Positions 1 through 64,000 of a DNA stretch of 64,000 nucleotides are shown here, piece by piece (position 1 is the first letter of the stretch; every line of letters starts with the position of its first letter). The translations under genes were made by a program, and so were the position numbers. Source of the stretch: Azoarcus sp. DN11. Its GTDB lineage: Bacteria > Pseudomonadota > Gammaproteobacteria > Burkholderiales > Rhodocyclaceae. The stretch lies in the NCBI RefSeq assembly GCF_003628555.1, contig NZ_CP021731.1, positions 682,001 through 746,000 of the forward strand, written 5' to 3'. The notes beneath the pieces are model-generated. The model saw only the letters and a list, made by a program, of their open reading frames with translations, ran no database searches and was not told the DNA's origin.

Positions 1-640
1 CCTGGGCGGCGTCGGGGGCCGGCCATTCGATTTCCAGGCAGTCGTGGACGGCCTGTCCGATCAGGCTGCCGCGCGCGAGGCCCAGCGCAGTGAGGGCGAC
101 GGCGTTCGCCGCTGCGATGCGGTCGCGCTCGTCGATGACGATGACGGGCTGCTCGATGGCCGCTGCCAGCCGCGGCCAGAGGGCGTCGACCGCGGGCGTC
201 TCGTCGAAAGCGGTGACGTAGGCCTCGGCGATCACGTCGGGGCTCAGGATCAGGGCGTGGATGCCCGGCCGGATGCGCGCGGCCGCCACGAAGCGCAGGT
301 CGCGGTGCCGGTCGCCGGGCAGCGACACCCGCAGGCTACCGCGCATCTCGCCCTGGATGAAGAGGCGCGCGCGCGCATCGAGGAAGTCGCGTTCCGAGGG
401 GAAGAGGTCGGCAAGGGGCTTTCCGGCGATCTGCCGGTAATCCCGCTCGAGCAGGCGGCAGGCCGCGCTGTTGACCTCGAGGACGACCTCGTCGCCGGTG
501 ATGATCAGGCCTTCGTCGAGCAGTTCGAACAGCGCGAGGTAGAGGCCCGTTTCCGCCCCTTCGGAGAAGTCGGGGACGAAGGGCTCTTCGGGGTTTTCGT
601 TGCCCTGCGGGCGGTGGGCTGCGTTCATGGGGGCGACCAT
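1..640 (-). CDS. PAS-domain signalling protein, N-terminal fragment
   Basis: Reading the minus strand from an ATG at 640 (or the in-frame ATG at 628) gives an open frame of about 210 codons that runs off the left edge, so the gene is partial. Two PAS-like segments are visible: one around residues 30-95 (LFELLDEGLIITGDEVVLEVN, then CRLLERDYRQIAGKPLADLF), and a second beginning with QPVIVIDERDRIAAAN near the edge. PAS domains bind ligands or cofactors and usually precede a GGDEF, EAL, kinase or DNA-binding output, which is not in the window. The 628 start has a GGAATGG segment just upstream; the 640 start has no clear ribosome site. The product is probably cytoplasmic: no signal peptide or membrane helix is visible in this fragment. 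Confidence 0.7.
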   Translation of the reverse strand, partial: MVAPMNAAHRPQGNENPEEPFVPDFSEGAETGLYLALFELLDEGLIITGDEVVLEVNSAACRLLERDYRQIAGKPLADLFPSERDFLDARARLFIQGEMRGSLRVSLPGDRHRDLRFVAAARIRPGIHALILSPDVIAEAYVTAFDETPAVDALWPRLAAAIEQPVIVIDERDRIAAANAVALTALGLARGSLIGQAVHDCLEIEWPAPDAAQ

Positions 641-741
641 TCCACGTATTCGGGCGATGTTTCGGCGTAGTTCAGAATACGCGAACGTGCCGTAACGATT
701 GCGCCGAATAGGCGGGGAGGGCGGCCCCAATTCCGCCCGAT

Positions 742-762
742 TGCCGCGCGCCGGGCGCGGCA
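742..762 (-). terminator. GC-rich hairpin after rhlE
   Basis: A perfect 8-bp inverted repeat (TGCCGCGC / GCGCGGCA, 5-nt loop) lies just beyond the rhlE stop codon on the minus strand. There is no run of T after it, so it may be an RNA 3'-end stabiliser rather than a strong intrinsic terminator. Confidence 0.4.
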
Positions 763-766
763 GCGG

Positions 767-2224
767 TTATTTGCGGCCCAGTCCGCCGAGCAGGACGGCG
801 ATGGGGCGTGCCGGGCGCCGCGGCGCGATGCTCCGCTTGTCGATCGCCGGTTCCGTCGCCTGCAGACTGGCGCCCGCCGCTGCTGCGATCGGCTGGGTCG
901 GTTCGTAGGGTTTGCTGAAGTCGAATCCGTCCGGCGCGATCATCGACTTGCGGCGGCGCGCGTCGTTGTTGCGGGCCGGTGCGGCGGCACGGCTGCCGTT
1001 CGCCGGTTCGCGCGACGGTTCGGCGTCCTTGGCAGCCGGGGCACGCCGGCCCCTGCGGGCACCGGATTCATGGAAGTCGGGTTCGGGATCGAAGCCCGGC
1101 ACGGCTTCCTGCGGAATCTGCAGCTTGATGAGCTTCTCGATCTCGACGAGGAGATGCTTCTCTTCAGCGCTCACCAGCGATACCGCGTGGCCATGGCGGC
1201 CCGCGCGACCGGTGCGGCCGATGCGGTGCACGTAGTCCTCGGCGGTATGCGGCAGTTCGAAATTGATGACCGAGGGCAGGTCGTCGATGTCCAGTCCGCG
1301 CGCGGCGACGTCGGTGGCGACGAGGACGCGCAGCTTGCCGGACTTGAACGCTTCCAGCGTCTCGGTGCGCTGTGCCTGGCCCTTGTCGCCGTGGATCGCG
1401 TCGGCGGCGATCTCGTGGCGTTCCAGGAAGTGGGCGAGACGGCCGCAGGCGAGCTTGGTCGCGACGAACACCAATGCCTGCGTGTCCGGTTCGTGCCGCA
1501 GCAGGTGCACGAGCAGGTTGCGCTTGAGGCCGGCGGAGACCGGATGCACGCGGTGCGTGATCGTCTCCGACACCGTGTTGCGGCGGGCGACTTCGATCAG
1601 CTGCGGTTCCTTGAGCATCTGGTCGGCGAGCTTCTTGATCTCGTCCGAGAAGGTCGCCGAGAACAGCAGGCTCTGGCGCGACGCCGGCAGCAGGTCGAGG
1701 ATGCGGCGGATGTCGGGGATGAAGCCCATGTCCAGCATGCGGTCGGCTTCGTCCAGCACGAGCATCTCGACCTGGTTCAGCGCGATCGTCCGCTGCTGCA
1801 CGTGGTCGAGCAGGCGCCCGGGCGTCGCGACGACGATCTCGATGCCGTTGCGCAGTTCCTGGATCTGCGGCTTCATGTCGACGCCGCCGTAGATGCAGGT
1901 GCTGCGCAGCGGGATGTGCTTGCTGTAGGTCTTCACCGACTCGAACACCTGCATCGCCAGCTCGCGCGTCGGCGCGAGGATCAGCGCGCGCACCGGATGG
2001 CGGGCGGGGCTGGTCGAAGTGCTCGCGTGGCGGGAAAGCCGCTGCAGCAGCGGCAGCGTGAAGCCGGCCGTCTTGCCGGTGCCGGTCTGCGCGCCGCCCA
2101 TCACGTCGCGGCCGGCCAACACGACAGGAATGGCCTGCTGCTGGATCGGGGTGGGGGCGGTGTAACCGGTGTCGGCTACAGCGCGTAGCAGCTCGGGGAT
2201 CAGCCCGAGGTCGGCGAAGCTCAT
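767..2224 (-). CDS. rhlE: ATP-dependent RNA helicase RhlE (DEAD-box)
   Basis: The 485-residue product has the full DEAD-box set in order: Q motif (PTPIQQ), Walker A GGAQTGTGKT near residue 43, PTRELA, VATPGRLLD, DEAD, SAT, and in the second RecA domain the ATDVAARGLD and HRIGRTGRAG motifs. Such helicases unwind short RNA duplexes using ATP; RhlE is linked to ribosome maturation and RNA decay. After about residue 370 the protein has a basic, low-complexity tail (GARRGRRAPAA and similar) typical of the RhlE subgroup, probably for RNA binding. It lies downstream of rlmM on the same strand with a 204-bp gap that holds a TATAAT-like element, suggesting its own promoter. The two neighbouring RNA-related genes fit a ribosome-biogenesis context. 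Confidence 0.93.
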   Translation of the reverse strand: MSFADLGLIPELLRAVADTGYTAPTPIQQQAIPVVLAGRDVMGGAQTGTGKTAGFTLPLLQRLSRHASTSTSPARHPVRALILAPTRELAMQVFESVKTYSKHIPLRSTCIYGGVDMKPQIQELRNGIEIVVATPGRLLDHVQQRTIALNQVEMLVLDEADRMLDMGFIPDIRRILDLLPASRQSLLFSATFSDEIKKLADQMLKEPQLIEVARRNTVSETITHRVHPVSAGLKRNLLVHLLRHEPDTQALVFVATKLACGRLAHFLERHEIAADAIHGDKGQAQRTETLEAFKSGKLRVLVATDVAARGLDIDDLPSVINFELPHTAEDYVHRIGRTGRAGRHGHAVSLVSAEEKHLLVEIEKLIKLQIPQEAVPGFDPEPDFHESGARRGRRAPAAKDAEPSREPANGSRAAAPARNNDARRRKSMIAPDGFDFSKPYEPTQPIAAAAGASLQATEPAIDKRSIAPRRPARPIAVLLGGLGRK

Positions 2225-2359
2225 AGGCGCCTATCTTCCATGGAGGCCTGTCGCGTCGGGCGCGACGCCAGGAAAGGCGACTGGGGGAACGGAAACCGGA
2301 ACGTTCGGGTTCCGGCAGGGGCTCACGCCAACCGGCAGGCCGGGTGCTGTAAAAACATT

Positions 2360-2365
2360 ATTATA
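2360..2365 (-). promoter_or_regulatory. Candidate -10 element for rhlE
   Basis: Read on the minus strand this is TATAAT, about 135 nt upstream of the rhlE start, in an AT-rich patch of an otherwise GC-rich gap. No good -35 box was found at the usual distance, so this is tentative. Confidence 0.35.
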
Positions 2366-2428
2366 CATGCACGATCCGGCCGTTTTGTTGCATTGCAGTG
2401 GCAAAATCGATGGGCGCAGCCGCTTCGA

Positions 2429-3538
2429 TCAGCTGGCACCCGGATTCTGCAGGGCGAGATAGCAGGTGATCTCCTCGCGGTCGTGGTACAGGTGCTTCAT
2501 GCGCAGTTCGAACGGCCCCGAGTGGGCGAGCCGCTTGGTGATGATCGCGCGGCATTGCTCGACCGCGTCGAGGCGCTTCTTCATCGGCAGCTTGAGGTTG
2601 AAGATCGCCCGGCGGCAGCGGCCCATGGCGAGCCAGTCGGCGACGAGGGCCGAGACGCGCGTCGGTTGCTCCACCATGTCGCACACCAGCCATTCGACCG
2701 GGCGCGGCGGCCGCCACGTGAAGCCGTCCGCGCGCACGTGCTCGACCATTTCGGTCGCCATCACCGACGGCGCCATCGGGCCGTTGTCGACCGCGGTGAC
2801 GCGCAGGCCCCGGTGGGCAAGCTGCCAGGTCCACCCGCCGGGCGCGGCGCCGAGATCGACCGCGCGCAGGCCCGCGCGCAGGCTCGCGTTGCGCTCGTCC
2901 TCGGTGAGCAGCGTGAAGAACGCCTCGGCGAGCTTCAGCGTCGAGCGGCTCCCGGCTTCGCGCAGCATGCGAAGCCGCGGAATGCCCATCGGCCACAGTG
3001 CCGCATGTCCCGGCAGGGCCGCGCACAGCCAGGCCGTGTTCGCATCGACGAACAGGACGTGCAGCGCGGGCAACCCCTTCGCGCGTTCGCGGAAGGTGTT
3101 CGCCTTGTCGAGCTCGCGCTGCAGCGGCGCGGTGAAGCGCTTGCAGAAACCGGACTGCTGCTTGGCTTCGTCGGTGTCGGGGGTTTCCAGCAGCAGGTCG
3201 GCGAAACGTTGGCCGCTCGCACGGACCGCCGCCACGATGGGTGTCGCGCGGTCGCGCTCGGGCAGATCGTCGACGCGCGCGAACCACGGCAGGAGTTGGC
3301 GCGCGAAGATCAGGCTGCGCCAGTCGCAGCGCTCCGCCAGCTCGGCGAAGGGGACCGGTTCGGGCGTCTCGAAGACGACGAAGGCCTTGCCCGGCTGGGC
3401 ACGGACGAATCCCATCAGGCCGAGCCCGGCGGCGAATTCGTCGAGTTCGGCGGCGGTTTCCTTTTCGAAGCCGGCGCGGCAGAGGGCGAGCAGGCCATTC
3501 GCGGCAAAGCCGGGACGCTGCGGCGGAGGGAGGGACAT
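2429..3538 (-). CDS. rlmM: 23S rRNA (cytidine-2498-2'-O)-methyltransferase RlmM
   Basis: This 369-residue protein is a Rossmann-fold RNA 2'-O-methyltransferase that modifies C2498 of 23S rRNA with S-adenosylmethionine. The N-terminal part (LLALCRAGFEKETAAEL) matches the family's THUMP-like region. The SAM site is LGAAPGGWTWQLAHRG around residue 210, and the catalytic Lys is likely in the FNLKLPMKKR segment. I chose the ATG at 3538 because family members begin only a few residues before the C-R-x-GFEKE motif; longer in-frame starts add a low-complexity stretch. Its length is close to the Escherichia coli protein. Confidence 0.92.
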   Translation of the reverse strand: MSLPPPQRPGFAANGLLALCRAGFEKETAAELDEFAAGLGLMGFVRAQPGKAFVVFETPEPVPFAELAERCDWRSLIFARQLLPWFARVDDLPERDRATPIVAAVRASGQRFADLLLETPDTDEAKQQSGFCKRFTAPLQRELDKANTFRERAKGLPALHVLFVDANTAWLCAALPGHAALWPMGIPRLRMLREAGSRSTLKLAEAFFTLLTEDERNASLRAGLRAVDLGAAPGGWTWQLAHRGLRVTAVDNGPMAPSVMATEMVEHVRADGFTWRPPRPVEWLVCDMVEQPTRVSALVADWLAMGRCRRAIFNLKLPMKKRLDAVEQCRAIITKRLAHSGPFELRMKHLYHDREEITCYLALQNPGAS

Positions 3539-3635
3539 GGGAAGGCTCGCTGCGGCGAAGGCCGCGCTGTGTGCAGTGACTGGAACGCCGCGGATGATAA
3601 GCCGCAGCACCGACGCCGCAAAGCGTCGGCGCGGA

Positions 3636-4025
3636 TCATCGGGATGCGCGCTTCGCCGTGCGTTCGTCCTGCGGCGCGGCGGCCATGACGGGATCGGGCG
3701 TTTTCGGTGCGCTCGCGGCTGCCGGGAGCGGTGCCTGCGGATGGGCAAGCACCGAGGGCACGCTCTGCAGGTTGTTTTGCATCATGTAGTCGTTCATCTC
3801 GCGCCAGCCCGCGAATATCGCCGCTTTCTGTGCCTTCGCATTGAGCGCGTAGCAATCTTCGATCGACCGTCCGGCATGCCGGCAGGCGCCGCCGATCGCC
3901 TTTCCCTCGGCCTCGGCAAGCGCCGCCGTCTTCTGCGGGTTGGGCAGATCGAGCGCATTGCTCAGCGGTTCGCAGCCGTTCAGGCCGAGGAGCAGGAAGA
4001 GGGGAATCAGGCGTTGCGCGAACAT
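3636..4025 (-). CDS. Small predicted lipoprotein
   Basis: The 129-residue product starts with a short signal peptide ending in LLLGLNGC, a lipobox that would be cleaved before Cys18. The +2 residue is Glu, so outer-membrane sorting is expected. The mature part has two more Cys (ACRHAGRSIEDC) that could form a disulfide, a helical stretch (AIFAGWREMNDYMMQNNL) and a Pro/Ala-rich C-terminal tail. I do not recognise the family and assign no function. It lies upstream of rlmM on the same strand, with about 100 bp between them containing a CCGACGC/GCGTCGG hairpin. The gene may be transcribed together with rlmM. Confidence 0.65.
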   Translation of the reverse strand: MFAQRLIPLFLLLGLNGCEPLSNALDLPNPQKTAALAEAEGKAIGGACRHAGRSIEDCYALNAKAQKAAIFAGWREMNDYMMQNNLQSVPSVLAHPQAPLPAAASAPKTPDPVMAAAPQDERTAKRASR

Positions 4026-4131
4026 GGCGAAAGCTACCTTTTACGGGGGCTGAAGGCTTTAACGTCAATATGGGAAAAATCTTGACGCAATGTCGGGGGC
4101 GCAGGCGACAGCGGCGTGCGGCGAAGCGCCT

Positions 4132-4137
4132 TATAAT
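4132..4137 (+). promoter_or_regulatory. Candidate -10 element for ugpB-like gene
   Basis: TATAAT in an AT-rich patch 40 bp upstream of the ugpB-like start codon, within the divergent gap to the lipoprotein gene. No convincing -35 box is seen at 16-18 bp. Confidence 0.4.
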
Positions 4138-4176
4138 AAAAAATCTTGGCATTTTACGGTCGTGAAGGAAGCAGGA

Positions 4177-5499
4177 ATGAAGCCTTTGGCTCGAATGTTG
4201 CGCAATGGTGTCGTGGCGGGGGTCGCTGCGGTGGTGTGTATTGGCGTGCCGGTCGCTGCGCATGCCGCGAAGCCGAAAGCGGCACCGAAGGTCGCAGCCG
4301 TGCCGGCGGGGCCGAGGGAAATCCGGCTCGTGCACCAGCTCAGTCCCGAGCGCGAGGAAGTGCTGCAAAAGCTCGTCGCCCGCTTCAACGAGGGCAACAA
4401 GGACTATCGCCTCGTCGTCCAGTCCGGCGCGTGGAGCGACACCGATGCGCCGCACATGGCGATCCTGCAGGGCAGTGCCGAGGACGATTTCCTCGCGGCG
4501 GGCAAACCGCGCTACAAGGCCCTGTCCAGTGTGATGCGCGAAGCCGGCGTGCCGCTGCAGGCGCTCAAGCCGCCCGCGATGATGGATCGTGCGCTGACGG
4601 ACGCCAAGGGCCAGCTCCTGGCGCTCCCGATCGGGCTGTCGACCCCGGTCATGTACATCAACCGCAAGGAATTCCAGCGCGCCGGGCTCAATCCGGACGC
4701 GCCGCCCAAGACCTGGCTCGACCTGCAGCAGGCGCTGGGTCAGCTCTTCGACGCCGGCTCCAAGTGCCCGTACACGGTGTCCCAGCCGGGCCGCGTGATG
4801 ATCGAGAACACCAGCGCCTGGCACAACGAGCCGGTCGCCGCACGGCAGGGCAAGGGTGAGCGTCCCGCCTTCAACGGCATGCTGCAGGTCAAGCACGTCG
4901 CGATGATGGCGAGCTGGTATCGTGCGCGCTACCTCCGCACCTTCGATGCCGAGTCCGAGGCCGAGCAGCATTTCGAGTCGGGCGAATGCGCGGTCATCGC
5001 GGCGCCCTCGTCGAGCTGGACCGAGTTCCGCCGCAAGGCCGGCTTCGACATCGGCGTCGCGCCGCTGCCGTACCACGACGACTTCCCCGGCGCGCCGCAG
5101 AACACGCTCGCCGACGGGGCAGCCATGTGGGTCGCCGCGGGCAAGAACGCGGCCGAGTACAAGGGGGTCGCGCGCTTCGTCGCCTTCTGGCTGCAGCCCG
5201 AGAATCAGGTTGCATGGCAGCGCGAGTCGGGCTACCTCCCGCTCAACCGTGCCGGTGTGTTTGCGGCGCAGAGCGACGTGCTCGGCGCCGATCTGGAGAA
5301 CGTCAAGGTCGCCGTCGCGCAGCTCAGCCACAAGCCTGCGACCGCGGAGTCGAGCGCTTCGGGCTTCATCGCCCGGGCGCGCGTGCTCGGCATCCTCGAC
5401 GAGGAGCTGAGCGCGGTGTGGGCCGATCGCAAGCCCGCCAAGGAAGCCCTGGACACGGCAGTGACCCGCGTCCAGGCGATGTTCCCGCTGCCTCGCTGA
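4177..5499 (+). CDS. ugpB: ABC transporter periplasmic binding protein, UgpB-like
   Basis: This 440-residue protein has a Sec signal peptide (cut after about AAHAA) and the fold of family-1 extracellular solute-binding proteins. Conserved stretches include LVARFNEGNKDYRLVV, LALPIGLSTPVMYINRKEF and the NQVAWQRESGYLPLN segment near the C-terminus. Length and sequence features match UgpB, which binds sn-glycerol-3-phosphate or glycerophosphocholine. The following gene is a glycerophosphodiester phosphodiesterase only 4 bp away, supporting that substrate class. The permease (ugpA, ugpE) and ATPase (ugpC) genes are not adjacent, so the protein must pair with components encoded elsewhere. The chosen ATG has a GGAAGCAGGA ribosome site; an upstream in-frame ATG at 4090 would put 29 non-signal residues in front. 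Confidence 0.85.
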   Translation: MKPLARMLRNGVVAGVAAVVCIGVPVAAHAAKPKAAPKVAAVPAGPREIRLVHQLSPEREEVLQKLVARFNEGNKDYRLVVQSGAWSDTDAPHMAILQGSAEDDFLAAGKPRYKALSSVMREAGVPLQALKPPAMMDRALTDAKGQLLALPIGLSTPVMYINRKEFQRAGLNPDAPPKTWLDLQQALGQLFDAGSKCPYTVSQPGRVMIENTSAWHNEPVAARQGKGERPAFNGMLQVKHVAMMASWYRARYLRTFDAESEAEQHFESGECAVIAAPSSSWTEFRRKAGFDIGVAPLPYHDDFPGAPQNTLADGAAMWVAAGKNAAEYKGVARFVAFWLQPENQVAWQRESGYLPLNRAGVFAAQSDVLGADLENVKVAVAQLSHKPATAESSASGFIARARVLGILDEELSAVWADRKPAKEALDTAVTRVQAMFPLPR

Positions 5500-5503
5500 G
5501 CGC

Positions 5504-6253
5504 ATGACGCACCGCCCGGAGTTCCCACTCCCCGCGGTGCTCGCACACCGCTGCGGCGGCAGGCTCGCGCCGGAGAACACCCTGGCCGGCCTTGCCGCGA
5601 CCGCAGAAACCGGCTGCGGGGGCGTCGAGTTCGACGTGATGCTCAGCGGCAGCGGTTCCCCCGTACTGATCCACGACGAAACGCTGGAGCGCACGACCGA
5701 CGGTCGCGGGCCCGTCGCCCACACGTCGGACGATGTCCTGTTCGCGCTCGATGCCGGCACCTGGTTCGATGCGCGCTTTGCCGGCGAACCCGTTCCGTGC
5801 CTCGATCTCGCAGCCGCGCGTTGCCAGGCGCTCGGGCTGGCGGTCAATCTGGAGATCAAGCCGTCGCACGGGACCGACACCGAGACGGCCGAGCGCGTCG
5901 TGCGGCGGGCGCGAACGCTGTGGGCGGCCGAACCCGGCGCCGTCCTCCTGTCCTCGTTCTCCGAGCGGGGGCTCGAAGTCGCCGCATCCGTGGCGCCCGC
6001 CTTGCGCCGGGGCCTGCTCGTCGGCGCCGTGCCGGCGGACTGGCTGGCGCGCTGCCGCAGGCTCCGCGCTGCGGCGCTGCATGTCGATCACCGCCACCTC
6101 GATGCGGACCGCATTGCCGCGGTGCGCGAAGCCGGCCTGTGGGTCGTCACCTACACGGTCAACGATCCCGAGCGGGCCGCACGGCTGTTCGAATGGGGCG
6201 TCGACTGCGTGATCACCGATCGACCGGACGTCGTCCGCCCGCCGGTTCCGTGA
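5504..6253 (+). CDS. ugpQ: Glycerophosphodiester phosphodiesterase UgpQ
   Basis: The 249-residue product is a GDPD TIM-barrel enzyme that splits glycerophosphodiesters to glycerol-3-phosphate and an alcohol. The family signature is clear: AHRCGG at residues 14-19, the ENTLAG motif, the metal-binding EFDVMLS and HDETLERTTDG segments, LEIKPS, and the C-terminal TYTVNDPERAARLFEWGVD and TDRPD. There is no signal peptide, as expected for cytoplasmic UgpQ acting on imported diesters. It starts 4 bp after the ugpB-like stop, so the two form one transcription unit. Confidence 0.93.
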   Translation: MTHRPEFPLPAVLAHRCGGRLAPENTLAGLAATAETGCGGVEFDVMLSGSGSPVLIHDETLERTTDGRGPVAHTSDDVLFALDAGTWFDARFAGEPVPCLDLAAARCQALGLAVNLEIKPSHGTDTETAERVVRRARTLWAAEPGAVLLSSFSERGLEVAASVAPALRRGLLVGAVPADWLARCRRLRAAALHVDHRHLDADRIAAVREAGLWVVTYTVNDPERAARLFEWGVDCVITDRPDVVRPPVP

Positions 6254-6341
6254 GCGGGCCATTCCGGTTCGCGTGCGTTTCTTGACGGCACGCCGCCGGC
6301 CCCCCTACCATCTTCCTTTTGTTCCAGCCAGGCGCTTCATC

Positions 6342-7310
6342 TTGTCAACCAAGCAGCTCTATGCGCCGATCGCCGCCGACATGCAGGCGGTCGATGCCGT
6401 CATCCGCCAGCGTCTGCATTCCGACGTCGTCCTCATCCGCCAGGTCGCGGAGTACATCATCCACAGCGGCGGCAAGCGCATCCGTCCGGCGCTGGTGCTG
6501 TTCGCTGCTGGTGCGATGGGGTACGAAGGGACGAACCACCATCAGCTCGCCGCGGTGGTCGAGTTCATCCACACGGCGACCCTGCTGCACGACGACGTCG
6601 TGGACGAGTCCGAGCTGCGCCGCGGCAACAAGACCGCGAACGAGATGTTCGGCAACGCCGCGTCGGTGCTGGTCGGCGACTTCCTGTACACGCGCGCCTT
6701 CCAGATGATGGTCGGCGTCGACAACATGCGCGTCATGCAGGTGCTGGCCGACGCGACCAACATCATCGCGGAAGGCGAGGTGCTGCAGCTTCTCAACTGC
6801 CACAACGCCGACGTCGAGATCGACGACTACCTGCGCGTGATCCGCTACAAGACGGCCAAGCTGTTCGAGGCCTCGACGCGCCTCGGCGCGATCCTGGGCG
6901 GCGCAGACGAACGGACCGAGCACAGCATCGCGGCCTTCGGCATGCACCTCGGTACCGCGTTCCAGCTGATCGACGACGTGCTCGACTATTCGTCGGACGA
7001 GGCGGCGACGGGCAAGCATCTCGGCGACGACCTCGCGGAAGGCAAGCCGACGCTTCCGCTCATCCACACGATGAAGCACGGCACGGCGGAGCAGGCCGAC
7101 CTCGTGCGCCGCGCCATAGAGACGGGCGGGCGCGACGACTTCGCAGCGATCCTCGTGGCGATCCGCGAGTGCGGTGCGCTGGACGAGACCCGTCGCTACG
7201 CGCGCGCGGAGGCAAAGCTCGCGGCGGATGCGCTCGACGTATTGCCCCCTTCCATTTTCAAGGATGCTCTGCTACAATTATCGGACTTTGCAGTTGGTAG
7301 AGATCACTGA
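6342..7310 (+). CDS. ispB: Octaprenyl diphosphate synthase
   Basis: This 322-residue trans-polyprenyl synthase makes the ubiquinone side chain from IPP and farnesyl diphosphate. Both Asp-rich motifs are present: DDVVD (first, near residue 85) and DDVLD (second, near 212). GGKRIRP, GNAASVLVGDFLYTRAFQMM and GDDLAEGKPTLPL also match. I prefer the TTG at 6342 because the protein then aligns end to end with E. coli IspB; an in-frame ATG at 6273 would add 23 residues unlike the family. The gene ends just before tRNA-Pro, a common arrangement in this group. Confidence 0.92.
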   Translation: MSTKQLYAPIAADMQAVDAVIRQRLHSDVVLIRQVAEYIIHSGGKRIRPALVLFAAGAMGYEGTNHHQLAAVVEFIHTATLLHDDVVDESELRRGNKTANEMFGNAASVLVGDFLYTRAFQMMVGVDNMRVMQVLADATNIIAEGEVLQLLNCHNADVEIDDYLRVIRYKTAKLFEASTRLGAILGGADERTEHSIAAFGMHLGTAFQLIDDVLDYSSDEAATGKHLGDDLAEGKPTLPLIHTMKHGTAEQADLVRRAIETGGRDDFAAILVAIRECGALDETRRYARAEAKLAADALDVLPPSIFKDALLQLSDFAVGRDH

Positions 7311-7324
7311 CCTCTGCAAAGCGT

Positions 7325-7401
7325 CGGGGAATAGCTCAGCCTGGTAGAGCACTGCGTTCGGGACGCAGGGGCCGGAGGTTCGAATCCTCTTTCCCCGACC
7401 A
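7325..7401 (+). tRNA. tRNA-Pro (anticodon CGG)
   Basis: The 77-nt cloverleaf can be folded by eye. The acceptor stem is CGGGGAA with TTCCCCG, followed by discriminator A and an encoded CCA at 7399-7401. The D-arm has AGCTCAGCCTGGTAGAGC. The anticodon stem CTGCG/CGCAG encloses loop TTCGGGA with anticodon CGG at 7359-7361. The T-arm loop is TTCGAAT. It decodes proline CCG, a favoured codon in GC-rich genomes. Confidence 0.97.
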
Positions 7402-7748
7402 AGAATTCGTTGGCAGATCAAGAAGTTAAGATCTGCGTTGCGGCCAAATGGAGCATAATCCGCGAGGGTTTGCTCCATTTTTGCGTCAAGATCCGGAGCG
7501 TCGGCCGATCCCGCGAAAATTTCTCGCGGCATATCCCTCGCGCGCCTATACCGTACTCCCTACCATCGGAGTACACAGCGTGCCGTCGCGCGATATCTCA
7601 AGCAGCATTCAGAATCGCTCTCCGTATGTCGTCACCGTTCGCAGTGACGCCAGTCTGAGTTCGCCATGTGCGAGCGCATGGGCATCGAGTCGCCAGCGAG
7701 TCCCCCTCAATACGTCCCGTCGCGCATGGCCGGGTTCGACTCTCGTGC
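7402..7748. other. Non-coding gap between tRNA-Pro and DUF1631 gene
   Basis: No credible gene is seen here. The gap holds an inverted repeat CAGATC/GATCTG (7412-7433), the tRNA terminator, a CCGCGA/TCGCGG hairpin (7511-7529), and otherwise unremarkable sequence. No integrase, direct repeat of the tRNA end or other sign of an island was found. Confidence 0.6.
7446..7482 (+). terminator. Intrinsic terminator after tRNA-Pro
   Basis: A 10-bp hairpin (AAATGGAGCA / TGCTCCATTT) is followed directly by TT and a T-rich end. It lies 45 bp after the tRNA and is in the right orientation to stop tRNA transcription. Confidence 0.75.
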
Positions 7749-9854
7749 TCAGGCATACTGGTCGAGAGACTTGATGGCGCCGTGGATGGCGCGTTCGAAG
7801 ATCGGCCGATCCTGCTTGACGACGTGTGCCGTGCCGTTCCTCAGTCGCACGGCCAGCGCTTCCGGCGTGATCGAGATTGCGCAGGCTGAAGCGCTGTTGG
7901 TAAAGAGGAAGAGTGTGCGACTCCGGTTGATCCAGGTCAGGCGCTCGCGGCGGGTCTGTCCTGCCGTCATGAAATCCAGCCAGTCGCCCCGTACCAACTG
8001 ACGTACCCGGCGGAGGTCTGCACGGTCCGGGGTGTCTCCCTCGCCGAGCCCTTCGCCGGACGGCAGCGAGATGTCCTGAACGCGAATTCCGCTGCTTGTG
8101 GCGTGACTGACCTGCAGGGTTGGCCCGGCGCTGCGCCCGCGCGGTCTCGCGGCTTGCATCGCCTTTGCGGCCGCGTTTTTTTTCGCGCGCAGGGCGGCAA
8201 GCTGAAGGTCGATGAGCTTGTCCATGAAGGCCTTGCGCTCGGTGGGTGCCGCACCGATCTCATCGAAACCGGCATTGATCCTGTTCAACAGCGCCGGCAG
8301 CGCGGCGGCCTGCAACTGCTGGTCCGATATTACGTGTTTCGGCGACACGGACCACTGCAAATCGGTCGCGACCTGCAGCGCTTGGGCGGTCGCAGCGCCT
8401 TCCTCGCCGGATTGCGAAATGCGGCTCTGCACGACGTCCCGCCAATAGCTGCGGAGGAAGTCCTCGATCTCGACGGGCGCCCCCGGTTCCAGCACCCGGA
8501 CAATGCAGGCGTCCGCCATCTTCTGTGCGCGCACCTGTGCCTCGCGCTTCAGGCGCATATCCTCCTCACGTGCGCGCACCGCGTCGGCCAACGCGCGGTC
8601 ATGCTGTTCCTCGAGTTCCTCGCGCTCCGAGAGGAAGGCGTCCAGTTCGGCATTCGCGGAATCGAACACTCCCAGGTCGGCGTCGTACGTGTTCTGCACC
8701 TTGTCGACCAGTTCGGAGAGCTTGAGGTAGAACGGATCGTCGACGTTCACCACCTTGCCCCAGCGCACGGTGACCACCGACATACTGTCGAGAAAGCGCC
8801 GTGCCGGGTGGCTTCGGTCGGCGAAGAAGCGCTGATTCAACATCGCGGCCCGCAGCACCGTGGTCTGCAGGCGGGCCACCAGCACCTTGATGTCATCTGC
8901 AACATTGGCGTCGCCGAAGATCAGGTCGAACAACTTGGCGACGATATCGAGCGTCAGCGCGTCGAGCGGCTTCATGTTGCGCGCCGCGTCACTGTCGCGT
9001 GCCATGCGGACCACGTTGGTGTGCTTGCCGGGGGTTACGGGCGGGGGCGCCGCTTGCAGCGTCGTCAGGGACTTGAACAGCTCCCCGTTGGCCGCCGCGG
9101 ACCGGGCCCCCTCCGTGGCACCGGTGTCCGCCGTGCGCGCCTTCACCATGCGGTCGAGGGCGCTCGCCACTCTGGTGGTTTCCTCCGCCAGCTCCTGCGC
9201 GTCCACCGGAATCGTGTCCCGGTAGCTGCGCTTGAGTCGGGGCAGGATTTCGGCCTCGATCATTGCCTCATTGACCACCCGATAAAGTTGCGGCATCTCG
9301 GTGGACATCTGCTCACCGATGAGTTGCAGCAGCAGGATGAGCGCGTTCGTGTCGGTGACGGCCTCGGCGCAGGCCGCCTCGATGCAGGACCAGAGCGCCG
9401 AGACCCTGAAAGTGGAGTCGCCGGGCTGCATGGCGCGGCGCAAGACGAGGTAATTGATCCGCCTGTCCAGTGCCTTGGTTTCGTCGCGGCAGCCCAGGGC
9501 GACGCGCTCCAGCACCTCGCGCATGGCGAGATGGACGGACTCCTCGTCGTGGCTCAGAAGTCGCACGTCTGACTGTTCGGTCGCGCCGTAGCCCGACCTC
9601 GCGGCATCCACTTCGCGCGTACTGAGCTTTGCCCGGAGAGAAGGGGGCACCTTTTTCCAGACCGAAGGCAGCGCCAGCTGGAGCGAGACGGCGGCAATCC
9701 TCTCGCTGCGGTCGCGGCCGGAATCGTCGCGCGCGATCGCCATCCGGGTCAGCACGGGGCCCAGTTCTTCGAACAACTCGCACAAGTCGCTTTCCATCTG
9801 CGCGCGACAGCTCGGCACGAGCTTGCCGAGCGTTGAGACGTCCTGTTCTGTCAT
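7749..9854 (-). CDS. DUF1631 family protein
   Basis: The 701-residue protein resembles the DUF1631 family, found mostly in Beta- and Gammaproteobacteria. There is no signal peptide or membrane helix, so it should be cytoplasmic. A long helical region (EREELEEQHDRALADAVR and following) around residues 420-470 looks like a coiled coil. The conserved C-terminal block RQLVRGDWLDFM, then RTLFLFTNSASACAISITPEAL, is the most recognisable family part and ends near residue 690. A low-complexity Ala/Lys/Arg linker precedes it. The family has no agreed biochemical function. The gene stands alone, flanked by tRNA-Pro and yceI. Confidence 0.78.
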   Translation of the reverse strand: MTEQDVSTLGKLVPSCRAQMESDLCELFEELGPVLTRMAIARDDSGRDRSERIAAVSLQLALPSVWKKVPPSLRAKLSTREVDAARSGYGATEQSDVRLLSHDEESVHLAMREVLERVALGCRDETKALDRRINYLVLRRAMQPGDSTFRVSALWSCIEAACAEAVTDTNALILLLQLIGEQMSTEMPQLYRVVNEAMIEAEILPRLKRSYRDTIPVDAQELAEETTRVASALDRMVKARTADTGATEGARSAAANGELFKSLTTLQAAPPPVTPGKHTNVVRMARDSDAARNMKPLDALTLDIVAKLFDLIFGDANVADDIKVLVARLQTTVLRAAMLNQRFFADRSHPARRFLDSMSVVTVRWGKVVNVDDPFYLKLSELVDKVQNTYDADLGVFDSANAELDAFLSEREELEEQHDRALADAVRAREEDMRLKREAQVRAQKMADACIVRVLEPGAPVEIEDFLRSYWRDVVQSRISQSGEEGAATAQALQVATDLQWSVSPKHVISDQQLQAAALPALLNRINAGFDEIGAAPTERKAFMDKLIDLQLAALRAKKNAAAKAMQAARPRGRSAGPTLQVSHATSSGIRVQDISLPSGEGLGEGDTPDRADLRRVRQLVRGDWLDFMTAGQTRRERLTWINRSRTLFLFTNSASACAISITPEALAVRLRNGTAHVVKQDRPIFERAIHGAIKSLDQYA

Positions 9855-10196
9855 TCAGGCCTGACTCAAGGGGGAATCGATAACTGAATTATCACATGCC
9901 ACAAGGGGCATATCGCAGACGTGGCGAACGCCGACTGTTACCCGAACTGCCGGCATGGAAGCGCCGACGCCGCATGGGGAAAATCTCCGGCAATCGTAAC
10001 CGATCCGACTGGGGCGTGACGGGCCGCTCGCGTCCCGGCAACGAACGATAGGGCTGTCCTGCCGGTCATCTATTGTTCTTCATATGGCACCAATAAATTC
10101 AATATTGTTGTCTATTTCATTTTACCCGGCGGCTCTAAAGTTCGCCCATCACAGTTTTTTTGCCAACCTCAGCCTCACCCCATCAGGAGTCTTCCG
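9855..10196. other. Divergent promoter region, DUF1631 / yceI
   Basis: This 342-bp gap separates two divergent genes. Most is GC-rich without coding potential. An AT-rich patch at about 10065-10130 holds two TATTGTT-like words and a CAATATTG palindrome and is the likely yceI promoter. No RNA gene was recognised. Confidence 0.5.
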
Positions 10197-10775
10197 ATGC
10201 ACAAGTTCGCCAAACTCTTCGCCGCCATCGCCATCTCGACCGCCGCTGCCGCGCCCGCGCTGGCGGCACCGGAAACCTACACGGTCGACGGCACGCACAC
10301 CTTCCCGCGCTTCTCGTACAGCCACTTCGGCATGTCGACGCAGCTGTCGCGCTTCGACAAGACCACCGGCTCCGTGGTGCTGGACAAGGCGGCCAAGACT
10401 GGCTCGGTCGATATCGTCATCGACATGACCTCGGTCGACACCGGCTTCTCGGACTTCAATGGCCACATCCAGGGCGAGGACTTCCTCGACACCGCGAAGT
10501 ATCCGACCGCGACCTTCAAGTCGACGAAGGTGAATTTCAAGGGTGACAAGCCGGAGAGCATCGAAGGCAACCTGACGATCAAGGGCGTGACCAAGCCGGT
10601 GACGCTGAAGGTCACCAACTACGTCAACATGCCGCACCCGATGCTGAAGAAGGACGCGATCGGTGCGGACGCCACGGTCGTGATCAAGCGCACCGAGTTC
10701 AACGCCGGCAAGTTCGCCCCGCACGTGGGCGACGACGTGACGATCACCGTCTCGCTCGAAGCCATCAAGAGCTGA
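10197..10775 (+). CDS. YceI-family periplasmic lipid-binding protein
   Basis: The 192-residue product has a Sec signal peptide (cut after about PALAA, residue 23) followed by a YceI-like lipocalin-type barrel. The YceI hallmarks are YTVDGTHTFPRFSYSHFGMS at the start of the mature protein, DIVIDMTSVDTGFSDFNGHI, FLDTAKYPTATFKSTKV and the closing VTITVSLEAIK. Family members bind isoprenoid quinones or amides in the periplasm and are often induced by base or osmotic stress. A CAGGAG ribosome site precedes the ATG. It is followed by a strong GC hairpin, so it is probably a single-gene unit. Confidence 0.9.
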   Translation: MHKFAKLFAAIAISTAAAAPALAAPETYTVDGTHTFPRFSYSHFGMSTQLSRFDKTTGSVVLDKAAKTGSVDIVIDMTSVDTGFSDFNGHIQGEDFLDTAKYPTATFKSTKVNFKGDKPESIEGNLTIKGVTKPVTLKVTNYVNMPHPMLKKDAIGADATVVIKRTEFNAGKFAPHVGDDVTITVSLEAIKS

Positions 10776-10787
10776 TCCTGCCTTTGA

Positions 10788-10825
10788 CCGGGCGGCGGGC
10801 GTGCGTTGCGGCGCCCGCCGTCCGG
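10788..10825 (+). terminator. GC-rich hairpin after yceI
   Basis: A 14-bp stem with one G-T pair (arms 10788-10801 and 10812-10825, 10-nt loop) starts 13 nt after the yceI stop. No T-run follows, so termination may be incomplete and chaC may receive some read-through. Confidence 0.5.
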
Positions 10826-10906
10826 GTGCGAGCGACCTGCGGAAAACGCAGTCCCCCCGGCTCGGCGATCCGTCGGGCGGGCGCCTTTCCGCGAGGGGGA
10901 AAACCC

Positions 10907-11671
10907 ATGCACGACGACGCATTCCGCCACGTCCCCGAACTGCGCGACAGCATCATCCGCGCGGAGGATTCCGGATTGCGCGTCACCGGCGCGATGCTCG
11001 CGGCGTGGGATGCGCAGGCGCGCACCCGTGGCCTCGGCGCCGACTGGCGCCGATCGGATGAAGCGCTCGAAGCGTCGCGGCGCGCCACGCTCGCCGGCGT
11101 CGCGGATTCACAGGACCTGTGGATCTTTGCCTACGGATCGCTGATGTGGGATCCGGGCGTCCATTTCGTCGAGGTGCGTCGCGCCTCGCTGGCGGGCTAC
11201 CAGCGCCGCTTCACCCACAAGACAACGATCGGGCGCGGATCTCCCGAACACCCCGGTCTGGTCCTGTCGCTCGAACCGCAGGCGGGGCAGTGCGACGGCG
11301 TCGCCTTCAGGATCGAACGCCCGCTTGTCGAGCGGGAATCGCTCTTCTTCTGGCGCCGGGAAATGATCCTGTACGGGTATCAGCCGAGGATCCTGTCGGT
11401 TGCGACGCCGCAAGGCCCCGTCGACGCCCTGACGCTGGTTTCGGACCCGGCCGATGATCCGGCGTCGAACCTGCCGCTGCAGCAAGTGGCGGCCGTGATC
11501 GCGCATGCCTGCGGCAATCGCGGCAGCAATCTCGATTACCTCCGGCAGGTCGTGGCCCAGCTCGAGCGCCTGCGCGTGACGGACGACTATGTGACGAACC
11601 TCGCCTGCCTCGTCGGCGCATGCAGGTCGCCGCAGCCGGCCCCGGAGGCCGGACACCCGGAAAGTGTGTAA
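10907..11671 (+). CDS. chaC: Glutathione-specific gamma-glutamylcyclotransferase, ChaC family
   Basis: The 254-residue protein has the ChaC core: WIFAYGSLMWDPG (substrate-binding YGSL motif) near residue 72, then LAGYQRRFTHKTTIGRGSPE, GLVLSLEP and the FWRREMILYGY segment. ChaC enzymes cleave glutathione to 5-oxoproline and Cys-Gly in the cytoplasm. The N-terminal 65 residues are an extra segment commonly seen in proteobacterial ChaC. I chose the ATG at 10907 because GCGAGGGGG lies upstream and the longer frame from 10784 is Arg-rich and unlike the family. Confidence 0.88.
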   Translation: MHDDAFRHVPELRDSIIRAEDSGLRVTGAMLAAWDAQARTRGLGADWRRSDEALEASRRATLAGVADSQDLWIFAYGSLMWDPGVHFVEVRRASLAGYQRRFTHKTTIGRGSPEHPGLVLSLEPQAGQCDGVAFRIERPLVERESLFFWRREMILYGYQPRILSVATPQGPVDALTLVSDPADDPASNLPLQQVAAVIAHACGNRGSNLDYLRQVVAQLERLRVTDDYVTNLACLVGACRSPQPAPEAGHPESV

Positions 11672-11712
11672 CGCGCCCCGGTGCGGGCGGCGATTCGATC
11701 AAAACGAAAAAA

Positions 11713-11740
11713 CCGTGGAAGCCCTGCCGGACCTCCACGG
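11713..11740 (-). terminator. Intrinsic terminator of the mto-like operon
   Basis: A 7-bp stem (CCGTGGA / TCCACGG) is preceded on the plus strand by an A-rich run, so on the minus strand it is followed by TTTTTTCGTTTT. It therefore terminates the minus-strand cytochrome operon, about 200 bp past its last stop codon. Confidence 0.75.
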
Positions 11741-11785
11741 AAAACCACCACCTGGGTTCGATTCCATTGCCGCGGCAACCCGCTA

Positions 11786-11873
11786 CCGTTCGGGCTGAGC
11801 CTGTCGAAGCCCGACTGAATCCGGACCTTCGACAAGCCTGCCCTGAGCCTGGTGAAGGGCTCAGGGCGAACGG
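11786..11873. repeat. Dispersed palindromic repeat (GTTCGGGCTGAGCCTG type)
   Basis: The segment carries CCGTTCGGGCTGAGCCTG and, inverted, TTCGACAAGCCTG with GGGCTCAGGGCGAACGG, forming a long imperfect hairpin. From general knowledge, sequences of the form TTCGACAGGCTCAGGGCGAACGG occur in many copies between genes of several Beta- and Gammaproteobacteria. A shorter, diverged relative lies at 37708-37757. Confidence 0.7.
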
Positions 11874-11943
11874 GGGTGACCCATTCAGGTACCGCGTCAA
11901 TGGCCGGCGGCGGCGAACAGCGGCCGACGCCTGGCTGTCGCCG

Positions 11944-14016
11944 TCAGATCCACTTGAAGTAGGCGGACAGGCCGATGAAGTTGATGTTCTGATTCGCGTT
12001 GCTGTTCGCGGTGGTGCCATCGACGAAGATGTGCTCACCCGTCCAGGTCGAATCGCTCACGTGCCAGCGGTCGTGCACCAGCTGCAGCTTCAGGCCGTGG
12101 TCGCGGGCGAGCGCGTAATCGGCCGTCAGGCTGAGCGTGGTCTGCCGGAAAGAGATGTCCGGCACCGAGGCTGCGCCCACATTGTGCATCCTGAATTCGC
12201 TGCGGTTGTCGGCCCAGCGCAGTTCGGCGTCGAGCGAAAGCTTGGCCGTCGCGCGCACCTGCGCGCGCAGGCCGGCGTTGCTTCCCGCGCTGCGCAGGTC
12301 CGCGCGCCACAGGAACAAGGGAACGCTGTTTTTCCAGCCCATGACCGTGCGCTGGCGCATGCGCGAGTCGTCCTGCGAGACCCACGCGCTGAGCTTGCTG
12401 TCGTCGGACAACGAGTAAGTCGCGTCGACCGAGTACGTCATGGCACTGCCCTTGTCGTTGCCTGCGGGCGAGCCCTTGATCGCGCCGTAGTCGTCGTTCG
12501 AGTACTGCGCAGTGGCTTGCACCGCCAGGTTCTCGCGCGGCGACCAGTCGAGGCTCAGCTTCGCCTTGTCGCGGTTGCGATCCGCCCAGTGGAAGGGGTT
12601 GATGAGGTGCGGGCTCTGGTTGGGCCCGTTGCCGGAGAAGAAATCGTTGAAGCGGTAGCTGCTGGTGGTGTGGAACGAGCCACCGGAGCGGTCGCTGTGG
12701 ATGTAGCTCAGGCTGCCGTTGAGTGTGTCGGAGAGCGAGCGGCGCAGGCCGATACGCGCCGACCATTCGGTCGTCTCCCGGCGCCAGTCGAGCGAGCGGC
12801 TGAGCGGGATCGCACGCGTACGCTCCTCCCATTCCACGCCGCCGAACAGGCTCAGCGATGCGGGCAGGCGGTAGATGCCGTCGAGTTTCGCCGACACCGT
12901 CTTGCGCGAGGTGTCGTTGTTGAAGCCGCTGCCCGTGTAGTTGCGGAACCTGGGGTCGAAGAACAGCCGCAGCGGAGTCTTGTCGTCGCGGTCTTCGTAG
13001 CGCAGGTTTGCGTTCAGGCTCAGCGCCGAGGTCGGGCGCGATGTCAGCCCCATGGTGACGAGCGTGGTGTCGACCTGGCCATCGAGCGAGCTGTGGCCGA
13101 AGGCGCTCGGCAGCGCGAAGCTGTCGTTCTGCGTGCCCCGCGTATAGGAGACCTTGAACATGCCGCGCGTGGTGGGCGAAAAGCGGTACGCGCCCGACAG
13201 GTTGAGGTTGTGGGCCTCGTTGTCCGGTGGCAGCGAAATGCTGTGCGAATTGAACGCCGCTTCCGCACCGAGCGCCCCGTTCAGGTGGAGCAGGCTGTCC
13301 TGGTTGCGGAAGAAGGATCCCAGGTATCCGCCGGACAGTTGCAGGCGGTCGCCGACATAACCGAGGGTCGCCTCGAATTCCTGCGTAGTCTGGTCGATCG
13401 GTTCTGCGGCGAATTTCGGTCCGATGCCGACATCGTAGAAACCGAACTGGCGGTCGCCGTTCTTCCTTTCGTTGCGGAACCGGACCTGGGCGCTCAAGCC
13501 GCCGCCGAGCTGTTTTCCGAGGCCGAGGGAGGTGGTCTCGCGCTTGACTTCCGGGTTGAATGAGTGCGTCGGCCCGCCGATGACGATCGTCTGCTCGGTG
13601 GTGCCCAGCCCGAGAACGGGCGTGGTGAAGGTCAGCGGATCGTGTCGCTGGATCTCGCCGTATTCGAGGAAATACGACCAGTTGCCCTGTTGCTCGTGCT
13701 CGAAGCGCAGGTCGCGATTGTCCAGGCCCAGGTTGCGCCCCTTCAGGCGCAGCCACGTTCCGGTCGCATCGTCGCGGCGGTTGATGTCGACGTTGCCGAG
13801 GAAGTCCGTGTCGCCGGCCTTCTGTCCGGTGAACAGGCCGAAACGGCTTCCGTTCCCGCCGACGTAGCCGGCGCCGACACTCACCGAGCTCTCCGGCCGC
13901 GTCAGCTGCGCGAGCTCTTCGGCGGACATTTCCTGCGCCGACGCCGGACCGAAGGCGAGCAGCATCCCCGCCGCGACGGCGCTCAGGCGGAGGCTGTGCA
14001 TGTGTTGCGTTGTCAT
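11944..14016 (-). CDS. mtoB: MtrB/PioB/MtoB-family outer-membrane beta-barrel
   Basis: The 690-residue product has a signal peptide (cut after about PASAQ, residue 28) and a long run of alternating beta-strand segments, with a length close to Shewanella MtrB. In that family a barrel sheathes a decahaem cytochrome and carries electrons through the outer membrane. Typical family blocks are RFGLFTGQKAGDTDFLGNVD near the N-terminus and the closing INFIGLSAYFKWI. I see no cysteine in the mature chain. It begins 12 bp after the decahaem mtoA-like gene, the standard pairing. No MtrC-like surface cytochrome is present, which favours an Mto/Pio-type system over a Shewanella-type metal reductase. The symbol is by analogy. 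Confidence 0.85.
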   Translation of the reverse strand: MTTQHMHSLRLSAVAAGMLLAFGPASAQEMSAEELAQLTRPESSVSVGAGYVGGNGSRFGLFTGQKAGDTDFLGNVDINRRDDATGTWLRLKGRNLGLDNRDLRFEHEQQGNWSYFLEYGEIQRHDPLTFTTPVLGLGTTEQTIVIGGPTHSFNPEVKRETTSLGLGKQLGGGLSAQVRFRNERKNGDRQFGFYDVGIGPKFAAEPIDQTTQEFEATLGYVGDRLQLSGGYLGSFFRNQDSLLHLNGALGAEAAFNSHSISLPPDNEAHNLNLSGAYRFSPTTRGMFKVSYTRGTQNDSFALPSAFGHSSLDGQVDTTLVTMGLTSRPTSALSLNANLRYEDRDDKTPLRLFFDPRFRNYTGSGFNNDTSRKTVSAKLDGIYRLPASLSLFGGVEWEERTRAIPLSRSLDWRRETTEWSARIGLRRSLSDTLNGSLSYIHSDRSGGSFHTTSSYRFNDFFSGNGPNQSPHLINPFHWADRNRDKAKLSLDWSPRENLAVQATAQYSNDDYGAIKGSPAGNDKGSAMTYSVDATYSLSDDSKLSAWVSQDDSRMRQRTVMGWKNSVPLFLWRADLRSAGSNAGLRAQVRATAKLSLDAELRWADNRSEFRMHNVGAASVPDISFRQTTLSLTADYALARDHGLKLQLVHDRWHVSDSTWTGEHIFVDGTTANSNANQNINFIGLSAYFKWI

Positions 14017-14028
14017 GATGTTTCCCCC

Positions 14029-14973
14029 TTAGCGAACCAGCGAACGATTGACCGAGCTATTCAGCGGGCTGTTGCCACCATGCAGGTTGGTGTGGCAATT
14101 GACACACTGGCGGGCAGCGCCGATATCCGGCTGGGGCAGGAAGGAGGCGTTCGTGCGCAACGACGGCGCGATCCCCTGGTGCGAACCCGGCTCGTGGCAC
14201 TCCTGGCACAGGAAGGGCATCTGCTGCTTGAGCAGGCGGGGATTGGTGCTGCCGTGCGGGTTATGGCAGATCGCGCAATCCTCGGTGACCGGCTGATGGC
14301 TCCACAGGAACGGTCCGCGTTTTTCCGCGTGGCACGAGAAGCAGGTGTCGATCACGGTGTCGCGCGCCATCAGCTTCGGCCCGGCAGAACCGTGGGGGTT
14401 GTGGCAGTCCGAGCAGGCCACCTTGCCTTCCTTGATCGGATGACGCGACGCCTTGTTGATCTCGTTGCGCTTGTCCTTGTGGCAGGTGAAGCACTTCTCC
14501 GGCTGCGTCAGCTTGTCACGCACCTTGTCGTGCTGGGCATGCACCTGGTGGCAGGACGTACAGGCGACGTCTTCCTGTTCGTGCGTGCTGCCTTGCCAGA
14601 GCATGCGCTTCCCGCCGGAGTGGCAGTTCAGGCACTGCGCGTTGCGTTCGGCCACCGGCGTCTTCGACTTCGCGCCGAAGGTCACGGTCGGCTGCGGGCG
14701 CTCGTCGGCCCCGTCGGGAATCCGGATGTGCGTCTCGCTCGCGCCGTGGCACGCGATACAGCTTCCGGTGCGGCCGTCCGCGACGGTGCCGTGTTTCGTC
14801 TTGCCGATATCGTAGACCGGATACGCTTCCGTGCCGTCGTGACAGCGGGTGCACACCTTGTCGTCCTTGAGCACCTTGTCCTTGGCGGCGCCCTCCGGTG
14901 CGGCATGCACATTCGCGACGAAGCCGAGCACCGCGAAGAGCCCGGCAATCACCCATCTCTTTGTTTTAGACAT
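14029..14973 (-). CDS. mtoA: Decahaem periplasmic cytochrome c, MtrA/MtoA (DmsE) family
   Basis: The 314-residue product has a signal peptide (cut after VHA, residue 24) and exactly ten CXXCH motifs: CTRCH, CIACH, CLNCH, CTSCH, CFTCH, CSDCH, CFSCH, CAICH, CQECH and CVNCH. Repeated CHNPHGS blocks and the overall length match MtrA, MtoA and DmsE rather than the longer PioA. In characterised systems the cytochrome sits inside the MtrB-type barrel and forms a haem wire across the outer membrane. It is the third gene of the operon, 58 bp after the NapC/CymA-like gene, with an intercistronic hairpin in the gap. Confidence 0.92.
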   Translation of the reverse strand: MSKTKRWVIAGLFAVLGFVANVHAAPEGAAKDKVLKDDKVCTRCHDGTEAYPVYDIGKTKHGTVADGRTGSCIACHGASETHIRIPDGADERPQPTVTFGAKSKTPVAERNAQCLNCHSGGKRMLWQGSTHEQEDVACTSCHQVHAQHDKVRDKLTQPEKCFTCHKDKRNEINKASRHPIKEGKVACSDCHNPHGSAGPKLMARDTVIDTCFSCHAEKRGPFLWSHQPVTEDCAICHNPHGSTNPRLLKQQMPFLCQECHEPGSHQGIAPSLRTNASFLPQPDIGAARQCVNCHTNLHGGNSPLNSSVNRSLVR

Positions 14974-14994
14974 ATTGACTCCCTGAAATGAAAA

Positions 14995-15024
14995 GACGCC
15001 CTGCCCGCGATCGGGTAGAGCGTC
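14995..15024 (-). other. Intercistronic hairpin between cymA-like and mtoA-like genes
   Basis: Nested inverted repeats (GACGC/GCGTC outside, CTGCCCG/CGGGTAG inside) fold into a stem of about 12 bp with small bulges. It lacks a T-run, so it more likely sets RNA stability between the cistrons than stops transcription. Confidence 0.45.
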
Positions 15025-15031
15025 CCCGCTG

Positions 15032-15625
15032 CTACAAACTCTGCTTCACGACGATGTCGGACGGCTTGATGCCCTTGGGCTCCTGATGGGCAATTCCGAA
15101 GTGGCAGTCGATGCAGGTAAGGCCTTCCTCGCGGCCCTTTGCATGCCGCGCCTGCGCCGTTTCGGTCTGCAGGTCGGAACTCATCTTGTCCGCGGTGTGG
15201 CAGTGACGGCACTCGCGGGAGTCGGTCGACTTCATGCGCGTCCACACATTCTTCGCAAGCTCGGCCCGATGCTCCCGGAATTTCTCCTTGGTATCGATCT
15301 TGCCCACGATGAAATGCTGGTATAGCTCCCCGGCTGCCTGGATCTTGCGAATCCATTTGTCCACCGGTTCGCGGGGAACGTGGCAATCCGGGCAGATCGC
15401 CCGCACGCCGGTGCGGTTGGTGTCATGGATGGAACCGCCGTATTCCGCGTACACGTTGTTGCGCATTTCGTGACAGGACGTGCAGAACGCCTCCGTCATC
15501 GTGTACTCCATCGCCGCCGAGCCGCCGGCAACCACCGCAAAGGTCGCGATCACGGCAACACCGATCAGCACGAATGGATTGCGCCGGGCTAGCCACGCGC
15601 CAATCCGGGTCAATGTCTTTTTCAT
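15032..15625 (-). CDS. cymA: NapC/NirT-family tetrahaem quinol dehydrogenase (CymA-like)
   Basis: The 197-residue protein has one N-terminal membrane helix (about residues 17-38) that anchors it in the inner membrane, then a periplasmic domain with four CXXCH motifs: CTSCH, CPDCH, CRHCH and CIDCH. This is the NapC/NirT/CymA layout; such proteins pass electrons between the quinone pool and periplasmic cytochromes, in either direction. The order monohaem cytochrome, this gene, decahaem, barrel makes it the likely inner-membrane partner of the MtoAB-like conduit. It starts 26 bp after the preceding cytochrome gene. NapC for nitrate reductase is an alternative name, but no nap genes are nearby. 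Confidence 0.88.
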   Translation of the reverse strand: MKKTLTRIGAWLARRNPFVLIGVAVIATFAVVAGGSAAMEYTMTEAFCTSCHEMRNNVYAEYGGSIHDTNRTGVRAICPDCHVPREPVDKWIRKIQAAGELYQHFIVGKIDTKEKFREHRAELAKNVWTRMKSTDSRECRHCHTADKMSSDLQTETAQARHAKGREEGLTCIDCHFGIAHQEPKGIKPSDIVVKQSL

Positions 15626-15651
15626 CGCACGCCTTCCGTTTTGAATCGTGC

Positions 15652-15978
15652 TCAGAGGGAAAGAATCCAGCTGACGAGATTCTTGATCTCATCGGGATCC
15701 TTGCTCTTGACCATCTGGTGCGGTTCTTCGCGCCCGTCGATCTTCACCTTGTTCGGAACGGTGATGTGCTTGATGAGCTTGTCTTCGGCCTCCGCCTTGC
15801 CGCGGTACTTGGTCGCGACCTCGCGATAGGCGGGGCCGTCCTTCTTGGTCTCCACCGCATGACAGTTGAGGCATTTGCTCTTGCGCAGCAATCCCATTGC
15901 GGCGCCCTCGTCGGCGGCGAAGCCAGTCGTGGACGTCAAGGCAATCACCGATCCGAGTGCAATCACGAGCTTGCGCAT
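15652..15978 (-). CDS. mtoD: Monohaem class I cytochrome c, MtoD-like
   Basis: The 108-residue product has a signal peptide (cut after GFA, about residue 19) and one haem site, CLNCH, followed downstream by HQMVKSKDPDEIKNLVSWIL, where the Met is a plausible distal ligand. It would be a small soluble periplasmic electron shuttle. In Sideroxydans lithotrophicus a monohaem MtoD is encoded with mtoA, mtoB and cymA, the same four components as here. I start at the ATG at 15978, which gives a normal signal peptide; the longer frame to 16203 adds 75 residues without one. A GGAGAA ribosome site precedes this ATG. It is the first gene of the operon. Confidence 0.82.
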   Translation of the reverse strand: MRKLVIALGSVIALTSTTGFAADEGAAMGLLRKSKCLNCHAVETKKDGPAYREVATKYRGKAEAEDKLIKHITVPNKVKIDGREEPHQMVKSKDPDEIKNLVSWILSL

Positions 15979-16005
15979 TTCATGTTCTCCAGAATGTTGA
16001 GGAAA

Positions 16006-16099
16006 CCAATTGCCGGTAAAGAAGCGCCGCCTCGATATGGGTGGGTATTCGCCGAAGTGCGCCGGCAGCCAGGCCGGAGATGAAGTTCCCAATTGCCGG
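16006..16099. repeat. Pair of CCAATTGCCGG direct repeats upstream of mtoD-like gene
   Basis: CCAATTGCCGG occurs at 16006-16016 (last base T in the longer match) and again from 16089, 83 bp apart, about eight helical turns. The second copy is part of the hairpin CCAATT-N8-AATTGG (16089-16108). The spacing suits a dimeric regulator binding one DNA face, but no binding evidence exists. Confidence 0.4.
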
Positions 16100-16279
16100 G
16101 AAAATTGGATGCCGACCGGAGAAAGCGGCTCGTAACGCACTGTCCGAGAACGTGCCAGAGCTTGCTCATGTATTGGGACGATATGTCGGCGAATTGCACG
16201 CACAATGACGCCATGGCAATTGTTATCAAAGCCCTATTAGAGGCGTGGGCATTCTAGATCCATGAAAATCGACTGATAA

Positions 16280-16298
16280 GTGCCTCGAAACGAGACAC
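16280..16298. promoter_or_regulatory. Candidate LysR operator
   Basis: GTGCCTCGAAACGAGACAC is an inverted repeat with 7 of 8 arm bases matching and a 3-bp centre. It lies 77 bp upstream of the lysR start in the region shared with the mtoD-like operon. LysR proteins usually bind such interrupted palindromes upstream of their own gene. Confidence 0.45.
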
Positions 16299-16339
16299 AT
16301 TGTTTCCCTGGGGAGACGCTTGAGGGGTTCCATAAGGCA

Positions 16340-16345
16340 TATAAT
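16340..16345 (+). promoter_or_regulatory. Candidate -10 element for lysR
   Basis: TATAAT, 29 bp before the lysR start codon. The best upstream hexamer (TTGAGG at 16320) is only 14 bp away, shorter than usual. Confidence 0.4.
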
Positions 16346-16374
16346 CGTTCGCGAGGCAGACCTCTCTGGCAGCC

Positions 16375-17295
16375 ATGCAAGATCTGAACGATTTCTATTA
16401 CTTCCACGCGGTAGTGACCTACCACGGATTTTCGGCGGCGGCCCGGCAGACCGGGGTACCGAAATCGACGTTGAGCAAACGCGTCGCCAAACTGGAAGAA
16501 CGGTTGCAGATTCGCTTGCTTGATCGCTCGACGCGCCAGTCGCGGATGACCGATGTGGGGCGCGCGTTTTACGAGCACTGCCAGACCGTCCTGGCGGGCG
16601 TGGAGGCGGCCGAAGCGGCCGCCGCGCAGTCTCAGGCCGAGCCGCAGGGAATCGTCCGGATGAGTTGTCCTGATGGACTCATCAAGAATTTGATCGAGGA
16701 TTTATTGCCGGCCTTCATGAAGCTTTATCCGAAGGTGCGCGTGCAATTGAAATCCATCAATCGTCGCGCCGATCTCATCGAGGATGGGCTCGATATCGCG
16801 ATCCGTGCGAGATCGAGCATGGACAGCGACCAAAACCTGATCGTGCGACCGCTGGGAAGCAGCCGGCTCGTCCTCGTGATGAGCCGGCTCCTGCTGGCCA
16901 CGCTCATGCAGAAGCCGACGGTCGAATGCCTTGGGAGCCTCCCCACCTTGTCGATGATGGAGGCGGCCGACGACGATGTATGGGAACTGGTCGGTCCGGA
17001 AGGCCAGACGCGCAGCTTCCGGCTGAAGCCGCGGCTGTTCTGCAGTGATCTGGATCTGCTCCGCAAGGCCACCATCGAGGGGCTCGGCGTTTCCCTCCTG
17101 CCCGAACACATCTGCATGCCCTGGTTGCAGACCGGGGAACTCGTGAATGTGCTGCCCGGCTGGCACACGCAGCCGACGATTGTCTATGCGGTATTCATGA
17201 GCCGGAAGGGGTTGCAGCCCTCGGTGAGGACGCTGATCGACTATCTGGTGCAGGAAGTCCCGGAACGGCTCAGCCAGGGCTCGGCAAGCGTCTGA
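16375..17295 (+). CDS. LysR-family transcriptional regulator
   Basis: The 306-residue protein has an N-terminal winged helix-turn-helix (GFSAAARQTGVPKSTLSKRV, about residues 19-40) and a LysR effector domain from about residue 90. The form of the HTH (VPKSTLSKRVAKLEE) is typical of the subgroup often encoded near pirin or quercetinase genes. A pirin gene follows, convergently. The regulator is also divergent from the mtoD-cymA-mtoAB-like operon, with a candidate operator in the shared gap, so either or both could be targets. The effector is unknown. Confidence 0.85.
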   Translation: MQDLNDFYYFHAVVTYHGFSAAARQTGVPKSTLSKRVAKLEERLQIRLLDRSTRQSRMTDVGRAFYEHCQTVLAGVEAAEAAAAQSQAEPQGIVRMSCPDGLIKNLIEDLLPAFMKLYPKVRVQLKSINRRADLIEDGLDIAIRARSSMDSDQNLIVRPLGSSRLVLVMSRLLLATLMQKPTVECLGSLPTLSMMEAADDDVWELVGPEGQTRSFRLKPRLFCSDLDLLRKATIEGLGVSLLPEHICMPWLQTGELVNVLPGWHTQPTIVYAVFMSRKGLQPSVRTLIDYLVQEVPERLSQGSASV

Positions 17296-17367
17296 GCATC
17301 CCCGGTCCGCGCCGCCCCGCTGGCATCCGTGAGCCGGGGCCTGGCTAACCGCTGAATCGGGCGGCTG

Positions 17368-17405
17368 CGCGTTTCCGGGCGGGTGGCCGCCCGCCCGGAA
17401 ACGCG
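17368..17405. terminator. Bidirectional terminator between lysR and pirin gene
   Basis: A perfect 16-bp inverted repeat (arms 17368-17383 and 17390-17405) with a 6-nt loop lies between the convergent stop codons. It has a TTTCCGGGCGGG core and no long T-run; the very stable stem would act on both strands. Confidence 0.65.
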
Positions 17406-17410
17406 GGCAT

Positions 17411-18157
17411 TCAGCGATCGTCGAATCGCGCCATCTCGATGACGATGAAGTGCGCGTGCTCACCGGCCAGCGAGAATTCGAGCTCTGCCGGGCCGACGAC
17501 TTCCAGCGCATCGCGCTCCGCGAGCTCGGTCACGCCCTTGACCGCGACGCGCCCCTCGATATTGTTCACATACGCCTGGCGTCCGGCCTGCACGGTGAAG
17601 GTCACGCGCGCCTCGGGGTCCTGCAGTTCGCTCACGTAGAGATTCACGTCCTGGTTGAGGTACAGCGGGACTTCGTTCCGGTTTTCCGTGTTGCCGACGA
17701 TGTGCAGCAGGCGGTTCAGGCGGTCCTGCGGCTCGAACCGGCGCTGGGCATAACGCACCGGCAGATTCGCCGCCGGCGGCAGGATCCAGATCTGCAGGAA
17801 GCGGCACCATTCGTCGTGGCGATTGAGTTCCGAGTGCCAGACGCCGGTGCCGGCGGTGACGATCTGCACGTCGCCGCGACCGATCGTCGCCTCGACGTTG
17901 GTCGCGTTGTCCCAGTGGGTCAGCTTGCCGCCGACGACGTAGCTGACGATCTCCATATCGCGGTGCGGATGGCGGTCGAAGCCGCCGTGCGGCTTGACGT
18001 CGTCATCATTGATGACCCGCAGCACCCCGAACTGGATGTTGTCGGGGTTGTAATAATTGGCAAACGAAAAGTGGAAGTAGGTGTCGGCCGGGTGCCGGTC
18101 GCTGGCCGGCAGGTAATGCAGGGAAGCGGCGTCGATCTTGCGGAATTGCTGGGGCAT
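17411..18157 (-). CDS. Pirin family protein (YhhW/quercetinase-like)
   Basis: The 248-residue product is a bicupin of the pirin family. The N-terminal cupin carries the metal-binding signature HPHRDMEIVSYV (His62, His64 region), continuing to WHSELNRHDEWCRFLQIWI. Bacterial YhhW-type pirins bind Fe or Ni/Cu and some show quercetin 2,3-dioxygenase activity, while others serve as redox or protein-interaction modules. The physiological substrate here cannot be told. There is no signal peptide. It converges on a LysR gene and is separated by 180 bp from the MFS gene upstream. Confidence 0.88.
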   Translation of the reverse strand: MPQQFRKIDAASLHYLPASDRHPADTYFHFSFANYYNPDNIQFGVLRVINDDDVKPHGGFDRHPHRDMEIVSYVVGGKLTHWDNATNVEATIGRGDVQIVTAGTGVWHSELNRHDEWCRFLQIWILPPAANLPVRYAQRRFEPQDRLNRLLHIVGNTENRNEVPLYLNQDVNLYVSELQDPEARVTFTVQAGRQAYVNNIEGRVAVKGVTELAERDALEVVGPAELEFSLAGEHAHFIVIEMARFDDR

Positions 18158-18337
18158 CGTGTGGACTCCGGGACGTGTTCGGTGGAGTCACTTTAATCAT
18201 GTCGGGATGCACGATAAATCGACGCAAGCGCAAATGATCTTTGGGCGTATTGCAACAATATGGCCGCCGCGGCTGCAATCCCGTTTCGATTTGCGGCCGC
18301 GGCATATGCGCCGGGGCGGATGTGGCGTGCGCCGTGT

Positions 18338-19717
18338 TCAGGTGTGCGTGGCGGCGGTGCGCGGGAGGATGGCGGCTTTCTCGACGCGCTGCCCGGCCGT
18401 CGGCGCGGGGACTTCCGCGTCGACCGCGGCGAGGTGGGCGACCCGGGTGCGGTCGGTGAGGAACAGCGCGGAGACGAAGCCGAGTGCAGCCGCGAACATC
18501 ACGTAGAACACCGGTGCGATCACGATGCCCGTGCTCTGGATCAGCCAGGTGACGATGAACTGCGCGAACCCGCCGAACACCATCACCGCGACGTTGTAGG
18601 CCAGCGCAAGGCCGGTGGAGCGCACGCCGGCGGGGAACTGCTCCGCCATCACCGCCGAGATCGGCCCGAAGAAGGTCGCGAGCAGGATGCACAGCAGGAT
18701 CTGCATCGTGACGAGGCGTTCGAACGAGGGCGCGGCATGCACCCACGCGAGCAGGGGATAGGCGGCGACGAGCAGGCCGGCCGACGCGGCGATCACCAGG
18801 ACCTTGCGGCCGATGCGGTCGGACAGGGCGCCGAACACCGGCATCAGGATGGTCATCAGCGCGACCGCGATGACCTGGGCGGTGAAGGCGTCGGACAGGG
18901 CCATGCCGAGCTGCTTGCTCGCGAAGGTCGGCATGTAGACCAGGATCACGTAGAAGCCGACCGTGCCGCAGACGGTGACGCCCATCACGGCGAAGACTTC
19001 GCGCAGGTGGTTCTTCAGCATGCGGGCGAGCGACTGCTTTTCCGCGGGCGCATCGTGCGCTTCGAGGAAGGCTTCGGTCTCCTCGAGGTGGCGGCGGATC
19101 CACAGGCCGACCGGGCCGATCAGCAGGCCGATCATGAACGGGACGCGCCAGCCCCAGGCATCGAGCGCTTCGGGCGAGACGTTGCGCGTGATCAGCGCCG
19201 TGACGCCGGCACCGGCGAACACCGCGAGGCCCTGGCCGAACATCTGCCACGAGCCGTACAGGCCCCGCTTGTTGGGCGGGGCGCTCTCGATCAGGAAGGC
19301 GGTCGCGCTGGCGAATTCACCGCCGGTGGCGAAGCCCTGCAGCAGGCGCGCGAGCACGATCAGCAGCGGCGCGGCGACGCCGATCGCAGCGTAGGGCGGC
19401 GCGAAGGCGATCAGCGCGATCGACACCGTCATCATCGCGATGATGAGCTGCAACGCGGCCTTGCGTCCCTTGCGGTCGGCGTAGATGCCGAGCAGGATGC
19501 CGCCGACCGGGCGCATGAAGAAGCCCACGCCGAAGGTCGCCGTGGCCATCAGCAGCGAGCTGTATTCGCTGTCGGCGGGGAAGAAGAGGCGCGAGATCAC
19601 CACGGCGAGGAAGCCGAAGACGATGAAGTCGTACCATTCGAGCGCGTTGCCGATGACGGCCGCGATGATCTGCTTCGCGCGCGGGGCGGCCCGCGTGGCG
19701 GTGTCGTGAGTGCTCAT
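18338..19717 (-). CDS. MFS transporter, metabolite:H+ symporter (MHS) family
   Basis: The 459-residue protein has 12 predicted membrane helices and the sugar-porter-like motif GIYADRKGRKAAL between helices 2 and 3, repeated as ALSDRIGRKVLVI between 8 and 9. The N-terminal IIAAVIGNALEWYDFIVFGF is the hallmark of MHS carriers such as KgtP, ShiA, ProP and citrate transporters, which import carboxylates or betaines with protons. It follows the M20 amidohydrolase gene by 61 bp on the same strand, so the two likely form an uptake-and-hydrolysis pair for an N-acyl amino acid or related carboxylate. Confidence 0.88.
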   Translation of the reverse strand: MSTHDTATRAAPRAKQIIAAVIGNALEWYDFIVFGFLAVVISRLFFPADSEYSSLLMATATFGVGFFMRPVGGILLGIYADRKGRKAALQLIIAMMTVSIALIAFAPPYAAIGVAAPLLIVLARLLQGFATGGEFASATAFLIESAPPNKRGLYGSWQMFGQGLAVFAGAGVTALITRNVSPEALDAWGWRVPFMIGLLIGPVGLWIRRHLEETEAFLEAHDAPAEKQSLARMLKNHLREVFAVMGVTVCGTVGFYVILVYMPTFASKQLGMALSDAFTAQVIAVALMTILMPVFGALSDRIGRKVLVIAASAGLLVAAYPLLAWVHAAPSFERLVTMQILLCILLATFFGPISAVMAEQFPAGVRSTGLALAYNVAVMVFGGFAQFIVTWLIQSTGIVIAPVFYVMFAAALGFVSALFLTDRTRVAHLAAVDAEVPAPTAGQRVEKAAILPRTAATHT

Positions 19718-19778
19718 TCCGTGTATCTCCTCTCGTCCATATGTATGAGCTGTTGTTTTGTGTGCGGCGGCCTTGCGC

Positions 19779-20999
19779 TCAGCCGCCGAAGAAGCGCCGC
19801 GCCAGTGCCACCCAGAAGGCGGCGCCGGGCGCGAGGCAGGCGTCGTTGAAGTCGTAGTGCGGGTTGTGCACGCTGCACGGGCCGAGGTGCTCGCCGCCGC
19901 CGAAGCCGTTGTCGCCGTTGCCGATCAGCAGGTAGCAGCCGGGCACCTGCTGCAGCATGAAGGCGAAGTCCTCGCTGCCGGAGAGCGGTGCAGCGTCGTC
20001 TTTCACCTTGTCTTCCCCGATCAGCGCGCGGGCGACTTCCGCGCCGAGGCGCACGTGCTCGGCGCTGTTGATCAGCACCGGATAGCCGCGCTCGTAGCGG
20101 ATGTCGCAATCGACGCCCCAGGCTGCCGCCTGTCCGCGCACGAGTTCGCAGATGCGCGTTTCGAGCCGGTCGCGCACGGCCGGGTCGAGCGCGCGCACGC
20201 TCAGTTCCAGTTCCGCGCTGCCCGGGATCACGTTGTAGGCCTTGCCGGCCGTCATGCGGCCGACGCTGATCACTGCCATGTCCACCGGATCGACGTTGCG
20301 CCCGACGATGGACTGCAGCGCGAGGATCGTCGCGGCGGCGGGAAGCGTGGGGTCGACCGCCATGTGGGGCAGGGCGCCGTGTCCGCCCTTGCCGTCGAAA
20401 CGCACCAGCACCTTGTCCGACGAGGCCATGAAGGGGCCGGGGCGGAAGCGGAAGTGGCCGGTCGGCACGCCGGGATAATTGTGCAGCCCGAAGATCGCAT
20501 CGCAGGGAAAGCGCTCGAACAGGCCTTCGTCGATCATGCGCTTCGCGCCGCCGCCGCCACCGAGTTCTTCGGCGGGCTGGAAGATCAGGTTCAGCGTGCC
20601 GCTGCCGGGCAACTGCCCTTCGCGGTGCAGGCGGCCGAAGACTTCCGCCGCGCCGAGCAGGATCGCGGTATGGCCGTCGTGGCCGCAGGCGTGCATCCTG
20701 CCCGTGTTGCGGCTCGCCCAGGGCAGGCCGGTCTCTTCCTGGATCGGCAGTGCGTCCATGTCGGCGCGCAGGCCCAGGCGCGGCCCGCTCTTGTCCCCAC
20801 CTTTGCCCCAGCGCAGCACGCCGACGACGCCGGTCGCGGCGATGCCGGTATGGACCTCGAAGCCCCAGGCCGCGAGCGAGTCGGCCACGAGCTTGCTCGT
20901 CGCGACCTCGTCGAAGCCGAGTTCGGGATTCTGGTGGATGGCGCGCCGCCAGGTCTTCATGGCGGCTTCGTCGGGGAGGGGGCGATCAACGGTATTCAT
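19779..20999 (-). CDS. M20D-family amidohydrolase (hippurate hydrolase-like)
   Basis: The 406-residue enzyme belongs to the M20D metallopeptidase group, which hydrolyses N-acyl amino acids such as hippurate. The metal site is visible as MHACGHDGHTAILLG near residue 102, with Cys and His ligands, the catalytic Glu in QPAEELGGGG near 138, and the conserved GLHNYPGVPTGHF and SEDFAFMLQQVPG segments. It is cytoplasmic, with no signal peptide. It is transcribed with an MHS carrier and divergently from a LysR gene, suggesting a small inducible catabolic unit. The exact acyl substrate is not predictable. Confidence 0.88.
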   Translation of the reverse strand: MNTVDRPLPDEAAMKTWRRAIHQNPELGFDEVATSKLVADSLAAWGFEVHTGIAATGVVGVLRWGKGGDKSGPRLGLRADMDALPIQEETGLPWASRNTGRMHACGHDGHTAILLGAAEVFGRLHREGQLPGSGTLNLIFQPAEELGGGGGAKRMIDEGLFERFPCDAIFGLHNYPGVPTGHFRFRPGPFMASSDKVLVRFDGKGGHGALPHMAVDPTLPAAATILALQSIVGRNVDPVDMAVISVGRMTAGKAYNVIPGSAELELSVRALDPAVRDRLETRICELVRGQAAAWGVDCDIRYERGYPVLINSAEHVRLGAEVARALIGEDKVKDDAAPLSGSEDFAFMLQQVPGCYLLIGNGDNGFGGGEHLGPCSVHNPHYDFNDACLAPGAAFWVALARRFFGG

Positions 21000-21080
21000 G
21001 GATGGATAATAGAATTTGCCAACGATCGCGGAAGACGGTACTTTTTCCTGGGTGACAACCAGTAGAGATCACTTGCCGCG

Positions 21081-21974
21081 ATGAAGGACCATCAACTCAA
21101 GGCGCTCGTGCAGGTCGCCGACGCCGGCTCGATCCGGGCGGCGGCGCGGGCGATGCATCTCAGCCAGAGCGCGCTGACGAAGGCGCTGCGCGAACTCGAG
21201 GAGGACGTGGGGGCGGAGCTGCTGACGCGCAGCTACAAGGGCGTGGTGTTCACGCCCGCCGGCCAGGCGCTGCTGGTGCGTGCGCGGCTCGCGCTGGCGA
21301 CGCTGGAGAAGGCGCGCGAGGAGGTGCGGCTGCTGCGCGGCGGGGCGGGCGCGTGCATTGCCGTCGCGCTGACGCCGCTCGTCGCGGCGACGGTGCTGGC
21401 GCGCGTGCTGGCCGAATTCCGCCGCATCCAGCCGCATGCGGCGCTGAGCCTGGAAGAGGGGCTGCTGACCAACGTGGTGCCGGGCATCCTCGAAGGGCGC
21501 CTCGATTTCGCGGTGGCGCTCGCCAATGCGCAGGACCTTCCGTATGAAGTGGATTTCGAGCGGCTGGCGGACATCCCGGCCGTCCCTGCGGGGCGTATCG
21601 GCCATCCGCTCGCCGGGGCGCGGACCTGGGCGGAGCTGCGCGGCGCGAGCTGGGTGCTCAACCTGACCGGGGCGAGCCAGGGCAGCCACCTGGTGAACTG
21701 GCTGGAGGCCAACGGCATCGACGTGCCGGCGAGCACCGTGCGCTGCGCGTCGCCGACGCTGATGCTGGAGCTGATGCGGCGAACCGACCACATCGGCTTC
21801 GGCCCGACCGTGCTGGTGCGCGATCCGGTCTTCGGTGCCGGGTTGCAGGAGTTTGCCGTCGAGCCGCTGCCGCCGCCGATGTCGCTGGGCATCCTGACGC
21901 TGCGCGGCATGCCGCTGAGCGTCGCGGCCCGGCCGCTGGCGGCCTTGTTCGCACGTCAATTGCGCGACGCCTGA
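21081..21974 (+). CDS. LysR-family transcriptional regulator
   Basis: The 297-residue product has a LysR HTH (GSIRAAARAMHLSQSALTKA, about residues 16-36) and a typical effector-binding domain with the KGVVFTPAGQALLVRARLAL linker. It lies 81 bp from the divergent M20 amidohydrolase gene and is the likely regulator of that gene and the MHS carrier. The ligand may be the imported amide or its product, but that is inference. Confidence 0.88.
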   Translation: MKDHQLKALVQVADAGSIRAAARAMHLSQSALTKALRELEEDVGAELLTRSYKGVVFTPAGQALLVRARLALATLEKAREEVRLLRGGAGACIAVALTPLVAATVLARVLAEFRRIQPHAALSLEEGLLTNVVPGILEGRLDFAVALANAQDLPYEVDFERLADIPAVPAGRIGHPLAGARTWAELRGASWVLNLTGASQGSHLVNWLEANGIDVPASTVRCASPTLMLELMRRTDHIGFGPTVLVRDPVFGAGLQEFAVEPLPPPMSLGILTLRGMPLSVAARPLAALFARQLRDA

Positions 21975-22014
21975 CACACCGCCGGCGGGCAGCCCGCGCC
22001 GGCGGCGCGCGCGC

Positions 22015-22392
22015 TTACTTCGCGCTGGTGAGCGTGTAGCCCTTGCCCTCCTTGACGAATTCGAACTCGATCTTCTTGCCCACGGCCAGTTTGTCGAGGA
22101 GCGCCTTGTCCTTGACGGCGAAGCCCATCACCATCGCCGGCCATTCGAGGCTCTTCACCGGCTCGTGGGCGACGCTCACCGTGCCGGCCGCGGCGTCGAT
22201 CGCCTTCACGATCCCGACGGCCTTGTGCACGGCGCCGGGCGCGGCCTTCATGTCCATGCCCTTCATGTCGCCCATCTTCTTGCCCATGTCCATCCCTTTC
22301 ATGTCCATCTCGCCCATCTTGTCGGCGGCGAGCGCTGTGCCGGCGCCGAGGGTCAGGGCCGCCACGAGGGCCAGGGTTGCGGTCTGCTTCAT
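22015..22392 (-). CDS. cusF: CusF-like periplasmic copper/silver-binding protein
   Basis: The 125-residue protein has a signal peptide (cut after ALA, about residue 22), then an unusual Met/Lys/Asp-rich run with repeated MGEMDMKGMDM-type units (residues 24-47), then a CusF domain. The copper-site Trp and Met residues of CusF are kept in EWPAMVMGF. CusF carries Cu(I) or Ag(I) in the periplasm to the CusCBA pump. It is the last gene of the cus operon, 109 bp after cusA. I start at the ATG at 22392, which has an AGGAAA site and a normal signal peptide. The Met-rich segment may bind extra copper. Confidence 0.9.
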   Translation of the reverse strand: MKQTATLALVAALTLGAGTALAADKMGEMDMKGMDMGKKMGDMKGMDMKAAPGAVHKAVGIVKAIDAAAGTVSVAHEPVKSLEWPAMVMGFAVKDKALLDKLAVGKKIEFEFVKEGKGYTLTSAK

Positions 22393-22501
22393 GATGTTTC
22401 CTTTCGCTGCGGGTTGAAAAAAACTTGTCGTGGGCGGAGGGGGACCCGCGCTGCCGGTCCGCCGCTGCCCCGGAACTTCGGATACAGGTGGCGTGCGGCG
22501 C

Positions 22502-25500
22502 TCACCGGGGTGCCTCCGCATCGTCGGGGGCGCGGGCGCGCCGCTCTCCGCCGGTGGCGTTCGGGGGGAGCCGCCGCCCGCGCATCAGGCGGTAAACGGC
22601 GGGGATCACGAACATCGAGAGGAGGGGCGCCGTGACCATCCCGCCCACCATGGGGGCGGCGATGCGCTGCATGATCTCCGAGCCGGTGCCGCCGCCCAGC
22701 ATGATGGGGACGAGGCCGGCGAGGATGACCGCCACCGTCATCGCCTTGGGCCGCACGCGCAGCACCGCCCCTTCGCGGATGGCGTCGTCCAGCAGCGCCG
22801 TCGTCTGCGGCCGGGGCAGGTTCTCGCGTTCCTCCCAGGCGTTCTTGAGGTAGATCAGCATCACCACCCCGAATTCGGCGGCGACGCCGGCGAGCGCGAT
22901 GAAGCCCACCGCCGAGGCGATCGACAGGTTGTAGCCGAGGGCGTACATCAGCCAGAAACCGCCCACCAGCGCGAACGGCAGCGTGACCATGATCAGCAGG
23001 GCCTCGTCGAAGCGGGCGAAGATGAGGTACAGGAGGATGAAGATGATGAGCAGGGTGAAGGGCACCACCACGCGCATCCTGGCCTGGGCGCGCTCGAGGT
23101 ACTCGAACTGGCCCGACCACGACAGCGAGTAGCCGGGCGGCAGCTTCACCTCCCGTGCGACGGCGCGCTGCATGTCCTGCACCGCCGACTCGAGGTCGCG
23201 GCCGCGGATGTCCACATACACCCAGCCCGAGAGGCGGGCGTTCTCGCTCTTCAGCATCGGCGGGCCGTCGTCGATGCGGACCGCGGCCACGGTGCCGAGC
23301 GTGATCCGGGCGCCGCGCTCGGTGAGCACCGGCAGGTTCCGCAGCCTTTCCAGGGAATCGCGCACTTCCCGCGGGTAGCGCACGTTGATGGGAAAGCGCT
23401 GCAGGCCCTCGATGGTCTCGCCGATGTTGTCCCCGCCCACCGCCGAGGCGACGATGCTCTGCACGTCGGCGATGTTGAGGCCGTAGCGGGCGGCGGCGTC
23501 GCGGTCGATCTTCACGTCGATGTAGCGCCCGCCGGTAAGCCGCTCGGCCAGCGCCGAACTCACGCCGGGCGCCGTCTTCGCCACGCGCTCGACGTCGCCG
23601 GCGATGCGGTCGATTTCGCGCAGGTCGGTGCCCGCCACCTTGATTCCCACCGGACTCTTGATGCCGGTCGCGAGCATGTCGATGCGGTTGCGGATGGGGG
23701 GAACCCAGATGTTGGCGAGCCCCGGGAGCTTCACCGTGCGGTCCAGCTCCTCCACCAGCTTTTCGGGCGTCATGCCGGGGCGCCACTCGCTGCGGGGCTT
23801 GAACTGGATCGTGGTTTCGACCATCTCCAGCGGCGCCGGGTCGGTGGCGGTGTCGGCCCGGCCGATCTTGCCGAAGACCTGCTTGACCTCGGGCACGGTC
23901 ATGATCAGCTTGTCGGTCTGCTGCAGGATTTCCTGCGCCTTGCCGGCGGACAACCCGGGGAGCGCCGAAGGCATGTAGAGCAGATCGCCCTCGTCCATCG
24001 GCGGCATGAACTCGCCGCCGATGCGGCTCGCCGGCCACACCGTCGCCAGGGCCGCCACGGCCGCCACGGCGAGTGTCGCCCTGGGGTGGCGCAGCACGGC
24101 GTCGAGCAGTGGCCGGTAGGCGGCGATCAGCCAGCGGTTGATGGGATTGGCCTGCTCGTCCGGGATGCGGCCGCGGATCAGGTAGCCCATCAGCACCGGC
24201 ACCAGGGTCACGGAGAGGCCGGCGGCGGCGGCCATCGCGTAGGTCTTGGTGAAGGCGAGCGGCGAAAAGAGACGCCCCTCCTGGGCTTCCAGCGTGAACA
24301 CGGGGATGAAGGACAGGGTGATGATGAGGAGCGAGAAGAAGAGCGCCGGCCCGACCTCGGCCGCGCTTTCAGCGATCACGTCCCAGTGCAGGACCGGCGA
24401 CAGATGCTCGCCGGGGTGCTCGTGACGCCACGCCTCGAGGTGCTTGTGCGCGTTCTCGATCATCACCACCGCCGCGTCCACCATCGCGCCGATGGCGATC
24501 GCGATGCCGCCCAGCGACATGATGTTGGCGTTCACCCCCTGGTGCTGCATGACGATGAAGGCGATCAGCACCCCCAGCGGCAGGCATACGATGGCGACGA
24601 AGGCCGAACGCAGGTGGAACAGGAAGATGCCGCAGACCAGCGCGACGACGATGAATTCCTCGACGAGCTTGTGCGAGAGGTTGTCCACCGCCCGCTCGAT
24701 GAGGCCCGAGCGGTCGTAGACGGGCACGATCTCGACGCCCGGCGGCAGCGACGACTTGAGGCTGGCGAGCTTCGCCTTGACCGCGGCGATGGTCTCCAGG
24801 GCGTTCTTGCCCGAGCGCATGATGATCACGCCGCCCGCCACTTCGCCCTCGCCGTCGAGCTCGGCGATGCCGCGGCGCATCTCCGGCCCCACCTGGATGC
24901 GGGCCACGTCGCCCAGGCGCACCGGCACCCCGGCCCCGGACGTGCCCAGGGGAATCTTGCGGAAGTCGTCGAGACCCTGCAGGTAGCCGCCGGCCCGCAC
25001 CATGTACTCGGCCTCGCCCAGTTCCAGCACCGAGCCGCCGGTCTCCTGGTTGGCGCGCGCCACCGCCTCGATCACCTTGCCGTGGGGGATGTTGTAGGCC
25101 TGCAGCCGGTCGGGGTCCAGCACGATCTGGTACTGCCTGACCATGCCGCCGATGCTCGCCACCTCGGCGACGTTGGGCACCGACTTCAGTTCGTACTTGA
25201 GGAACCAGTCCTGCAGCGCGCGCAGTTGCGACAGGTCGTGCTTGCCGCTCCGGTCGGCCAGCGCGTATTCATAGACCCAGCCTACGCCGGTGGCGTCCGG
25301 CCCCAGCGAAGGCTTGGCCCCGCCCGGCAGGCGGGACTGCACCTGGTTCAGGTATTCGAGCACGCGCGAGCGCGCCCAGTAGAGGTCGGTGCCGTCTTCG
25401 AACAGCACATACACGAAGGAGTCGCCGAAGAAGGAATAGCCCCGCACCGTCTTCGCCCCCGGCACCGACAGCATGGTGGTGGTGAGGGGGTAAGTGACCT

Positions 25501-25690
25501 GGTTCTCGACGATCTGCGGCGCCTGGCCCGGCCAGGTGGTGCGGATGATCACCTGCACGTCGGAGAGGTCCGGCAGGGCGTCGAGGGGCGTGCGCGCGGC
25601 CGACCACACCCCCCACGCGCTTACCATCAGGCTGGCGAGCAGCACCAGGAAGCGGTTCGCGATGGACCAGCGGATGAGCCGGGCGATCAT
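22502..25690 (-). CDS. cusA: Heavy-metal RND efflux pump CusA
   Basis: The 1062-residue protein is an RND transporter of the heavy-metal class, with 12 predicted membrane helices and two large periplasmic loops. Recognisable parts are the start [20 protein letters not shown], the [17 protein letters not shown] block, and [20 protein letters not shown] in helix 4, carrying the proton-relay Asp region. Length and loops match Cu(I)/Ag(I)-exporting CusA. The ATG at 25690 overlaps the cusB stop by 4 bp. The open frame continues upstream for another 246 codons, but that is a shadow of cusB. Confidence 0.94.
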
Positions 25691-27210
25691 CGTCCGGCCT
25701 CCGGACGGGGTTTCGCGGGCGTGATCGACCGGATCTCGAATTCGCCCTTGGGCGTGGCGACGAAGTCGAAGTCCACCCGGCTGCCGACCTCGACCTGCGG
25801 CGGCGCGCCGGCCGGCAGCTTGAAGCTCATCGTCATGGCCGGCCAGTTCATGCTCGGGATGGGGCCGTGGGAGAGCGTCACCTGCTCCTTGTCGATGGCT
25901 TCGACGACGCCTTCGCCGTGGTGCTGCGCGGGTCCCGGCGCGGCGGCGGGCGGAGCGTCCATGCGCTCGACCGTGGCCTTGAGGCTCGCCTCGGAGTCGA
26001 TCAGGAACTGCGCCGAAGCGACGACCTTCTGCCCCGCCTGCAGGCCCTTGCGGATTTCGGTCAGGCCGTCGGTCTCGATGCCCGGCTCCACCTCCAGCGG
26101 CTGGAATTTCCCGCCATCGAGCGCGAGGATCAAGAGGTTGCGCGTGCCGGTGCGGATCAGCGCCTCGCTCGGCACCACGAGCACCTCCTGGTGCGGCGCG
26201 GCGGGCGAGAAATCGACGGTCGCGAACATGCCCGGCTTCAGGATGCCCTTGGGATTGGCGAGCTCGATGCGCACCTTCAGGGTGCGGGTGGCCGGGTCCA
26301 CTTCCGGCAGCAGGGCGGCCACCTTGCCGGTGAAGCGCTCGGCCGGGTAGGCCGCCAGGCGTGCCGCGACGGGACTGCCCGGCTGGACGAGGGCGGCCTG
26401 GGCTTCCGGCAGTTCGGCATTCACCCACACGGTGGCGAGGCCGTTGATGCGGAACAGGGGACTCCCCAGCGTGGCGGTCATGCCTTCCCGCGCGGACAGT
26501 TCGCCGATCACGCCGTCGATCGGCGCGGCGAGGACGACCCGCGTCCGGGGCCGGCCTTCGCGTTCGACGGCGCGGATGACGCTCTCCGGCATGCCCAGCA
26601 CCATGAGGCGCCGGCGGGCCGCCTCGCGCAGGCTCGCGGCATCGGGTGCCGCGCTGCGCGACAGGGCCAGGTATTCCTCCTGCGCCGCCACCCAGTCGGG
26701 TGCCAGCAGTTCGGCCAGCGGCTGGCCGGCGCGCACCGGGTCGAGCGGCGCCCGGACGTAGAGCTTGTCGATGAAGCCGGTGGCGCGCGCGGTCACCACT
26801 TCGACCGCGCGCTCGTTGAAGGCGACCGAGCCCACGGCCTCCACCTTGGGCGCGAGGGACCGCCGTGCCACGTCGACGACGCGCACTCCCAGGTTCTGCT
26901 GCAGGCGGGGATCGATGGTGACGGTGCCCGAATCGCCGCCTTCGTCGGCATAGACCGGCACCAGGTCCATGTTCATGAAAGGTGACTTGCCGGGTTTGTC
27001 GAACTTCTGCCCCGGCACCATGGGATCGTGCCAGTAGAGCACCCTGCGCCCGGTCCGGGGGTCGATCTTGTCGCTCGCGGCCGCGGCGTCGCTGCCGTTC
27101 GCAAAGGTGCCGGGCGTCGCGGCGGGCGCCTGGCGGCCGATCCAGTAACCGCCGCCCGCGCCAAGGGCGAAAAGGGTGCTGCCGATGAGGAATGCCGTGG
27201 TCTTGTTCAT
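25687..27210 (-). CDS. cusB: Periplasmic adaptor CusB with C-terminal CusF domain
   Basis: The 507-residue membrane-fusion protein links CusA to CusC. It has an N-terminal anchor or signal segment, a heavy-metal-binding motif near residue 60 ([13 protein letters not shown] then MNMDLVPVY), the barrel-sandwich/adaptor body, and from about residue 430 a CusF-like domain with [12 protein letters not shown], where Trp and both Met ligands are conserved. The adaptor therefore carries its own copper chaperone in addition to the separate cusF. It overlaps cusC by 4 bp and cusA by 4 bp, indicating tight translational coupling. Confidence 0.92.
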
Positions 27211-28502
27211 CGCGATTCCGCCGTGTGGGCTTCGAGGAGGAAGTTGAGCCGGGCCCAGGCCTGCCCGAGTTCGGCCTGCTGCCGGATGGTCATGAGGCGG
27301 GTTTCGACTTCGTTGCTGCGGGCGGCGAGCACCGCATTCAGGTCGCCGCGTCCGCCCCGGTAGGCAGCGAGCGCCACCGCCGTCCGCTCGCGGGCGAGCG
27401 GCACGAGTTCGTTGGCGAGGCGCGCGGCACGCTCCTTCGCGCTCTCCCAGGTGGCGATGTCGGCGCGGATTTCCGCCGCGTGCATGCGCCGCGCGTCCTC
27501 GCGCTCGGCCTCGACCTGCTCGAGCTGCTTCTCCCGCGCACGGATCAGCGGGTCCTGGCGCTTCTCCCCCCACAAGGGCAGATCGATGTGCACCGCCACC
27601 GAGACCATGTCGGAGAACGCGGGACCGCGCTGCTGGTAGGCGAGCTCCAGGCTCCAGTCGGGCTGCTTGGCCGCCCGGGCGAGACCGACCTCGGCGCGGG
27701 CCACGGCGGCCATCGGGCCGTAGGCGGAAAGTGCGGGGTGGTGTTCGATGTTGGCGAGCAGGCGCTCGGGCGGGGCGGACAGGGCCGTGAGGTCGGGCGG
27801 CGCGGCCAAGGAGCGGGTCGCCGCGGCACCGACCCAGCGGACAAGCGCCGAGCGGGTGCGCAGGAGGTCGCGCCGGACCTCGGCGAGGCGGTCCTGGAGG
27901 GTGACGGCCGCGCCACGGGCGGCGAGCGCGTCGGCGGCGCTGCCCTTGCCGCCGGCAAGCTGGGCGCGGGCGATGTCCACCAACAGGGCGGCTTCCGGCT
28001 CCAGTTCCTCCAGCGCGCCGACCTGGGCCTGGGCGAACCACTGGTCCAGCCAGGCGGCCGCGATCTCCCGCCGGACCGCCGCCGACTGCGCGGCGAGCGT
28101 GGCGCCTTCCTTGTCGGCTTCGGCACGGGCGCGCTCCTCCCGCAGGCGGCGCTTTTCTTCGCGGGGAAAGTCCTGCACCACGCCGACCCGGCGCGCCGTC
28201 ATGAAATCCCGCGTGAGGCTCCAGCGGTCGGCGCCATTCACGGGCAGGTTGTCCACCGCCAGGGTCAGCTTGGGGTCCGGCAGCTGGCCGGCCGGCGTGA
28301 TCGCGGCCGTGGCCGCCTCCGCCGCGCGCGCCTGGGCGGTGAGCCGCGGCGAGTCTGCGACGGCGAGCTGCAGCGCGTCGTCAAAGGTCAGCGGGGAGGC
28401 CGGCTGGGCCGGCGCGGCGGGAGAGACGATCAGCGCCAGGGCGGCCGCCAGCCACCCCGCGCGTGCGCTGCGATGCTTCTGCGTCTTGGTCGACGTCGAC
28501 AT
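27207..28502 (-). CDS. cusC: Outer-membrane factor CusC (TolC family)
   Basis: The 431-residue protein has a signal peptide (cut near PAQPA) and two TolC-type repeats rich in helical heptads, such as [20 protein letters not shown]. It would form the trimeric exit duct of the Cus pump. No lipobox Cys is seen, unlike E. coli CusC. A strong GGAGG ribosome site precedes the ATG at 28502. It is the first gene of the core cusCBA set and starts 70 bp after a small exported-protein gene. Confidence 0.88.
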
Positions 28503-28572
28503 GAAAACCTCCGGAGCAAGTCAGGACACCGCCCGCAGCAGCGCTACGGACGGAATGAGACGGCTCGGGAGG

Positions 28573-28968
28573 CTAGGATCGGAAAACGCCGAAGGAGATG
28601 GCGGGTGGTGGTGCCGTGGTGCGCGCGAGGAATTCGGGCAGGACGTCCGGCAGCGCCGGGACCAGGACAAGCTCGATGGGGAGCGCGACCGCCAGCAACG
28701 GCAGCGCGGCCCCGAGCGGTTCGGGCAGCTGTGTCAGCGCCGTGGCCTTGCTGTCCTGCTGCCCGTGCTCCAGGCAGCGGTTCGGGTCGGCGGGATCGAG
28801 GGTCGGGCAACAATCCCCACCCATCTCCATCCCCGCGCTTTCCATGGCCCGGGACGGTTCAACGGCCTTCGCCACGCCCGGACACGCGTACGCCGCCACC
28901 GCCAGCTGCATGAAGAGCAGCAGGGCGACGGCCAGGCGGGCAATCCAGTGGCGGTGGGTTCGTATCAT
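28573..28968 (-). CDS. Small exported Cys/Met/His-containing protein of the cus operon
   Basis: The 131-residue product has an N-terminal membrane or signal segment (LAVALLLFMQLAVAAYAC) and then a short metal-ligand-rich stretch with AMESAGMEMGGDCCPTLD and CLEH. A second hydrophobic segment lies around residues 87-105. Position directly upstream of cusC and the Met/Cys/His content suggest a role in copper sensing or binding, but I do not recognise a named family with certainty. Small proteins of this kind precede copper operons in other proteobacteria. Confidence 0.65.
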   Translation of the reverse strand: MIRTHRHWIARLAVALLLFMQLAVAAYACPGVAKAVEPSRAMESAGMEMGGDCCPTLDPADPNRCLEHGQQDSKATALTQLPEPLGAALPLLAVALPIELVLVPALPDVLPEFLARTTAPPPAISFGVFRS

Positions 28969-29087
28969 GAATCTTGTTCTTGCCGGTGCAGCCGCATCCT
29001 ATAAGACTTTCGCCCGCGCTGCCACGGGAACGCATTGCAGGAGCGGATCCGGCGTGCCGGCGGTGACGCGCTCCGGCCCGTCACGGG

Positions 29088-29993
29088 CTACTCGCTGGTC
29101 ATCTGCGCGCCCGATGCCGCCGTGGCCAGCGCCGTGTCGGAGTTGGCAAAGCTGCTCGTGATGTAGTCCGCGAGGCAGCGTACCGCCTCGGTCGTCGCCT
29201 CCGGGCGTTCGTACAGGCGCACGTCGAGCTGCCCCATCGCGGGAAAGCCGTCGCGCTCGCCCAGCACCCGCACGCCTTCGGGCACGGTGCTGCCGGCGAG
29301 CAAGGTCACGCCCAGGCCGGCGCGCACCGCGGCGACGATGCCGCTGTAGCTGGAGCTCATGTAGGCGATGCGCCAGGCCCGCTGCTGGCGGCCGAGTGTC
29401 TGCAGCACGCGGTTTCGGTAGATGCACGGCGGCGGCGCGACGACCAGCGACAGCGGCCGCTGCATGTGGCGCTCGTGGTCCATGCTGGTGATCCATACCA
29501 GCGGTTCGGTGAGCACCTTGTCGCCGCCGCGTTCTTCGGGGTCGTCGTGCAGCGCGATGACGAGGTCGAACTCGCCTTTCTCCTGGCGCGCGAGCAGGTT
29601 CTTGCTCAGGTCGCAGGTGACCTCGAGCATCACCCCCGGATGCGACTGCGCAAACTTGCCGAGGATCACCGGCAGCAGCGATGCGGTGTATTCGTGCGGC
29701 GCCCCCAGGCGCACGCTGCCCGCGACCTTGGGCCGGCGCAGGCTGCTCACCGCCTCGTCGTTCAGCGCGAGCATCCGCCGCGCGTAGCCGGCGAGCGTGG
29801 CGCCTTCCTCGGTGAGCTTCACGCGGTGCGTGCCGCGCACGAACAGCGGCGCGTCGAGCATTTCCTCCAGGCGCCTGATCTGCAGGCTCACGGCGGACTG
29901 GGTACGGCCGACGATTTCGCCCGCGCGGGTGAAGCTGCCCGTATCCACGGCTTTCAGGAAGGTGCGCAGCAACTCGGTGGGGATGTTTTGCAT
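29088..29993 (-). CDS. LysR-family transcriptional regulator, divergent from gcvH
   Basis: The 301-residue protein has a LysR HTH (GSFTRAGEIVGRTQSAVSLQ, about residues 18-38) and a standard effector domain. It is divergent from the glycine-cleavage genes with a 132-bp gap. In E. coli the LysR protein GcvA controls gcvTHP, but this sequence is not close to GcvA, so control of gcvHP is inferred from position only. A GAAAT-N5-ATTTC element sits just upstream of its start. Its stop lies near the end of the cus region, which it could also influence. Confidence 0.85.
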   Translation of the reverse strand: MQNIPTELLRTFLKAVDTGSFTRAGEIVGRTQSAVSLQIRRLEEMLDAPLFVRGTHRVKLTEEGATLAGYARRMLALNDEAVSSLRRPKVAGSVRLGAPHEYTASLLPVILGKFAQSHPGVMLEVTCDLSKNLLARQEKGEFDLVIALHDDPEERGGDKVLTEPLVWITSMDHERHMQRPLSLVVAPPPCIYRNRVLQTLGRQQRAWRIAYMSSSYSGIVAAVRAGLGVTLLAGSTVPEGVRVLGERDGFPAMGQLDVRLYERPEATTEAVRCLADYITSSFANSDTALATAASGAQMTSE

Positions 29994-30011
29994 GGCATGC
30001 CGGTCATTTGA

Positions 30012-30026
30012 GAAATTAATGATTTC
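30012..30026. promoter_or_regulatory. Candidate LysR operator between lysR and gcvH
   Basis: GAAAT-TAATG-ATTTC is a perfect inverted repeat with a 5-bp centre, 19 bp upstream of the lysR start and 100 bp upstream of gcvH. It fits the LysR pattern and could mediate autorepression and gcvH control. Confidence 0.35.
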
Positions 30027-30125
30027 ATTTCAACTATCAAAATCGTTCATGTCAACGTGTTGATACCATCCTTTTCGTTATTGAAGCAGACCGTTGCATC
30101 AATCGATACGAAACGAGGAGATCTC

Positions 30126-30494
30126 ATGAGCACGATCAAATTCACCGAAGACCACGAGTGGCTGCGCGTCGAGGGCGACGTCGCCACGGTCGGCATCACC
30201 GACTACGCGCAGAACGCGCTGGGCGACATCGTCTTCGTGCAGCTGCCGGACGTCGATGCGCACTTCGGCGCCGGTGACGAAGCCGCCGTGATCGAGTCGG
30301 TGAAGGCCGCCGGCGAACTGAAGATGCCGCTGGCCGGCACCGTCGTCGAAGTCAACGCCGCGCTGGCCGATGCGCCCGCCACGGTCAATGAGGATCCGCT
30401 GGGCGCGGGCTGGTTCATCCGCGTCCGCCTCGACGATCCGTCCGCGCTCGACGGACTGCTCGATCAGGCTGCCTACGACAAGCTGACCGCCTGA
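30126..30494 (+). CDS. gcvH: Glycine cleavage system H protein
   Basis: This 122-residue lipoyl carrier shuttles the aminomethyl group between GcvP and GcvT. The lipoylation site is [15 protein letters not shown], with Lys60 the expected attachment residue. [20 protein letters not shown] at the start and the [10 protein letters not shown] block at the end match the family. An ACGAGGAG ribosome site precedes the ATG at 30126. gcvP follows after 29 bp, and lipA, which builds the lipoyl group, lies 8.5 kb downstream in the same gene set. No glycine riboswitch was recognised upstream. Confidence 0.95.
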
Positions 30495-30523
30495 TCGACT
30501 TTCCACCGGACATAGCCCAAGCC

Positions 30524-33406
<2,883 letters not shown>

Positions 33407-33503
33407 GGCGCGCGCCCAGCGCAGCCCTCGTCCTCACCCCGAGGGTCGATGTCCGGCGCGTGCCGGCGTCGCCCCTCTGATCCCCAGTTTCGGAGAAATC
33501 CCA

Positions 33504-34757
33504 ATGTTCGACAAAAGCATGCAGATCGCCGGCTTCGACCCCGATCTGTGGGGCGCGATCGAGTCCGAGCGCCACCGCCAGGAAGACCACATCGAGCTCA
33601 TCGCGTCCGAGAACTACGCCAGCCCGCGCGTGATGCAGGCGCAGGGCACGGTGCTCACCAACAAGTACGCCGAAGGCTACCCCGGCAAGCGCTACTACGG
33701 CGGCTGCGAGCACGTCGACGTCGTCGAGCAGCTCGCGATCGACCGCGCCAAGCAGCTCTTCGGCGCCGACTGGGCCAACGTGCAGCCGCATTCGGGTTCG
33801 CAAGCCAACGCCGCGGTGTATTTCGCGCTGCTGCAGCCTGGTGACACGATCCTCGGCATGAGCCTCGCGCACGGCGGGCACCTCACGCACGGCGCGAAGG
33901 TGAACTTCTCCGGCAAGATCTTCAACGCGGTGCAGTACGGCGTCACCGACGACGGCGTGCTCGACTACGACGCGCTCGAGGCGCTCGCCGTCGAGTGCAA
34001 GCCGAAGATGATCGTCGCCGGCTTCTCGGCCTACGCCCGTCACCTCGACTTCCCGCGCTTCCGCGCGATCGCGGACAAGGTCGGCGCGCTGCTGTTCGTC
34101 GACATGGCCCACGTCGCCGGCCTCGTCGCCGCGGGCCTGTACCCGAGCCCGGTGCCTTTCGCCGACATCGTCACCAGCACCACGCACAAGACGCTGCGCG
34201 GCCCGCGCGGCGGCATCATCCTCGGCCGTGCCAACGCAGACATCGAGAAGAAGATCGCCTCGATGGTCTTCCCCGGCACCCAGGGCGGCCCGCTGATGCA
34301 CGTCATCGCGGCGAAGGCCGTGGCGTTCAAGGAAGCGCTCGATCCCTCGTTCAAGGCCTACCAGCAGCAGGTGATCGCCAACGCGCAAGCGATGGCGGGC
34401 GTGTTCGTCGAGCGCGGCTACAAGATCGTCTCCGGCGGCACCGACGACCACCTCTTCCTGGTCGACCTGATCGCCAAGGGCATCACCGGCAAGGCCGCCG
34501 ATGCGGCGCTGGGCGCGGCCCACATCACCGTGAACAAGAACACCGTGCCGAACGATCCGCAGTCGCCTTTCGTCACCAGCGGCATCCGCATCGGCACGCC
34601 GGCGGCGACCACCCGCGGCTTCGGCATCAGCGAAGTCAAGGAGCTCGCCGGCTGGATCTGCGACGTGCTCGACGCCATCGACAACCCCGCGGTGATCGAC
34701 GCCGTGCGGGCGAAAGTCGCCGCGCTGTGCGCGCGCTTCCCGGTGTACGGCCGGTAA
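33504..34757 (+). CDS. glyA: Serine hydroxymethyltransferase
   Basis: The 417-residue PLP enzyme interconverts serine and glycine with tetrahydrofolate. The PLP lysine is Lys229 in [28 protein letters not shown] and the [17 protein letters not shown] block are typical. The ATG at 33504 follows CGGAGAAA. Placed between gcvP and a permease, it would turn the methylene-THF from glycine cleavage plus a second glycine into serine. An intrinsic terminator follows the gene. Confidence 0.97.
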
Positions 34758-34779
34758 AACAATAAAGACAGGCAGCAGG

Positions 34780-34805
34780 GGGGGCGCGAGGGGCGCTCCC
34801 TTTTT
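34780..34805 (+). terminator. Intrinsic terminator after glyA
   Basis: An 8-bp stem (GGGGGCGC / GCGCTCCC, one G-T pair, 5-nt loop) is followed by TTTTT. It separates the gcvH-gcvP-glyA unit from the permease gene. Confidence 0.8.
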
Positions 34806-34862
34806 CCGCACCAGAGAGAGACCCAGGCGTTTTTTTCAAACTACAGAGGAAGGGACTGAAGG

Positions 34863-36284
34863 ATGACACGCATCAGTGACATGCTCGACGAAGAGCAGCG
34901 GCACGAAGGCAAGGACCTCGAACGAGGCCTCAAGGATCGGCACATCCAGCTCATCGCCATCGGCGGTGCGATCGGGGTGGGCCTCTTTCTCGGCTCGGCC
35001 AAGGCCATCAGCAAGGCCGGCCCCGCGCTGCTCCTGACCTACGCGTTCGCGGGTCTGGCAGTGTTCTTCATCATGCGCGCGCTCGGCGAGCTGCTGATCC
35101 ACCGCCCGGTGGCCGGTTCGTTCGCGATCTACGCCGAGGAGTACGTCAGCCCGTGGGCCGGGTATGTCACCGGCTGGACCTACTGGTTCACCTGGATCGT
35201 CACCGGCATGGCGGAACTCACCGCCGTCGGCGTGTATGTGCACTACTGGTTCCCGGACGTGCCGCAGTGGATCCCGGCGCTCGTGACGCTGGTCGTGCTC
35301 TACGGTGCCAACCTGATCGCGGTGAAGGTGTTCGGCGAGATGGAGTTCTGGTTCGCGATCATCAAGGTGGTCACGATCGTTGCGATGCTCCTGATCGGCC
35401 TTGCGATCATCTTCTTCGGCGTGACCGACCTGGGCAAGACCGCGAGCTTCTCCAACCTGTGGTCGCACGGCGGCTTCGCGCCGATGGGCATGGTGGGCGT
35501 GGTGCTGACCTTGCAGATCGCGTGCTTCGCCTACACCGGCGTGGAACTCATCGGTGTCACCGCCGGTGAGGCGCAGAACCCCGAGAAGGTGCTGCCGCAC
35601 GCGACCAACAGCGTCACGTGGCGGATCCTGATCTTCTACATCGGCGCGCTGATCGTGCTGATGTCGCTCGTGCCGTGGAACGAACTCAACCCAAACATGA
35701 GCCCGTTCGTCACCGTGTTCGAGAAGATCGGCATTCCCGCCGCGGCCGGCATCATCAACTTCGTCGTCATCACCGCGGCCGCCTCGTCGTGCAACAGCGG
35801 CATCTTCAGCACCGGGCGCATGCTCTACACCCTCGCGCAGTTCGGCCAGGCGCCGGCCGCGCTGGGCAAGATCAGCAAGACCCACGTACCGGCCAACGCG
35901 ATCACGCTGTCGGCCGCCGTGATGCTGGTCGGCGTCGCGCTCAACTACATCGTGCCCGAGGAAGCCTTCGTGTATGTGACGAGCGTCGCGACCGTGGGCG
36001 CGGTGTGGACCTGGGGCATCATCGTCTGGGCGCACCTCAAGTATCGCCAGGCGGTCGCACGCGGTGAGGCCAAGGCGGTGTTCTTCCGCATGCCGGGCGC
36101 CCCGTACGCGAACTGGTTCGTGCTGGCCTTCCTGCTGCTCGTGACCGGCTTCCTCGCGTTCGACGCCGGCACCCGCGTCGCGCTCTACGTTGCGCCGGCG
36201 TGGTTCGCGCTGCTCACGGTGGGCTACCAGATGTCCAAATCGCGTTCCGGCAACGGCGCGCTTGCATCCGAAACTTCGAGGTAA
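34863..36284 (+). CDS. Amino-acid permease, APC superfamily (CycA/AnsP-like)
   Basis: The 473-residue protein has 12 predicted membrane helices and the APC/AAT start DRHIQLIAIGGAIGVGLFLG (about residues 26-45). It is most like the D-serine/D-alanine/glycine and neutral amino-acid carriers. AFAGLAVFFIMRALGELLIH and FSGTGRMLYTLA-type segments are family features. The position between glyA and sdaA, 6 bp before sdaA, suggests that it imports glycine or serine for the pathway encoded here. An AGAGGAAGG ribosome site precedes the ATG. Confidence 0.88.
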   Translation: MTRISDMLDEEQRHEGKDLERGLKDRHIQLIAIGGAIGVGLFLGSAKAISKAGPALLLTYAFAGLAVFFIMRALGELLIHRPVAGSFAIYAEEYVSPWAGYVTGWTYWFTWIVTGMAELTAVGVYVHYWFPDVPQWIPALVTLVVLYGANLIAVKVFGEMEFWFAIIKVVTIVAMLLIGLAIIFFGVTDLGKTASFSNLWSHGGFAPMGMVGVVLTLQIACFAYTGVELIGVTAGEAQNPEKVLPHATNSVTWRILIFYIGALIVLMSLVPWNELNPNMSPFVTVFEKIGIPAAAGIINFVVITAAASSCNSGIFSTGRMLYTLAQFGQAPAALGKISKTHVPANAITLSAAVMLVGVALNYIVPEEAFVYVTSVATVGAVWTWGIIVWAHLKYRQAVARGEAKAVFFRMPGAPYANWFVLAFLLLVTGFLAFDAGTRVALYVAPAWFALLTVGYQMSKSRSGNGALASETSR

Positions 36285-36290
36285 TCGAGC

Positions 36291-37670
36291 ATGGCCATCA
36301 GCGTTTTCGACTTGTTCAAGATCGGCATCGGGCCGTCGTCCTCACATACCGTGGGGCCGATGCGTGCGGCGCAGGTCTTTGCGAACGGCCTCAAGGAGTC
36401 CGGCCTGCTCGCGCGGGTCGCAAGCGTGAAGGCCGAACTCTATGGCTCGCTCGGCGCGACCGGCAAGGGGCACGGCAGCGACAAGGCCGTGCTCCTGGGC
36501 CTCGAGGGCGAGGCGCCGGATCTCGTCGACACCGAACAGGTGGACAGCAAGCTCGCCCGCATCCGCGGCGAGCAGCGGCTGCAGCTCGCCGGCGAACATC
36601 CGGTGGCGTTCGTCGAGCGCGAGCACCTCGTGATGCATCGCCGCCAGTCGCTCCCCTACCACCCGAACGGGATGCGCATCACCGCCTTCGACGCGGGCGG
36701 CGAGACGCTCATGAGCAAAGTGTATTACTCGGTCGGCGGCGGCTTCGTCGTCGATGAGAGCGCCGCCGGTGCCGACCGCATCGTCGAGGACGCCACACCG
36801 CTCGCGTATCCGTTCAAGAGCGGCGCGGAACTCCTCGCGCAGTGCCGCGAGAAGGGGCTCTCGATCAGCCAGCTGATGCTGGAGAACGAGCGCGCGTGGC
36901 GCACGGACGCGGAGACGCGTTCGGGCCTCCTCAGGATCTGGGACGTGATGCAGCTGTGCGTGCGGCGCGGCTGCGAGAAGGAAGGCATCATGCCCGGCGG
37001 CCTGCACGTGAAGCGCCGCGCCGCCGAGATGTACCGCAAGCTCTCCAGCGCCCCCGAGGCGAGCATCCGCGACCCGCTGACAACGATGGACTGGGTGAAT
37101 CTCTATGCCCTCGCCGTCAATGAGGAGAACGCCACCGGCGGGCGCGTCGTCACCGCCCCGACCAACGGCGCCGCGGGCATCGTGCCGGCGGTGCTGCACT
37201 ACTACAGCCGCTTCATCCCCGGCGCGAGCGAGGAGGGCGTGATCCGCTTCCTCCTCACCGCGGCCGCGATCGGCATCCTCTATAAAGAGAACGCGTCGAT
37301 CTCCGGTGCCGAAGTCGGCTGCCAGGGCGAAGTCGGCGTCGCCTGCTCGATGGCCGCCGGCGCCTTGGCCGAGGTGCTGGGCGGCACGCCCGAGCAGGTC
37401 GAGAACGCCGCCGAGATCGGCATGGAACACAACCTCGGGCTCACCTGCGACCCGGTCGGCGGGCTCGTGCAGGTGCCCTGCATCGAGCGCAACGCGATGG
37501 GCTCGATCAAGGCGATCAACGCCGCACGCATGGCGCTGCGCGGCGACGGCAAGCACTTCGTGTCGCTCGACAAGGTCATCAAGACCATGCGCGACACCGG
37601 TGCCGACATGAAGCTGAAATACAAGGAAACCGCGCGCGGCGGCCTCGCCGTGAACGTCATCGAATGCTGA
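36291..37670 (+). CDS. sdaA: L-serine ammonia-lyase, iron-sulfur type
   Basis: The 459-residue enzyme deaminates L-serine to pyruvate. It is the single-chain [4Fe-4S] type: the N-terminal domain has [19 protein letters not shown], and the C-terminal domain has the cluster cysteines, including [17 protein letters not shown] and [18 protein letters not shown]. No signal peptide is present. It starts 6 bp after the permease stop, so uptake and deamination are coupled. The [4Fe-4S] cluster makes such enzymes oxygen-sensitive. Confidence 0.95.
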
Positions 37671-37707
37671 TGATCCGCTGACCCCCGTCATATCGATTAA
37701 CCCCGAA

Positions 37708-37757
37708 CCGTTCGGGCCGAGCCTGCCCATGCCTTGCGACCGGCTCGTGGCGAACGG
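37708..37757. repeat. Imperfect palindromic repeat between sdaA and gcvT
   Basis: CCGTTCGGGCCGAGCC and GGCTCGTGGCGAACGG form a long imperfect hairpin. The left arm is nearly the same as that of the repeat at 11786-11873, so this is a diverged member of the same dispersed family. Confidence 0.6.
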
Positions 37758-37780
37758 ACGTATTTGATAAAGGAAATCAC

Positions 37781-38911
37781 ATGAGCGACAACCACTCCGA
37801 CGCACCGCTGCTGCGCACCCCGCTGTACGACCTGCACGTTTCCCTCGGCGCCAAGATGGTGCCCTTCGCCGGCTACGAGATGCCCGTGCAGTACCCCGCG
37901 GGCATCATCAAGGAGCACACCCACACCCGCACCCAGGCGGGCCTGTTCGACGTCTCGCACATGGGCCAGGTCTTTCTCGTCGGCCCCGAGGCCGCCGCGG
38001 CGCTGGAAACCCTGGTGCCGGTCGACATCATCGACCTGCCGCAAGGCATGCAGCGCTACGCGCTGTTCACCAACGAGACCGGCGGCGTGATGGACGACCT
38101 GATGGTCGCGAACTTCGGCGACCGCCTGTTCGTGGTCGTGAACGCCGCGTGCAAGACGCAGGACATCGCGCACATGCAGAAGCACCTGTCGGGCCGCTGC
38201 CAGGTCGAGGTGCTCGCGGACCGCGCGCTGCTTGCGCTGCAGGGCCCGGCCGCTGCCACCGTGCTGGCCCGCCTTGCGCCGGAAGTCGCGAAGATGGTGT
38301 TCATGAACAGCATCACCGTGAACCTCGTCGGCGTGCCGTGCTACGTCAGCCGTTCCGGCTACACCGGCGAGGACGGCTACGAGATCTCGGTGCCCGCGGA
38401 CAAGGCCGAAGCCCTGGCGCGCGAGCTGCTGAGCCAGCCCGAAGTCGCCCCGATCGGCCTCGGCGCGCGCGATTCGCTGCGCCTCGAAGCCGGCCTGTGC
38501 CTGTACGGCCACGACCTCGACGTGAACACCTCGCCGGTCGAAAGCAGCCTGCTGTGGGCGCTGTCCAAGCCCCGCCGTGCCGACGGCGCGCGCGCGGGTG
38601 GCTACCCCGGTGCCGACGTGGTCCTCGGCCACATCGCCAACGGCGTGTCGCGCAAGCGCGTCGGCCTGCGTCCGAACGCCCGCGTGCCGGTGCGTGACGG
38701 CGCCGAGATCGTCGACGCCAGCGGCCGCAAGGTCGGCGTCGTCACCAGCGGCGGCTTCGGCCCGACGCTGGGCGCGCCGATCGCGATGGGCTACGTCGAG
38801 ACCGCGCTCGCCAAGGTCGGCACCCAGCTCTCCGCGATCGTCCGCGGCAAGCCGGTCCCGCTGGAAGTCGCCAGCACCCCCTTCGTGCCGCAGCGTTACT
38901 ACCGCGGCTGA
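37781..38911 (+). CDS. gcvT: Aminomethyltransferase, glycine cleavage T protein
   Basis: The 376-residue protein transfers the methylene group from the H-protein arm to tetrahydrofolate and releases ammonia. It starts with the typical LRTPLYDLHVSLGAKMVPFAGYE... segment and has GLFDVSHMGQV, SGYTGEDGYEI and RDSLRLEAGLCLYGHDL, where the folate-site Asp and Glu residues lie. It is separated from gcvH and gcvP by the glyA, permease and sdaA genes, an unusual split of the gcv set. An AAAGGAAA ribosome site precedes the ATG. Confidence 0.95.
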   Translation: MSDNHSDAPLLRTPLYDLHVSLGAKMVPFAGYEMPVQYPAGIIKEHTHTRTQAGLFDVSHMGQVFLVGPEAAAALETLVPVDIIDLPQGMQRYALFTNETGGVMDDLMVANFGDRLFVVVNAACKTQDIAHMQKHLSGRCQVEVLADRALLALQGPAAATVLARLAPEVAKMVFMNSITVNLVGVPCYVSRSGYTGEDGYEISVPADKAEALARELLSQPEVAPIGLGARDSLRLEAGLCLYGHDLDVNTSPVESSLLWALSKPRRADGARAGGYPGADVVLGHIANGVSRKRVGLRPNARVPVRDGAEIVDASGRKVGVVTSGGFGPTLGAPIAMGYVETALAKVGTQLSAIVRGKPVPLEVASTPFVPQRYYRG

Positions 38912-38998
38912 TGCAAGGGGCGATCCGGCTCTCCATCGCACCCCGCCACAGAGATTGAACTGCGACCCGAGAGCCGGTCGCCCGCCGGAGTCACTCCC

Positions 38999-39967
38999 AT
39001 GCAGAACGCAAGCACCCCCTCCCCACAGACCGGAATCAAGCAGCGCGGCGCCGACAAGACCGCGCGCATCCCGGTGAAGATCGTCCCGATCACACCCGCC
39101 GAGCAGCTGCGCAAGCCGGAATGGATCCGCGCGGCCTTCCGCGGTACGAAGAGCGTGCGCAGGCTCACCGGCACGCTGCGCGAGAACCGCCTGCACACCG
39201 TGTGCGAGGAAGCCAACTGCCCGAACCTGGGCGAATGCTTCAACCACGGCACGGCGACTTTCATGATCATGGGGGCGATCTGCACGCGGCGCTGCCCGTT
39301 CTGCGACGTCGGCCACGGCCGCCCGTTGCCGCTGGACCCGGAGGAGCCGAAGAACCTCGCGCAGACCGTCACGGGGATGCGCCTGAAGTACGTCGTGATC
39401 ACTTCGGTCGACCGCGACGACCTGCGCGACGGCGGCGCACAGCATTTCGCCGACTGCATCCGCGAGACGCGTGCCGCCAACCCCGGCATCACCGTCGAAG
39501 TGCTGACGCCGGACTTCCGTGGCCGCGTCGACCTCGCGCTCGACCTCCTTGCGGCCGAGCCGCCCGATGTCTTCAATCACAATATCGAGACCGTGCCGCG
39601 CCTGTACCGCGAAGTGCGCCCCGGTGCCGACTACGAACATTCGCTCGACCTGCTCGCGGCCTTCAAGGCCCGTCACCCCGAGGTCGCGACCAAGTCCGGC
39701 CTGATGCTGGGCGTTGGCGAGACGCGCGAGGAGATCGAGGCGACGCTCGCCGACCTGCGTGCCCACAACGTCGACATGGTGACGATCGGCCAGTACCTGC
39801 AGCCCAGCCTGCACCACCTGCCGGTGCGCCGCTACGTGACCCCGGCCGAATTCGACGAGCTGCGCGTGGCCGGCGAGAAGATGGGCTTCCGCCACGTCGC
39901 CGCCGGCCCGATGGTGCGCTCGTCCTACCACGCCGACCTGCAGGCGCGCGGCGTGATCGGAGGCTGA
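38999..39967 (+). CDS. lipA: Lipoyl synthase
   Basis: The 322-residue radical-SAM enzyme inserts two sulfur atoms into protein-bound octanoyl groups. Both cluster motifs are clear: the auxiliary-cluster [12 protein letters not shown], and the radical-[13 protein letters not shown]. The C-terminal [12 protein letters not shown] is also conserved. It would complete the lipoyl arm of GcvH encoded upstream, though the octanoyl transferase lipB is not in the window. folB follows after 5 bp. Confidence 0.96.
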
Positions 39968-39972
39968 CGGCG

Positions 39973-40404
39973 ATGAACGGAATCTGGAGCGTGAAGATCG
40001 AACGGCTCGAGACCCGTCTCGCGGTGGGTATCTACGAGGATGAGCAGGATCCGCAACCGGTGTGGGTTTCCGTGACGCTCACCGGTCTGGCACCGGCAGT
40101 TCCGGGCGATCTCGGCGACTGCCTCGACTACGAGCCGCTGTGCCGCTGGCTCGCGACCGAATGGCCGCGTTCCCCGCACACCCCGCTGCTGGAGACGCGC
40201 ATCAACGAGGTCTTCACCGTCGCCTTCGGCCTCGACCCGCGCGTGCAGGAGGTGTCGGTCGGCCTCTACAAGCAGCGCGTGAGCCGCTACGCGACGGCGG
40301 TCGGCATCGAACGCACCACGAGCCGCGGCGAACACGCCCGCATCACGCAGAACGCAGACGCACCCACCCGGAAGAGAGCCGAACATGTCGCAAGCATCGA
40401 ATGA
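39973..40404 (+). CDS. folB: Dihydroneopterin aldolase-like protein
   Basis: The 143-residue product matches FolB-type tunnelling-fold proteins: WSVKIERLETRLAVGIYEDE at the start, LDYEPLCRWLATEW in the middle and LLETRINEVFTVAF for the conserved Glu region. FolB splits 7,8-dihydroneopterin on the way to folate. The C-terminal 25 residues are an extra charged tail. It begins 5 bp after lipA, and its last 20 bp overlap the purU start, so the three genes are probably co-transcribed. Confidence 0.82.
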   Translation: MNGIWSVKIERLETRLAVGIYEDEQDPQPVWVSVTLTGLAPAVPGDLGDCLDYEPLCRWLATEWPRSPHTPLLETRINEVFTVAFGLDPRVQEVSVGLYKQRVSRYATAVGIERTTSRGEHARITQNADAPTRKRAEHVASIE

Positions 40405-41263
40405 CCCGGCGCGCTTCGCGCTGACCTTCGCCGCCGCGGGAGAGCGCGGCCAGACCGCCGCCGTGACCGCGCTGCTGGAAGCGCACGGTGCCTACATCGA
40501 GGAATTCACGGTCTTTGACGACGTCCTCAGCGGGCGTTTCTACCTGCGCACGACATTCCGCGTCATCGACGCGACGGATGCCGGGATCGCGGCGCTGCGC
40601 GGCGAATACGCCGCCTTGCGCGGCCGCTTCCAGGCGTCCGAAGGCGAGATCCACGACCTGCGGCGCCCGATGCGCGTGCTGCTGATGGTGTCGAAGGCCG
40701 ACCACTGCCTGCGCGACCTGCTCGACCAGTGGCGCCGCGGCGAACTGCCGATGGACATCGTCGGCGTGGCGTCGAACCACACCACGCTCGAACCGATCGT
40801 CACCGCCGAAGGGCTGCCTTTCCACCACCTGCCGATCACGGCGGACACCAAGCCGCAGCAGGAGGCGGCGCTGCGCGCGCTGATCGAATCGAGCGGCGCG
40901 GAACTGGTGGTGCTCGCGCGCTACATGCAGGTGCTGTCGGAAGAGATGTGCGAGCGCCTCGCCGGCCGCGTCATCAACATTCACCATTCCTTCCTGCCCG
41001 GCTTCAAGGGCGCGCGCCCCTACGAGCAGGCGCACGCCCGCGGCGTCAAGGTGATCGGCGCGACCGCGCATTTCGCCACCACCGACCTCGACGAAGGCCC
41101 GATCATCGAGCAGGCGGTCGAGCGCGTGGACCACGCCTTCACGCCCGACCAGCTCCTGAGCACCGGCCGCCACGTCGAATGCCTCGCGCTCGGCCGCGCG
41201 TTGCACTACGTGCTGCAGCATCGCGTGTTCATCAACGGCCTGCGCACCGTGGTGCTGCGCTAG
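40385..41263 (+). CDS. purU: Formyltetrahydrofolate deformylase
   Basis: The 292-residue enzyme hydrolyses 10-formyl-THF to formate and THF, balancing one-carbon pools when glycine cleavage runs. It has an N-terminal ACT domain (residues 1-85) and a formyltransferase-fold domain with INIHHSFLPGFKGARPY and GATAHFATTDLDEGPII, holding the catalytic Asn, His and Asp. The context of gcv genes and glyA fits its known role in avoiding methylene/formyl-THF excess. Confidence 0.94.
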   Translation: MSQASNDPARFALTFAAAGERGQTAAVTALLEAHGAYIEEFTVFDDVLSGRFYLRTTFRVIDATDAGIAALRGEYAALRGRFQASEGEIHDLRRPMRVLLMVSKADHCLRDLLDQWRRGELPMDIVGVASNHTTLEPIVTAEGLPFHHLPITADTKPQQEAALRALIESSGAELVVLARYMQVLSEEMCERLAGRVINIHHSFLPGFKGARPYEQAHARGVKVIGATAHFATTDLDEGPIIEQAVERVDHAFTPDQLLSTGRHVECLALGRALHYVLQHRVFINGLRTVVLR

Positions 41264-41268
41264 TCGTC

Positions 41269-42390
41269 ATGGCCAACCTGCGCTTCGACTTCCCCGCCAA
41301 TGCCACGGGCGCCGCGCCGCTGCATTTCAGCCGCCCGCGCCTGCGGCTGGTGGCCCACCGGCCGGAGGCCGTGCCCGCCGTGCTCGCGCGCGCCGACACG
41401 CTCGCGCGGGCGGGGGAGTGGGTCGCGGGCTTCGTGACCTATGAAGCGGGCGCGGCCTTCGATCCCGCGTTCCGCTTCCGTCCGCGCTCGTCGCTGCCGC
41501 TCGCGTGGTTCGGCGTGTTCGACGCGCCGGTCGCCGTGGACGAAGAAACGCGGCGCGGCGCAGTGGGTTGCGACGACTGGCAGCCGGGTGTCGAGCGCGG
41601 GCGCTACGACGCCGATATCGGCCGCATCCTGGATCACATCCGCGCCGGCGACGTGTATCAGATCAACCACACGATCCGTCTGCACGGCCGCTTCGACGGA
41701 GATCCCCGCGACCTTTACGCGCAACTGCGCGCCGGGCAACCGGACGGCTACTGCGCGCTGTTCGACCTCGGACGCCACCGCATCCTGTCGCTGTCGCCCG
41801 AACTCTTCTTCCGCCGCGACGGCGACCGCCTGACCTCCAAGCCGATGAAGGGCACGCTCGCGCGCGGGAGCACCCCCGAGCAGGACGCGCAGCAGGCCGA
41901 GGCGCTGGCCGCTTCCGAGAAGAACCGCGCCGAAAACCTCATGATCGTGGATCTCATCCGCAACGATATGTCCCGGGTCGCGCGCCCGCACAGCGTCGCC
42001 GTGCCCGAGCTCTTCTCCGTCGAAACCTATCCGACCGTGCATCAGATGACCTCGACGGTGTCGGCCGAACTGCGGCCCGACGCGGATCTCGCGGACATCT
42101 TCGCCGCGCTCTTCCCCTGTGGCTCGATCACCGGCGCGCCGAAGATCAAGGCGATGGAGATCATCGCCGGCCTCGAAGCCGAGCCGCGCGGCATCTACTG
42201 CGGGGCCATCGGCCTGCTGAAACCGGGCGGCGACGCGATCTTCAACGTCGCGATCCGTACGCTGGCGCTGGACGGCATGACCGGTCGCGCCGAATACGGC
42301 GTCGGCGGCGGCATCACGGCCGATTCGGTCGCGCACGACGAATACGAGGAAATGCGCGCGAAGGCCCGCATCCTGCGGTGCGCGGCATGA
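41269..42390 (+). CDS. pabB: Aminodeoxychorismate synthase component I
   Basis: The 373-residue protein has the chorismate-binding core of PabB: DVYQINHTIRLHG, FRRDGDRLTSKPMKGTLARG, KNRAENLMIVDLIRNDMSRV, FPCGSITGAPKIKAMEII and the final YGVGGGITADS. It makes 4-amino-4-deoxychorismate for folate with PabA. It is about 80 residues shorter than E. coli PabB, lacking much of the N-terminal subdomain, and no PabC domain is fused. It starts 5 bp after purU, linking folate synthesis to the one-carbon cluster. Confidence 0.88.
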   Translation: MANLRFDFPANATGAAPLHFSRPRLRLVAHRPEAVPAVLARADTLARAGEWVAGFVTYEAGAAFDPAFRFRPRSSLPLAWFGVFDAPVAVDEETRRGAVGCDDWQPGVERGRYDADIGRILDHIRAGDVYQINHTIRLHGRFDGDPRDLYAQLRAGQPDGYCALFDLGRHRILSLSPELFFRRDGDRLTSKPMKGTLARGSTPEQDAQQAEALAASEKNRAENLMIVDLIRNDMSRVARPHSVAVPELFSVETYPTVHQMTSTVSAELRPDADLADIFAALFPCGSITGAPKIKAMEIIAGLEAEPRGIYCGAIGLLKPGGDAIFNVAIRTLALDGMTGRAEYGVGGGITADSVAHDEYEEMRAKARILRCAA

Positions 42391-42595
42391 AGTGGGAGCG
42401 GGGGCGGCGGGTTGGGCGGGGCGACATGCCGCTGCCGGCTCAAATCTGCAAAAACCTGTCGCTTACCGAACATCGTTCAGCCGCGTACAACCGTAAATTC
42501 GAGAACGGCGATTGATTGATGGTCGGACTGCGCACCCCCGAAGTATCAATTCATAACGACAACCAGCCACGCGCACAAAAGGGCAGGGCAGCTAC

Positions 42596-45500
42596 ATGAA
42601 ACCGATCAAGAGCATCCTCGTCGCCAACCGTGGCGAGATCGCGATCCGCGTGTTCCGCGCCGCGAGCGAGCTGGGTATCCGCACGGTGGCGATCTACGCG
42701 AATGAAGACCGCTTCGCGCTGCACCGCTTCAAGGCCGACGAATCCTACCTCGTGGGCAACGGCCAGAAGCCGATCGCCGCCTACCTCGACATCGCCGACA
42801 TCATCCGCGTCGCGAAGGACGCGCAGGTCGACGCGATCCACCCCGGCTACGGTTTCCTCTCCGAGAACCCCGAGTTCGCCGAAGCCTGCGCCGCGGCCGG
42901 CATCGCCTTCATCGGCCCGCAGCCGCAGGTGATGCGCGACCTGGGCAACAAGGTCGCCGCGCGCAACCTCGCCGTTGCCGCGGGCGTGCCCGTCGTGCCC
43001 GCCACCGGGGCGCTACCGCGCGATCTCGACGAGATCAAACGCCTCGCGCGCGAAGTCGGCTACCCGCTGATGCTCAAGGCGAGCTGGGGCGGGGGCGGCC
43101 GAGGCATGCGCGCGATCGAGACCGAGGATGAACTGCCGGGTCTGTTGGACGTTGCCCGCCGTGAAGCGCTCGCCGCCTTCGGCAACGACGAGGTCTACCT
43201 GGAAAAACTGGTCCGCCGCGCGCGCCACGTCGAAGTGCAGGTGCTGGGCGACACGCACGGCAAGCTCGTGCACCTCTTCGAACGCGACTGCTCCGTGCAG
43301 CGGCGCAACCAGAAGGTGGTCGAACGCGCCCCCGCGCCGTACCTCGACGAAGCGCGCCGCACGGAGTTGTGCGATGCCGCGCTGAAGCTGTGCCGCGCCG
43401 CGCAGTACACCCACGCCGGCACCGTCGAATTCCTGATGGACGCCGACACGGGCGCCTTCTATTTCATCGAAGTGAATCCGCGCATTCAGGTCGAACACAC
43501 CGTCACCGAGCAGGTCACCGGCGTCGACATCGTCAAGGCGCAGATCCGCATCACCGAAGGGGCAAAGATCGGCGAGGGCGAATCCTACGTGCCCGCGCAG
43601 GCAGACATCCGCCTCAACGGCCACGCGCTGCAATGCCGCGTCACCACCGAAGATCCCGAGAACAGCTTCACCCCCGACTACGGCCGCATCACCGCCTACC
43701 GCAGCGCCGCCGGCTTCGGCCTGCGCCTCGACGGCGGCACCGCGTATACGGGCGCGGTCATCACCCCTTTCTACGATTCGCTGCTCGTGAAGGTCACCGC
43801 CTGGGGCCACAGCCCGGACGAAGCCATCTCCCGCATGGACCGTGGCCTGCGCGAATTCCGCATCCGCGGCGTCTCGTCGAACCTGCAGTTCCTCGGAAAC
43901 GTCATCGCGCATCCGCTCTTCAAGTCGGGCGAATGCACGACGCGCTTCATCGACACCACGCCCGAGCTCTTCCGTTTCGAGAAGCGCCAGGACCGCGCAA
44001 CGAAGCTCCTGAAGTTCCTCGGCGAAGTCAGCGTCAACGGCAACCCCGAAATGGCCGGCCGCCAGGCGCCCAGGCTCCCGCTCGCCAAACCGATCAAGCC
44101 GTCGGTCGATCTCGCCGCGGCGGCGCCCGCGGGCACGCGCGACCGCCTGAAGGAGCTCGGCCCGCAGCGCTTTGCCGAGTGGATGAAGAACGAACAGCGC
44201 GTGCTGCTCACCGACACCACGATGCGCGACGCGCACCAGTCGCTCTTCGCCACCCGCATGCGCACGCGCGACATGCTCGAGATCGCGCCGCACTACGCGC
44301 GCCTCGTGCCCGAACTCTTCTCGCTCGAATGCTGGGGCGGCGCGACCTTCGACGTCGCGTTGCGCTTTCTCAAGGAAGACCCGTGGGAGCGCCTCCGCCG
44401 CCTGCGCACGGCGGTCCCCAACGTGCTGTTCCAGATGCTGCTGCGCGCCTCCAACGCGGTCGGCTACACCAACTATTCCGACAACGTCGTGCGCTATTTC
44501 GTGCAGCAGGCCGCGAAGGAGGGCATCGACGTGTTCCGCGTGTTCGATTCGCTCAACTGGATCGACAACATGCGCGTCGCGATGGACGCCGTGAATGAAG
44601 CGGGCGCGCTGTGTGAAGGCACGATCTGCTACACCGGCGACCTCTTCGACACGAGCCGCCCGAAGTACAACCTGAAGTACTACGTGGACCTTGCCAAGCA
44701 GCTCGAAAAGGCCGGCGCGCACATCCTCGGCATCAAGGACATGGCCGGCGTGTGCAAGCCGCGCGCGGCACGGGCGTTGGTGAAGGCGCTGAAGGAAGAA
44801 GTCGGCCTCCCCATCCACTTCCACACCCACGACACCTCCGGCATTGCCGCCGCGAGCGTGCTCGCCGCGATCGAAGCGGGCGTGGACGCAGTCGACGGCG
44901 CGATGGACGCGATGAGCGGCCTCACCTCGCAGCCCAACCTCAGCTCGATCGCCGCCGCGCTTGCCGGATCCGAGCGCGACAGCGGGCTCGATCTGGACGC
45001 GATGCAGTCGCTGTCGCACTACTGGGAAGGCGTGCGCCGCGCCTACGCGCCCTTCGAAGCCGACATCCGCTGCGGCACCTCCGACGTGTACAAGCACGAG
45101 ATGCCCGGCGGGCAATACACGAATCTCCGCGAGCAGGCCCGCGCGATGGGCCTCGAACACCGCTGGCCGGAAGTGTCACAGGCCTACGCGGACGTGAACC
45201 AGCTCTTCGGCGACATCGTGAAAGTCACCCCCACGTCGAAGGTCGTCGGCGACATGGCGCTCTTCATGGTCGCCAACGACCTCACGCCCGCCGAAGTGCG
45301 CGATCCGGCGAAGGAAATCGCCTTCCCCGAATCGGTGATCTCGCTCTTCAAGGGCGAACTGGGCTTCCCGCCCGACGGTTTCCCGAAGGATCTCGAACGC
45401 AAGGTGCTGAAAGGCGCCGCGCCGCTGCCGGGCCGCGCTGGCGACTTCCTGCCCGAAGTCGACCTCGACGCCGCGCGCGCCGAAGCCCAAACCGCCGCCG

Positions 45501-46045
45501 GACGGCAGATCTCCGACACCGACCTCGCGTCCTGGCTGATGTACCCCAAGGTCTTCAAGGACTACGCCGCGCACCACGCGCGCTTCGGCGACGTGTCGCT
45601 GCTACCGACGCCGGTGTTCTTCTACGGCCTCAAGGACCGCGAGGAGATCAGCGTCGACATCGAGCGCGGCAAGAGCCTCGTCGTGCGCCAGACCGGCAGC
45701 AGCGACACGCCGGACGAGGAGGGCCGCGTGAAGGTCTTCTTCGAACTCAACGGCCAGCCGCGCCTGCAGCGCATCCCCAAGGCCGGCGCCGCGCCCACCG
45801 GCCGCCGCCATCCGAAGATCGACGAGGCCAACCCGAACCACATCGGCGCGCCAATGCCCGGTGCGGTCGTGACGGTCGCCGTGCATGCCGGCCAGAAGAT
45901 CGCCAAGGGCACGCCGCTGGTGTCCATCGAGGCGATGAAGATGGAAACCGCGCTCACCGCCGAGCGCGACGCGGTCGTGAAGGCGGTGTTCGTGAAACCC
46001 GGCGACAAGGTCGCGGCGAAGGATCTGCTGGTCGAGCTGCAATAA
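42596..46045 (+). CDS. pyc: Pyruvate carboxylase
   Basis: The 1149-residue single-chain enzyme carboxylates pyruvate to oxaloacetate. It has a biotin-carboxylase domain (residues 1-450, starting ILVANRGEIAIRVFRAASEL, with the ATP-grasp GGGGRGMR), a carboxyltransferase domain (about 530-820, TDTTMRDAHQSLFATRMR), an allosteric/tetramer region, and a C-terminal carrier domain with biotin Lys1115 in EAMKMETA. Following sdaA and the gcv genes, it could feed serine- and glycine-derived pyruvate into the TCA cycle. A strong terminator follows. It has 205 bp of non-coding DNA upstream, so it probably has its own promoter. Confidence 0.96.
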   Translation: MKPIKSILVANRGEIAIRVFRAASELGIRTVAIYANEDRFALHRFKADESYLVGNGQKPIAAYLDIADIIRVAKDAQVDAIHPGYGFLSENPEFAEACAAAGIAFIGPQPQVMRDLGNKVAARNLAVAAGVPVVPATGALPRDLDEIKRLAREVGYPLMLKASWGGGGRGMRAIETEDELPGLLDVARREALAAFGNDEVYLEKLVRRARHVEVQVLGDTHGKLVHLFERDCSVQRRNQKVVERAPAPYLDEARRTELCDAALKLCRAAQYTHAGTVEFLMDADTGAFYFIEVNPRIQVEHTVTEQVTGVDIVKAQIRITEGAKIGEGESYVPAQADIRLNGHALQCRVTTEDPENSFTPDYGRITAYRSAAGFGLRLDGGTAYTGAVITPFYDSLLVKVTAWGHSPDEAISRMDRGLREFRIRGVSSNLQFLGNVIAHPLFKSGECTTRFIDTTPELFRFEKRQDRATKLLKFLGEVSVNGNPEMAGRQAPRLPLAKPIKPSVDLAAAAPAGTRDRLKELGPQRFAEWMKNEQRVLLTDTTMRDAHQSLFATRMRTRDMLEIAPHYARLVPELFSLECWGGATFDVALRFLKEDPWERLRRLRTAVPNVLFQMLLRASNAVGYTNYSDNVVRYFVQQAAKEGIDVFRVFDSLNWIDNMRVAMDAVNEAGALCEGTICYTGDLFDTSRPKYNLKYYVDLAKQLEKAGAHILGIKDMAGVCKPRAARALVKALKEEVGLPIHFHTHDTSGIAAASVLAAIEAGVDAVDGAMDAMSGLTSQPNLSSIAAALAGSERDSGLDLDAMQSLSHYWEGVRRAYAPFEADIRCGTSDVYKHEMPGGQYTNLREQARAMGLEHRWPEVSQAYADVNQLFGDIVKVTPTSKVVGDMALFMVANDLTPAEVRDPAKEIAFPESVISLFKGELGFPPDGFPKDLERKVLKGAAPLPGRAGDFLPEVDLDAARAEAQTAAGRQISDTDLASWLMYPKVFKDYAAHHARFGDVSLLPTPVFFYGLKDREEISVDIERGKSLVVRQTGSSDTPDEEGRVKVFFELNGQPRLQRIPKAGAAPTGRRHPKIDEANPNHIGAPMPGAVVTVAVHAGQKIAKGTPLVSIEAMKMETALTAERDAVVKAVFVKPGDKVAAKDLLVELQ

Positions 46046-46091
46046 GCACGACCCGCGCACAGCGTTCTCCCCTCCTCTCCAGAGGGCCTGC

Positions 46092-46125
46092 CGGCCCGGG
46101 GCTTCGTGTCCCGGGCCGTTTTTTT
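46092..46125 (+). terminator. Intrinsic terminator after pyc
   Basis: A perfect 9-bp stem (CGGCCCGGG / CCCGGGCCG) with a 9-nt loop is followed by TTTTTTT. This is a textbook rho-independent terminator. Confidence 0.92.
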
Positions 46126-46153
46126 CAGCGATCCGATTCGGGCGCCCGAAGAC

Positions 46154-46549
46154 TCATTGGCAGACTGCGTTGCGCAGACGGATCGTGCCTGCGCTGCGGT
46201 AGGTCCGTGCGACGGTGCCGCCGACCTTGACGCGCTGGCCCTTCTTCATCTGCAGCAGGTCGCCGCAGCCGTGCGAGCCCGCGAGCAGCACGGTGACGCC
46301 GAGGCCGTCCTCGGCGATGAGCTCGAATTCGTCCTTGCCGTAGACCTGCTTGACGCTGCCCGATGCGACGAAGGGCTTGTCGAGACAGGCCTTCTCGGCG
46401 GCATCGTCGAGGAAGTAGGCGGTGTTCGTGCGGTCGCGGTTCAGTTCGTCGAATCCCGCCTTGGAGCAGGTGATCGCGGCGCTGGCCGCGCCGGACAGCA
46501 GCAGGCCGGCGACGGCGGCGGCGAGTTGGCGGAATGCGATGTGCAGCAT
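46154..46549 (-). CDS. Small periplasmic protein, OB-fold-like
   Basis: The 131-residue product starts with a signal peptide (cut after ASA, about residue 24). The mature part has Cys28, Cys54, Cys94 and a C-terminal Cys, which could form disulfides, and a beta-rich region (FVASGSVKQVYGKDEFELIA, then QRVKVGGTVARTYRSAG) resembling an OB fold of the tRNA_anti-like type. I do not recognise a function. It is the last gene of the minus-strand cytochrome operon, 46 bp after the 12-haem gene. The start at 46549 is preferred to an earlier ATG because it gives a proper signal peptide. Confidence 0.65.
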   Translation of the reverse strand: MLHIAFRQLAAAVAGLLLSGAASAAITCSKAGFDELNRDRTNTAYFLDDAAEKACLDKPFVASGSVKQVYGKDEFELIAEDGLGVTVLLAGSHGCGDLLQMKKGQRVKVGGTVARTYRSAGTIRLRNAVCQ

Positions 46550-46595
46550 GACTTCATCCTTCACGGGAAAATCCGGGCGTCGATAACCCCGCCGT

Positions 46596-48320
46596 TCAAT
46601 ACGTCTCGGGGTTGTGATTGTCATTGTGGCAGCTCATGTAGCAGCGGCCGTGGCCGGCCGAGGTGCGCTCCCATTTCAGCAGGCCCGACGAATTGGGTTT
46701 CACGATCGAGATGTCCCAGTTGATCAGGCGGCTGTTGTTCGTCACGTTGCCCTGGGTCGAGGAAATGCCGTGCGGGTCGTGGCAGGCGCTGCAGGGCGTG
46801 CGGATGCTCACGACGTGCTTGCGGTGCACGGTGCTCGACACGCTGGTGCTCGAGTTGAGCAGGGTGTTGCGGTCGTGGCACTTGTAGCACAGCGCGTAGG
46901 CGCTGGCGCTTTCGGTCGTGAAGTCGGCGGTCAGGTACTGGCGTTCGAGCAGCGGAGCGAACTTCGAGCCGTGCGGGCCGTTCGGGCCGACGCCGCCCGC
47001 GCCGGGGCCGGCGTCGTTGTTGTGGCAATCGCTGCACTTGATGATGCTGGCCGTGGTCCACGGCGCCATCAGGTCGGGGACGCTGGTGCCCTTGCCCGCG
47101 CCGGCGACCGGGTGATACGACGGGTTCGACGTGCTGAATTCGAGCCGTGTGTTGGTCTGGACGATCTGGCGGGCGATACGCGCCGCAGGCTTGCCGGGGC
47201 TGTCGGCATGGCAGCGGAAGCATAGCTGGTATTCCGCGGTGGCGGGTTCGACCGCGGTGCCGCCGCTCGTGACCCCGCGCACGGCGGTGAGGGAGCCGGG
47301 CAGGGCGCCGGCCGAGCCCGATTTCGCCGCGTGGGGGTTGTGGCAGTCGGCGCATTCGACGTGGCGGGTCTGCGACACCGTCGGTTCGGCGGCGTCGTGG
47401 ACGCCGGTGGTCGTTGCGACCGGGTGGATCGAGGTCTTGGTGAACTCCGACTTGATGTTTTTCGCCGCGACGTTGCCGTTATGGCAATTGGTGCAGTTGT
47501 CCTCCTCCTTCGCGTAATTGAGCAGCCACTTGCGGCCGCCGGCCGAGTGCGGGCGGTGGCAGTTCTCGCAGCCGTTGGCGGCGACGGTGGTGCCGCTGGT
47601 GTGCGGCCACGGGCTGGCGCCGACGCCGTTCCAGGTCGCCGTCGACAGCTTGTGGCTGCTGGCGCTCCACTGCGCCGGCTGGTGGCAGGTCTGGCACAGC
47701 GCGGAGGCCGCGTTCGGCATCACGAGGAACTTGCCGTTGCTGTCGTCGTGGGCGTCGTGGCAGGACGTGCATTGCAGCTTGCCGCTCGCGTCGAGGCGCA
47801 CCTTGCCGGTCAGCGTCGCCGGGTCGGCGAGTTCGCCGCGGGTGGTGGCCAGCGCCGCGTTGTACAGGATCGACACCGGGTGGTCGTCGGACAGGTCGGT
47901 GCCGAGGTTGCTGCGCCCGGCGGGCATCGTCGTCACGCCGCCCGCCATCGCCGTGACCTGGCTGAGGCTGAGGAGGTCGCCGAGGGCGATGGTGCCGTCG
48001 TGACAGGAGAGGCAGTCGAGCGAGGCGCCGTCCGGCTGGCCCGGGGCGGCCTTGGCGGTGGAGCTCGTGTAGGGGGTGTAGCCGCCGGTGCGCGCACGGC
48101 GGTTCCACAGCGGTTCGCTCGGCGAGGCGTTGTGGGAGATGTGGCAGAAGACGCACACCTGTGTCTCGCTCGCCGCCTTGACCGTTCCTGGCCCGCTCAC
48201 CGACAGGTTGTGCCGGCTCGAGACGATGCCGGCGCCGGCGGGGAGGGCGGCGAGGAGCAGCGTCGCGGCGAGCGCGATCGCCACCGGCAATCCGGCGAGG
48301 GAGCGGGTCACGGCGATCAT
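46596..48320 (-). CDS. Twelve-haem secreted cytochrome c
   Basis: The 574-residue product has a signal peptide (cut after AGA, about residue 30) and twelve haem sites: eleven CXXCH (CVFCH, CLSCH, CTSCH, CQTCH, CENCH, CTNCH, CADCH, CFRCH, CSDCH, CYKCH, CSACH) and a last CX3CH, CYMSCH, near the C-terminus. The first four haems with CLSCHDGTIA and SNLGTDLSDDHP match the tetrahaem cytochrome encoded 4.3 kb upstream in the same operon, so an ancestral domain was duplicated and extended. No lipobox is present, so it is periplasmic or released rather than lipid-anchored. It overlaps the NHL-lipoprotein stop by 4 bp. Probable electron carrier with the adjacent barrel; partner and acceptor unknown. 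Confidence 0.85.
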   Translation of the reverse strand: MIAVTRSLAGLPVAIALAATLLLAALPAGAGIVSSRHNLSVSGPGTVKAASETQVCVFCHISHNASPSEPLWNRRARTGGYTPYTSSTAKAAPGQPDGASLDCLSCHDGTIALGDLLSLSQVTAMAGGVTTMPAGRSNLGTDLSDDHPVSILYNAALATTRGELADPATLTGKVRLDASGKLQCTSCHDAHDDSNGKFLVMPNAASALCQTCHQPAQWSASSHKLSTATWNGVGASPWPHTSGTTVAANGCENCHRPHSAGGRKWLLNYAKEEDNCTNCHNGNVAAKNIKSEFTKTSIHPVATTTGVHDAAEPTVSQTRHVECADCHNPHAAKSGSAGALPGSLTAVRGVTSGGTAVEPATAEYQLCFRCHADSPGKPAARIARQIVQTNTRLEFSTSNPSYHPVAGAGKGTSVPDLMAPWTTASIIKCSDCHNNDAGPGAGGVGPNGPHGSKFAPLLERQYLTADFTTESASAYALCYKCHDRNTLLNSSTSVSSTVHRKHVVSIRTPCSACHDPHGISSTQGNVTNNSRLINWDISIVKPNSSGLLKWERTSAGHGRCYMSCHNDNHNPETY

Positions 48321-49354
48321 GCAGCCCCGCCCAGATAGCGCAGCACCTGAACGCGCCGGTTGTACGAGTCGGCGACATAGATGTAGCCGTCGGGGGCGAC
48401 GAAGATGCCGGCCGGCAGCCAGAAATCGCCGCGCTCGCGCCCCTGCTGGCCGACCGGCAGCAGGAAGCGCCCGGAGCCGTCGAAGATCTGCATGCTGTGG
48501 AGCAGGGCGTCGACGACGTAGATGTGACCGTCGCGGTCGGTCGCGACGCCCTTCGGTCGCGGCGTGTCGCCGGGAACGTCGCCGGAACGGCCGAAGACGC
48601 CGGCGACGCGGCCGTCTGCGTCGAGGATCTGGATGCGGAAGTTGAGCGAATCGGTCACGTACAGGCGGCCGTCGCCCCCGCGCGACAGCGCCGTCGGGAA
48701 ATTGAACTCGCCCGGGCCTTCGCCGCGCCGGCCGATGCTCGTCCGTAGGCGCAGCTCGCGGTCGAACACCCGGATGCAGTGGGCGCCGGTATCGACAACG
48801 AGGAGGTGCCCCGCCGCGGGGTCGAAGGCGATGCCGGTCGGCTGGACCGGCGCGGTGTCGAGCGCGAGCGGTGCGGCGGTCCGCTCACCGGGCTTGATCA
48901 CCAGGACGCGCGCGAGCCGGGAGTCGGTGACGTACACCTCACCCGCGGGGCCTTCGGCAAGCCCCACGGGCGAGGGCAGCGGCGCGCCGCCCGGTCCGCG
49001 CACGAGGGCGTAGCCGCTGCCGAGCGGGTCGAAGCGGTGCACGCCCTGCACGCCCGGGTCCGCGACGTAGAGCACGCCCTTGACCGCGACGACGGCCATC
49101 GGGCGCACCATGCGGGACTCGTCGGCGCCGAACAGGAGATCCTGCATGCGTTCGAGAAGGCTCCGGGTGATATCCAGATCGGCAGGCCCGGCGATGCTGC
49201 GGACGTAGGCGATGCGCGCGGTTTCCGGCGCGGGCGGCCAGACGAGCGGCGGGCCTTCGGGAGCTTCGGGCCGGCTGCCGGTGCAGCCCGCGAGGGCGGT
49301 GACGAGTGCGAGGAGGAAAGCCCTCGCGACGATGGCAAGACGGTCGTGTGCCAT
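48317..49354 (-). CDS. NHL-repeat beta-propeller lipoprotein (second of two)
   Basis: The 345-residue product has a lipobox (ALAGC, Cys26 region; +2 residue Thr, so outer-membrane sorting) and about six NHL repeats, such as GHIYVVDALLHSMQIFDGSG and GYIYVADSYNRRVQVLRYLG at the end. These fold into a six-bladed propeller used for protein contacts. It resembles the NHL lipoprotein at 51424-52578, including the PETARIAYVRSIAGPADL start. It sits 2 bp after the barrel gene and overlaps the 12-haem gene by 4 bp, suggesting assembly or docking of the cytochrome on the outer membrane. The start at 49354 is chosen for the signal sequence. Confidence 0.85.
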   Translation of the reverse strand: MAHDRLAIVARAFLLALVTALAGCTGSRPEAPEGPPLVWPPAPETARIAYVRSIAGPADLDITRSLLERMQDLLFGADESRMVRPMAVVAVKGVLYVADPGVQGVHRFDPLGSGYALVRGPGGAPLPSPVGLAEGPAGEVYVTDSRLARVLVIKPGERTAAPLALDTAPVQPTGIAFDPAAGHLLVVDTGAHCIRVFDRELRLRTSIGRRGEGPGEFNFPTALSRGGDGRLYVTDSLNFRIQILDADGRVAGVFGRSGDVPGDTPRPKGVATDRDGHIYVVDALLHSMQIFDGSGRFLLPVGQQGRERGDFWLPAGIFVAPDGYIYVADSYNRRVQVLRYLGGAA

Positions 49355-49356
49355 CG

Positions 49357-51402
49357 TCAGAGATCCCGTCGCAGGCTGACCTGGAACAGCGTATGGCTGC
49401 GCTCGAACCCGCCCTGCGTCTCGCGTCCGTGCGCGAGACGTGCATTCATCGCCAGCTTGCGCTCGCGCCACTGTGCGTTGATCGCGTTGTCCACGCGGCA
49501 GCGCACCGTGGGGCCGCCACGGTCGCATTCGAAATTGCGCACCGCCGACACGTCGACACCCATCCAGCGCGTCGAAAAGCGCAGGCCGTAGCCGCGCAGG
49601 TCCATGTCCTGTGCCGAGCTGGCGTAGTCCATCGTCATTCGGTGCAGCGTCACGCCGACGTTGCCGAGATCGAACAGCGGTTCCTCGGTCTGCAGGTACA
49701 GGTCGGCGGCGTTGCGTACGAGCGGGCTGATCGGATCGACGATGCGTTCGCGCTCGACCGTCGCGCCGGCCGAAAGCGGGACGCCGGCCGCGCTGAACGG
49801 CAGGTCCGTGCGCAGGCCGTAAAGCCGGCTGCGCGAGTCGCCGAGCGCAAAGGTGGGCGTTCCGGACAGGACTTCCACCGTCGAGCGCGATTCGCGCAGG
49901 TAGAGGCTCAGGCGCGGGGACAGGTTCCAGCCGAGGTTGAAGGTCTGGTCGGTTTCCGCGCTGGCGAAGGTGCCGCCGAGGTCGTACGCGTAGTCGACCA
50001 GCACGTCCTCGCCGTCGAGGATGCTGCCGCCGATGAGGCGCTGCAGGCGCGTGGTCTGTCCGACCGTGGTGAGCGTGTAGTCGATGTTTTCGACATAGAC
50101 CTGCGAGCGCGTCAGGTTGCTGACGACGACGCTGCCGGCGACGATGCGCGGCTGCGACAGTGCGCTCGGCGAGGTTCCGCCGAGGATCGTGCGCTCGCCG
50201 ATCGCGCGCGCGTCGGACGCCTGTGCCCGCTGGCTGCGCTGGTCGTGGCGCACCCGGTAGCTCGCCGTCAGGGTGCCGAGCGGCAAGGCCTGCTTGTGCC
50301 GCACCATCGCGTCGACGCCGCGGTCGCTCACCGAGAAGGGGCCGGCCTGCTGCGTCTCGATGCGTCCGCCGGCCGACAGCTCCAGCTCCTTGTCCGGCGA
50401 CCAGGCGACGCCCGTGGAGGCGCTTTGCGTCACCGCCGCACGGTCCCCGTTGTCGTTGTTGCTGTAGTGCGCGGTGCCGAAGCTGGTGAGTGCGTCGGAA
50501 TGCTTCATGCGCAAGTCGAGGAGCAAGTTCAGGTCGGACTGCTGCGGCATCGCCCGCCCATCGACCACGAAGTCGTGCCGGTTGAGCGACACGAGATTGA
50601 GCAGCTCATGCTCGCCGTCGGACCCGAAGGGCAGGCGCGTGTCGATGTCGAGGCTCCGGCTGTCCGACGTCGACGACTGGATCGGCAGACTGGTGCTGCC
50701 GCTCAGCGATTCCTGGCGGACGGCCTGGAACTGGATCTGCGTCGCCCCCTGCTTGCCGATGTCGCGCGAAAGGCGCAGGTTCAGCTGGTCGGTGCGGTCG
50801 TGCATCACGCGTTCGTCGCTGCGGCCATTCGATTCCGAGCGCGTCAGTTCGAAGCGCAGCGGCGTCGGCAGCGCGCCCGCGGTCGCCGCGACTTCCATGC
50901 CGTAGCGCGAGGTCTCCTGCTGCAGGGTCTGTCCGGGGGCGATCGACAGCACCGGATTCAGGTGCTCGTAGAACAGCGCGCCGCTCACCGGCTTGCCGCG
51001 GAGGAAGTTCGCGCGCCCGACGAGGTTGTACAGCACGCCGCGCGACTGCGTCGTGCTGCCGTCCGTCTCGAGCGAGCCGGCCTGCAGGATCGGCCCGCCG
51101 CCGATGTCCAGCGTCAGGAAGTTCGGATGATAGACGTAACTGTGCGTCATCAGGAAGACTTCGTTCCGCCAGTCCGAGTCGCCCTGCGTCGAGCGCGTCA
51201 CGCCCGCGGGGCCGGCCTGGCGCGTCGCGTCGCGGTTGCCGAGATAGTTCGTCGACACGTGACCTTCAACATCCGTCAGGTTGAACAACGCGACCTCCTG
51301 CGCCGCGGCGCCCGCGCCGAAGCCGGCGAGCAGCGACACCAGCGCGCGCCGGGCCTGTGTTCGCGCCGGCCGGAACTTCGCCGCGTCGGCGCATCGTCGC
51401 AT
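49357..51402 (-). CDS. Predicted outer-membrane beta-barrel of the cytochrome operon
   Basis: The 681-residue protein has a signal peptide (cut after GAAAQ, about residue 35) and then a continuous pattern of short amphipathic beta strands and turns to the end, as in large outer-membrane porins. Two Cys (ECDRGGPTVRCR) near the C-terminus may form a loop disulfide. It is not clearly MtrB/PioB by sequence, though similar in size to that family. It lies between two NHL-lipoprotein genes (21 bp and 2 bp gaps) and near two cytochromes, the setting expected of a porin-cytochrome conduit. Function as an electron conduit is inference. Confidence 0.75.
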   Translation of the reverse strand: MRRCADAAKFRPARTQARRALVSLLAGFGAGAAAQEVALFNLTDVEGHVSTNYLGNRDATRQAGPAGVTRSTQGDSDWRNEVFLMTHSYVYHPNFLTLDIGGGPILQAGSLETDGSTTQSRGVLYNLVGRANFLRGKPVSGALFYEHLNPVLSIAPGQTLQQETSRYGMEVAATAGALPTPLRFELTRSESNGRSDERVMHDRTDQLNLRLSRDIGKQGATQIQFQAVRQESLSGSTSLPIQSSTSDSRSLDIDTRLPFGSDGEHELLNLVSLNRHDFVVDGRAMPQQSDLNLLLDLRMKHSDALTSFGTAHYSNNDNGDRAAVTQSASTGVAWSPDKELELSAGGRIETQQAGPFSVSDRGVDAMVRHKQALPLGTLTASYRVRHDQRSQRAQASDARAIGERTILGGTSPSALSQPRIVAGSVVVSNLTRSQVYVENIDYTLTTVGQTTRLQRLIGGSILDGEDVLVDYAYDLGGTFASAETDQTFNLGWNLSPRLSLYLRESRSTVEVLSGTPTFALGDSRSRLYGLRTDLPFSAAGVPLSAGATVERERIVDPISPLVRNAADLYLQTEEPLFDLGNVGVTLHRMTMDYASSAQDMDLRGYGLRFSTRWMGVDVSAVRNFECDRGGPTVRCRVDNAINAQWRERKLAMNARLAHGRETQGGFERSHTLFQVSLRRDL

Positions 51403-51423
51403 CCCTCAATCCCCTTCGCCCCC

Positions 51424-52578
51424 TCAGCGGGCGGCGAGGGCCGGCCCGGCCGCGGCGGCAGCCGGATAATCCATGCCGTTCATGCTGCCGAAGGCGAACA
51501 CGTCGACCTTGTTGGGCCCGAACTGGCTCGCCACGAGCACCAGATACTCCACCTTGAAGCCCGGCGCGACGAACTGGCGGAAGGCCTCGATGCCCTCGTA
51601 GCTCACCGTGACGCCCGCGGGCAGGCTCAGTCCTTCCGCTCCTTCGCCGGCCTGGCCGAAATCCATCAGGATGCGGCCGGTGGCGTCGAAGATCTGGACG
51701 TTCTCGAACGCGGCGTCGCCGACGTACATGCGACCCTCGCGGTCGATCGCGATGCCCTTGGGGCGGGCGAAGCTGCCCGGCACCGAGCCGACCGCGCCGT
51801 AGGTGCGCACGGGTTTGCCTTCCTGGGTGAAGCGCTGCACGCGGTAGTTGCCGGTCTCGACGACGTAGAGGTCGCCGTCCGTGCCGAGTGCGACGTTGGT
51901 CGGGTGGAACAGCTCGCCGATCTCCGAGCCCGCCTGCCCGAAGGTGAACAGGCTGCGGCCGGAGCGCTTGTCGAGCACATGCACCTGATGATGCGTGATG
52001 TCGGTGACGTACAGCCGCTCGCCGACGATGGCCAGGTCGATCGGCTTGAACTGGCCCTGGCGGCCGTAGGCGGCGACGAAGCGGTCGTCGCGGTCATAGA
52101 CGAGGACCTGCTCGCGCCCGCCGTCGGTGACGTACTTCATACCGTCGCTGTCGATGCGCACGTTGAGCGGCTGCTTCATGCGTCCGCCGCCGACTCCCGC
52201 GACGAGCGAGAAGCGCCGCTGCGCCATGTCGAACACGGCCAGCCCGGGGGCGCGGCTGTCGGCGACGTAGACCTTGCTGCCGGTCACCGCCACGCCATAG
52301 GGCTGGACCAGCTGATGTCGTTCGCCTTCGTTACCGAGGATGAATTCGGCGAACTTGCCTTTCTGCGCGGCAAGGTCGCGCTCGCCGGCAAGCGTCGTCA
52401 GGTACTGGATACGCGGCGGGTTCGGCAGGGACGGATAGAACACCGCCGCGGCAGCGTCCGCGGCCTGTGCCGCGGCGGGTTTGCTCGGCGTGGAGACGCA
52501 GCCGGCGAGCGACAGCGCGAGCAGGGTCGCGGTTGCAGCGGGCAGGAGGCGGCGGAAGAAGGGAAGGGCGTGGTTCAT
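51424..52578 (-). CDS. NHL-repeat beta-propeller lipoprotein (first of two)
   Basis: The 384-residue product has a lipobox (LSLAGC, about residue 26; +2 Val) and six NHL-type repeats, for example LYVTDITHHQVHVLDKRSGR and RMYVGDAAFENVQIFDATGR. After the propeller a segment of about 60 residues (EAFRQFVAPGFKVEYLVLVA) is not found in its paralogue at 48317-49354. The propeller would sit in the outer membrane or periplasm as a scaffold. It is the second gene of the operon, 77 bp after the tetrahaem gene. Confidence 0.85.
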   Translation of the reverse strand: MNHALPFFRRLLPAATATLLALSLAGCVSTPSKPAAAQAADAAAAVFYPSLPNPPRIQYLTTLAGERDLAAQKGKFAEFILGNEGERHQLVQPYGVAVTGSKVYVADSRAPGLAVFDMAQRRFSLVAGVGGGRMKQPLNVRIDSDGMKYVTDGGREQVLVYDRDDRFVAAYGRQGQFKPIDLAIVGERLYVTDITHHQVHVLDKRSGRSLFTFGQAGSEIGELFHPTNVALGTDGDLYVVETGNYRVQRFTQEGKPVRTYGAVGSVPGSFARPKGIAIDREGRMYVGDAAFENVQIFDATGRILMDFGQAGEGAEGLSLPAGVTVSYEGIEAFRQFVAPGFKVEYLVLVASQFGPNKVDVFAFGSMNGMDYPAAAAAGPALAAR

Positions 52579-52655
52579 GATCGGCTCGTGACGATGGCGG
52601 GGGCGTGCGCCGCCGCCCCGCCGAAGCGCCGGGGGCGGCAGCCGTATGCGCAGGG

Positions 52656-53321
52656 TTACTTGTTGTGGCAGTCGAGGCAGATCTTGCTGCCGGCTTGCGT
52701 CACCTTGACCAGGCCGCTGCCTTTGCCGCCGACGGTGAAGGTGTTATGCACGTCGTGGCAGGAGCCGCATTCCATCTTGCCGCCGAAGAGGAGCACGGCG
52801 CTGATCGTGCCGGTCTTGGTCTGCGGTGCGGTGCCGATCGTCACGGACTTCGTGAGCGGATCGTGCAGCGATCCGTTCGACGTCGCCAGCGCGCTGTCGT
52901 AGGTGAAGCCGATCGGGTGGGACTTCTTCAGGTCGGTGCCGATGTTGCTGCCGGCCGCAATCATCGTCGTGCCGGTCGTGCCGCCGAAGCTGTCGACCGC
53001 GATGGTGCCGTCGTGGCAGGAGAGGCACAGTTTCGACGTCCCGCCGGGCTGGGACACGGTCGCCTGCAGCGTGGCACTGCTGTAGAGGCGGTAGGCGGCC
53101 GTCGACAGCGTGTGATTCCACAGCGGCGCATCGGCGACGCTCGTGTCGGACTTGTGCGGCGCGTGGCAGGCGACGCAGATGCGCCCGCCGGACCAGTTCA
53201 GCGCGGAGAAATCGTGCGCCGACCCGGTGATCGTGCCTGCCCAGCCGACCTGCGCCGCCAGCATTGCAACGCCGCCCACCAGCCATCCCGCGGCTTGCCC
53301 GCGAAGCTTCAAATACCCCAT
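52656..53321 (-). CDS. Tetrahaem secreted cytochrome c
   Basis: The 221-residue product has a signal peptide (cut after GWA, about residue 28) and four CXXCH motifs: CVACH, CLSCH, CGSCH and CLDCH. The spacing and the CLSCHDGTIA and SNIGTDLKKSHPIGF blocks match the first four haems of the 12-haem protein of the same operon. It is probably a soluble periplasmic carrier. It is the first gene of the minus-strand operon; its start is 65 bp from a Fur-box-like palindrome and 244 bp from the divergent dihaem-b gene. Confidence 0.88.
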   Translation of the reverse strand: MGYLKLRGQAAGWLVGGVAMLAAQVGWAGTITGSAHDFSALNWSGGRICVACHAPHKSDTSVADAPLWNHTLSTAAYRLYSSATLQATVSQPGGTSKLCLSCHDGTIAVDSFGGTTGTTMIAAGSNIGTDLKKSHPIGFTYDSALATSNGSLHDPLTKSVTIGTAPQTKTGTISAVLLFGGKMECGSCHDVHNTFTVGGKGSGLVKVTQAGSKICLDCHNK

Positions 53322-53369
53322 CCCCTTTCCCCCTGAATTGCGTTGAATGGCGCCGTTTGCGCCCGGTTG

Positions 53370-53375
53370 TTATTA
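53370..53375 (-). promoter_or_regulatory. Candidate -10 element for the tetrahaem operon
   Basis: Read on the minus strand this is TAATAA, about 50 bp before the tetrahaem start and next to the Fur-box-like palindrome. A clear -35 box is not seen. Confidence 0.3.
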
Positions 53376-53385
53376 CAAATGAAAT

Positions 53386-53400
53386 TGCGAATGATTCGTA
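53386..53400. promoter_or_regulatory. Fur-box-like palindrome between the divergent cytochrome operons
   Basis: TGCGAATGATTCGTA is a 7-1-7 palindrome with one mismatch. It keeps the AAT-N-ATT centre of Fur boxes and resembles the GCGAATGATTCNCAT form often seen in GC-rich proteobacteria. It overlaps the probable promoter of the tetrahaem operon and could also act on the divergent operon. Confidence 0.45.
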
Positions 53401-53564
53401 TTTGTGATTGAATATCGCAAAACCTGAATGCGATGTCAAGCGGCATTCTTGATGCCATAAGCATGATGTCGGCGATGGATCATCGCGCAAAGCCGCACCG
53501 GAACGGGGATCCGTGTGGATGAGAAATCGATGGGTGCAGATCTTTTCAATGACAAAGGATTGAT

Positions 53565-54455
53565 ATGGAGTTGTCCGCGGTCGGTCCCGCAACGCCTTCG
53601 ACGGCTTCCGCCGGCTTGACGATGCCTTTCGGAGCTCTGCGCACCGCCGCGCTGCGGCTCTCCGCCGCGGCCGTGATCGCGGCGCTGATCGGGGCGGGCA
53701 TCTGGGTCGCTTTCCACGAGCCGTACACCGCCGGATCGCCGCTCGGCTACAACCTGGGGCTAGTGGGCGCGGTGCTGATGCTCACGCTGCTGCCTTACGC
53801 GCTGCGCAAGCGCCTGCGTTGCCTGCGAAGCCTCGGCACGATGCGCGGCTGGTTCCTGTTCCACATCGCGGCGGGGCTGTTCGGGCCCTTGCTGGTGCTG
53901 TTCCATTCGACCTTCCGCATCGGCTCGTTCAACGGCGGAGTTGCGCTCGCGAGCACGCTGCTGGTGACTTTCAGCGGCATCGTCGGGCGCTTCCTGTATC
54001 GCAAGGTGCACCGCGGCCTGTCCGGCGCCCGCGCGACGCTGAAAGAACTGGAAGGCACGCTGCAACAGCATCTGGACGCGCTGCAGCCGCACCTGCAGGC
54101 GCTGCCGGCAATCGGTGACGACGCCCGGCGCTATATCGATCACGCGACCGCGCAGCCCGGCAGGCGTTGGCAGCGCGCCATGCACTTCGTGTCGCTCGGC
54201 GGGCGCCGCCACCTCGTCCGTCGACGCATCCGCCGCGTCGTCCGCGCGAGCAGCGTGCGCGCGAACCCGGCAGGGCGTCACCAAATCACCCAGCTCCTGC
54301 ACACGATCGACGCCGCCACTGCGATTGCGCAGCGCACCGCACAGTTCACGACCTATGAGCGGCTGTTCGCACTGTGGCATGCGATCCACATCCCCTTCCT
54401 GTTCCTGCTGGTGCTTTCCGCCGTCGTACATGTGATCGCGGTACATGCGTATTGA
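53565..54455 (+). CDS. Inner-membrane dihaem-b protein, NOX/ferric-reductase-like
   Basis: The 296-residue protein has five predicted membrane helices at about residues 32-50, 62-80, 95-114, 125-145 and 270-293. Helix 3 has His100 and His114, and helix 5 has His275 and His289: two His-X13-His pairs, the pattern that holds two stacked b haems in NADPH oxidases, ferric reductases and cytochrome b. No FAD/NAD domain is fused; a separate flavoprotein is encoded two genes downstream. A soluble, helical insertion of about 120 residues lies between helices 4 and 5. I do not know a named family. The role inferred is electron transfer across the inner membrane. It overlaps the 18-haem gene by 11 bp, and AAGGA precedes the ATG. 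Confidence 0.7.
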   Translation: MELSAVGPATPSTASAGLTMPFGALRTAALRLSAAAVIAALIGAGIWVAFHEPYTAGSPLGYNLGLVGAVLMLTLLPYALRKRLRCLRSLGTMRGWFLFHIAAGLFGPLLVLFHSTFRIGSFNGGVALASTLLVTFSGIVGRFLYRKVHRGLSGARATLKELEGTLQQHLDALQPHLQALPAIGDDARRYIDHATAQPGRRWQRAMHFVSLGGRRHLVRRRIRRVVRASSVRANPAGRHQITQLLHTIDAATAIAQRTAQFTTYERLFALWHAIHIPFLFLLVLSAVVHVIAVHAY

Positions 54456-55980
54456 GGGCATGCTCGGCCGCGTCGCGGCCCTGGTGGTGCTGTGCTTGGT
54501 GCTCGGTGCAGCGTCGGCATGGGGGCAGTCGCTGGAGTCGGTGGTCATGCCGGGCGCCGTGATCAAGGGGCACGCGGACGTCGAGCACGAATGCGGCGAA
54601 TGCCACGTGCGCTTCAGCCCGAGCTCCCAGCCGCAGCGCTGTCTCGCGTGCCATCGCGACGTGCGCGCCGACGTGCGCGACGGTGCGGGCTACCACGGGC
54701 GCATCAAGGAAGAGCAGTGCCGCCGCTGCCATACGGACCACAAGGGGCGCGACGCGAAGGTGGTCGTCCTCGACGAGAAGAAGTTCGACCATCGCCAGAC
54801 CGATTTCCAGCTGCGCGGTGCCCACCGGCGCGAGGCGTGTTCGGGCTGCCACCGCACGGGCCGGAAATACCGCGACGCGCCGCAGAACTGCTACAGCTGC
54901 CACCGCGGCAACGACAAGCATCGCGAAGGCCTCGGCCAGCGCTGCGAAAACTGTCACGTCGAGGACAACTGGAAGGTCGCGCGCTTCGACCACGGGCGCA
55001 CGCGTTTCCCGCTGCTGAGCCGTCATGCCCGCGCGCGCTGCGCCGATTGCCACGTCGACGAGCATTACGTCGGCACGGCGCGCGACTGCGTGTCCTGCCA
55101 CCGCAAGGACGATACGCACAAGGGACACAACGGCCCGCGCTGCGAGAGCTGCCACACCGAGCAGGACTGGAAGGCGACGATCTTCCGTCACGATCGCGAC
55201 GCCAACTATGCGCTCCTCGGCCGCCACCGCACGATCGAATGCACGGCCTGCCACCGCGCGCCGCTGTATGCCGAGAAGCTGCCGACGCAATGCTTCTCGT
55301 GCCACCGCCAGGACGATTCCCACAAGGGCGTGCTGGGCGCGATGTGCGCGACCTGCCATAACCCGGAAGGCTGGAAGAGCGGGCGCTTCGACCACGACCT
55401 CAACACGCGCTTCGCACTCAAGGACAAGCACCGCAGCGTCAAGTGCGAGAGCTGCCACAAGGACCCCGGCATGCGCGAGAAGCCCGCGCTCGAATGCGTC
55501 GGTTGCCACTTGCGCGACGACCGCGAACGCGGCCACCAGGGGCGCTACGGCGGGCGCTGCGCGGCGTGCCACGTGGAGCAGGGCTGGCGGACGATCGTCT
55601 TCGATCACGAGCGCGACACCAAATTCCAGCGCACCGGTCGCCATCGTGCCGTGAAGTGCGACGCCTGCCACCGCGACGGCCCGTTCCGCGCCAAGACCGA
55701 CGACCGCTGCCACGCCTGCCACAAGGGGGACGACATCCACTTCGGCAGCTTCGAGCAGAAATGCGACACCTGCCACCTGCCCGACGACTGGCGCAAGATC
55801 CTGCGCGCGGCGACGGACAGGTTCTGCCGCGGCGGCGCCGAACCGGGTGCGCATCGGCGCGACGACGACCCACCGAAGGCGGCGTTCTGGATTCCCGCCT
55901 GCGCCCCGGTGAACGACCTGCCCGCGCGCCCCGGCCGCCGCGACGACGGGCGCACCTCCGATGCCGGACGCCGACCATGA
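54445..55980 (+). CDS. Eighteen-haem tandem-repeat cytochrome c
   Basis: The 511-residue product has a signal peptide (cut near residue 27) and 18 CXXCH motifs, whose first Cys are at residues 50, 66, 92, 132, 149, 167, 199, 215, 233, 266, 283, 301, 334, 351, 372, 405, 422 and 440. Five tandem units of 66-71 residues are marked by F-D/R-H at 114, 181, 247, 315 and 386, each with a W-K/R-x-x-x-F pattern, a RH dipeptide and three haems. The C-terminal 50 residues are haem-free and highly charged. It is likely a long periplasmic haem wire. The gene is translationally coupled to both neighbours (11-bp overlap before, 4-bp overlap after). An alternative start is the ATG at 54460. Confidence 0.88.
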   Translation: MRIEGMLGRVAALVVLCLVLGAASAWGQSLESVVMPGAVIKGHADVEHECGECHVRFSPSSQPQRCLACHRDVRADVRDGAGYHGRIKEEQCRRCHTDHKGRDAKVVVLDEKKFDHRQTDFQLRGAHRREACSGCHRTGRKYRDAPQNCYSCHRGNDKHREGLGQRCENCHVEDNWKVARFDHGRTRFPLLSRHARARCADCHVDEHYVGTARDCVSCHRKDDTHKGHNGPRCESCHTEQDWKATIFRHDRDANYALLGRHRTIECTACHRAPLYAEKLPTQCFSCHRQDDSHKGVLGAMCATCHNPEGWKSGRFDHDLNTRFALKDKHRSVKCESCHKDPGMREKPALECVGCHLRDDRERGHQGRYGGRCAACHVEQGWRTIVFDHERDTKFQRTGRHRAVKCDACHRDGPFRAKTDDRCHACHKGDDIHFGSFEQKCDTCHLPDDWRKILRAATDRFCRGGAEPGAHRRDDDPPKAAFWIPACAPVNDLPARPGRRDDGRTSDAGRRP

Positions 55981-57278
55981 AAGACAGCCTGATCTGGACG
56001 CTGTACGCGTCGCCCCTCATCATCGCCCTGGCCTACCATTTCGCACAGCGTACCGGCCGCGAGGCACGCTCGAAGGCGGCGCTGGAGGAAGCGCTGCAGG
56101 CCGGCATGGCCGAGCCGTCGAGCCGCTACCCGGTGGTCGATCCGGCGGTGTGCATGGGCGGCGGCGCCTGCGCGCGTGCCTGTCCGGAAGAGGCGATCGG
56201 CTTCGTCGGCGGCAAGGCGCATCTCGTCGACCCGGCGGCCTGCATCGGCCACGGCGTCTGTGCGCCGGCCTGCCCGGTGGAGGCGATCACGCTCGTGTAT
56301 GGCACTGCCAAGCGCGGCATGGACATCCCGCAGGTCGCGCCGAGTTTCGAGACCAACGTGCCGGGCATCTTCATCGCCGGTGAGCTGGGCGGCCTCGGGC
56401 TGATCCACAACGCCATCGACCAGGGCCGTCTCGCGATGGAATCGGTCGCGAAGAGGCGGGCCGAGGGCGAGCTGCTCGACGTCGTGATCGTCGGCGCCGG
56501 CCCGGCCGGGCTTGCGGCAACACTGGGCGCGATGGAGAAGAAGCTGCGCTTCGTCACGCTGGAGCAGGAAAACGCGCTCGGCGGCACCCCCAATCATCGC
56601 TTCCCGCGCAACAAGCTCGTGATGACCTACCCGGTGACGCTGCCGCTCGTGGGCAAGCTGAAAGTGCGCGAGATCCTCAAGGAAACCTTGCTCGGCCTGT
56701 GGCAGTCCGCGGCCGACCGCGTGAAGATGCCCATGAACTACAACGAACGCGTCGAGCAGGTGACGCCGCTCGACAAGGGCTTCGTCGTGCGCACCAACCG
56801 TGCCGAATACCGCACCGCCAACGTGCTCCTGGCGCTGGGCCGCGGCGGCACGCCGCGCAAGCTGGGCGTGCCGGGGGAAGATCTGCCCAAGGTCGTGTAC
56901 CGCCTGACCGATGCCGAGCAATACCGCGGCCAGGCCGTGCTGGTCGTGGGCGGCGGCGACAGCGCGATCGAAGCGGCCGTGTCGCTCGCGGCCGAGCCCG
57001 ATACGCGGGTCACGCTGTCGTACCGCGGCGACGCGTTCGGCCGCGTCAAGCCGAAGAACCGTGACCGCCTCGCCGAGGCCGAGGGCGCCGGGCGGCTGAC
57101 CGTCGTGCTGAACTCGACCGTCACGCTCGTCGAAGCGGATCATGTCGTGCTCGACCACAAGGGCGAGAGGCTCGCGCTCGACAACGACATGGTCATCGTC
57201 TGCGCGGGCGGCATCCTGCCCACGGCGATGCTCAAGGCGATGGGAGTCGAAGTCGAGACCAAGTACGGCAGCGCGTGA
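55977..57278 (+). CDS. Membrane-anchored FAD/NAD(P) oxidoreductase with ferredoxin-like domain
   Basis: The 433-residue protein has an N-terminal hydrophobic helix (about residues 5-22), a two-cluster ferredoxin-like domain and a thioredoxin-reductase-type domain. Its Cys motifs are CMGGGACARACP (Cys59, 65, 69) and CIGHGVCAPACP (Cys89, 95, 99). In both, the second Cys of the usual CXXCXXCXXXCP is replaced (Gly, His), as in the [3Fe-4S] site of seven-iron ferredoxins. The FAD site is DVVIVGAGPAGLAATLG, and a second dinucleotide site is VLVVGGGDSAIEAAVS. The likely role is electron transfer from NAD(P)H to the dihaem-b protein on the cytoplasmic side. It starts inside the last codons of the 18-haem gene. 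Confidence 0.85.
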   Translation: MKDSLIWTLYASPLIIALAYHFAQRTGREARSKAALEEALQAGMAEPSSRYPVVDPAVCMGGGACARACPEEAIGFVGGKAHLVDPAACIGHGVCAPACPVEAITLVYGTAKRGMDIPQVAPSFETNVPGIFIAGELGGLGLIHNAIDQGRLAMESVAKRRAEGELLDVVIVGAGPAGLAATLGAMEKKLRFVTLEQENALGGTPNHRFPRNKLVMTYPVTLPLVGKLKVREILKETLLGLWQSAADRVKMPMNYNERVEQVTPLDKGFVVRTNRAEYRTANVLLALGRGGTPRKLGVPGEDLPKVVYRLTDAEQYRGQAVLVVGGGDSAIEAAVSLAAEPDTRVTLSYRGDAFGRVKPKNRDRLAEAEGAGRLTVVLNSTVTLVEADHVVLDHKGERLALDNDMVIVCAGGILPTAMLKAMGVEVETKYGSA

Positions 57279-57400
57279 CGCACCTGCCGACCGGCGCCGA
57301 TGCGTAGGCGCTCGCCACCACGGCGTCTTACAATGCGGGTTACGCGAGCGACTTGCGCCCGGAGCGCGAGCGATCGGTCGAACCGTCACCGGCAGCCGCG

Positions 57401-58237
57401 ATGAAACTCGATGAACTTTCCCTGTTGCGCTACTGCAGCCTCGCGATGACCGCCGCCGAGGAGGGGCGCCCGTATGTCGTCGAATCCGACGGCCTGCGCT
57501 CGCTGCACTTCGACGCCCTCACGGTGCAGAGCCAGATGCGCCTGGACGATCCCGGCGCGCTCGCGATCGACTACACGCGCACGATGATGGGGTTTCTGCT
57601 CTTCAACCCCGAACCGTGCGACATCGTGATGATCGGACTCGGGGGCGGCTCGCTGGCGAAATACTGCCTGCGCACCTTGCCACGCGCCCGCTTCACCGCC
57701 GTCGAGATCGATCCCGACGTGATCGCGCTGCGCGACGCCTTCGGCATCCCGCCCGACAGCGAGCGCTTTCGCGTGGTGTGCGCGGATGGCGCGACCTACG
57801 TGCGCACACGCGCACGCGCGCCGGATGTGCTCCTGATCGACGGCTTCGACCGCGGCGGCCAGCCGGAGCGCCTGTGCTCGGCGGGATTTTATGACGACTG
57901 CCACTCGCTGCTCGCCGACGGCGGCGTACTGGCGGTCAACCTCTGGTCCGGCGACCGCCGCTACGGGCTGTACGCGTCGCGCATCCGCGACAGCTTCGAG
58001 GATCGCTTCGTCGCGATCGGCGCCGAGGAGGACAGCAACCGCATCGCATTCGCCTGCAAGGGGCGCGGATTCCCGCCCCGGCGTTCGCAGCTCCTGGAGC
58101 GGGCGCGAAAGCTCACCGCCCATCACCCGATTGGGATAATGTCGACGGCGCAGCGCATCCAGAGCCGTCTCGAGCGGCGCGAGCGCTACCGGCCCGACCT
58201 GTGGGACGAGGACGGACGAAGAACGCGGGGGGCGTGA
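57401..58237 (+). CDS. Spermidine synthase-like SAM-binding protein
   Basis: The 278-residue product has the Rossmann-fold core of polyamine aminopropyltransferases: DIVMIGLGGGSLAKYC (SAM/dcSAM site), FTAVEIDPDVIAL, and DVLLIDGFDRGGQP at the catalytic loop, then LADGGVLAVNLWS. Proteins of this reduced type often are not true spermidine synthases; I leave the reaction open. It is 122 bp after the flavoprotein gene and may be read from the same promoter, but a link to the cytochromes is not shown. Confidence 0.75.
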   Translation: MKLDELSLLRYCSLAMTAAEEGRPYVVESDGLRSLHFDALTVQSQMRLDDPGALAIDYTRTMMGFLLFNPEPCDIVMIGLGGGSLAKYCLRTLPRARFTAVEIDPDVIALRDAFGIPPDSERFRVVCADGATYVRTRARAPDVLLIDGFDRGGQPERLCSAGFYDDCHSLLADGGVLAVNLWSGDRRYGLYASRIRDSFEDRFVAIGAEEDSNRIAFACKGRGFPPRRSQLLERARKLTAHHPIGIMSTAQRIQSRLERRERYRPDLWDEDGRRTRGA

Positions 58238-58307
58238 GCGCACATCACGGCAGCGCGGGCGCCGGCAATCGCAGCGCACGGGCGTCACAGGACGGAGGTC
58301 GAGAGCC

Positions 58308-58595
58308 ATGAGCCACAAGCATATTGCGCTGATGCGCGCCATCTTCCAGGATCCGATCAGCGCCAACATCCACTGGCGCGAGGTCGAGTCGCTGCTCGGT
58401 CACCTCGGTGCCACGATCGAACCCGCGCACGGTGCCCGGTTTCGCATCGTACTCAACAAGATGGAAGGCTTCCTGCATTACCCGCACCACGGCAGCGCGT
58501 GCACGAAGCAGGACATCAAGCAGTTGCGCGAATACCTTGCGCATGCCGGCGTGAGCCTGTCGGCATACGAGCAGGAGCACGGCGGGCACGCCTAG
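58308..58595 (+). CDS. HicA-like small protein, no HicB partner
   Basis: The 95-residue product resembles the HicA double-stranded-RNA-binding-like fold: HWREVESLLGHLGATIEPAHGARFRIVLN, then FLHYPHHGSACTKQDIKQLREYLAHAGVS. HicA toxins are usually mRNA interferases with a HicB antitoxin next door. No hicB-like frame is present within the flanking 200 bp on either strand, so this is likely a stand-alone member with another role. It may be an RNA-binding protein rather than a toxin. Confidence 0.7.
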   Translation: MSHKHIALMRAIFQDPISANIHWREVESLLGHLGATIEPAHGARFRIVLNKMEGFLHYPHHGSACTKQDIKQLREYLAHAGVSLSAYEQEHGGHA

Positions 58596-58720
58596 GAAAG
58601 CGCTCAAGGCGGGGAGAGCGCCGTCCTTCTGTCACATGCATGTCCAGTCATTTGAGTTATGCTGAACGGGTCGATCGCCGGAGAGGCCGGCGCGACTCGT
58701 CCCCAACATGGATTGCCTCG

Positions 58721-58751
58721 CCCCTGGCGCGCGACGGTCGTGCGCCAGGGG
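58721..58751 (+). other. Perfect 10-bp inverted repeat before the maoC gene
   Basis: CCCCTGGCGC and GCGCCAGGGG flank an 11-nt loop, ending 26 bp before the maoC start. There is no T-run, so it is more likely a 5'-leader hairpin or protein-binding site than a terminator. Confidence 0.5.
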
Positions 58752-58777
58752 CTGGGGCTCAGCGGAACCTGAATGAT

Positions 58778-59227
58778 ATGACTGAACAAACGCGCGACTT
58801 TTCGGAGAACCTCGGCTACCGGTTCGAGGACCTGAAGGTGGGTATGACGGCTGCAAGCGGGCGCACGGTCACCGATGCGGACATCCTGATGTTCGCAGGC
58901 GTATCGGGCGACACGAACCCGGCCCACCTCGATGAGGAGTTTGCCGGGGCCTCGATGTTCGGCGGCCGCATCGCCCACGGCATGCTGTCGGCGAGCTACA
59001 TCTCCGCCCTGTTCGCGAACAGGCTGCCCGGACCGGGCTGCATCTACCTGTCGCAGACGCTGAAGTTCAAGGCGCCGGTGAAGCCGGGCGATACGGTGAT
59101 CGCGCGCGTGACACTGAAGGAACTCAACACCCCCAAGCGCCGGGCCATTTTCGATACCGTCTGTAGCGTCGGGGGCAAGGTGGTGCTGGAGGGGGAGGCG
59201 GAGATGCTGGTGCCGGCGCGCGGCTGA
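58778..59227 (+). CDS. phaJ: MaoC-family (R)-specific enoyl-CoA hydratase
   Basis: The 149-residue hot-dog-fold protein has the hydratase-2 signature FAGVSGDTNPAHLDEEFAG, with the catalytic Asp and His, followed by GRIAHGMLSASYIS. Such enzymes hydrate trans-2-enoyl-CoA to (R)-3-hydroxyacyl-CoA, often for polyhydroxyalkanoate synthesis; the length equals PhaJ. No pha genes are nearby, so the symbol is tentative. The ATG at 58778 is chosen since the longer frame has no homology upstream. A bidirectional terminator follows. Confidence 0.85.
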   Translation: MTEQTRDFSENLGYRFEDLKVGMTAASGRTVTDADILMFAGVSGDTNPAHLDEEFAGASMFGGRIAHGMLSASYISALFANRLPGPGCIYLSQTLKFKAPVKPGDTVIARVTLKELNTPKRRAIFDTVCSVGGKVVLEGEAEMLVPARG

Positions 59228-59264
59228 GGCAGCGCGGCCCGAGCACGGGCTGCCACGCCAGAAA

Positions 59265-59301
59265 AAAAACGGGAGGCACGCGCTGCGCGGCCTCCCGTTT
59301 T
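59265..59301. terminator. Bidirectional terminator between maoC and folE2
   Basis: AAAACGGGAGGC (59266-59277) and GCCTCCCGTTTT (59290-59301) form a perfect 12-bp stem with A- and T-runs on both sides, so it can end transcription from both convergent genes. Confidence 0.9.
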
Positions 59302-59329
59302 GTTTGCTGCCGGTCGAACGAAACCCGGT

Positions 59330-60139
59330 TCAGACCTCGACGCGCTTGTCGCGCTCGATCAGTGCGTAGGCCGAGTGGTTGTGAATGGATTCGAAGTTCT
59401 CCGATTCCACCACGTAGCGGTCGATGCGCTGTTCGGCGTTGAGCAGCCCGGCGACGTCGCGCACCATGTCTTCGACGAACTTCGGGTTCTCATAGGCGCG
59501 CTCGGTCACGAATTTCTCGTCGGTGCGCTTCAGCAGGCCGTAAAGCTCGCACGAGGCCTGGCTCTCGACGAGATGGACCAGCTCCTCGATCCACAGGAAA
59601 TCGTTGGTCTGTGCCGTCACCGTGACGTGCGAGCGCTGGTTGTGCGCGCCGTACTCGGAAATCTTCTTGGAGCACGGACACAGGCTCGTCACCGGCACCA
59701 CGACCTTCATCTCGAACACGTATTCGCCGCCATCGCGCAGTTCCGCGACGAAGGTCACTTCGTAGTCCATCAGGCTCTGCACGCCGGAAACCGGGGCTGT
59801 CTTGTTGATGAAGTACGGGAAGGACATCTCGATGACGCCGGTTTCGGCTTCGAGGCGCTTGACCATGTTGCGCAGCATCGGCTCGATCGACTCGACCGAG
59901 ATTTCCCGCTCGTTGCCGTTCAGCAGCTCGATGAAGCGCGACATGTGGGTGCCCTTGAAGTTGTGGGGCAGCCCGACATACATGCTGAAAGTCGCGATCG
60001 TGTGCTGCACGCCGCCGCTCTTGTCGCTGACGCGGATCGGGTGGCGGATCGACTTGATGCCAACCTTGTTGATGGCCAGCTGACGATTGTCCTTGGAGTT
60101 CTGGACGTCAGGGATGGCTTGGCTCTCTTGGGGTTTCAT
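59330..60139 (-). CDS. folE2: GTP cyclohydrolase FolE2 (type IB)
   Basis: The 269-residue enzyme makes 7,8-dihydroneopterin triphosphate, the first step of folate synthesis, and is the zinc-independent type. Markers are [19 protein letters not shown], with the metal-binding Cys and the catalytic region, and the FNHSAYAL-like [13 protein letters not shown] at the C-terminus. In other bacteria FolE2 can replace FolE when zinc is scarce; no folE is in this window. It follows dxs by 57 bp on the same strand and ends at a terminator. Confidence 0.94.
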
Positions 60140-60196
60140 GTGGCGTTCTCTGTTTGGTTGCAGCCGTGTAATGCTACCATTTCCCGACCAATTCGC

Positions 60197-62062
60197 TCAG
60201 CTATTGCGCGCATTGAGGCGCTCAATCGCGCTCAGGATTCCGGCCGGGTGCAGCCCGACCTGCTCGAAGAGCTGGCTCTGGTCGCCATGATCGACGAAAT
60301 GATCGGGCAAGCCGAGGCGCAGCAGGCGCGGGCGCCGCGGCAGGCTTTCGAGCACGCGCGCGACCTCGGAGCCGGCGCCGCCGATCACCGCGTTTTCCTC
60401 GAGCGTCACGATCAGTTCGTGACTGCCGGCCAGTTCTTCGATCAGCGCCGCGTCGATCGGTTTCACGAAGCGCATGTTGGCGACCGTCGCGTCGATCTGC
60501 TCGCCGGCGAGCAGCGCGTTGGTGAGCAGGCTGCCGAAGGCGAGGAGGGCGACCTTCGTGCCCTGGCGGCGGATTTCACCCTTGCCCACGGGCAGCTCGG
60601 CCATCGCCGGGGCCGGGCTGACGTTCATGCCGCTGCCGCGCGGGTAGCGGACCGCGGCGGGGCCGTTGTGGCGGTAGGCGGTGTACAGCATCTGCCGGCA
60701 TTCGTTCTCGTCCGCGGGCGTCATCACGACCATGTTCGGGATGCACGCGAGGTAGGACAGGTCGAATGCGCCGTGGTGCGTGGCGCCGTCGGCACCGACG
60801 AGGCCGGCACGGTCGATCGCGAAGACGACCGGCAGGTTCTGCAGCGCGACGTCGTGGATGAGCTGGTCGTAGGCGCGCTGCAGGAAGGTCGAATAGATCG
60901 CCACCACCGGCTTGAAGCCGTCGCAGGCGAGGCCGGCGGCGAAGGTCACGGCATGCTGCTCGGCGATGCCGACGTCGTGGTAGCGCTCCGGGAACTCCTT
61001 CGCGAAGCGCACCATGCCGGAGCCTTCGCGCATTGCCGGGGTGATGCCGACGACCTTGTCGTCGCGCGTGGCGATGTCGCACAGCCAGTCGCCGAACACC
61101 TGGGTGTAGGTGAGCTTGCCGCTGCCCTTGCCGCTCTGGATCCCCGCGCGGTGGTCGAAGCTCGACACGCCGTGGTAGAGGATGGGATCGACTTCTGCGA
61201 GCTTGTAGCCCTGGCCCTTGCGCGTGATCACGTGCAGGAACTGCGGGCCCGTGAGGCGCTTGAGGTTCTGCAGCGTGGGGATCAGCGCGTCGATGTCGTG
61301 GCCGTCGATCGGGCCGTAGTAATGGAAGCCGAATTCCTCGAACAGCGTGCCCGGCGTGATCAGTCCCTTCACGTGCTCCTCGACCTTGCGCGCGAAGTCG
61401 AGCATCGGCGGCGCCACGCCGAGGACCTTCTCGCCGGCGCGGCGCGCTGCGTTGTAGGTGCTGCCCGAGAGCATGCGTGCGAGGATCTTGGTCAGCGCCC
61501 CGACCGGGGGCGAGATCGACATCTCGTTGTCGTTGAGGATCACCAGCAGGTTGATGTCGCTGGTGTCGCCGGCGTTGTTGAGCGCCTCGAAAGCCATGCC
61601 GGCGGACATCGCGCCGTCGCCGATGATGGCGATCGAGCGCTGTTCGGTGTCGCCGCGGTCGCGCGCGGCGACGGCCATGCCGAGCGCGGCGGAGATCGAC
61701 GTCGAGGAGTGCGCGGTGCCGAAGGTGTCGTATGCGCTTTCGCAGCGCCGCGGGAAGCCCGAGATGCCGCCGAAGCGGCGCAGGCCGCTCATCGCGTCGC
61801 GGCGTCCGGTGAGGATCTTGTGTGCGTAGGTCTGGTGGCCGACGTCCCAGACGATGCGGTCGTCGGGGGTGTTGAAGATGTAGTGCAGGGCGATCGTGAG
61901 CTCGACGGTGCCCAGGTTCGACGACAGGTGCCCGCCCGTCTTCGAGACGGACTCGATCAGGAAGGCGCGCAGTTCGGTGGCAAGGGCGTGCAGTTCGCGC
62001 CGGTCGAAGCGGCGCAGGTCGGACGGGGAATCGATGCGGTGCAGCAGGGGGTACTGGGGCAT
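60197..62062 (-). CDS. dxs: 1-Deoxy-D-xylulose-5-phosphate synthase
   Basis: The 621-residue ThDP enzyme condenses pyruvate and glyceraldehyde-3-phosphate to start the MEP isoprenoid pathway. Features are [17 protein letters not shown], the ThDP-binding [19 protein letters not shown] (GDG...N motif), YGPIDGHD, and in the second domain [14 protein letters not shown] and [15 protein letters not shown]. It lies 23 bp after ispA on the same strand, forming an isoprenoid operon. The ATG at 62062 is the first that matches family starts ([17 protein letters not shown]). Confidence 0.96.
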
Positions 62063-62085
62063 GTTGTTGTCCGGCACGGCGGAAT

Positions 62086-62982
62086 TCAGAATCGGCGGTG
62101 GACGATGAAGTTCGCCAGCTCGTCCAGTCTGGCGGCCGCGGCGCCGAAGGATGCGATGGCGGCGCGGGCGTCGGCGAGCAGTACATCGGCCAGCGCGCGC
62201 GCTTCGGACAGGCCGAGCAGCGTGACGTAGGTCGGCTTGTTGTGGTCGGCGTCCTTGCCCGCGGTCTTGCCGAGGGTGGCGGTGTCGGCCTGGGCGTCGA
62301 GGATGTCGTCGACGACCTGGAACAGCAGCCCGACGAGCTTGCCGTAGCGGTCGAGCTGCGCGAGTGCTTCCGGCGCGAGCGGCGCGCCGCACTGCGCGCC
62401 GAGCAGCACCGACGCCCGGATCAGCGCCCCGGTCTTGTGGATGTGCATGAACTCGAGCTCTTCGCGCGTGAGCTGCTTGCCCACGGCGTCGAGATCGATG
62501 GCCTGCCCGCCGGCCATGCCGCGCGAACCGGAGGCGCGTCCGAGGAGGACCACCATTTCCAGCTGCACGGCGGGGTCGTCATTCACCGTCCCTTCGGCCA
62601 TCGCCTGGAAGGCGAGCGCCTGCAGCGCATCGCCGACGAGCAGCGCGGTCGCTTCGTCGTATTCGACGTGCACCGTCGGCTTGCCGCGGCGCAGGACGTC
62701 GTCGTCCATGCAGGGCAGGTCGTCATGGACGAGGGAATAGGCGTGGATCAGCTCCACCGCACAGGCGGCGCGGTCGAGGCGTTCGGGCGCGGCGCCAGCG
62801 AGTTCCCCGGCGGCATGGACGAGCAGCGGCCGGACGCGCTTGCCGCCGCCCAGGACGGCGTAGCGCATGGCCTCGTGGAGGCGCTGCGGCGCGATGGAGG
62901 CGTCGGGAAGGATCGCGGCGAGGGCGGCTTCGCTGCGGCTCTGGATGTCTTCCATCCAGGCTGCGAAATGATTCTGGCTCAC
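62086..62982 (-). CDS. ispA: Farnesyl diphosphate synthase
   Basis: The 298-residue short-chain prenyl synthase has [10 protein letters not shown], the first Asp-rich motif [15 protein letters not shown], and the second DDILD. It joins dimethylallyl and isopentenyl diphosphates to farnesyl diphosphate, the primer used by IspB encoded elsewhere in this window. Its start overlaps the xseB stop by 4 bp, and dxs follows, the common xseB-ispA-dxs order. Confidence 0.95.
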
Positions 62983-63224
62983 TCCGGGCTCCTCATGTCT
63001 TCGCCCGTGCCGAGCGGCGCGAGCCCCCCGTCTTCGAGCTGCAGTACCCGCTGTTCGGCCGCCTGCAGGGTTTCCTGGCAGAACTTCAGCAGGCCGGCAC
63101 CGCGCTGGTAATGTTCCAGCGCCTGTTCGAGCGTGATGCTGCCGGTTTCCATTTCCTGCACGATCGATTCGAGTTCGGCGATGGCCGATTCGAAGGATTT
63201 CGGCGAGTTTGCCGTCTTTGCCAT
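62979..63224 (-). CDS. xseB: Exodeoxyribonuclease VII small subunit
   Basis: The 81-residue helical protein matches XseB: FESAIAELESIVQEMETGSI, then LEQALEHYQRGAGLLKFCQ and the AEQRVLQLE segment. It pairs with XseA, encoded elsewhere, to degrade single-stranded DNA. It is first in the xseB-ispA-dxs-folE2 operon and divergent from the Rieske gene, across 127 bp. Confidence 0.93.
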   Translation of the reverse strand: MAKTANSPKSFESAIAELESIVQEMETGSITLEQALEHYQRGAGLLKFCQETLQAAEQRVLQLEDGGLAPLGTGEDMRSPE

Positions 63225-63351
63225 GACTCGAGGGCGGGCCGATAAAAGGGAGAAAAGTAACCGATCGCGCTACTGGCGGTCAAATTACTTCTCGCATAGA
63301 ATGCCCTGCTGATTTTTCCGAATTTCTTGACTTTACATGGGAGGTTCGGGG

Positions 63352-64000
63352 GTGTCCGACCTTGCATCCAAGGCCAAATTGTCCCCGGCGGCGCCTCAGT
63401 TGCCGGTGTCGGCGTATTTCGACGAGCAACTCTTCGAGCTCGAGAAACGCCTCCTGTTCCAGGCCGGACCGGGTTATGTCGGGCATGAGCTGATGGTGCC
63501 GGAAGCCGGCAGCTATCGCTCGCTCGAATGGCTCGATCATTCCAAGCTTCTGTTTCGCAGTGGTGACGGCGTGCATCGGTTGTCGAACATCTGCCGCCAT
63601 CGCCAGGCGATCATGCTCGAAGGCTCGGGCAAGACCGAGCGCATCGTGTGCCCGATCCACCGCTGGACGTACGACCAGAAGGGCGAGCTGCTCGGGGCGC
63701 CGCATTTCCCCGAGAACCCCTGCCTCAACCTGAAGCGCGACGCGCTGGAGAACTGGAACGGCCTGCTGTTTGCCGGTCCGCGCTCGGCGGCGGCCGACCT
63801 GGCCGGCATGGACGTGGCAGGGCAGTTCGACTTCTCCGGCTACAAGCTCGATCGCGTCGAGATCCACGAGTGCAAGTACAACTGGAAGACCTTCATCGAG
63901 GTCTATCTCGAGGATTACCACGTCGTGCCCTTCCACCCGGGACTCGGCAGCTTCGTGACCTGCGACGACCTCACCTGGCAGTTCGGCGACTGGTACTCGG
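63352..64000 (+). CDS. Rieske-type ring-hydroxylating oxygenase alpha-subunit-like protein, N-terminal part
   Basis: An open frame runs from a GTG at 63352 (or ATG at 63337) to the right edge, at least 216 codons. The Rieske [2Fe-2S] ligands are clear: CRH in LSNICRHRQAIML and CPIH in RIVCPIHRWTYDQKG. Next come the catalytic-domain EVYLEDYHVVPFHPGLGS, where two His would bind mononuclear iron. This is the alpha-subunit layout of aromatic ring or choline-type oxygenases, but the substrate is unknown, and the C-terminus is outside the window. GGGAGG placed 6-7 bp before the GTG favours that start. Confidence 0.85.
   Translation, partial: MSDLASKAKLSPAAPQLPVSAYFDEQLFELEKRLLFQAGPGYVGHELMVPEAGSYRSLEWLDHSKLLFRSGDGVHRLSNICRHRQAIMLEGSGKTERIVCPIHRWTYDQKGELLGAPHFPENPCLNLKRDALENWNGLLFAGPRSAAADLAGMDVAGQFDFSGYKLDRVEIHECKYNWKTFIEVYLEDYHVVPFHPGLGSFVTCDDLTWQFGDWYS

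Follow-up and report, generated by a model that had tools for sequence, protein, structure and literature searches.

Three overlapping genes in the betaproteobacterium Azoarcus sp. DN11 encode a membrane protein with paired histidines (gene 1), a multihaem cytochrome (gene 2), and an Fe-S/flavoprotein (gene 3). The question raised by this locus is whether these proteins form an electron relay, how far such a relay extends through the cell envelope, and in which direction electrons would move. The DNA analyzed, referred to as the window, is a stretch of 64,000 nucleotides (contig NZ_CP021731.1, positions 682,001 to 746,000). A sequence-only reading of the window had proposed a split relay resembling NADPH oxidase (NOX). 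We propose that the locus encodes an envelope-spanning route of electron export, a reading to which we assign a probability of about 0.5.

Organization of the locus

The three genes overlap as that reading had described, by 11 bases at the join of genes 1 and 2 and by 4 bases at the join of genes 2 and 3 in the ORF calls (Table 1). The interval that it gave, 53565 to 57278, is too short, with five divergent genes at 46596-53321 being counted to the same system. This system appears to comprise eight neighbouring genes in an inner-membrane operon and an outer-membrane operon, and its outer end seems to consist of a conduit in the outer membrane and a cytochrome of nanowire type. The ORFs of at least 90 amino acids at 46596-57278 are these eight genes and their shadows, and nothing else. 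One promoter-like site, recognized by consensus match only, is found in the intergenic region, on the - strand at 53439-53411.

Table 1. Features of the eight-gene system, numbered from the first letter of the window.
Feature	Position	Strand	Basis
11-haem cytochrome, UetJ-like	46596..48320	-	7tfs match; 11 CXXCH
Second NHL-repeat propeller, UetH/I-like	48317..49354	-	Pfam NHL; lipobox-like LAGC by eye
681-aa presumed outer-membrane barrel, UetC-like	49357..51402	-	Position, size, database name; no Pfam family
NHL-repeat propeller, UetH/I-like	51424..52578	-	Pfam NHL; signal with lipobox-like LAGC by eye
Tetrahaem cytochrome, OmcE homologue, UetA-like, probable nanowire subunit	52656..53321	-	7tfs match; His conservation
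Divergent intergenic region between outer-membrane operon (-) and inner-membrane operon (+)	53322..53564	.	ORF calls
Gene 1, PCC3 "IMP", five-helix, two WX3HX13H motifs	53565..54455	+	ORF, 296 aa; conservation, topology, AF2 model
Gene 2, periplasmic cytochrome, 18 haems, six three-haem modules (PCC3 periplasmic cytochrome)	54445..55980	+	ORF, 511 aa
Gene 3, membrane anchor, ferredoxin-like domain, FAD/NAD(P) domain	55977 (ATG)..57278	+	433 aa

The inner-membrane genes

Gene 1 is proposed to encode a di-haem-b transmembrane electron carrier. The two His-X13-His pairs noted earlier (H100/H114 and H275/H289) are confirmed as invariant in an alignment of 30 sequences, composed of the window's protein and 29 of the 120 relatives listed. 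W96, W271, S137, G138, G141, H272, and H294 are likewise invariant. Family-averaged hydropathy reveals five hydrophobic cores (centres 33-45, 67-73, 104-111, 125-137, and 274-287). By their charge pattern, two segments are assigned to the cytoplasm, namely the loop joining helix 2 to helix 3 and the 122 residues that separate helix 4 from helix 5. In an AlphaFold2 model (pLDDT 81.1, pTM 0.66), residues 22-51, 59-83 (with a break), 93-114, 122-153, and 235-295 are helical. This topology and model would put H100 and H275 nearer the cytoplasm and H114 and H289 nearer the periplasm. The four His are thus predicted neither outside the membrane nor facing different sides, the arrangements that the sequence-only reading had held to be incompatible with a relay. 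The chain stops right after helix 5 and, as the sequence-only reading noted, lacks an FAD/NAD domain.

As proposed, gene 1 would resemble in its working the NADPH oxidases and ferric reductases (PF01794), in which a flavoprotein feeds two b haems stacked across a membrane and the His pairs are on helices 3 and 5, a comparison also drawn by He et al. in the passages on this protein (PMC5566968). Here, in contrast, the flavoprotein would be a separate chain of thioredoxin-reductase fold, and the five-helix gene 1 product shows no detectable sequence or profile kinship with the family. Gene 1 has no Pfam match, its profile did not match 20 PF01794 family members (E 0.16), and a fold search returned no significant match. 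These comparisons do not establish membership in the family, nor do they tie gene 1 to a known di-haem fold, which weighs against the proposed relay.

Gene 2 encodes the 18-haem cytochrome predicted as the middle gene, with 18 CXXCH motifs and 23 other His. Pfam assigns Cytochrome_C7/Cytochrom_c3_2. In type A loci (those with Uet-like genes, described below), the haem count of its counterparts is 18, 21, or 24, and it is homologous to the cytochromes of type B loci, which mostly have 24.

Gene 3 is proposed to feed electrons into the relay. A hydrophobic N-terminal anchor is present in all 12 of the gene 3 N-termini displayed. The Fe-S/FAD reading of this protein stood as far as the motifs and the fold are concerned, but both Fe-S motifs of the ferredoxin-like domain are without the usual second Cys. 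Each retains three Cys in 64 of 64 aligned rows, and the missing Cys, which bears on the type and potential of the clusters, weighs against the proposed relay. The NAD(P)H/FAD fold is closest to that of YpdA, or bacillithiol disulfide reductase (Bdr), and the thioredoxin reductases (TrxR). This domain looks circularly permuted, with the C-terminal FAD segment on the N-terminal side. Unlike YpdA, gene 3 also carries the extra Fe-S domain and the anchor, and it has GAGPAG where aligned YpdA has GGGPCG, the Cys of which we take to be the active-site Cys next to FAD. A177 of gene 3 is nearly invariant (alignment A2).

Co-occurrence of gene 1 and gene 3

The expectation that the three genes recur together elsewhere was borne out far above chance. 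A strong gene 1 is present in 21 of 399 genomes of the host's order, and gene 3 is present in the same 21; the remaining 378 have neither at the thresholds used. Both genes are found in the same genomes in a sample of 101 genomes (10 of 10) and, for full-length matches, in a sample of 219 (3 of 3). In all three samples, gene 3 matches were listed down to E 1e-50 only. The threshold between strong and distant gene 1 matches was placed after seeing the results, at a wide E-value gap (1e-36 vs 3.5e-18 in the 399 genomes; 1.4e-43 vs 1.8e-14 in the 101). Distant matches, found in 15 of 399, 5 of 219, and 7 of 101 genomes, were kept apart.

One strong gene 3 is encoded in each of 16 genomes searched, including 12 of the 14 whose fetched locus was without it, these being all of the 14 but L079 and L112. 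Genes 1 to 3 are present in Gallionella and Gallionellales genomes as well (L061 and L072). In the genomes searched, gene 3 is a strict partner of strong gene 1, and this looks to be a new observation.

Partial gene 3 matches without a strong gene 1 occur in four of the 219 genomes (G471, G477, G593, and G675), starting at residue 117 or 162-165. The surroundings of the match were inspected in the first three. In G471 and G593, a distant gene 1 homologue (27 and 63 bits) lies beside the flavoprotein. No gene 1 homologue was found near the partial match in G477 or near the second copy in G471.

The outer-membrane genes

The tetrahaem protein matches the OmcE nanowire (PDB 7tfs) over residues 37-221 (E 4e-20). 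Four motif and five other His are invariant in 20 rows, providing enough non-motif His for bis-His ligation, and the protein is a probable nanowire subunit. The 11-haem protein matches 7tfs over residues 12-213 (E 2.3e-30) and is 40% identical to the tetrahaem protein over 186 columns. It is composed of an OmcE-like N-terminal domain, its first 200 residues, and seven further haems; of its 11 CXXCH motifs, eight have a His that aligns as invariant in 15 rows. This cytochrome is proposed to be both a trans-outer-membrane wire and the base of a nanowire. What differs from OmcE is the setting, with a proposed attachment to a PCC3-type inner-membrane module in a betaproteobacterium.

The 681-aa protein is presumed to be an outer-membrane barrel. 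It is conserved in type A loci, and a 96% relative carries the UniRef name of the outer-membrane family TIGR03016. Uet-like genes are found at 19 of 80 loci, which constitute type A. In the tree, these 19 and L044 are on one side of a branch with 100% SH-aLRT support. L044 is type B by thresholds, yet its contig ends with a tetrahaem-cytochrome remnant and it falls inside the type A group.

Relation to PCC3 and Uet

The sequence-only reading knew of no named system with this arrangement. Genes 1 and 2 do have a name, PCC3, a predicted extracellular electron conduit modelled as quinone-linked (He et al. 2017, PMC5566968). The PCC3 passages of that paper already describe the inner-membrane protein with its HX13H motifs, compare it with ferric reductases, and liken it to quinone-active cytochromes b. 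Gene 1 shares with this protein a length of ~300 amino acids, five helices, SGXXG on helix 4, and WX3HX13H on helices 3 and 5 (PMC5566968, PMC10734462, in the same passages). Gene 2 is the adjacent large periplasmic cytochrome, with ~28 residues per haem (18 haems in 511 aa). Where the earlier statement stands is gene 3, which sits in the window's operon but is not named in the four-part description given in these passages. The published route also starts at quinone, whereas the route proposed here starts at NAD(P)H.

The window further differs from PCC3 in being without the PCC3-type porin and giant extracellular cytochrome. No PCC3 porin was found among the window ORFs at 46596-58237, and the L115 porin query matched 0 of 19 type A loci versus 31 of 34 type B loci with >9 kb downstream. 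Downstream of gene 2, the window encodes no large extracellular cytochrome, and the downstream stretches of the 19 type A loci hold no cytochrome with >24 haems.

Uet, the undecahaem electron transfer complex, is described from Tenderiales and some Gallionella (Uet passages of PMC10734462). By that description, the divergent genes correspond in the 11-haem (UetJ) and tetrahaem (UetA) cytochromes, the presumed barrel, and the two NHL proteins. The UetB isomerase and UetDEG trihaem genes are absent from the cluster (ORFs of at least 90 aa at 46596-57278), and gene 2 could stand in place of the trihaem carriers. No Tenderia name appears among the 120 listed of 5883 matches. The joining of a PCC3 inner half to a divergent Uet-like cluster looks to be new.

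Proposed route and direction of electron flow

In the proposed export route, the anchor of gene 3 would sit in the inner membrane and its domains would face the cytoplasm, where its FAD would oxidise NAD(P)H. Two Fe-S clusters of gene 3 would hand on the electrons one at a time to gene 1, first to the b haem on the cytoplasmic side (H100/H275) and then to the one on the periplasmic side (H114/H289), from which they would enter the 18-haem rod of gene 2. This rod would bridge the periplasm and reach the 11-haem cytochrome, which with the surrounding 681-aa barrel would form the outer-membrane conduit. With the OmcE-like N-terminal domain of that cytochrome as a base, the tetrahaem subunits would polymerise to give an extracellular wire, leading outward to a putative acceptor. 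The NHL propellers may help in assembly or anchoring.

The physical route as drawn, in whichever direction, is likely. The parts of the split relay, namely a flavoprotein, a membrane protein with two His pairs, and a periplasmic multihaem wire, are supported because the genomes with strong gene 1 are also those with gene 3 (21/21, 10/10, 3/3) and some remote gene 1 homologues have flavoprotein neighbours. Haem binding and direction we still infer, and outward as the main direction is close to an even bet. It is favoured by the low potential of NAD(P)H as a donor and by the membrane potential, which assists the exit of electrons from the cytoplasm. Expression in Sideroxydans ES-1 adds to this, as growth on Fe(II) gives lower levels of both PCC3 clusters than thiosulfate does; the authors of that study judged the clusters uninvolved in Fe(II) oxidation under their conditions.

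The same parts could instead carry electrons inward, from solid or extracellular donors through the nanowire, the wire, and gene 1, with gene 3 passing them on to NAD(P)+ or to a ferredoxin-like acceptor. PCC3 clusters are present in Fe(II) oxidisers, PCC3 and Uet are discussed for uptake in iron- or cathode-oxidising bacteria in the passages cited above, and the Gallionella and Gallionellales genomes with genes 1 to 3 speak for the same direction. The two PCC3 copies of Sideroxydans CL21 respond in opposite ways once iron oxidation is possible for the cells, with a significant rise for the inner-membrane gene of copy 2 and a fall for copy 1; the rise partly fits uptake and weighs against the outward route. 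The ES-1 expression points the other way. Moreover, reduction of NAD(P)+ from mid-potential donors against an opposing membrane potential requires an energy source, of which the gene set gives no sign, and inward flow is rather unlikely.

Under the published PCC3 model, gene 1 would be a quinone-coupled cytochrome b on the quinone pool, leaving gene 3 as a second entry point, a redox sensor, or a maturation/repair reductase. This draws on the comparison with quinone-active cytochromes b in the passages of He et al. 2017 (PMC5566968). There are type B genomes in which gene 3 lies away from the fetched locus or on a different contig, which means that it is not necessarily a stoichiometric subunit. 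Yet every searched genome with a strong gene 1 has gene 3, and some remote gene 1 homologues have a flavoprotein immediately before them. Quinone coupling is unlikely here, though gene 1 may have a quinone site, which would count against the NAD(P)H route. A relay that merely keeps periplasmic multihaem cytochromes or thiols reduced, as in cytochrome assembly, with no extracellular role, would suit the likeness of the gene 3 fold to thiol-disulfide reductases. Since the flavin-side Cys of YpdA is replaced in gene 3 and the module adjoins outer-membrane gene sets of two kinds, such housekeeping is very improbable.

A wider form of the export route is tentative, and we lean slightly against it. 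The PCC3 inner half (genes 3, 1, and 2) may be a universal quinone-independent NAD(P)H:multihaem oxidoreductase, split NOX-like, compatible with unrelated outer-membrane conduits. For Aromatoleum and its relatives, the conduit would be a Uet-like one, with the nanowire-subunit domain of the 11-haem cytochrome as an OmcE-type nanowire base, and the cytoplasmic NAD(P)H pool would be wired directly to an extracellular filament.

The published model links PCC3-type wires to metabolism through quinones, and the co-occurring flavoprotein implies a possible direct supply of the wire from NAD(P)H. If true, this changes the energy yield and the likely direction. Gene 3 is a candidate marker gene for PCC3. 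In culturable bacteria that degrade aromatic compounds, the locus offers a defined set of eight genes joining an inner-membrane module with a cytochrome of nanowire type, and the 11-haem cytochrome gives a concrete idea of how a nanowire may attach to the outer membrane.

Flavoproteins beside remote gene 1 homologues

In L256 and L257, which were reached via the flavoprotein itself and not via gene 1, a remote gene 1 homologue lies directly between a cNMP-FAD-FeS protein and a multihaem cytochrome. L154 has the same placement, with the cNMP-FAD-FeS protein recognized by a partial match. In L255, the homologue is between a FAD_binding_6/NAD_binding_1/Fer2 protein and a multihaem cytochrome, and L240 has such a neighbour by similarity. 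Flavoprotein queries matched at only 3 of 15 distinct remote gene 1 places (L154, L239/L255, and L240), which weighs against the proposed route. The other 12 (L033, L034, L035, L153, L155-L159, and L241-L243) are without a flavoprotein match in an upstream stretch of mostly ~1.5 kb, where a neighbour may have been missed, and these counts do not show a flavoprotein neighbour to be general among remote homologues. The presence of two other kinds of flavoprotein beside remote gene 1 homologues suggests that the design arose more than once.

Gene 1 and its relation to PCC3

Three overlapping plus-strand genes encode a membrane protein (gene 1), a multihaem cytochrome (gene 2), and an Fe-S/FAD/NAD(P) protein (gene 3). 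Their joins overlap by 11 and 4 bases, in agreement with the sequence-only reading. That reading knew of no named system with this arrangement, which does not hold for genes 1 and 2. He et al. 2017 (PMC5566968) gave the name PCC3 to a predicted porin-cytochrome conduit. In the available text of that paper it has four parts: a porin, an extracellular cytochrome, a periplasmic cytochrome, and an inner-membrane protein. Gene 1 corresponds to the inner-membrane protein by its motif set, and gene 2 to the periplasmic cytochrome by its nature. The HX13H pairs of the PCC3 membrane protein are recorded there and likened to ferric reductases and cytochrome b. The four-part list is unchanged in the available passages of later papers (PMC10734462, PMC12442390, PMC8788666, PMC12016527). 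A flavoprotein is not named as a PCC3 part in the accessible portions of these five descriptions. The window contains neither the PCC3 porin nor the giant cytochrome.

Gene 1 encodes 296 amino acids, and a search of Pfam and NCBIfam at E 0.1 assigns it to no family. Of its 350 relatives, the 120 listed include few with names, and these are termed uncharacterised or hypothetical. Across 30 aligned sequences, including that of the window, H100, H114, H272, H275, H289, and H294 are invariant, as are W96, W271, and S137-G138-x-x-G141. Hydropathy and charge predict five helices that run from an internal N terminus to an external C terminus. This topology would place the H100/H275 and H114/H289 pairs at matching depths, towards opposite sides of the membrane. 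The helices of an AlphaFold2 model (pLDDT 81.1, pTM 0.66) are consistent with it, and the model also has helices in the cytoplasmic segment that joins membrane helix 4 to helix 5. No match to ferric reductases or cytochrome b561 emerged from profile comparison, and a fold search gave no significant match.

Genes 2 and 3

The earlier count of 18 haems for gene 2 agrees with its 18 CXXCH motifs, arranged in six three-haem modules. Its 23 further His residues would suffice numerically for bis-His ligation at all haems. Among loci of the window's type, meaning those with the Uet-like half described below, gene 2 has 18, 21, or 24 haems, in steps of three. The flavoprotein domain of gene 3 looks circularly permuted. 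In each of its two Fe-S motifs the usual second Cys is missing; in motif 2 an invariant His takes its place. Sites with three Cys would be expected to hold a [3Fe-4S] cluster or a [4Fe-4S] cluster with a non-Cys ligand.

Gene 3 accompanies gene 1

A search of named genomes gave 222 gene 1 relatives, and the best 80 were kept. Gene 3 lies within the fetched stretch at 66 of these 80 loci (19/19 of the window's type and 47/61 of the others). Twelve of the 14 remaining loci were searched genome-wide, and all 12 had one strong copy elsewhere. Adding two more loci and two controls brings the genome-wide finds of gene 3 to 16 of 16 cases.

Across the order, strong gene 1 matches (E ≤1e-36) occur in 21 of 399 genomes and gene 3 (E ≤1e-50) in exactly those 21, with strong and distant gene 1 classes split at a wide gap in E-values after the results were seen. 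The other 378 genomes contain a distant gene 1 relative in 15 cases and gene 3 in none at the 1e-50 cut. The chance of two matching sets of 21 in 399 is ~10^-34.7 under random placement, the genomes being non-independent through kinship. Among the 101 closest relatives, strong gene 1 matches occur in 10 genomes and gene 3 in the same 10. Among 219 genomes of the phylum, strong full-length matches to both genes fall in the same three, one of another class (G613) and one of another order (G511). Gene 3 lies ~4 kb away from gene 1 in G613, and in G511 it adjoins a porin match on another contig than gene 1. The samples overlap, and the distinct genomes with both genes number 29 by handle. In each genome the search scores only those candidates that rank best at a first look; for gene 3 in the genome of the window, for example, these were 4 out of 37. 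Weaker paralogues may therefore have escaped it.

Some remote gene 1 homologues take up the same position, with a flavoprotein on one side and a multihaem cytochrome on the other. The three-gene sets of loci L255 to L257 have gene 1-like proteins with HX13H motifs and two kinds of flavoprotein other than gene 3. The L256 match to gene 1 is weak (27 bits), yet both WX3HX13H motifs are present. L154 partially matches the larger, cNMP-binding flavoprotein, and L240 resembles L255 in arrangement, by similarity. Since L256 and L257 were found by way of their flavoprotein, they give no measure of how common the arrangement is. A flavoprotein query matched at 3 of 15 distinct remote gene 1 places, most with ~1.5 kb of upstream sequence. 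For other such membrane proteins, the available text of He et al. (PMC5566968) gives another redox protein in the cluster in most cases. The gene 1 homologues of L030 and L112 may be relics or have other uses.

Exchange of the outer-membrane half

Transcribed divergently from genes 1 to 3 are genes for an 11-haem cytochrome and a tetrahaem cytochrome, for two NHL propellers, and for a 681-aa protein presumed to be a barrel. Aromatoleum toluvorans (L036) and A. tolulyticum (L045) likewise have the full set of eight genes. Likened by description, the set fits UetA, UetHI, UetC, and UetJ of the undecahaem electron transfer complex (Uet), as far as the accessible account goes (PMC10734462). The isomerase and trihaem cytochromes described there are absent from the window's cluster. 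The nanowire cytochrome OmcE (PDB 7tfs) is a homologue of the tetrahaem protein (E 4e-20), and the 11-haem protein is homologous to OmcE over its N-terminal 200 residues, with a stronger match (E 2.3e-30). The tetrahaem and 11-haem proteins are 40% identical to each other over 186 columns. This OmcE-like start suggests a filament base, and the 11-haem protein could be a cap or nucleator of the filament at the outer membrane.

Uet-like genes occur in 19 of the 80 loci, and none of these 19 has a PCC3 porin match. Among the 61 loci without them, those with >9 kb downstream have a porin match in 31 of 34 cases. A gene 1 tree, built by a quick method without bootstrap and with the root not known, has a branch (SH-aLRT 100%) that separates the Uet-like loci, together with the window and the truncated L044, from the other sequences. 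Uet-like clusters also occur without gene 1 nearby (L183, L184). Together, these results indicate that the inner module occurs with two kinds of outer-membrane gene set. In the available text of a 2026 paper (PMC13386937), Leptothrix genomes contain both PCC3 and UetJ, not reported as one locus.

Direction of electron flow

On the simplest reading, electrons would pass from NAD(P)H through FAD, Fe-S, and two b haems to gene 2, the 11-haem conduit, and the wire. Both the potential of NAD(P)H and the membrane potential favour an outward direction. In the accessible report on Sideroxydans ES-1, expression of both PCC3 clusters is lower on Fe(II), which agrees with this direction. Counting against it, the available account of Sideroxydans CL21 has the inner-membrane gene of PCC3 copy 2 significantly up in cells able to oxidise iron, with copy 1 down. 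Inward flow and a quinone link of gene 1 are less likely alternatives; exchange with the quinone pool is the PCC3 model in the available text of He et al. 2017 (PMC5566968).

Coordinates of features in the window and in fetched loci (L-numbers)
Source	Position	Strand	Feature
Window	55977-57278	+	Gene 3: N-terminal hydrophobic helix, two Fe-S motifs, FAD/NAD(P) domain
Window	46596-48320	-	11-haem cytochrome
Window	11944-14016	-	MtrB/PioB-family outer-membrane protein, TIGR03509, 343.5 bits (over NCBIfam cut-off)
Window	14029-14973	-	DmsE-family decahaem cytochrome, TIGR03508, 288 bits (over NCBIfam cut-off)
Window	57398-58237	+	Polyamine aminopropyltransferase-like gene after gene 3, 251.5 bits (below NCBIfam cut-off of 304)
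L256	7943-13030		~820-aa flavoprotein (FAD/NAD(P), two cNMP-binding, Fe-S domains), gene 1-like protein, 10-haem cytochrome
L257	7955-13025		As L256
L255	3568-7135		703-aa flavoprotein (FAD_binding_6, NAD_binding_1, Fer2), gene 1-like protein, 6- or 7-haem cytochrome
L183	6440-17546		Uet-like cluster, same family, without gene 1 in fetched 20 kb; extra 7-, 9-, and 5-haem cytochromes
L030	8754-9911		Gene 1 homologue without multihaem cytochrome in fetched stretch
L112	1423-2346		Gene 1 homologue without multihaem cytochrome in fetched stretch

Other genes in the window

The MtrB/PioB-family and DmsE-family genes are a separate predicted conduit of the Mtr/Mto type. Among the loci listed, the aminopropyltransferase-like gene adjoins gene 3 only in A. 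toluvorans (L023/L036), and it is therefore probably not part of the system.
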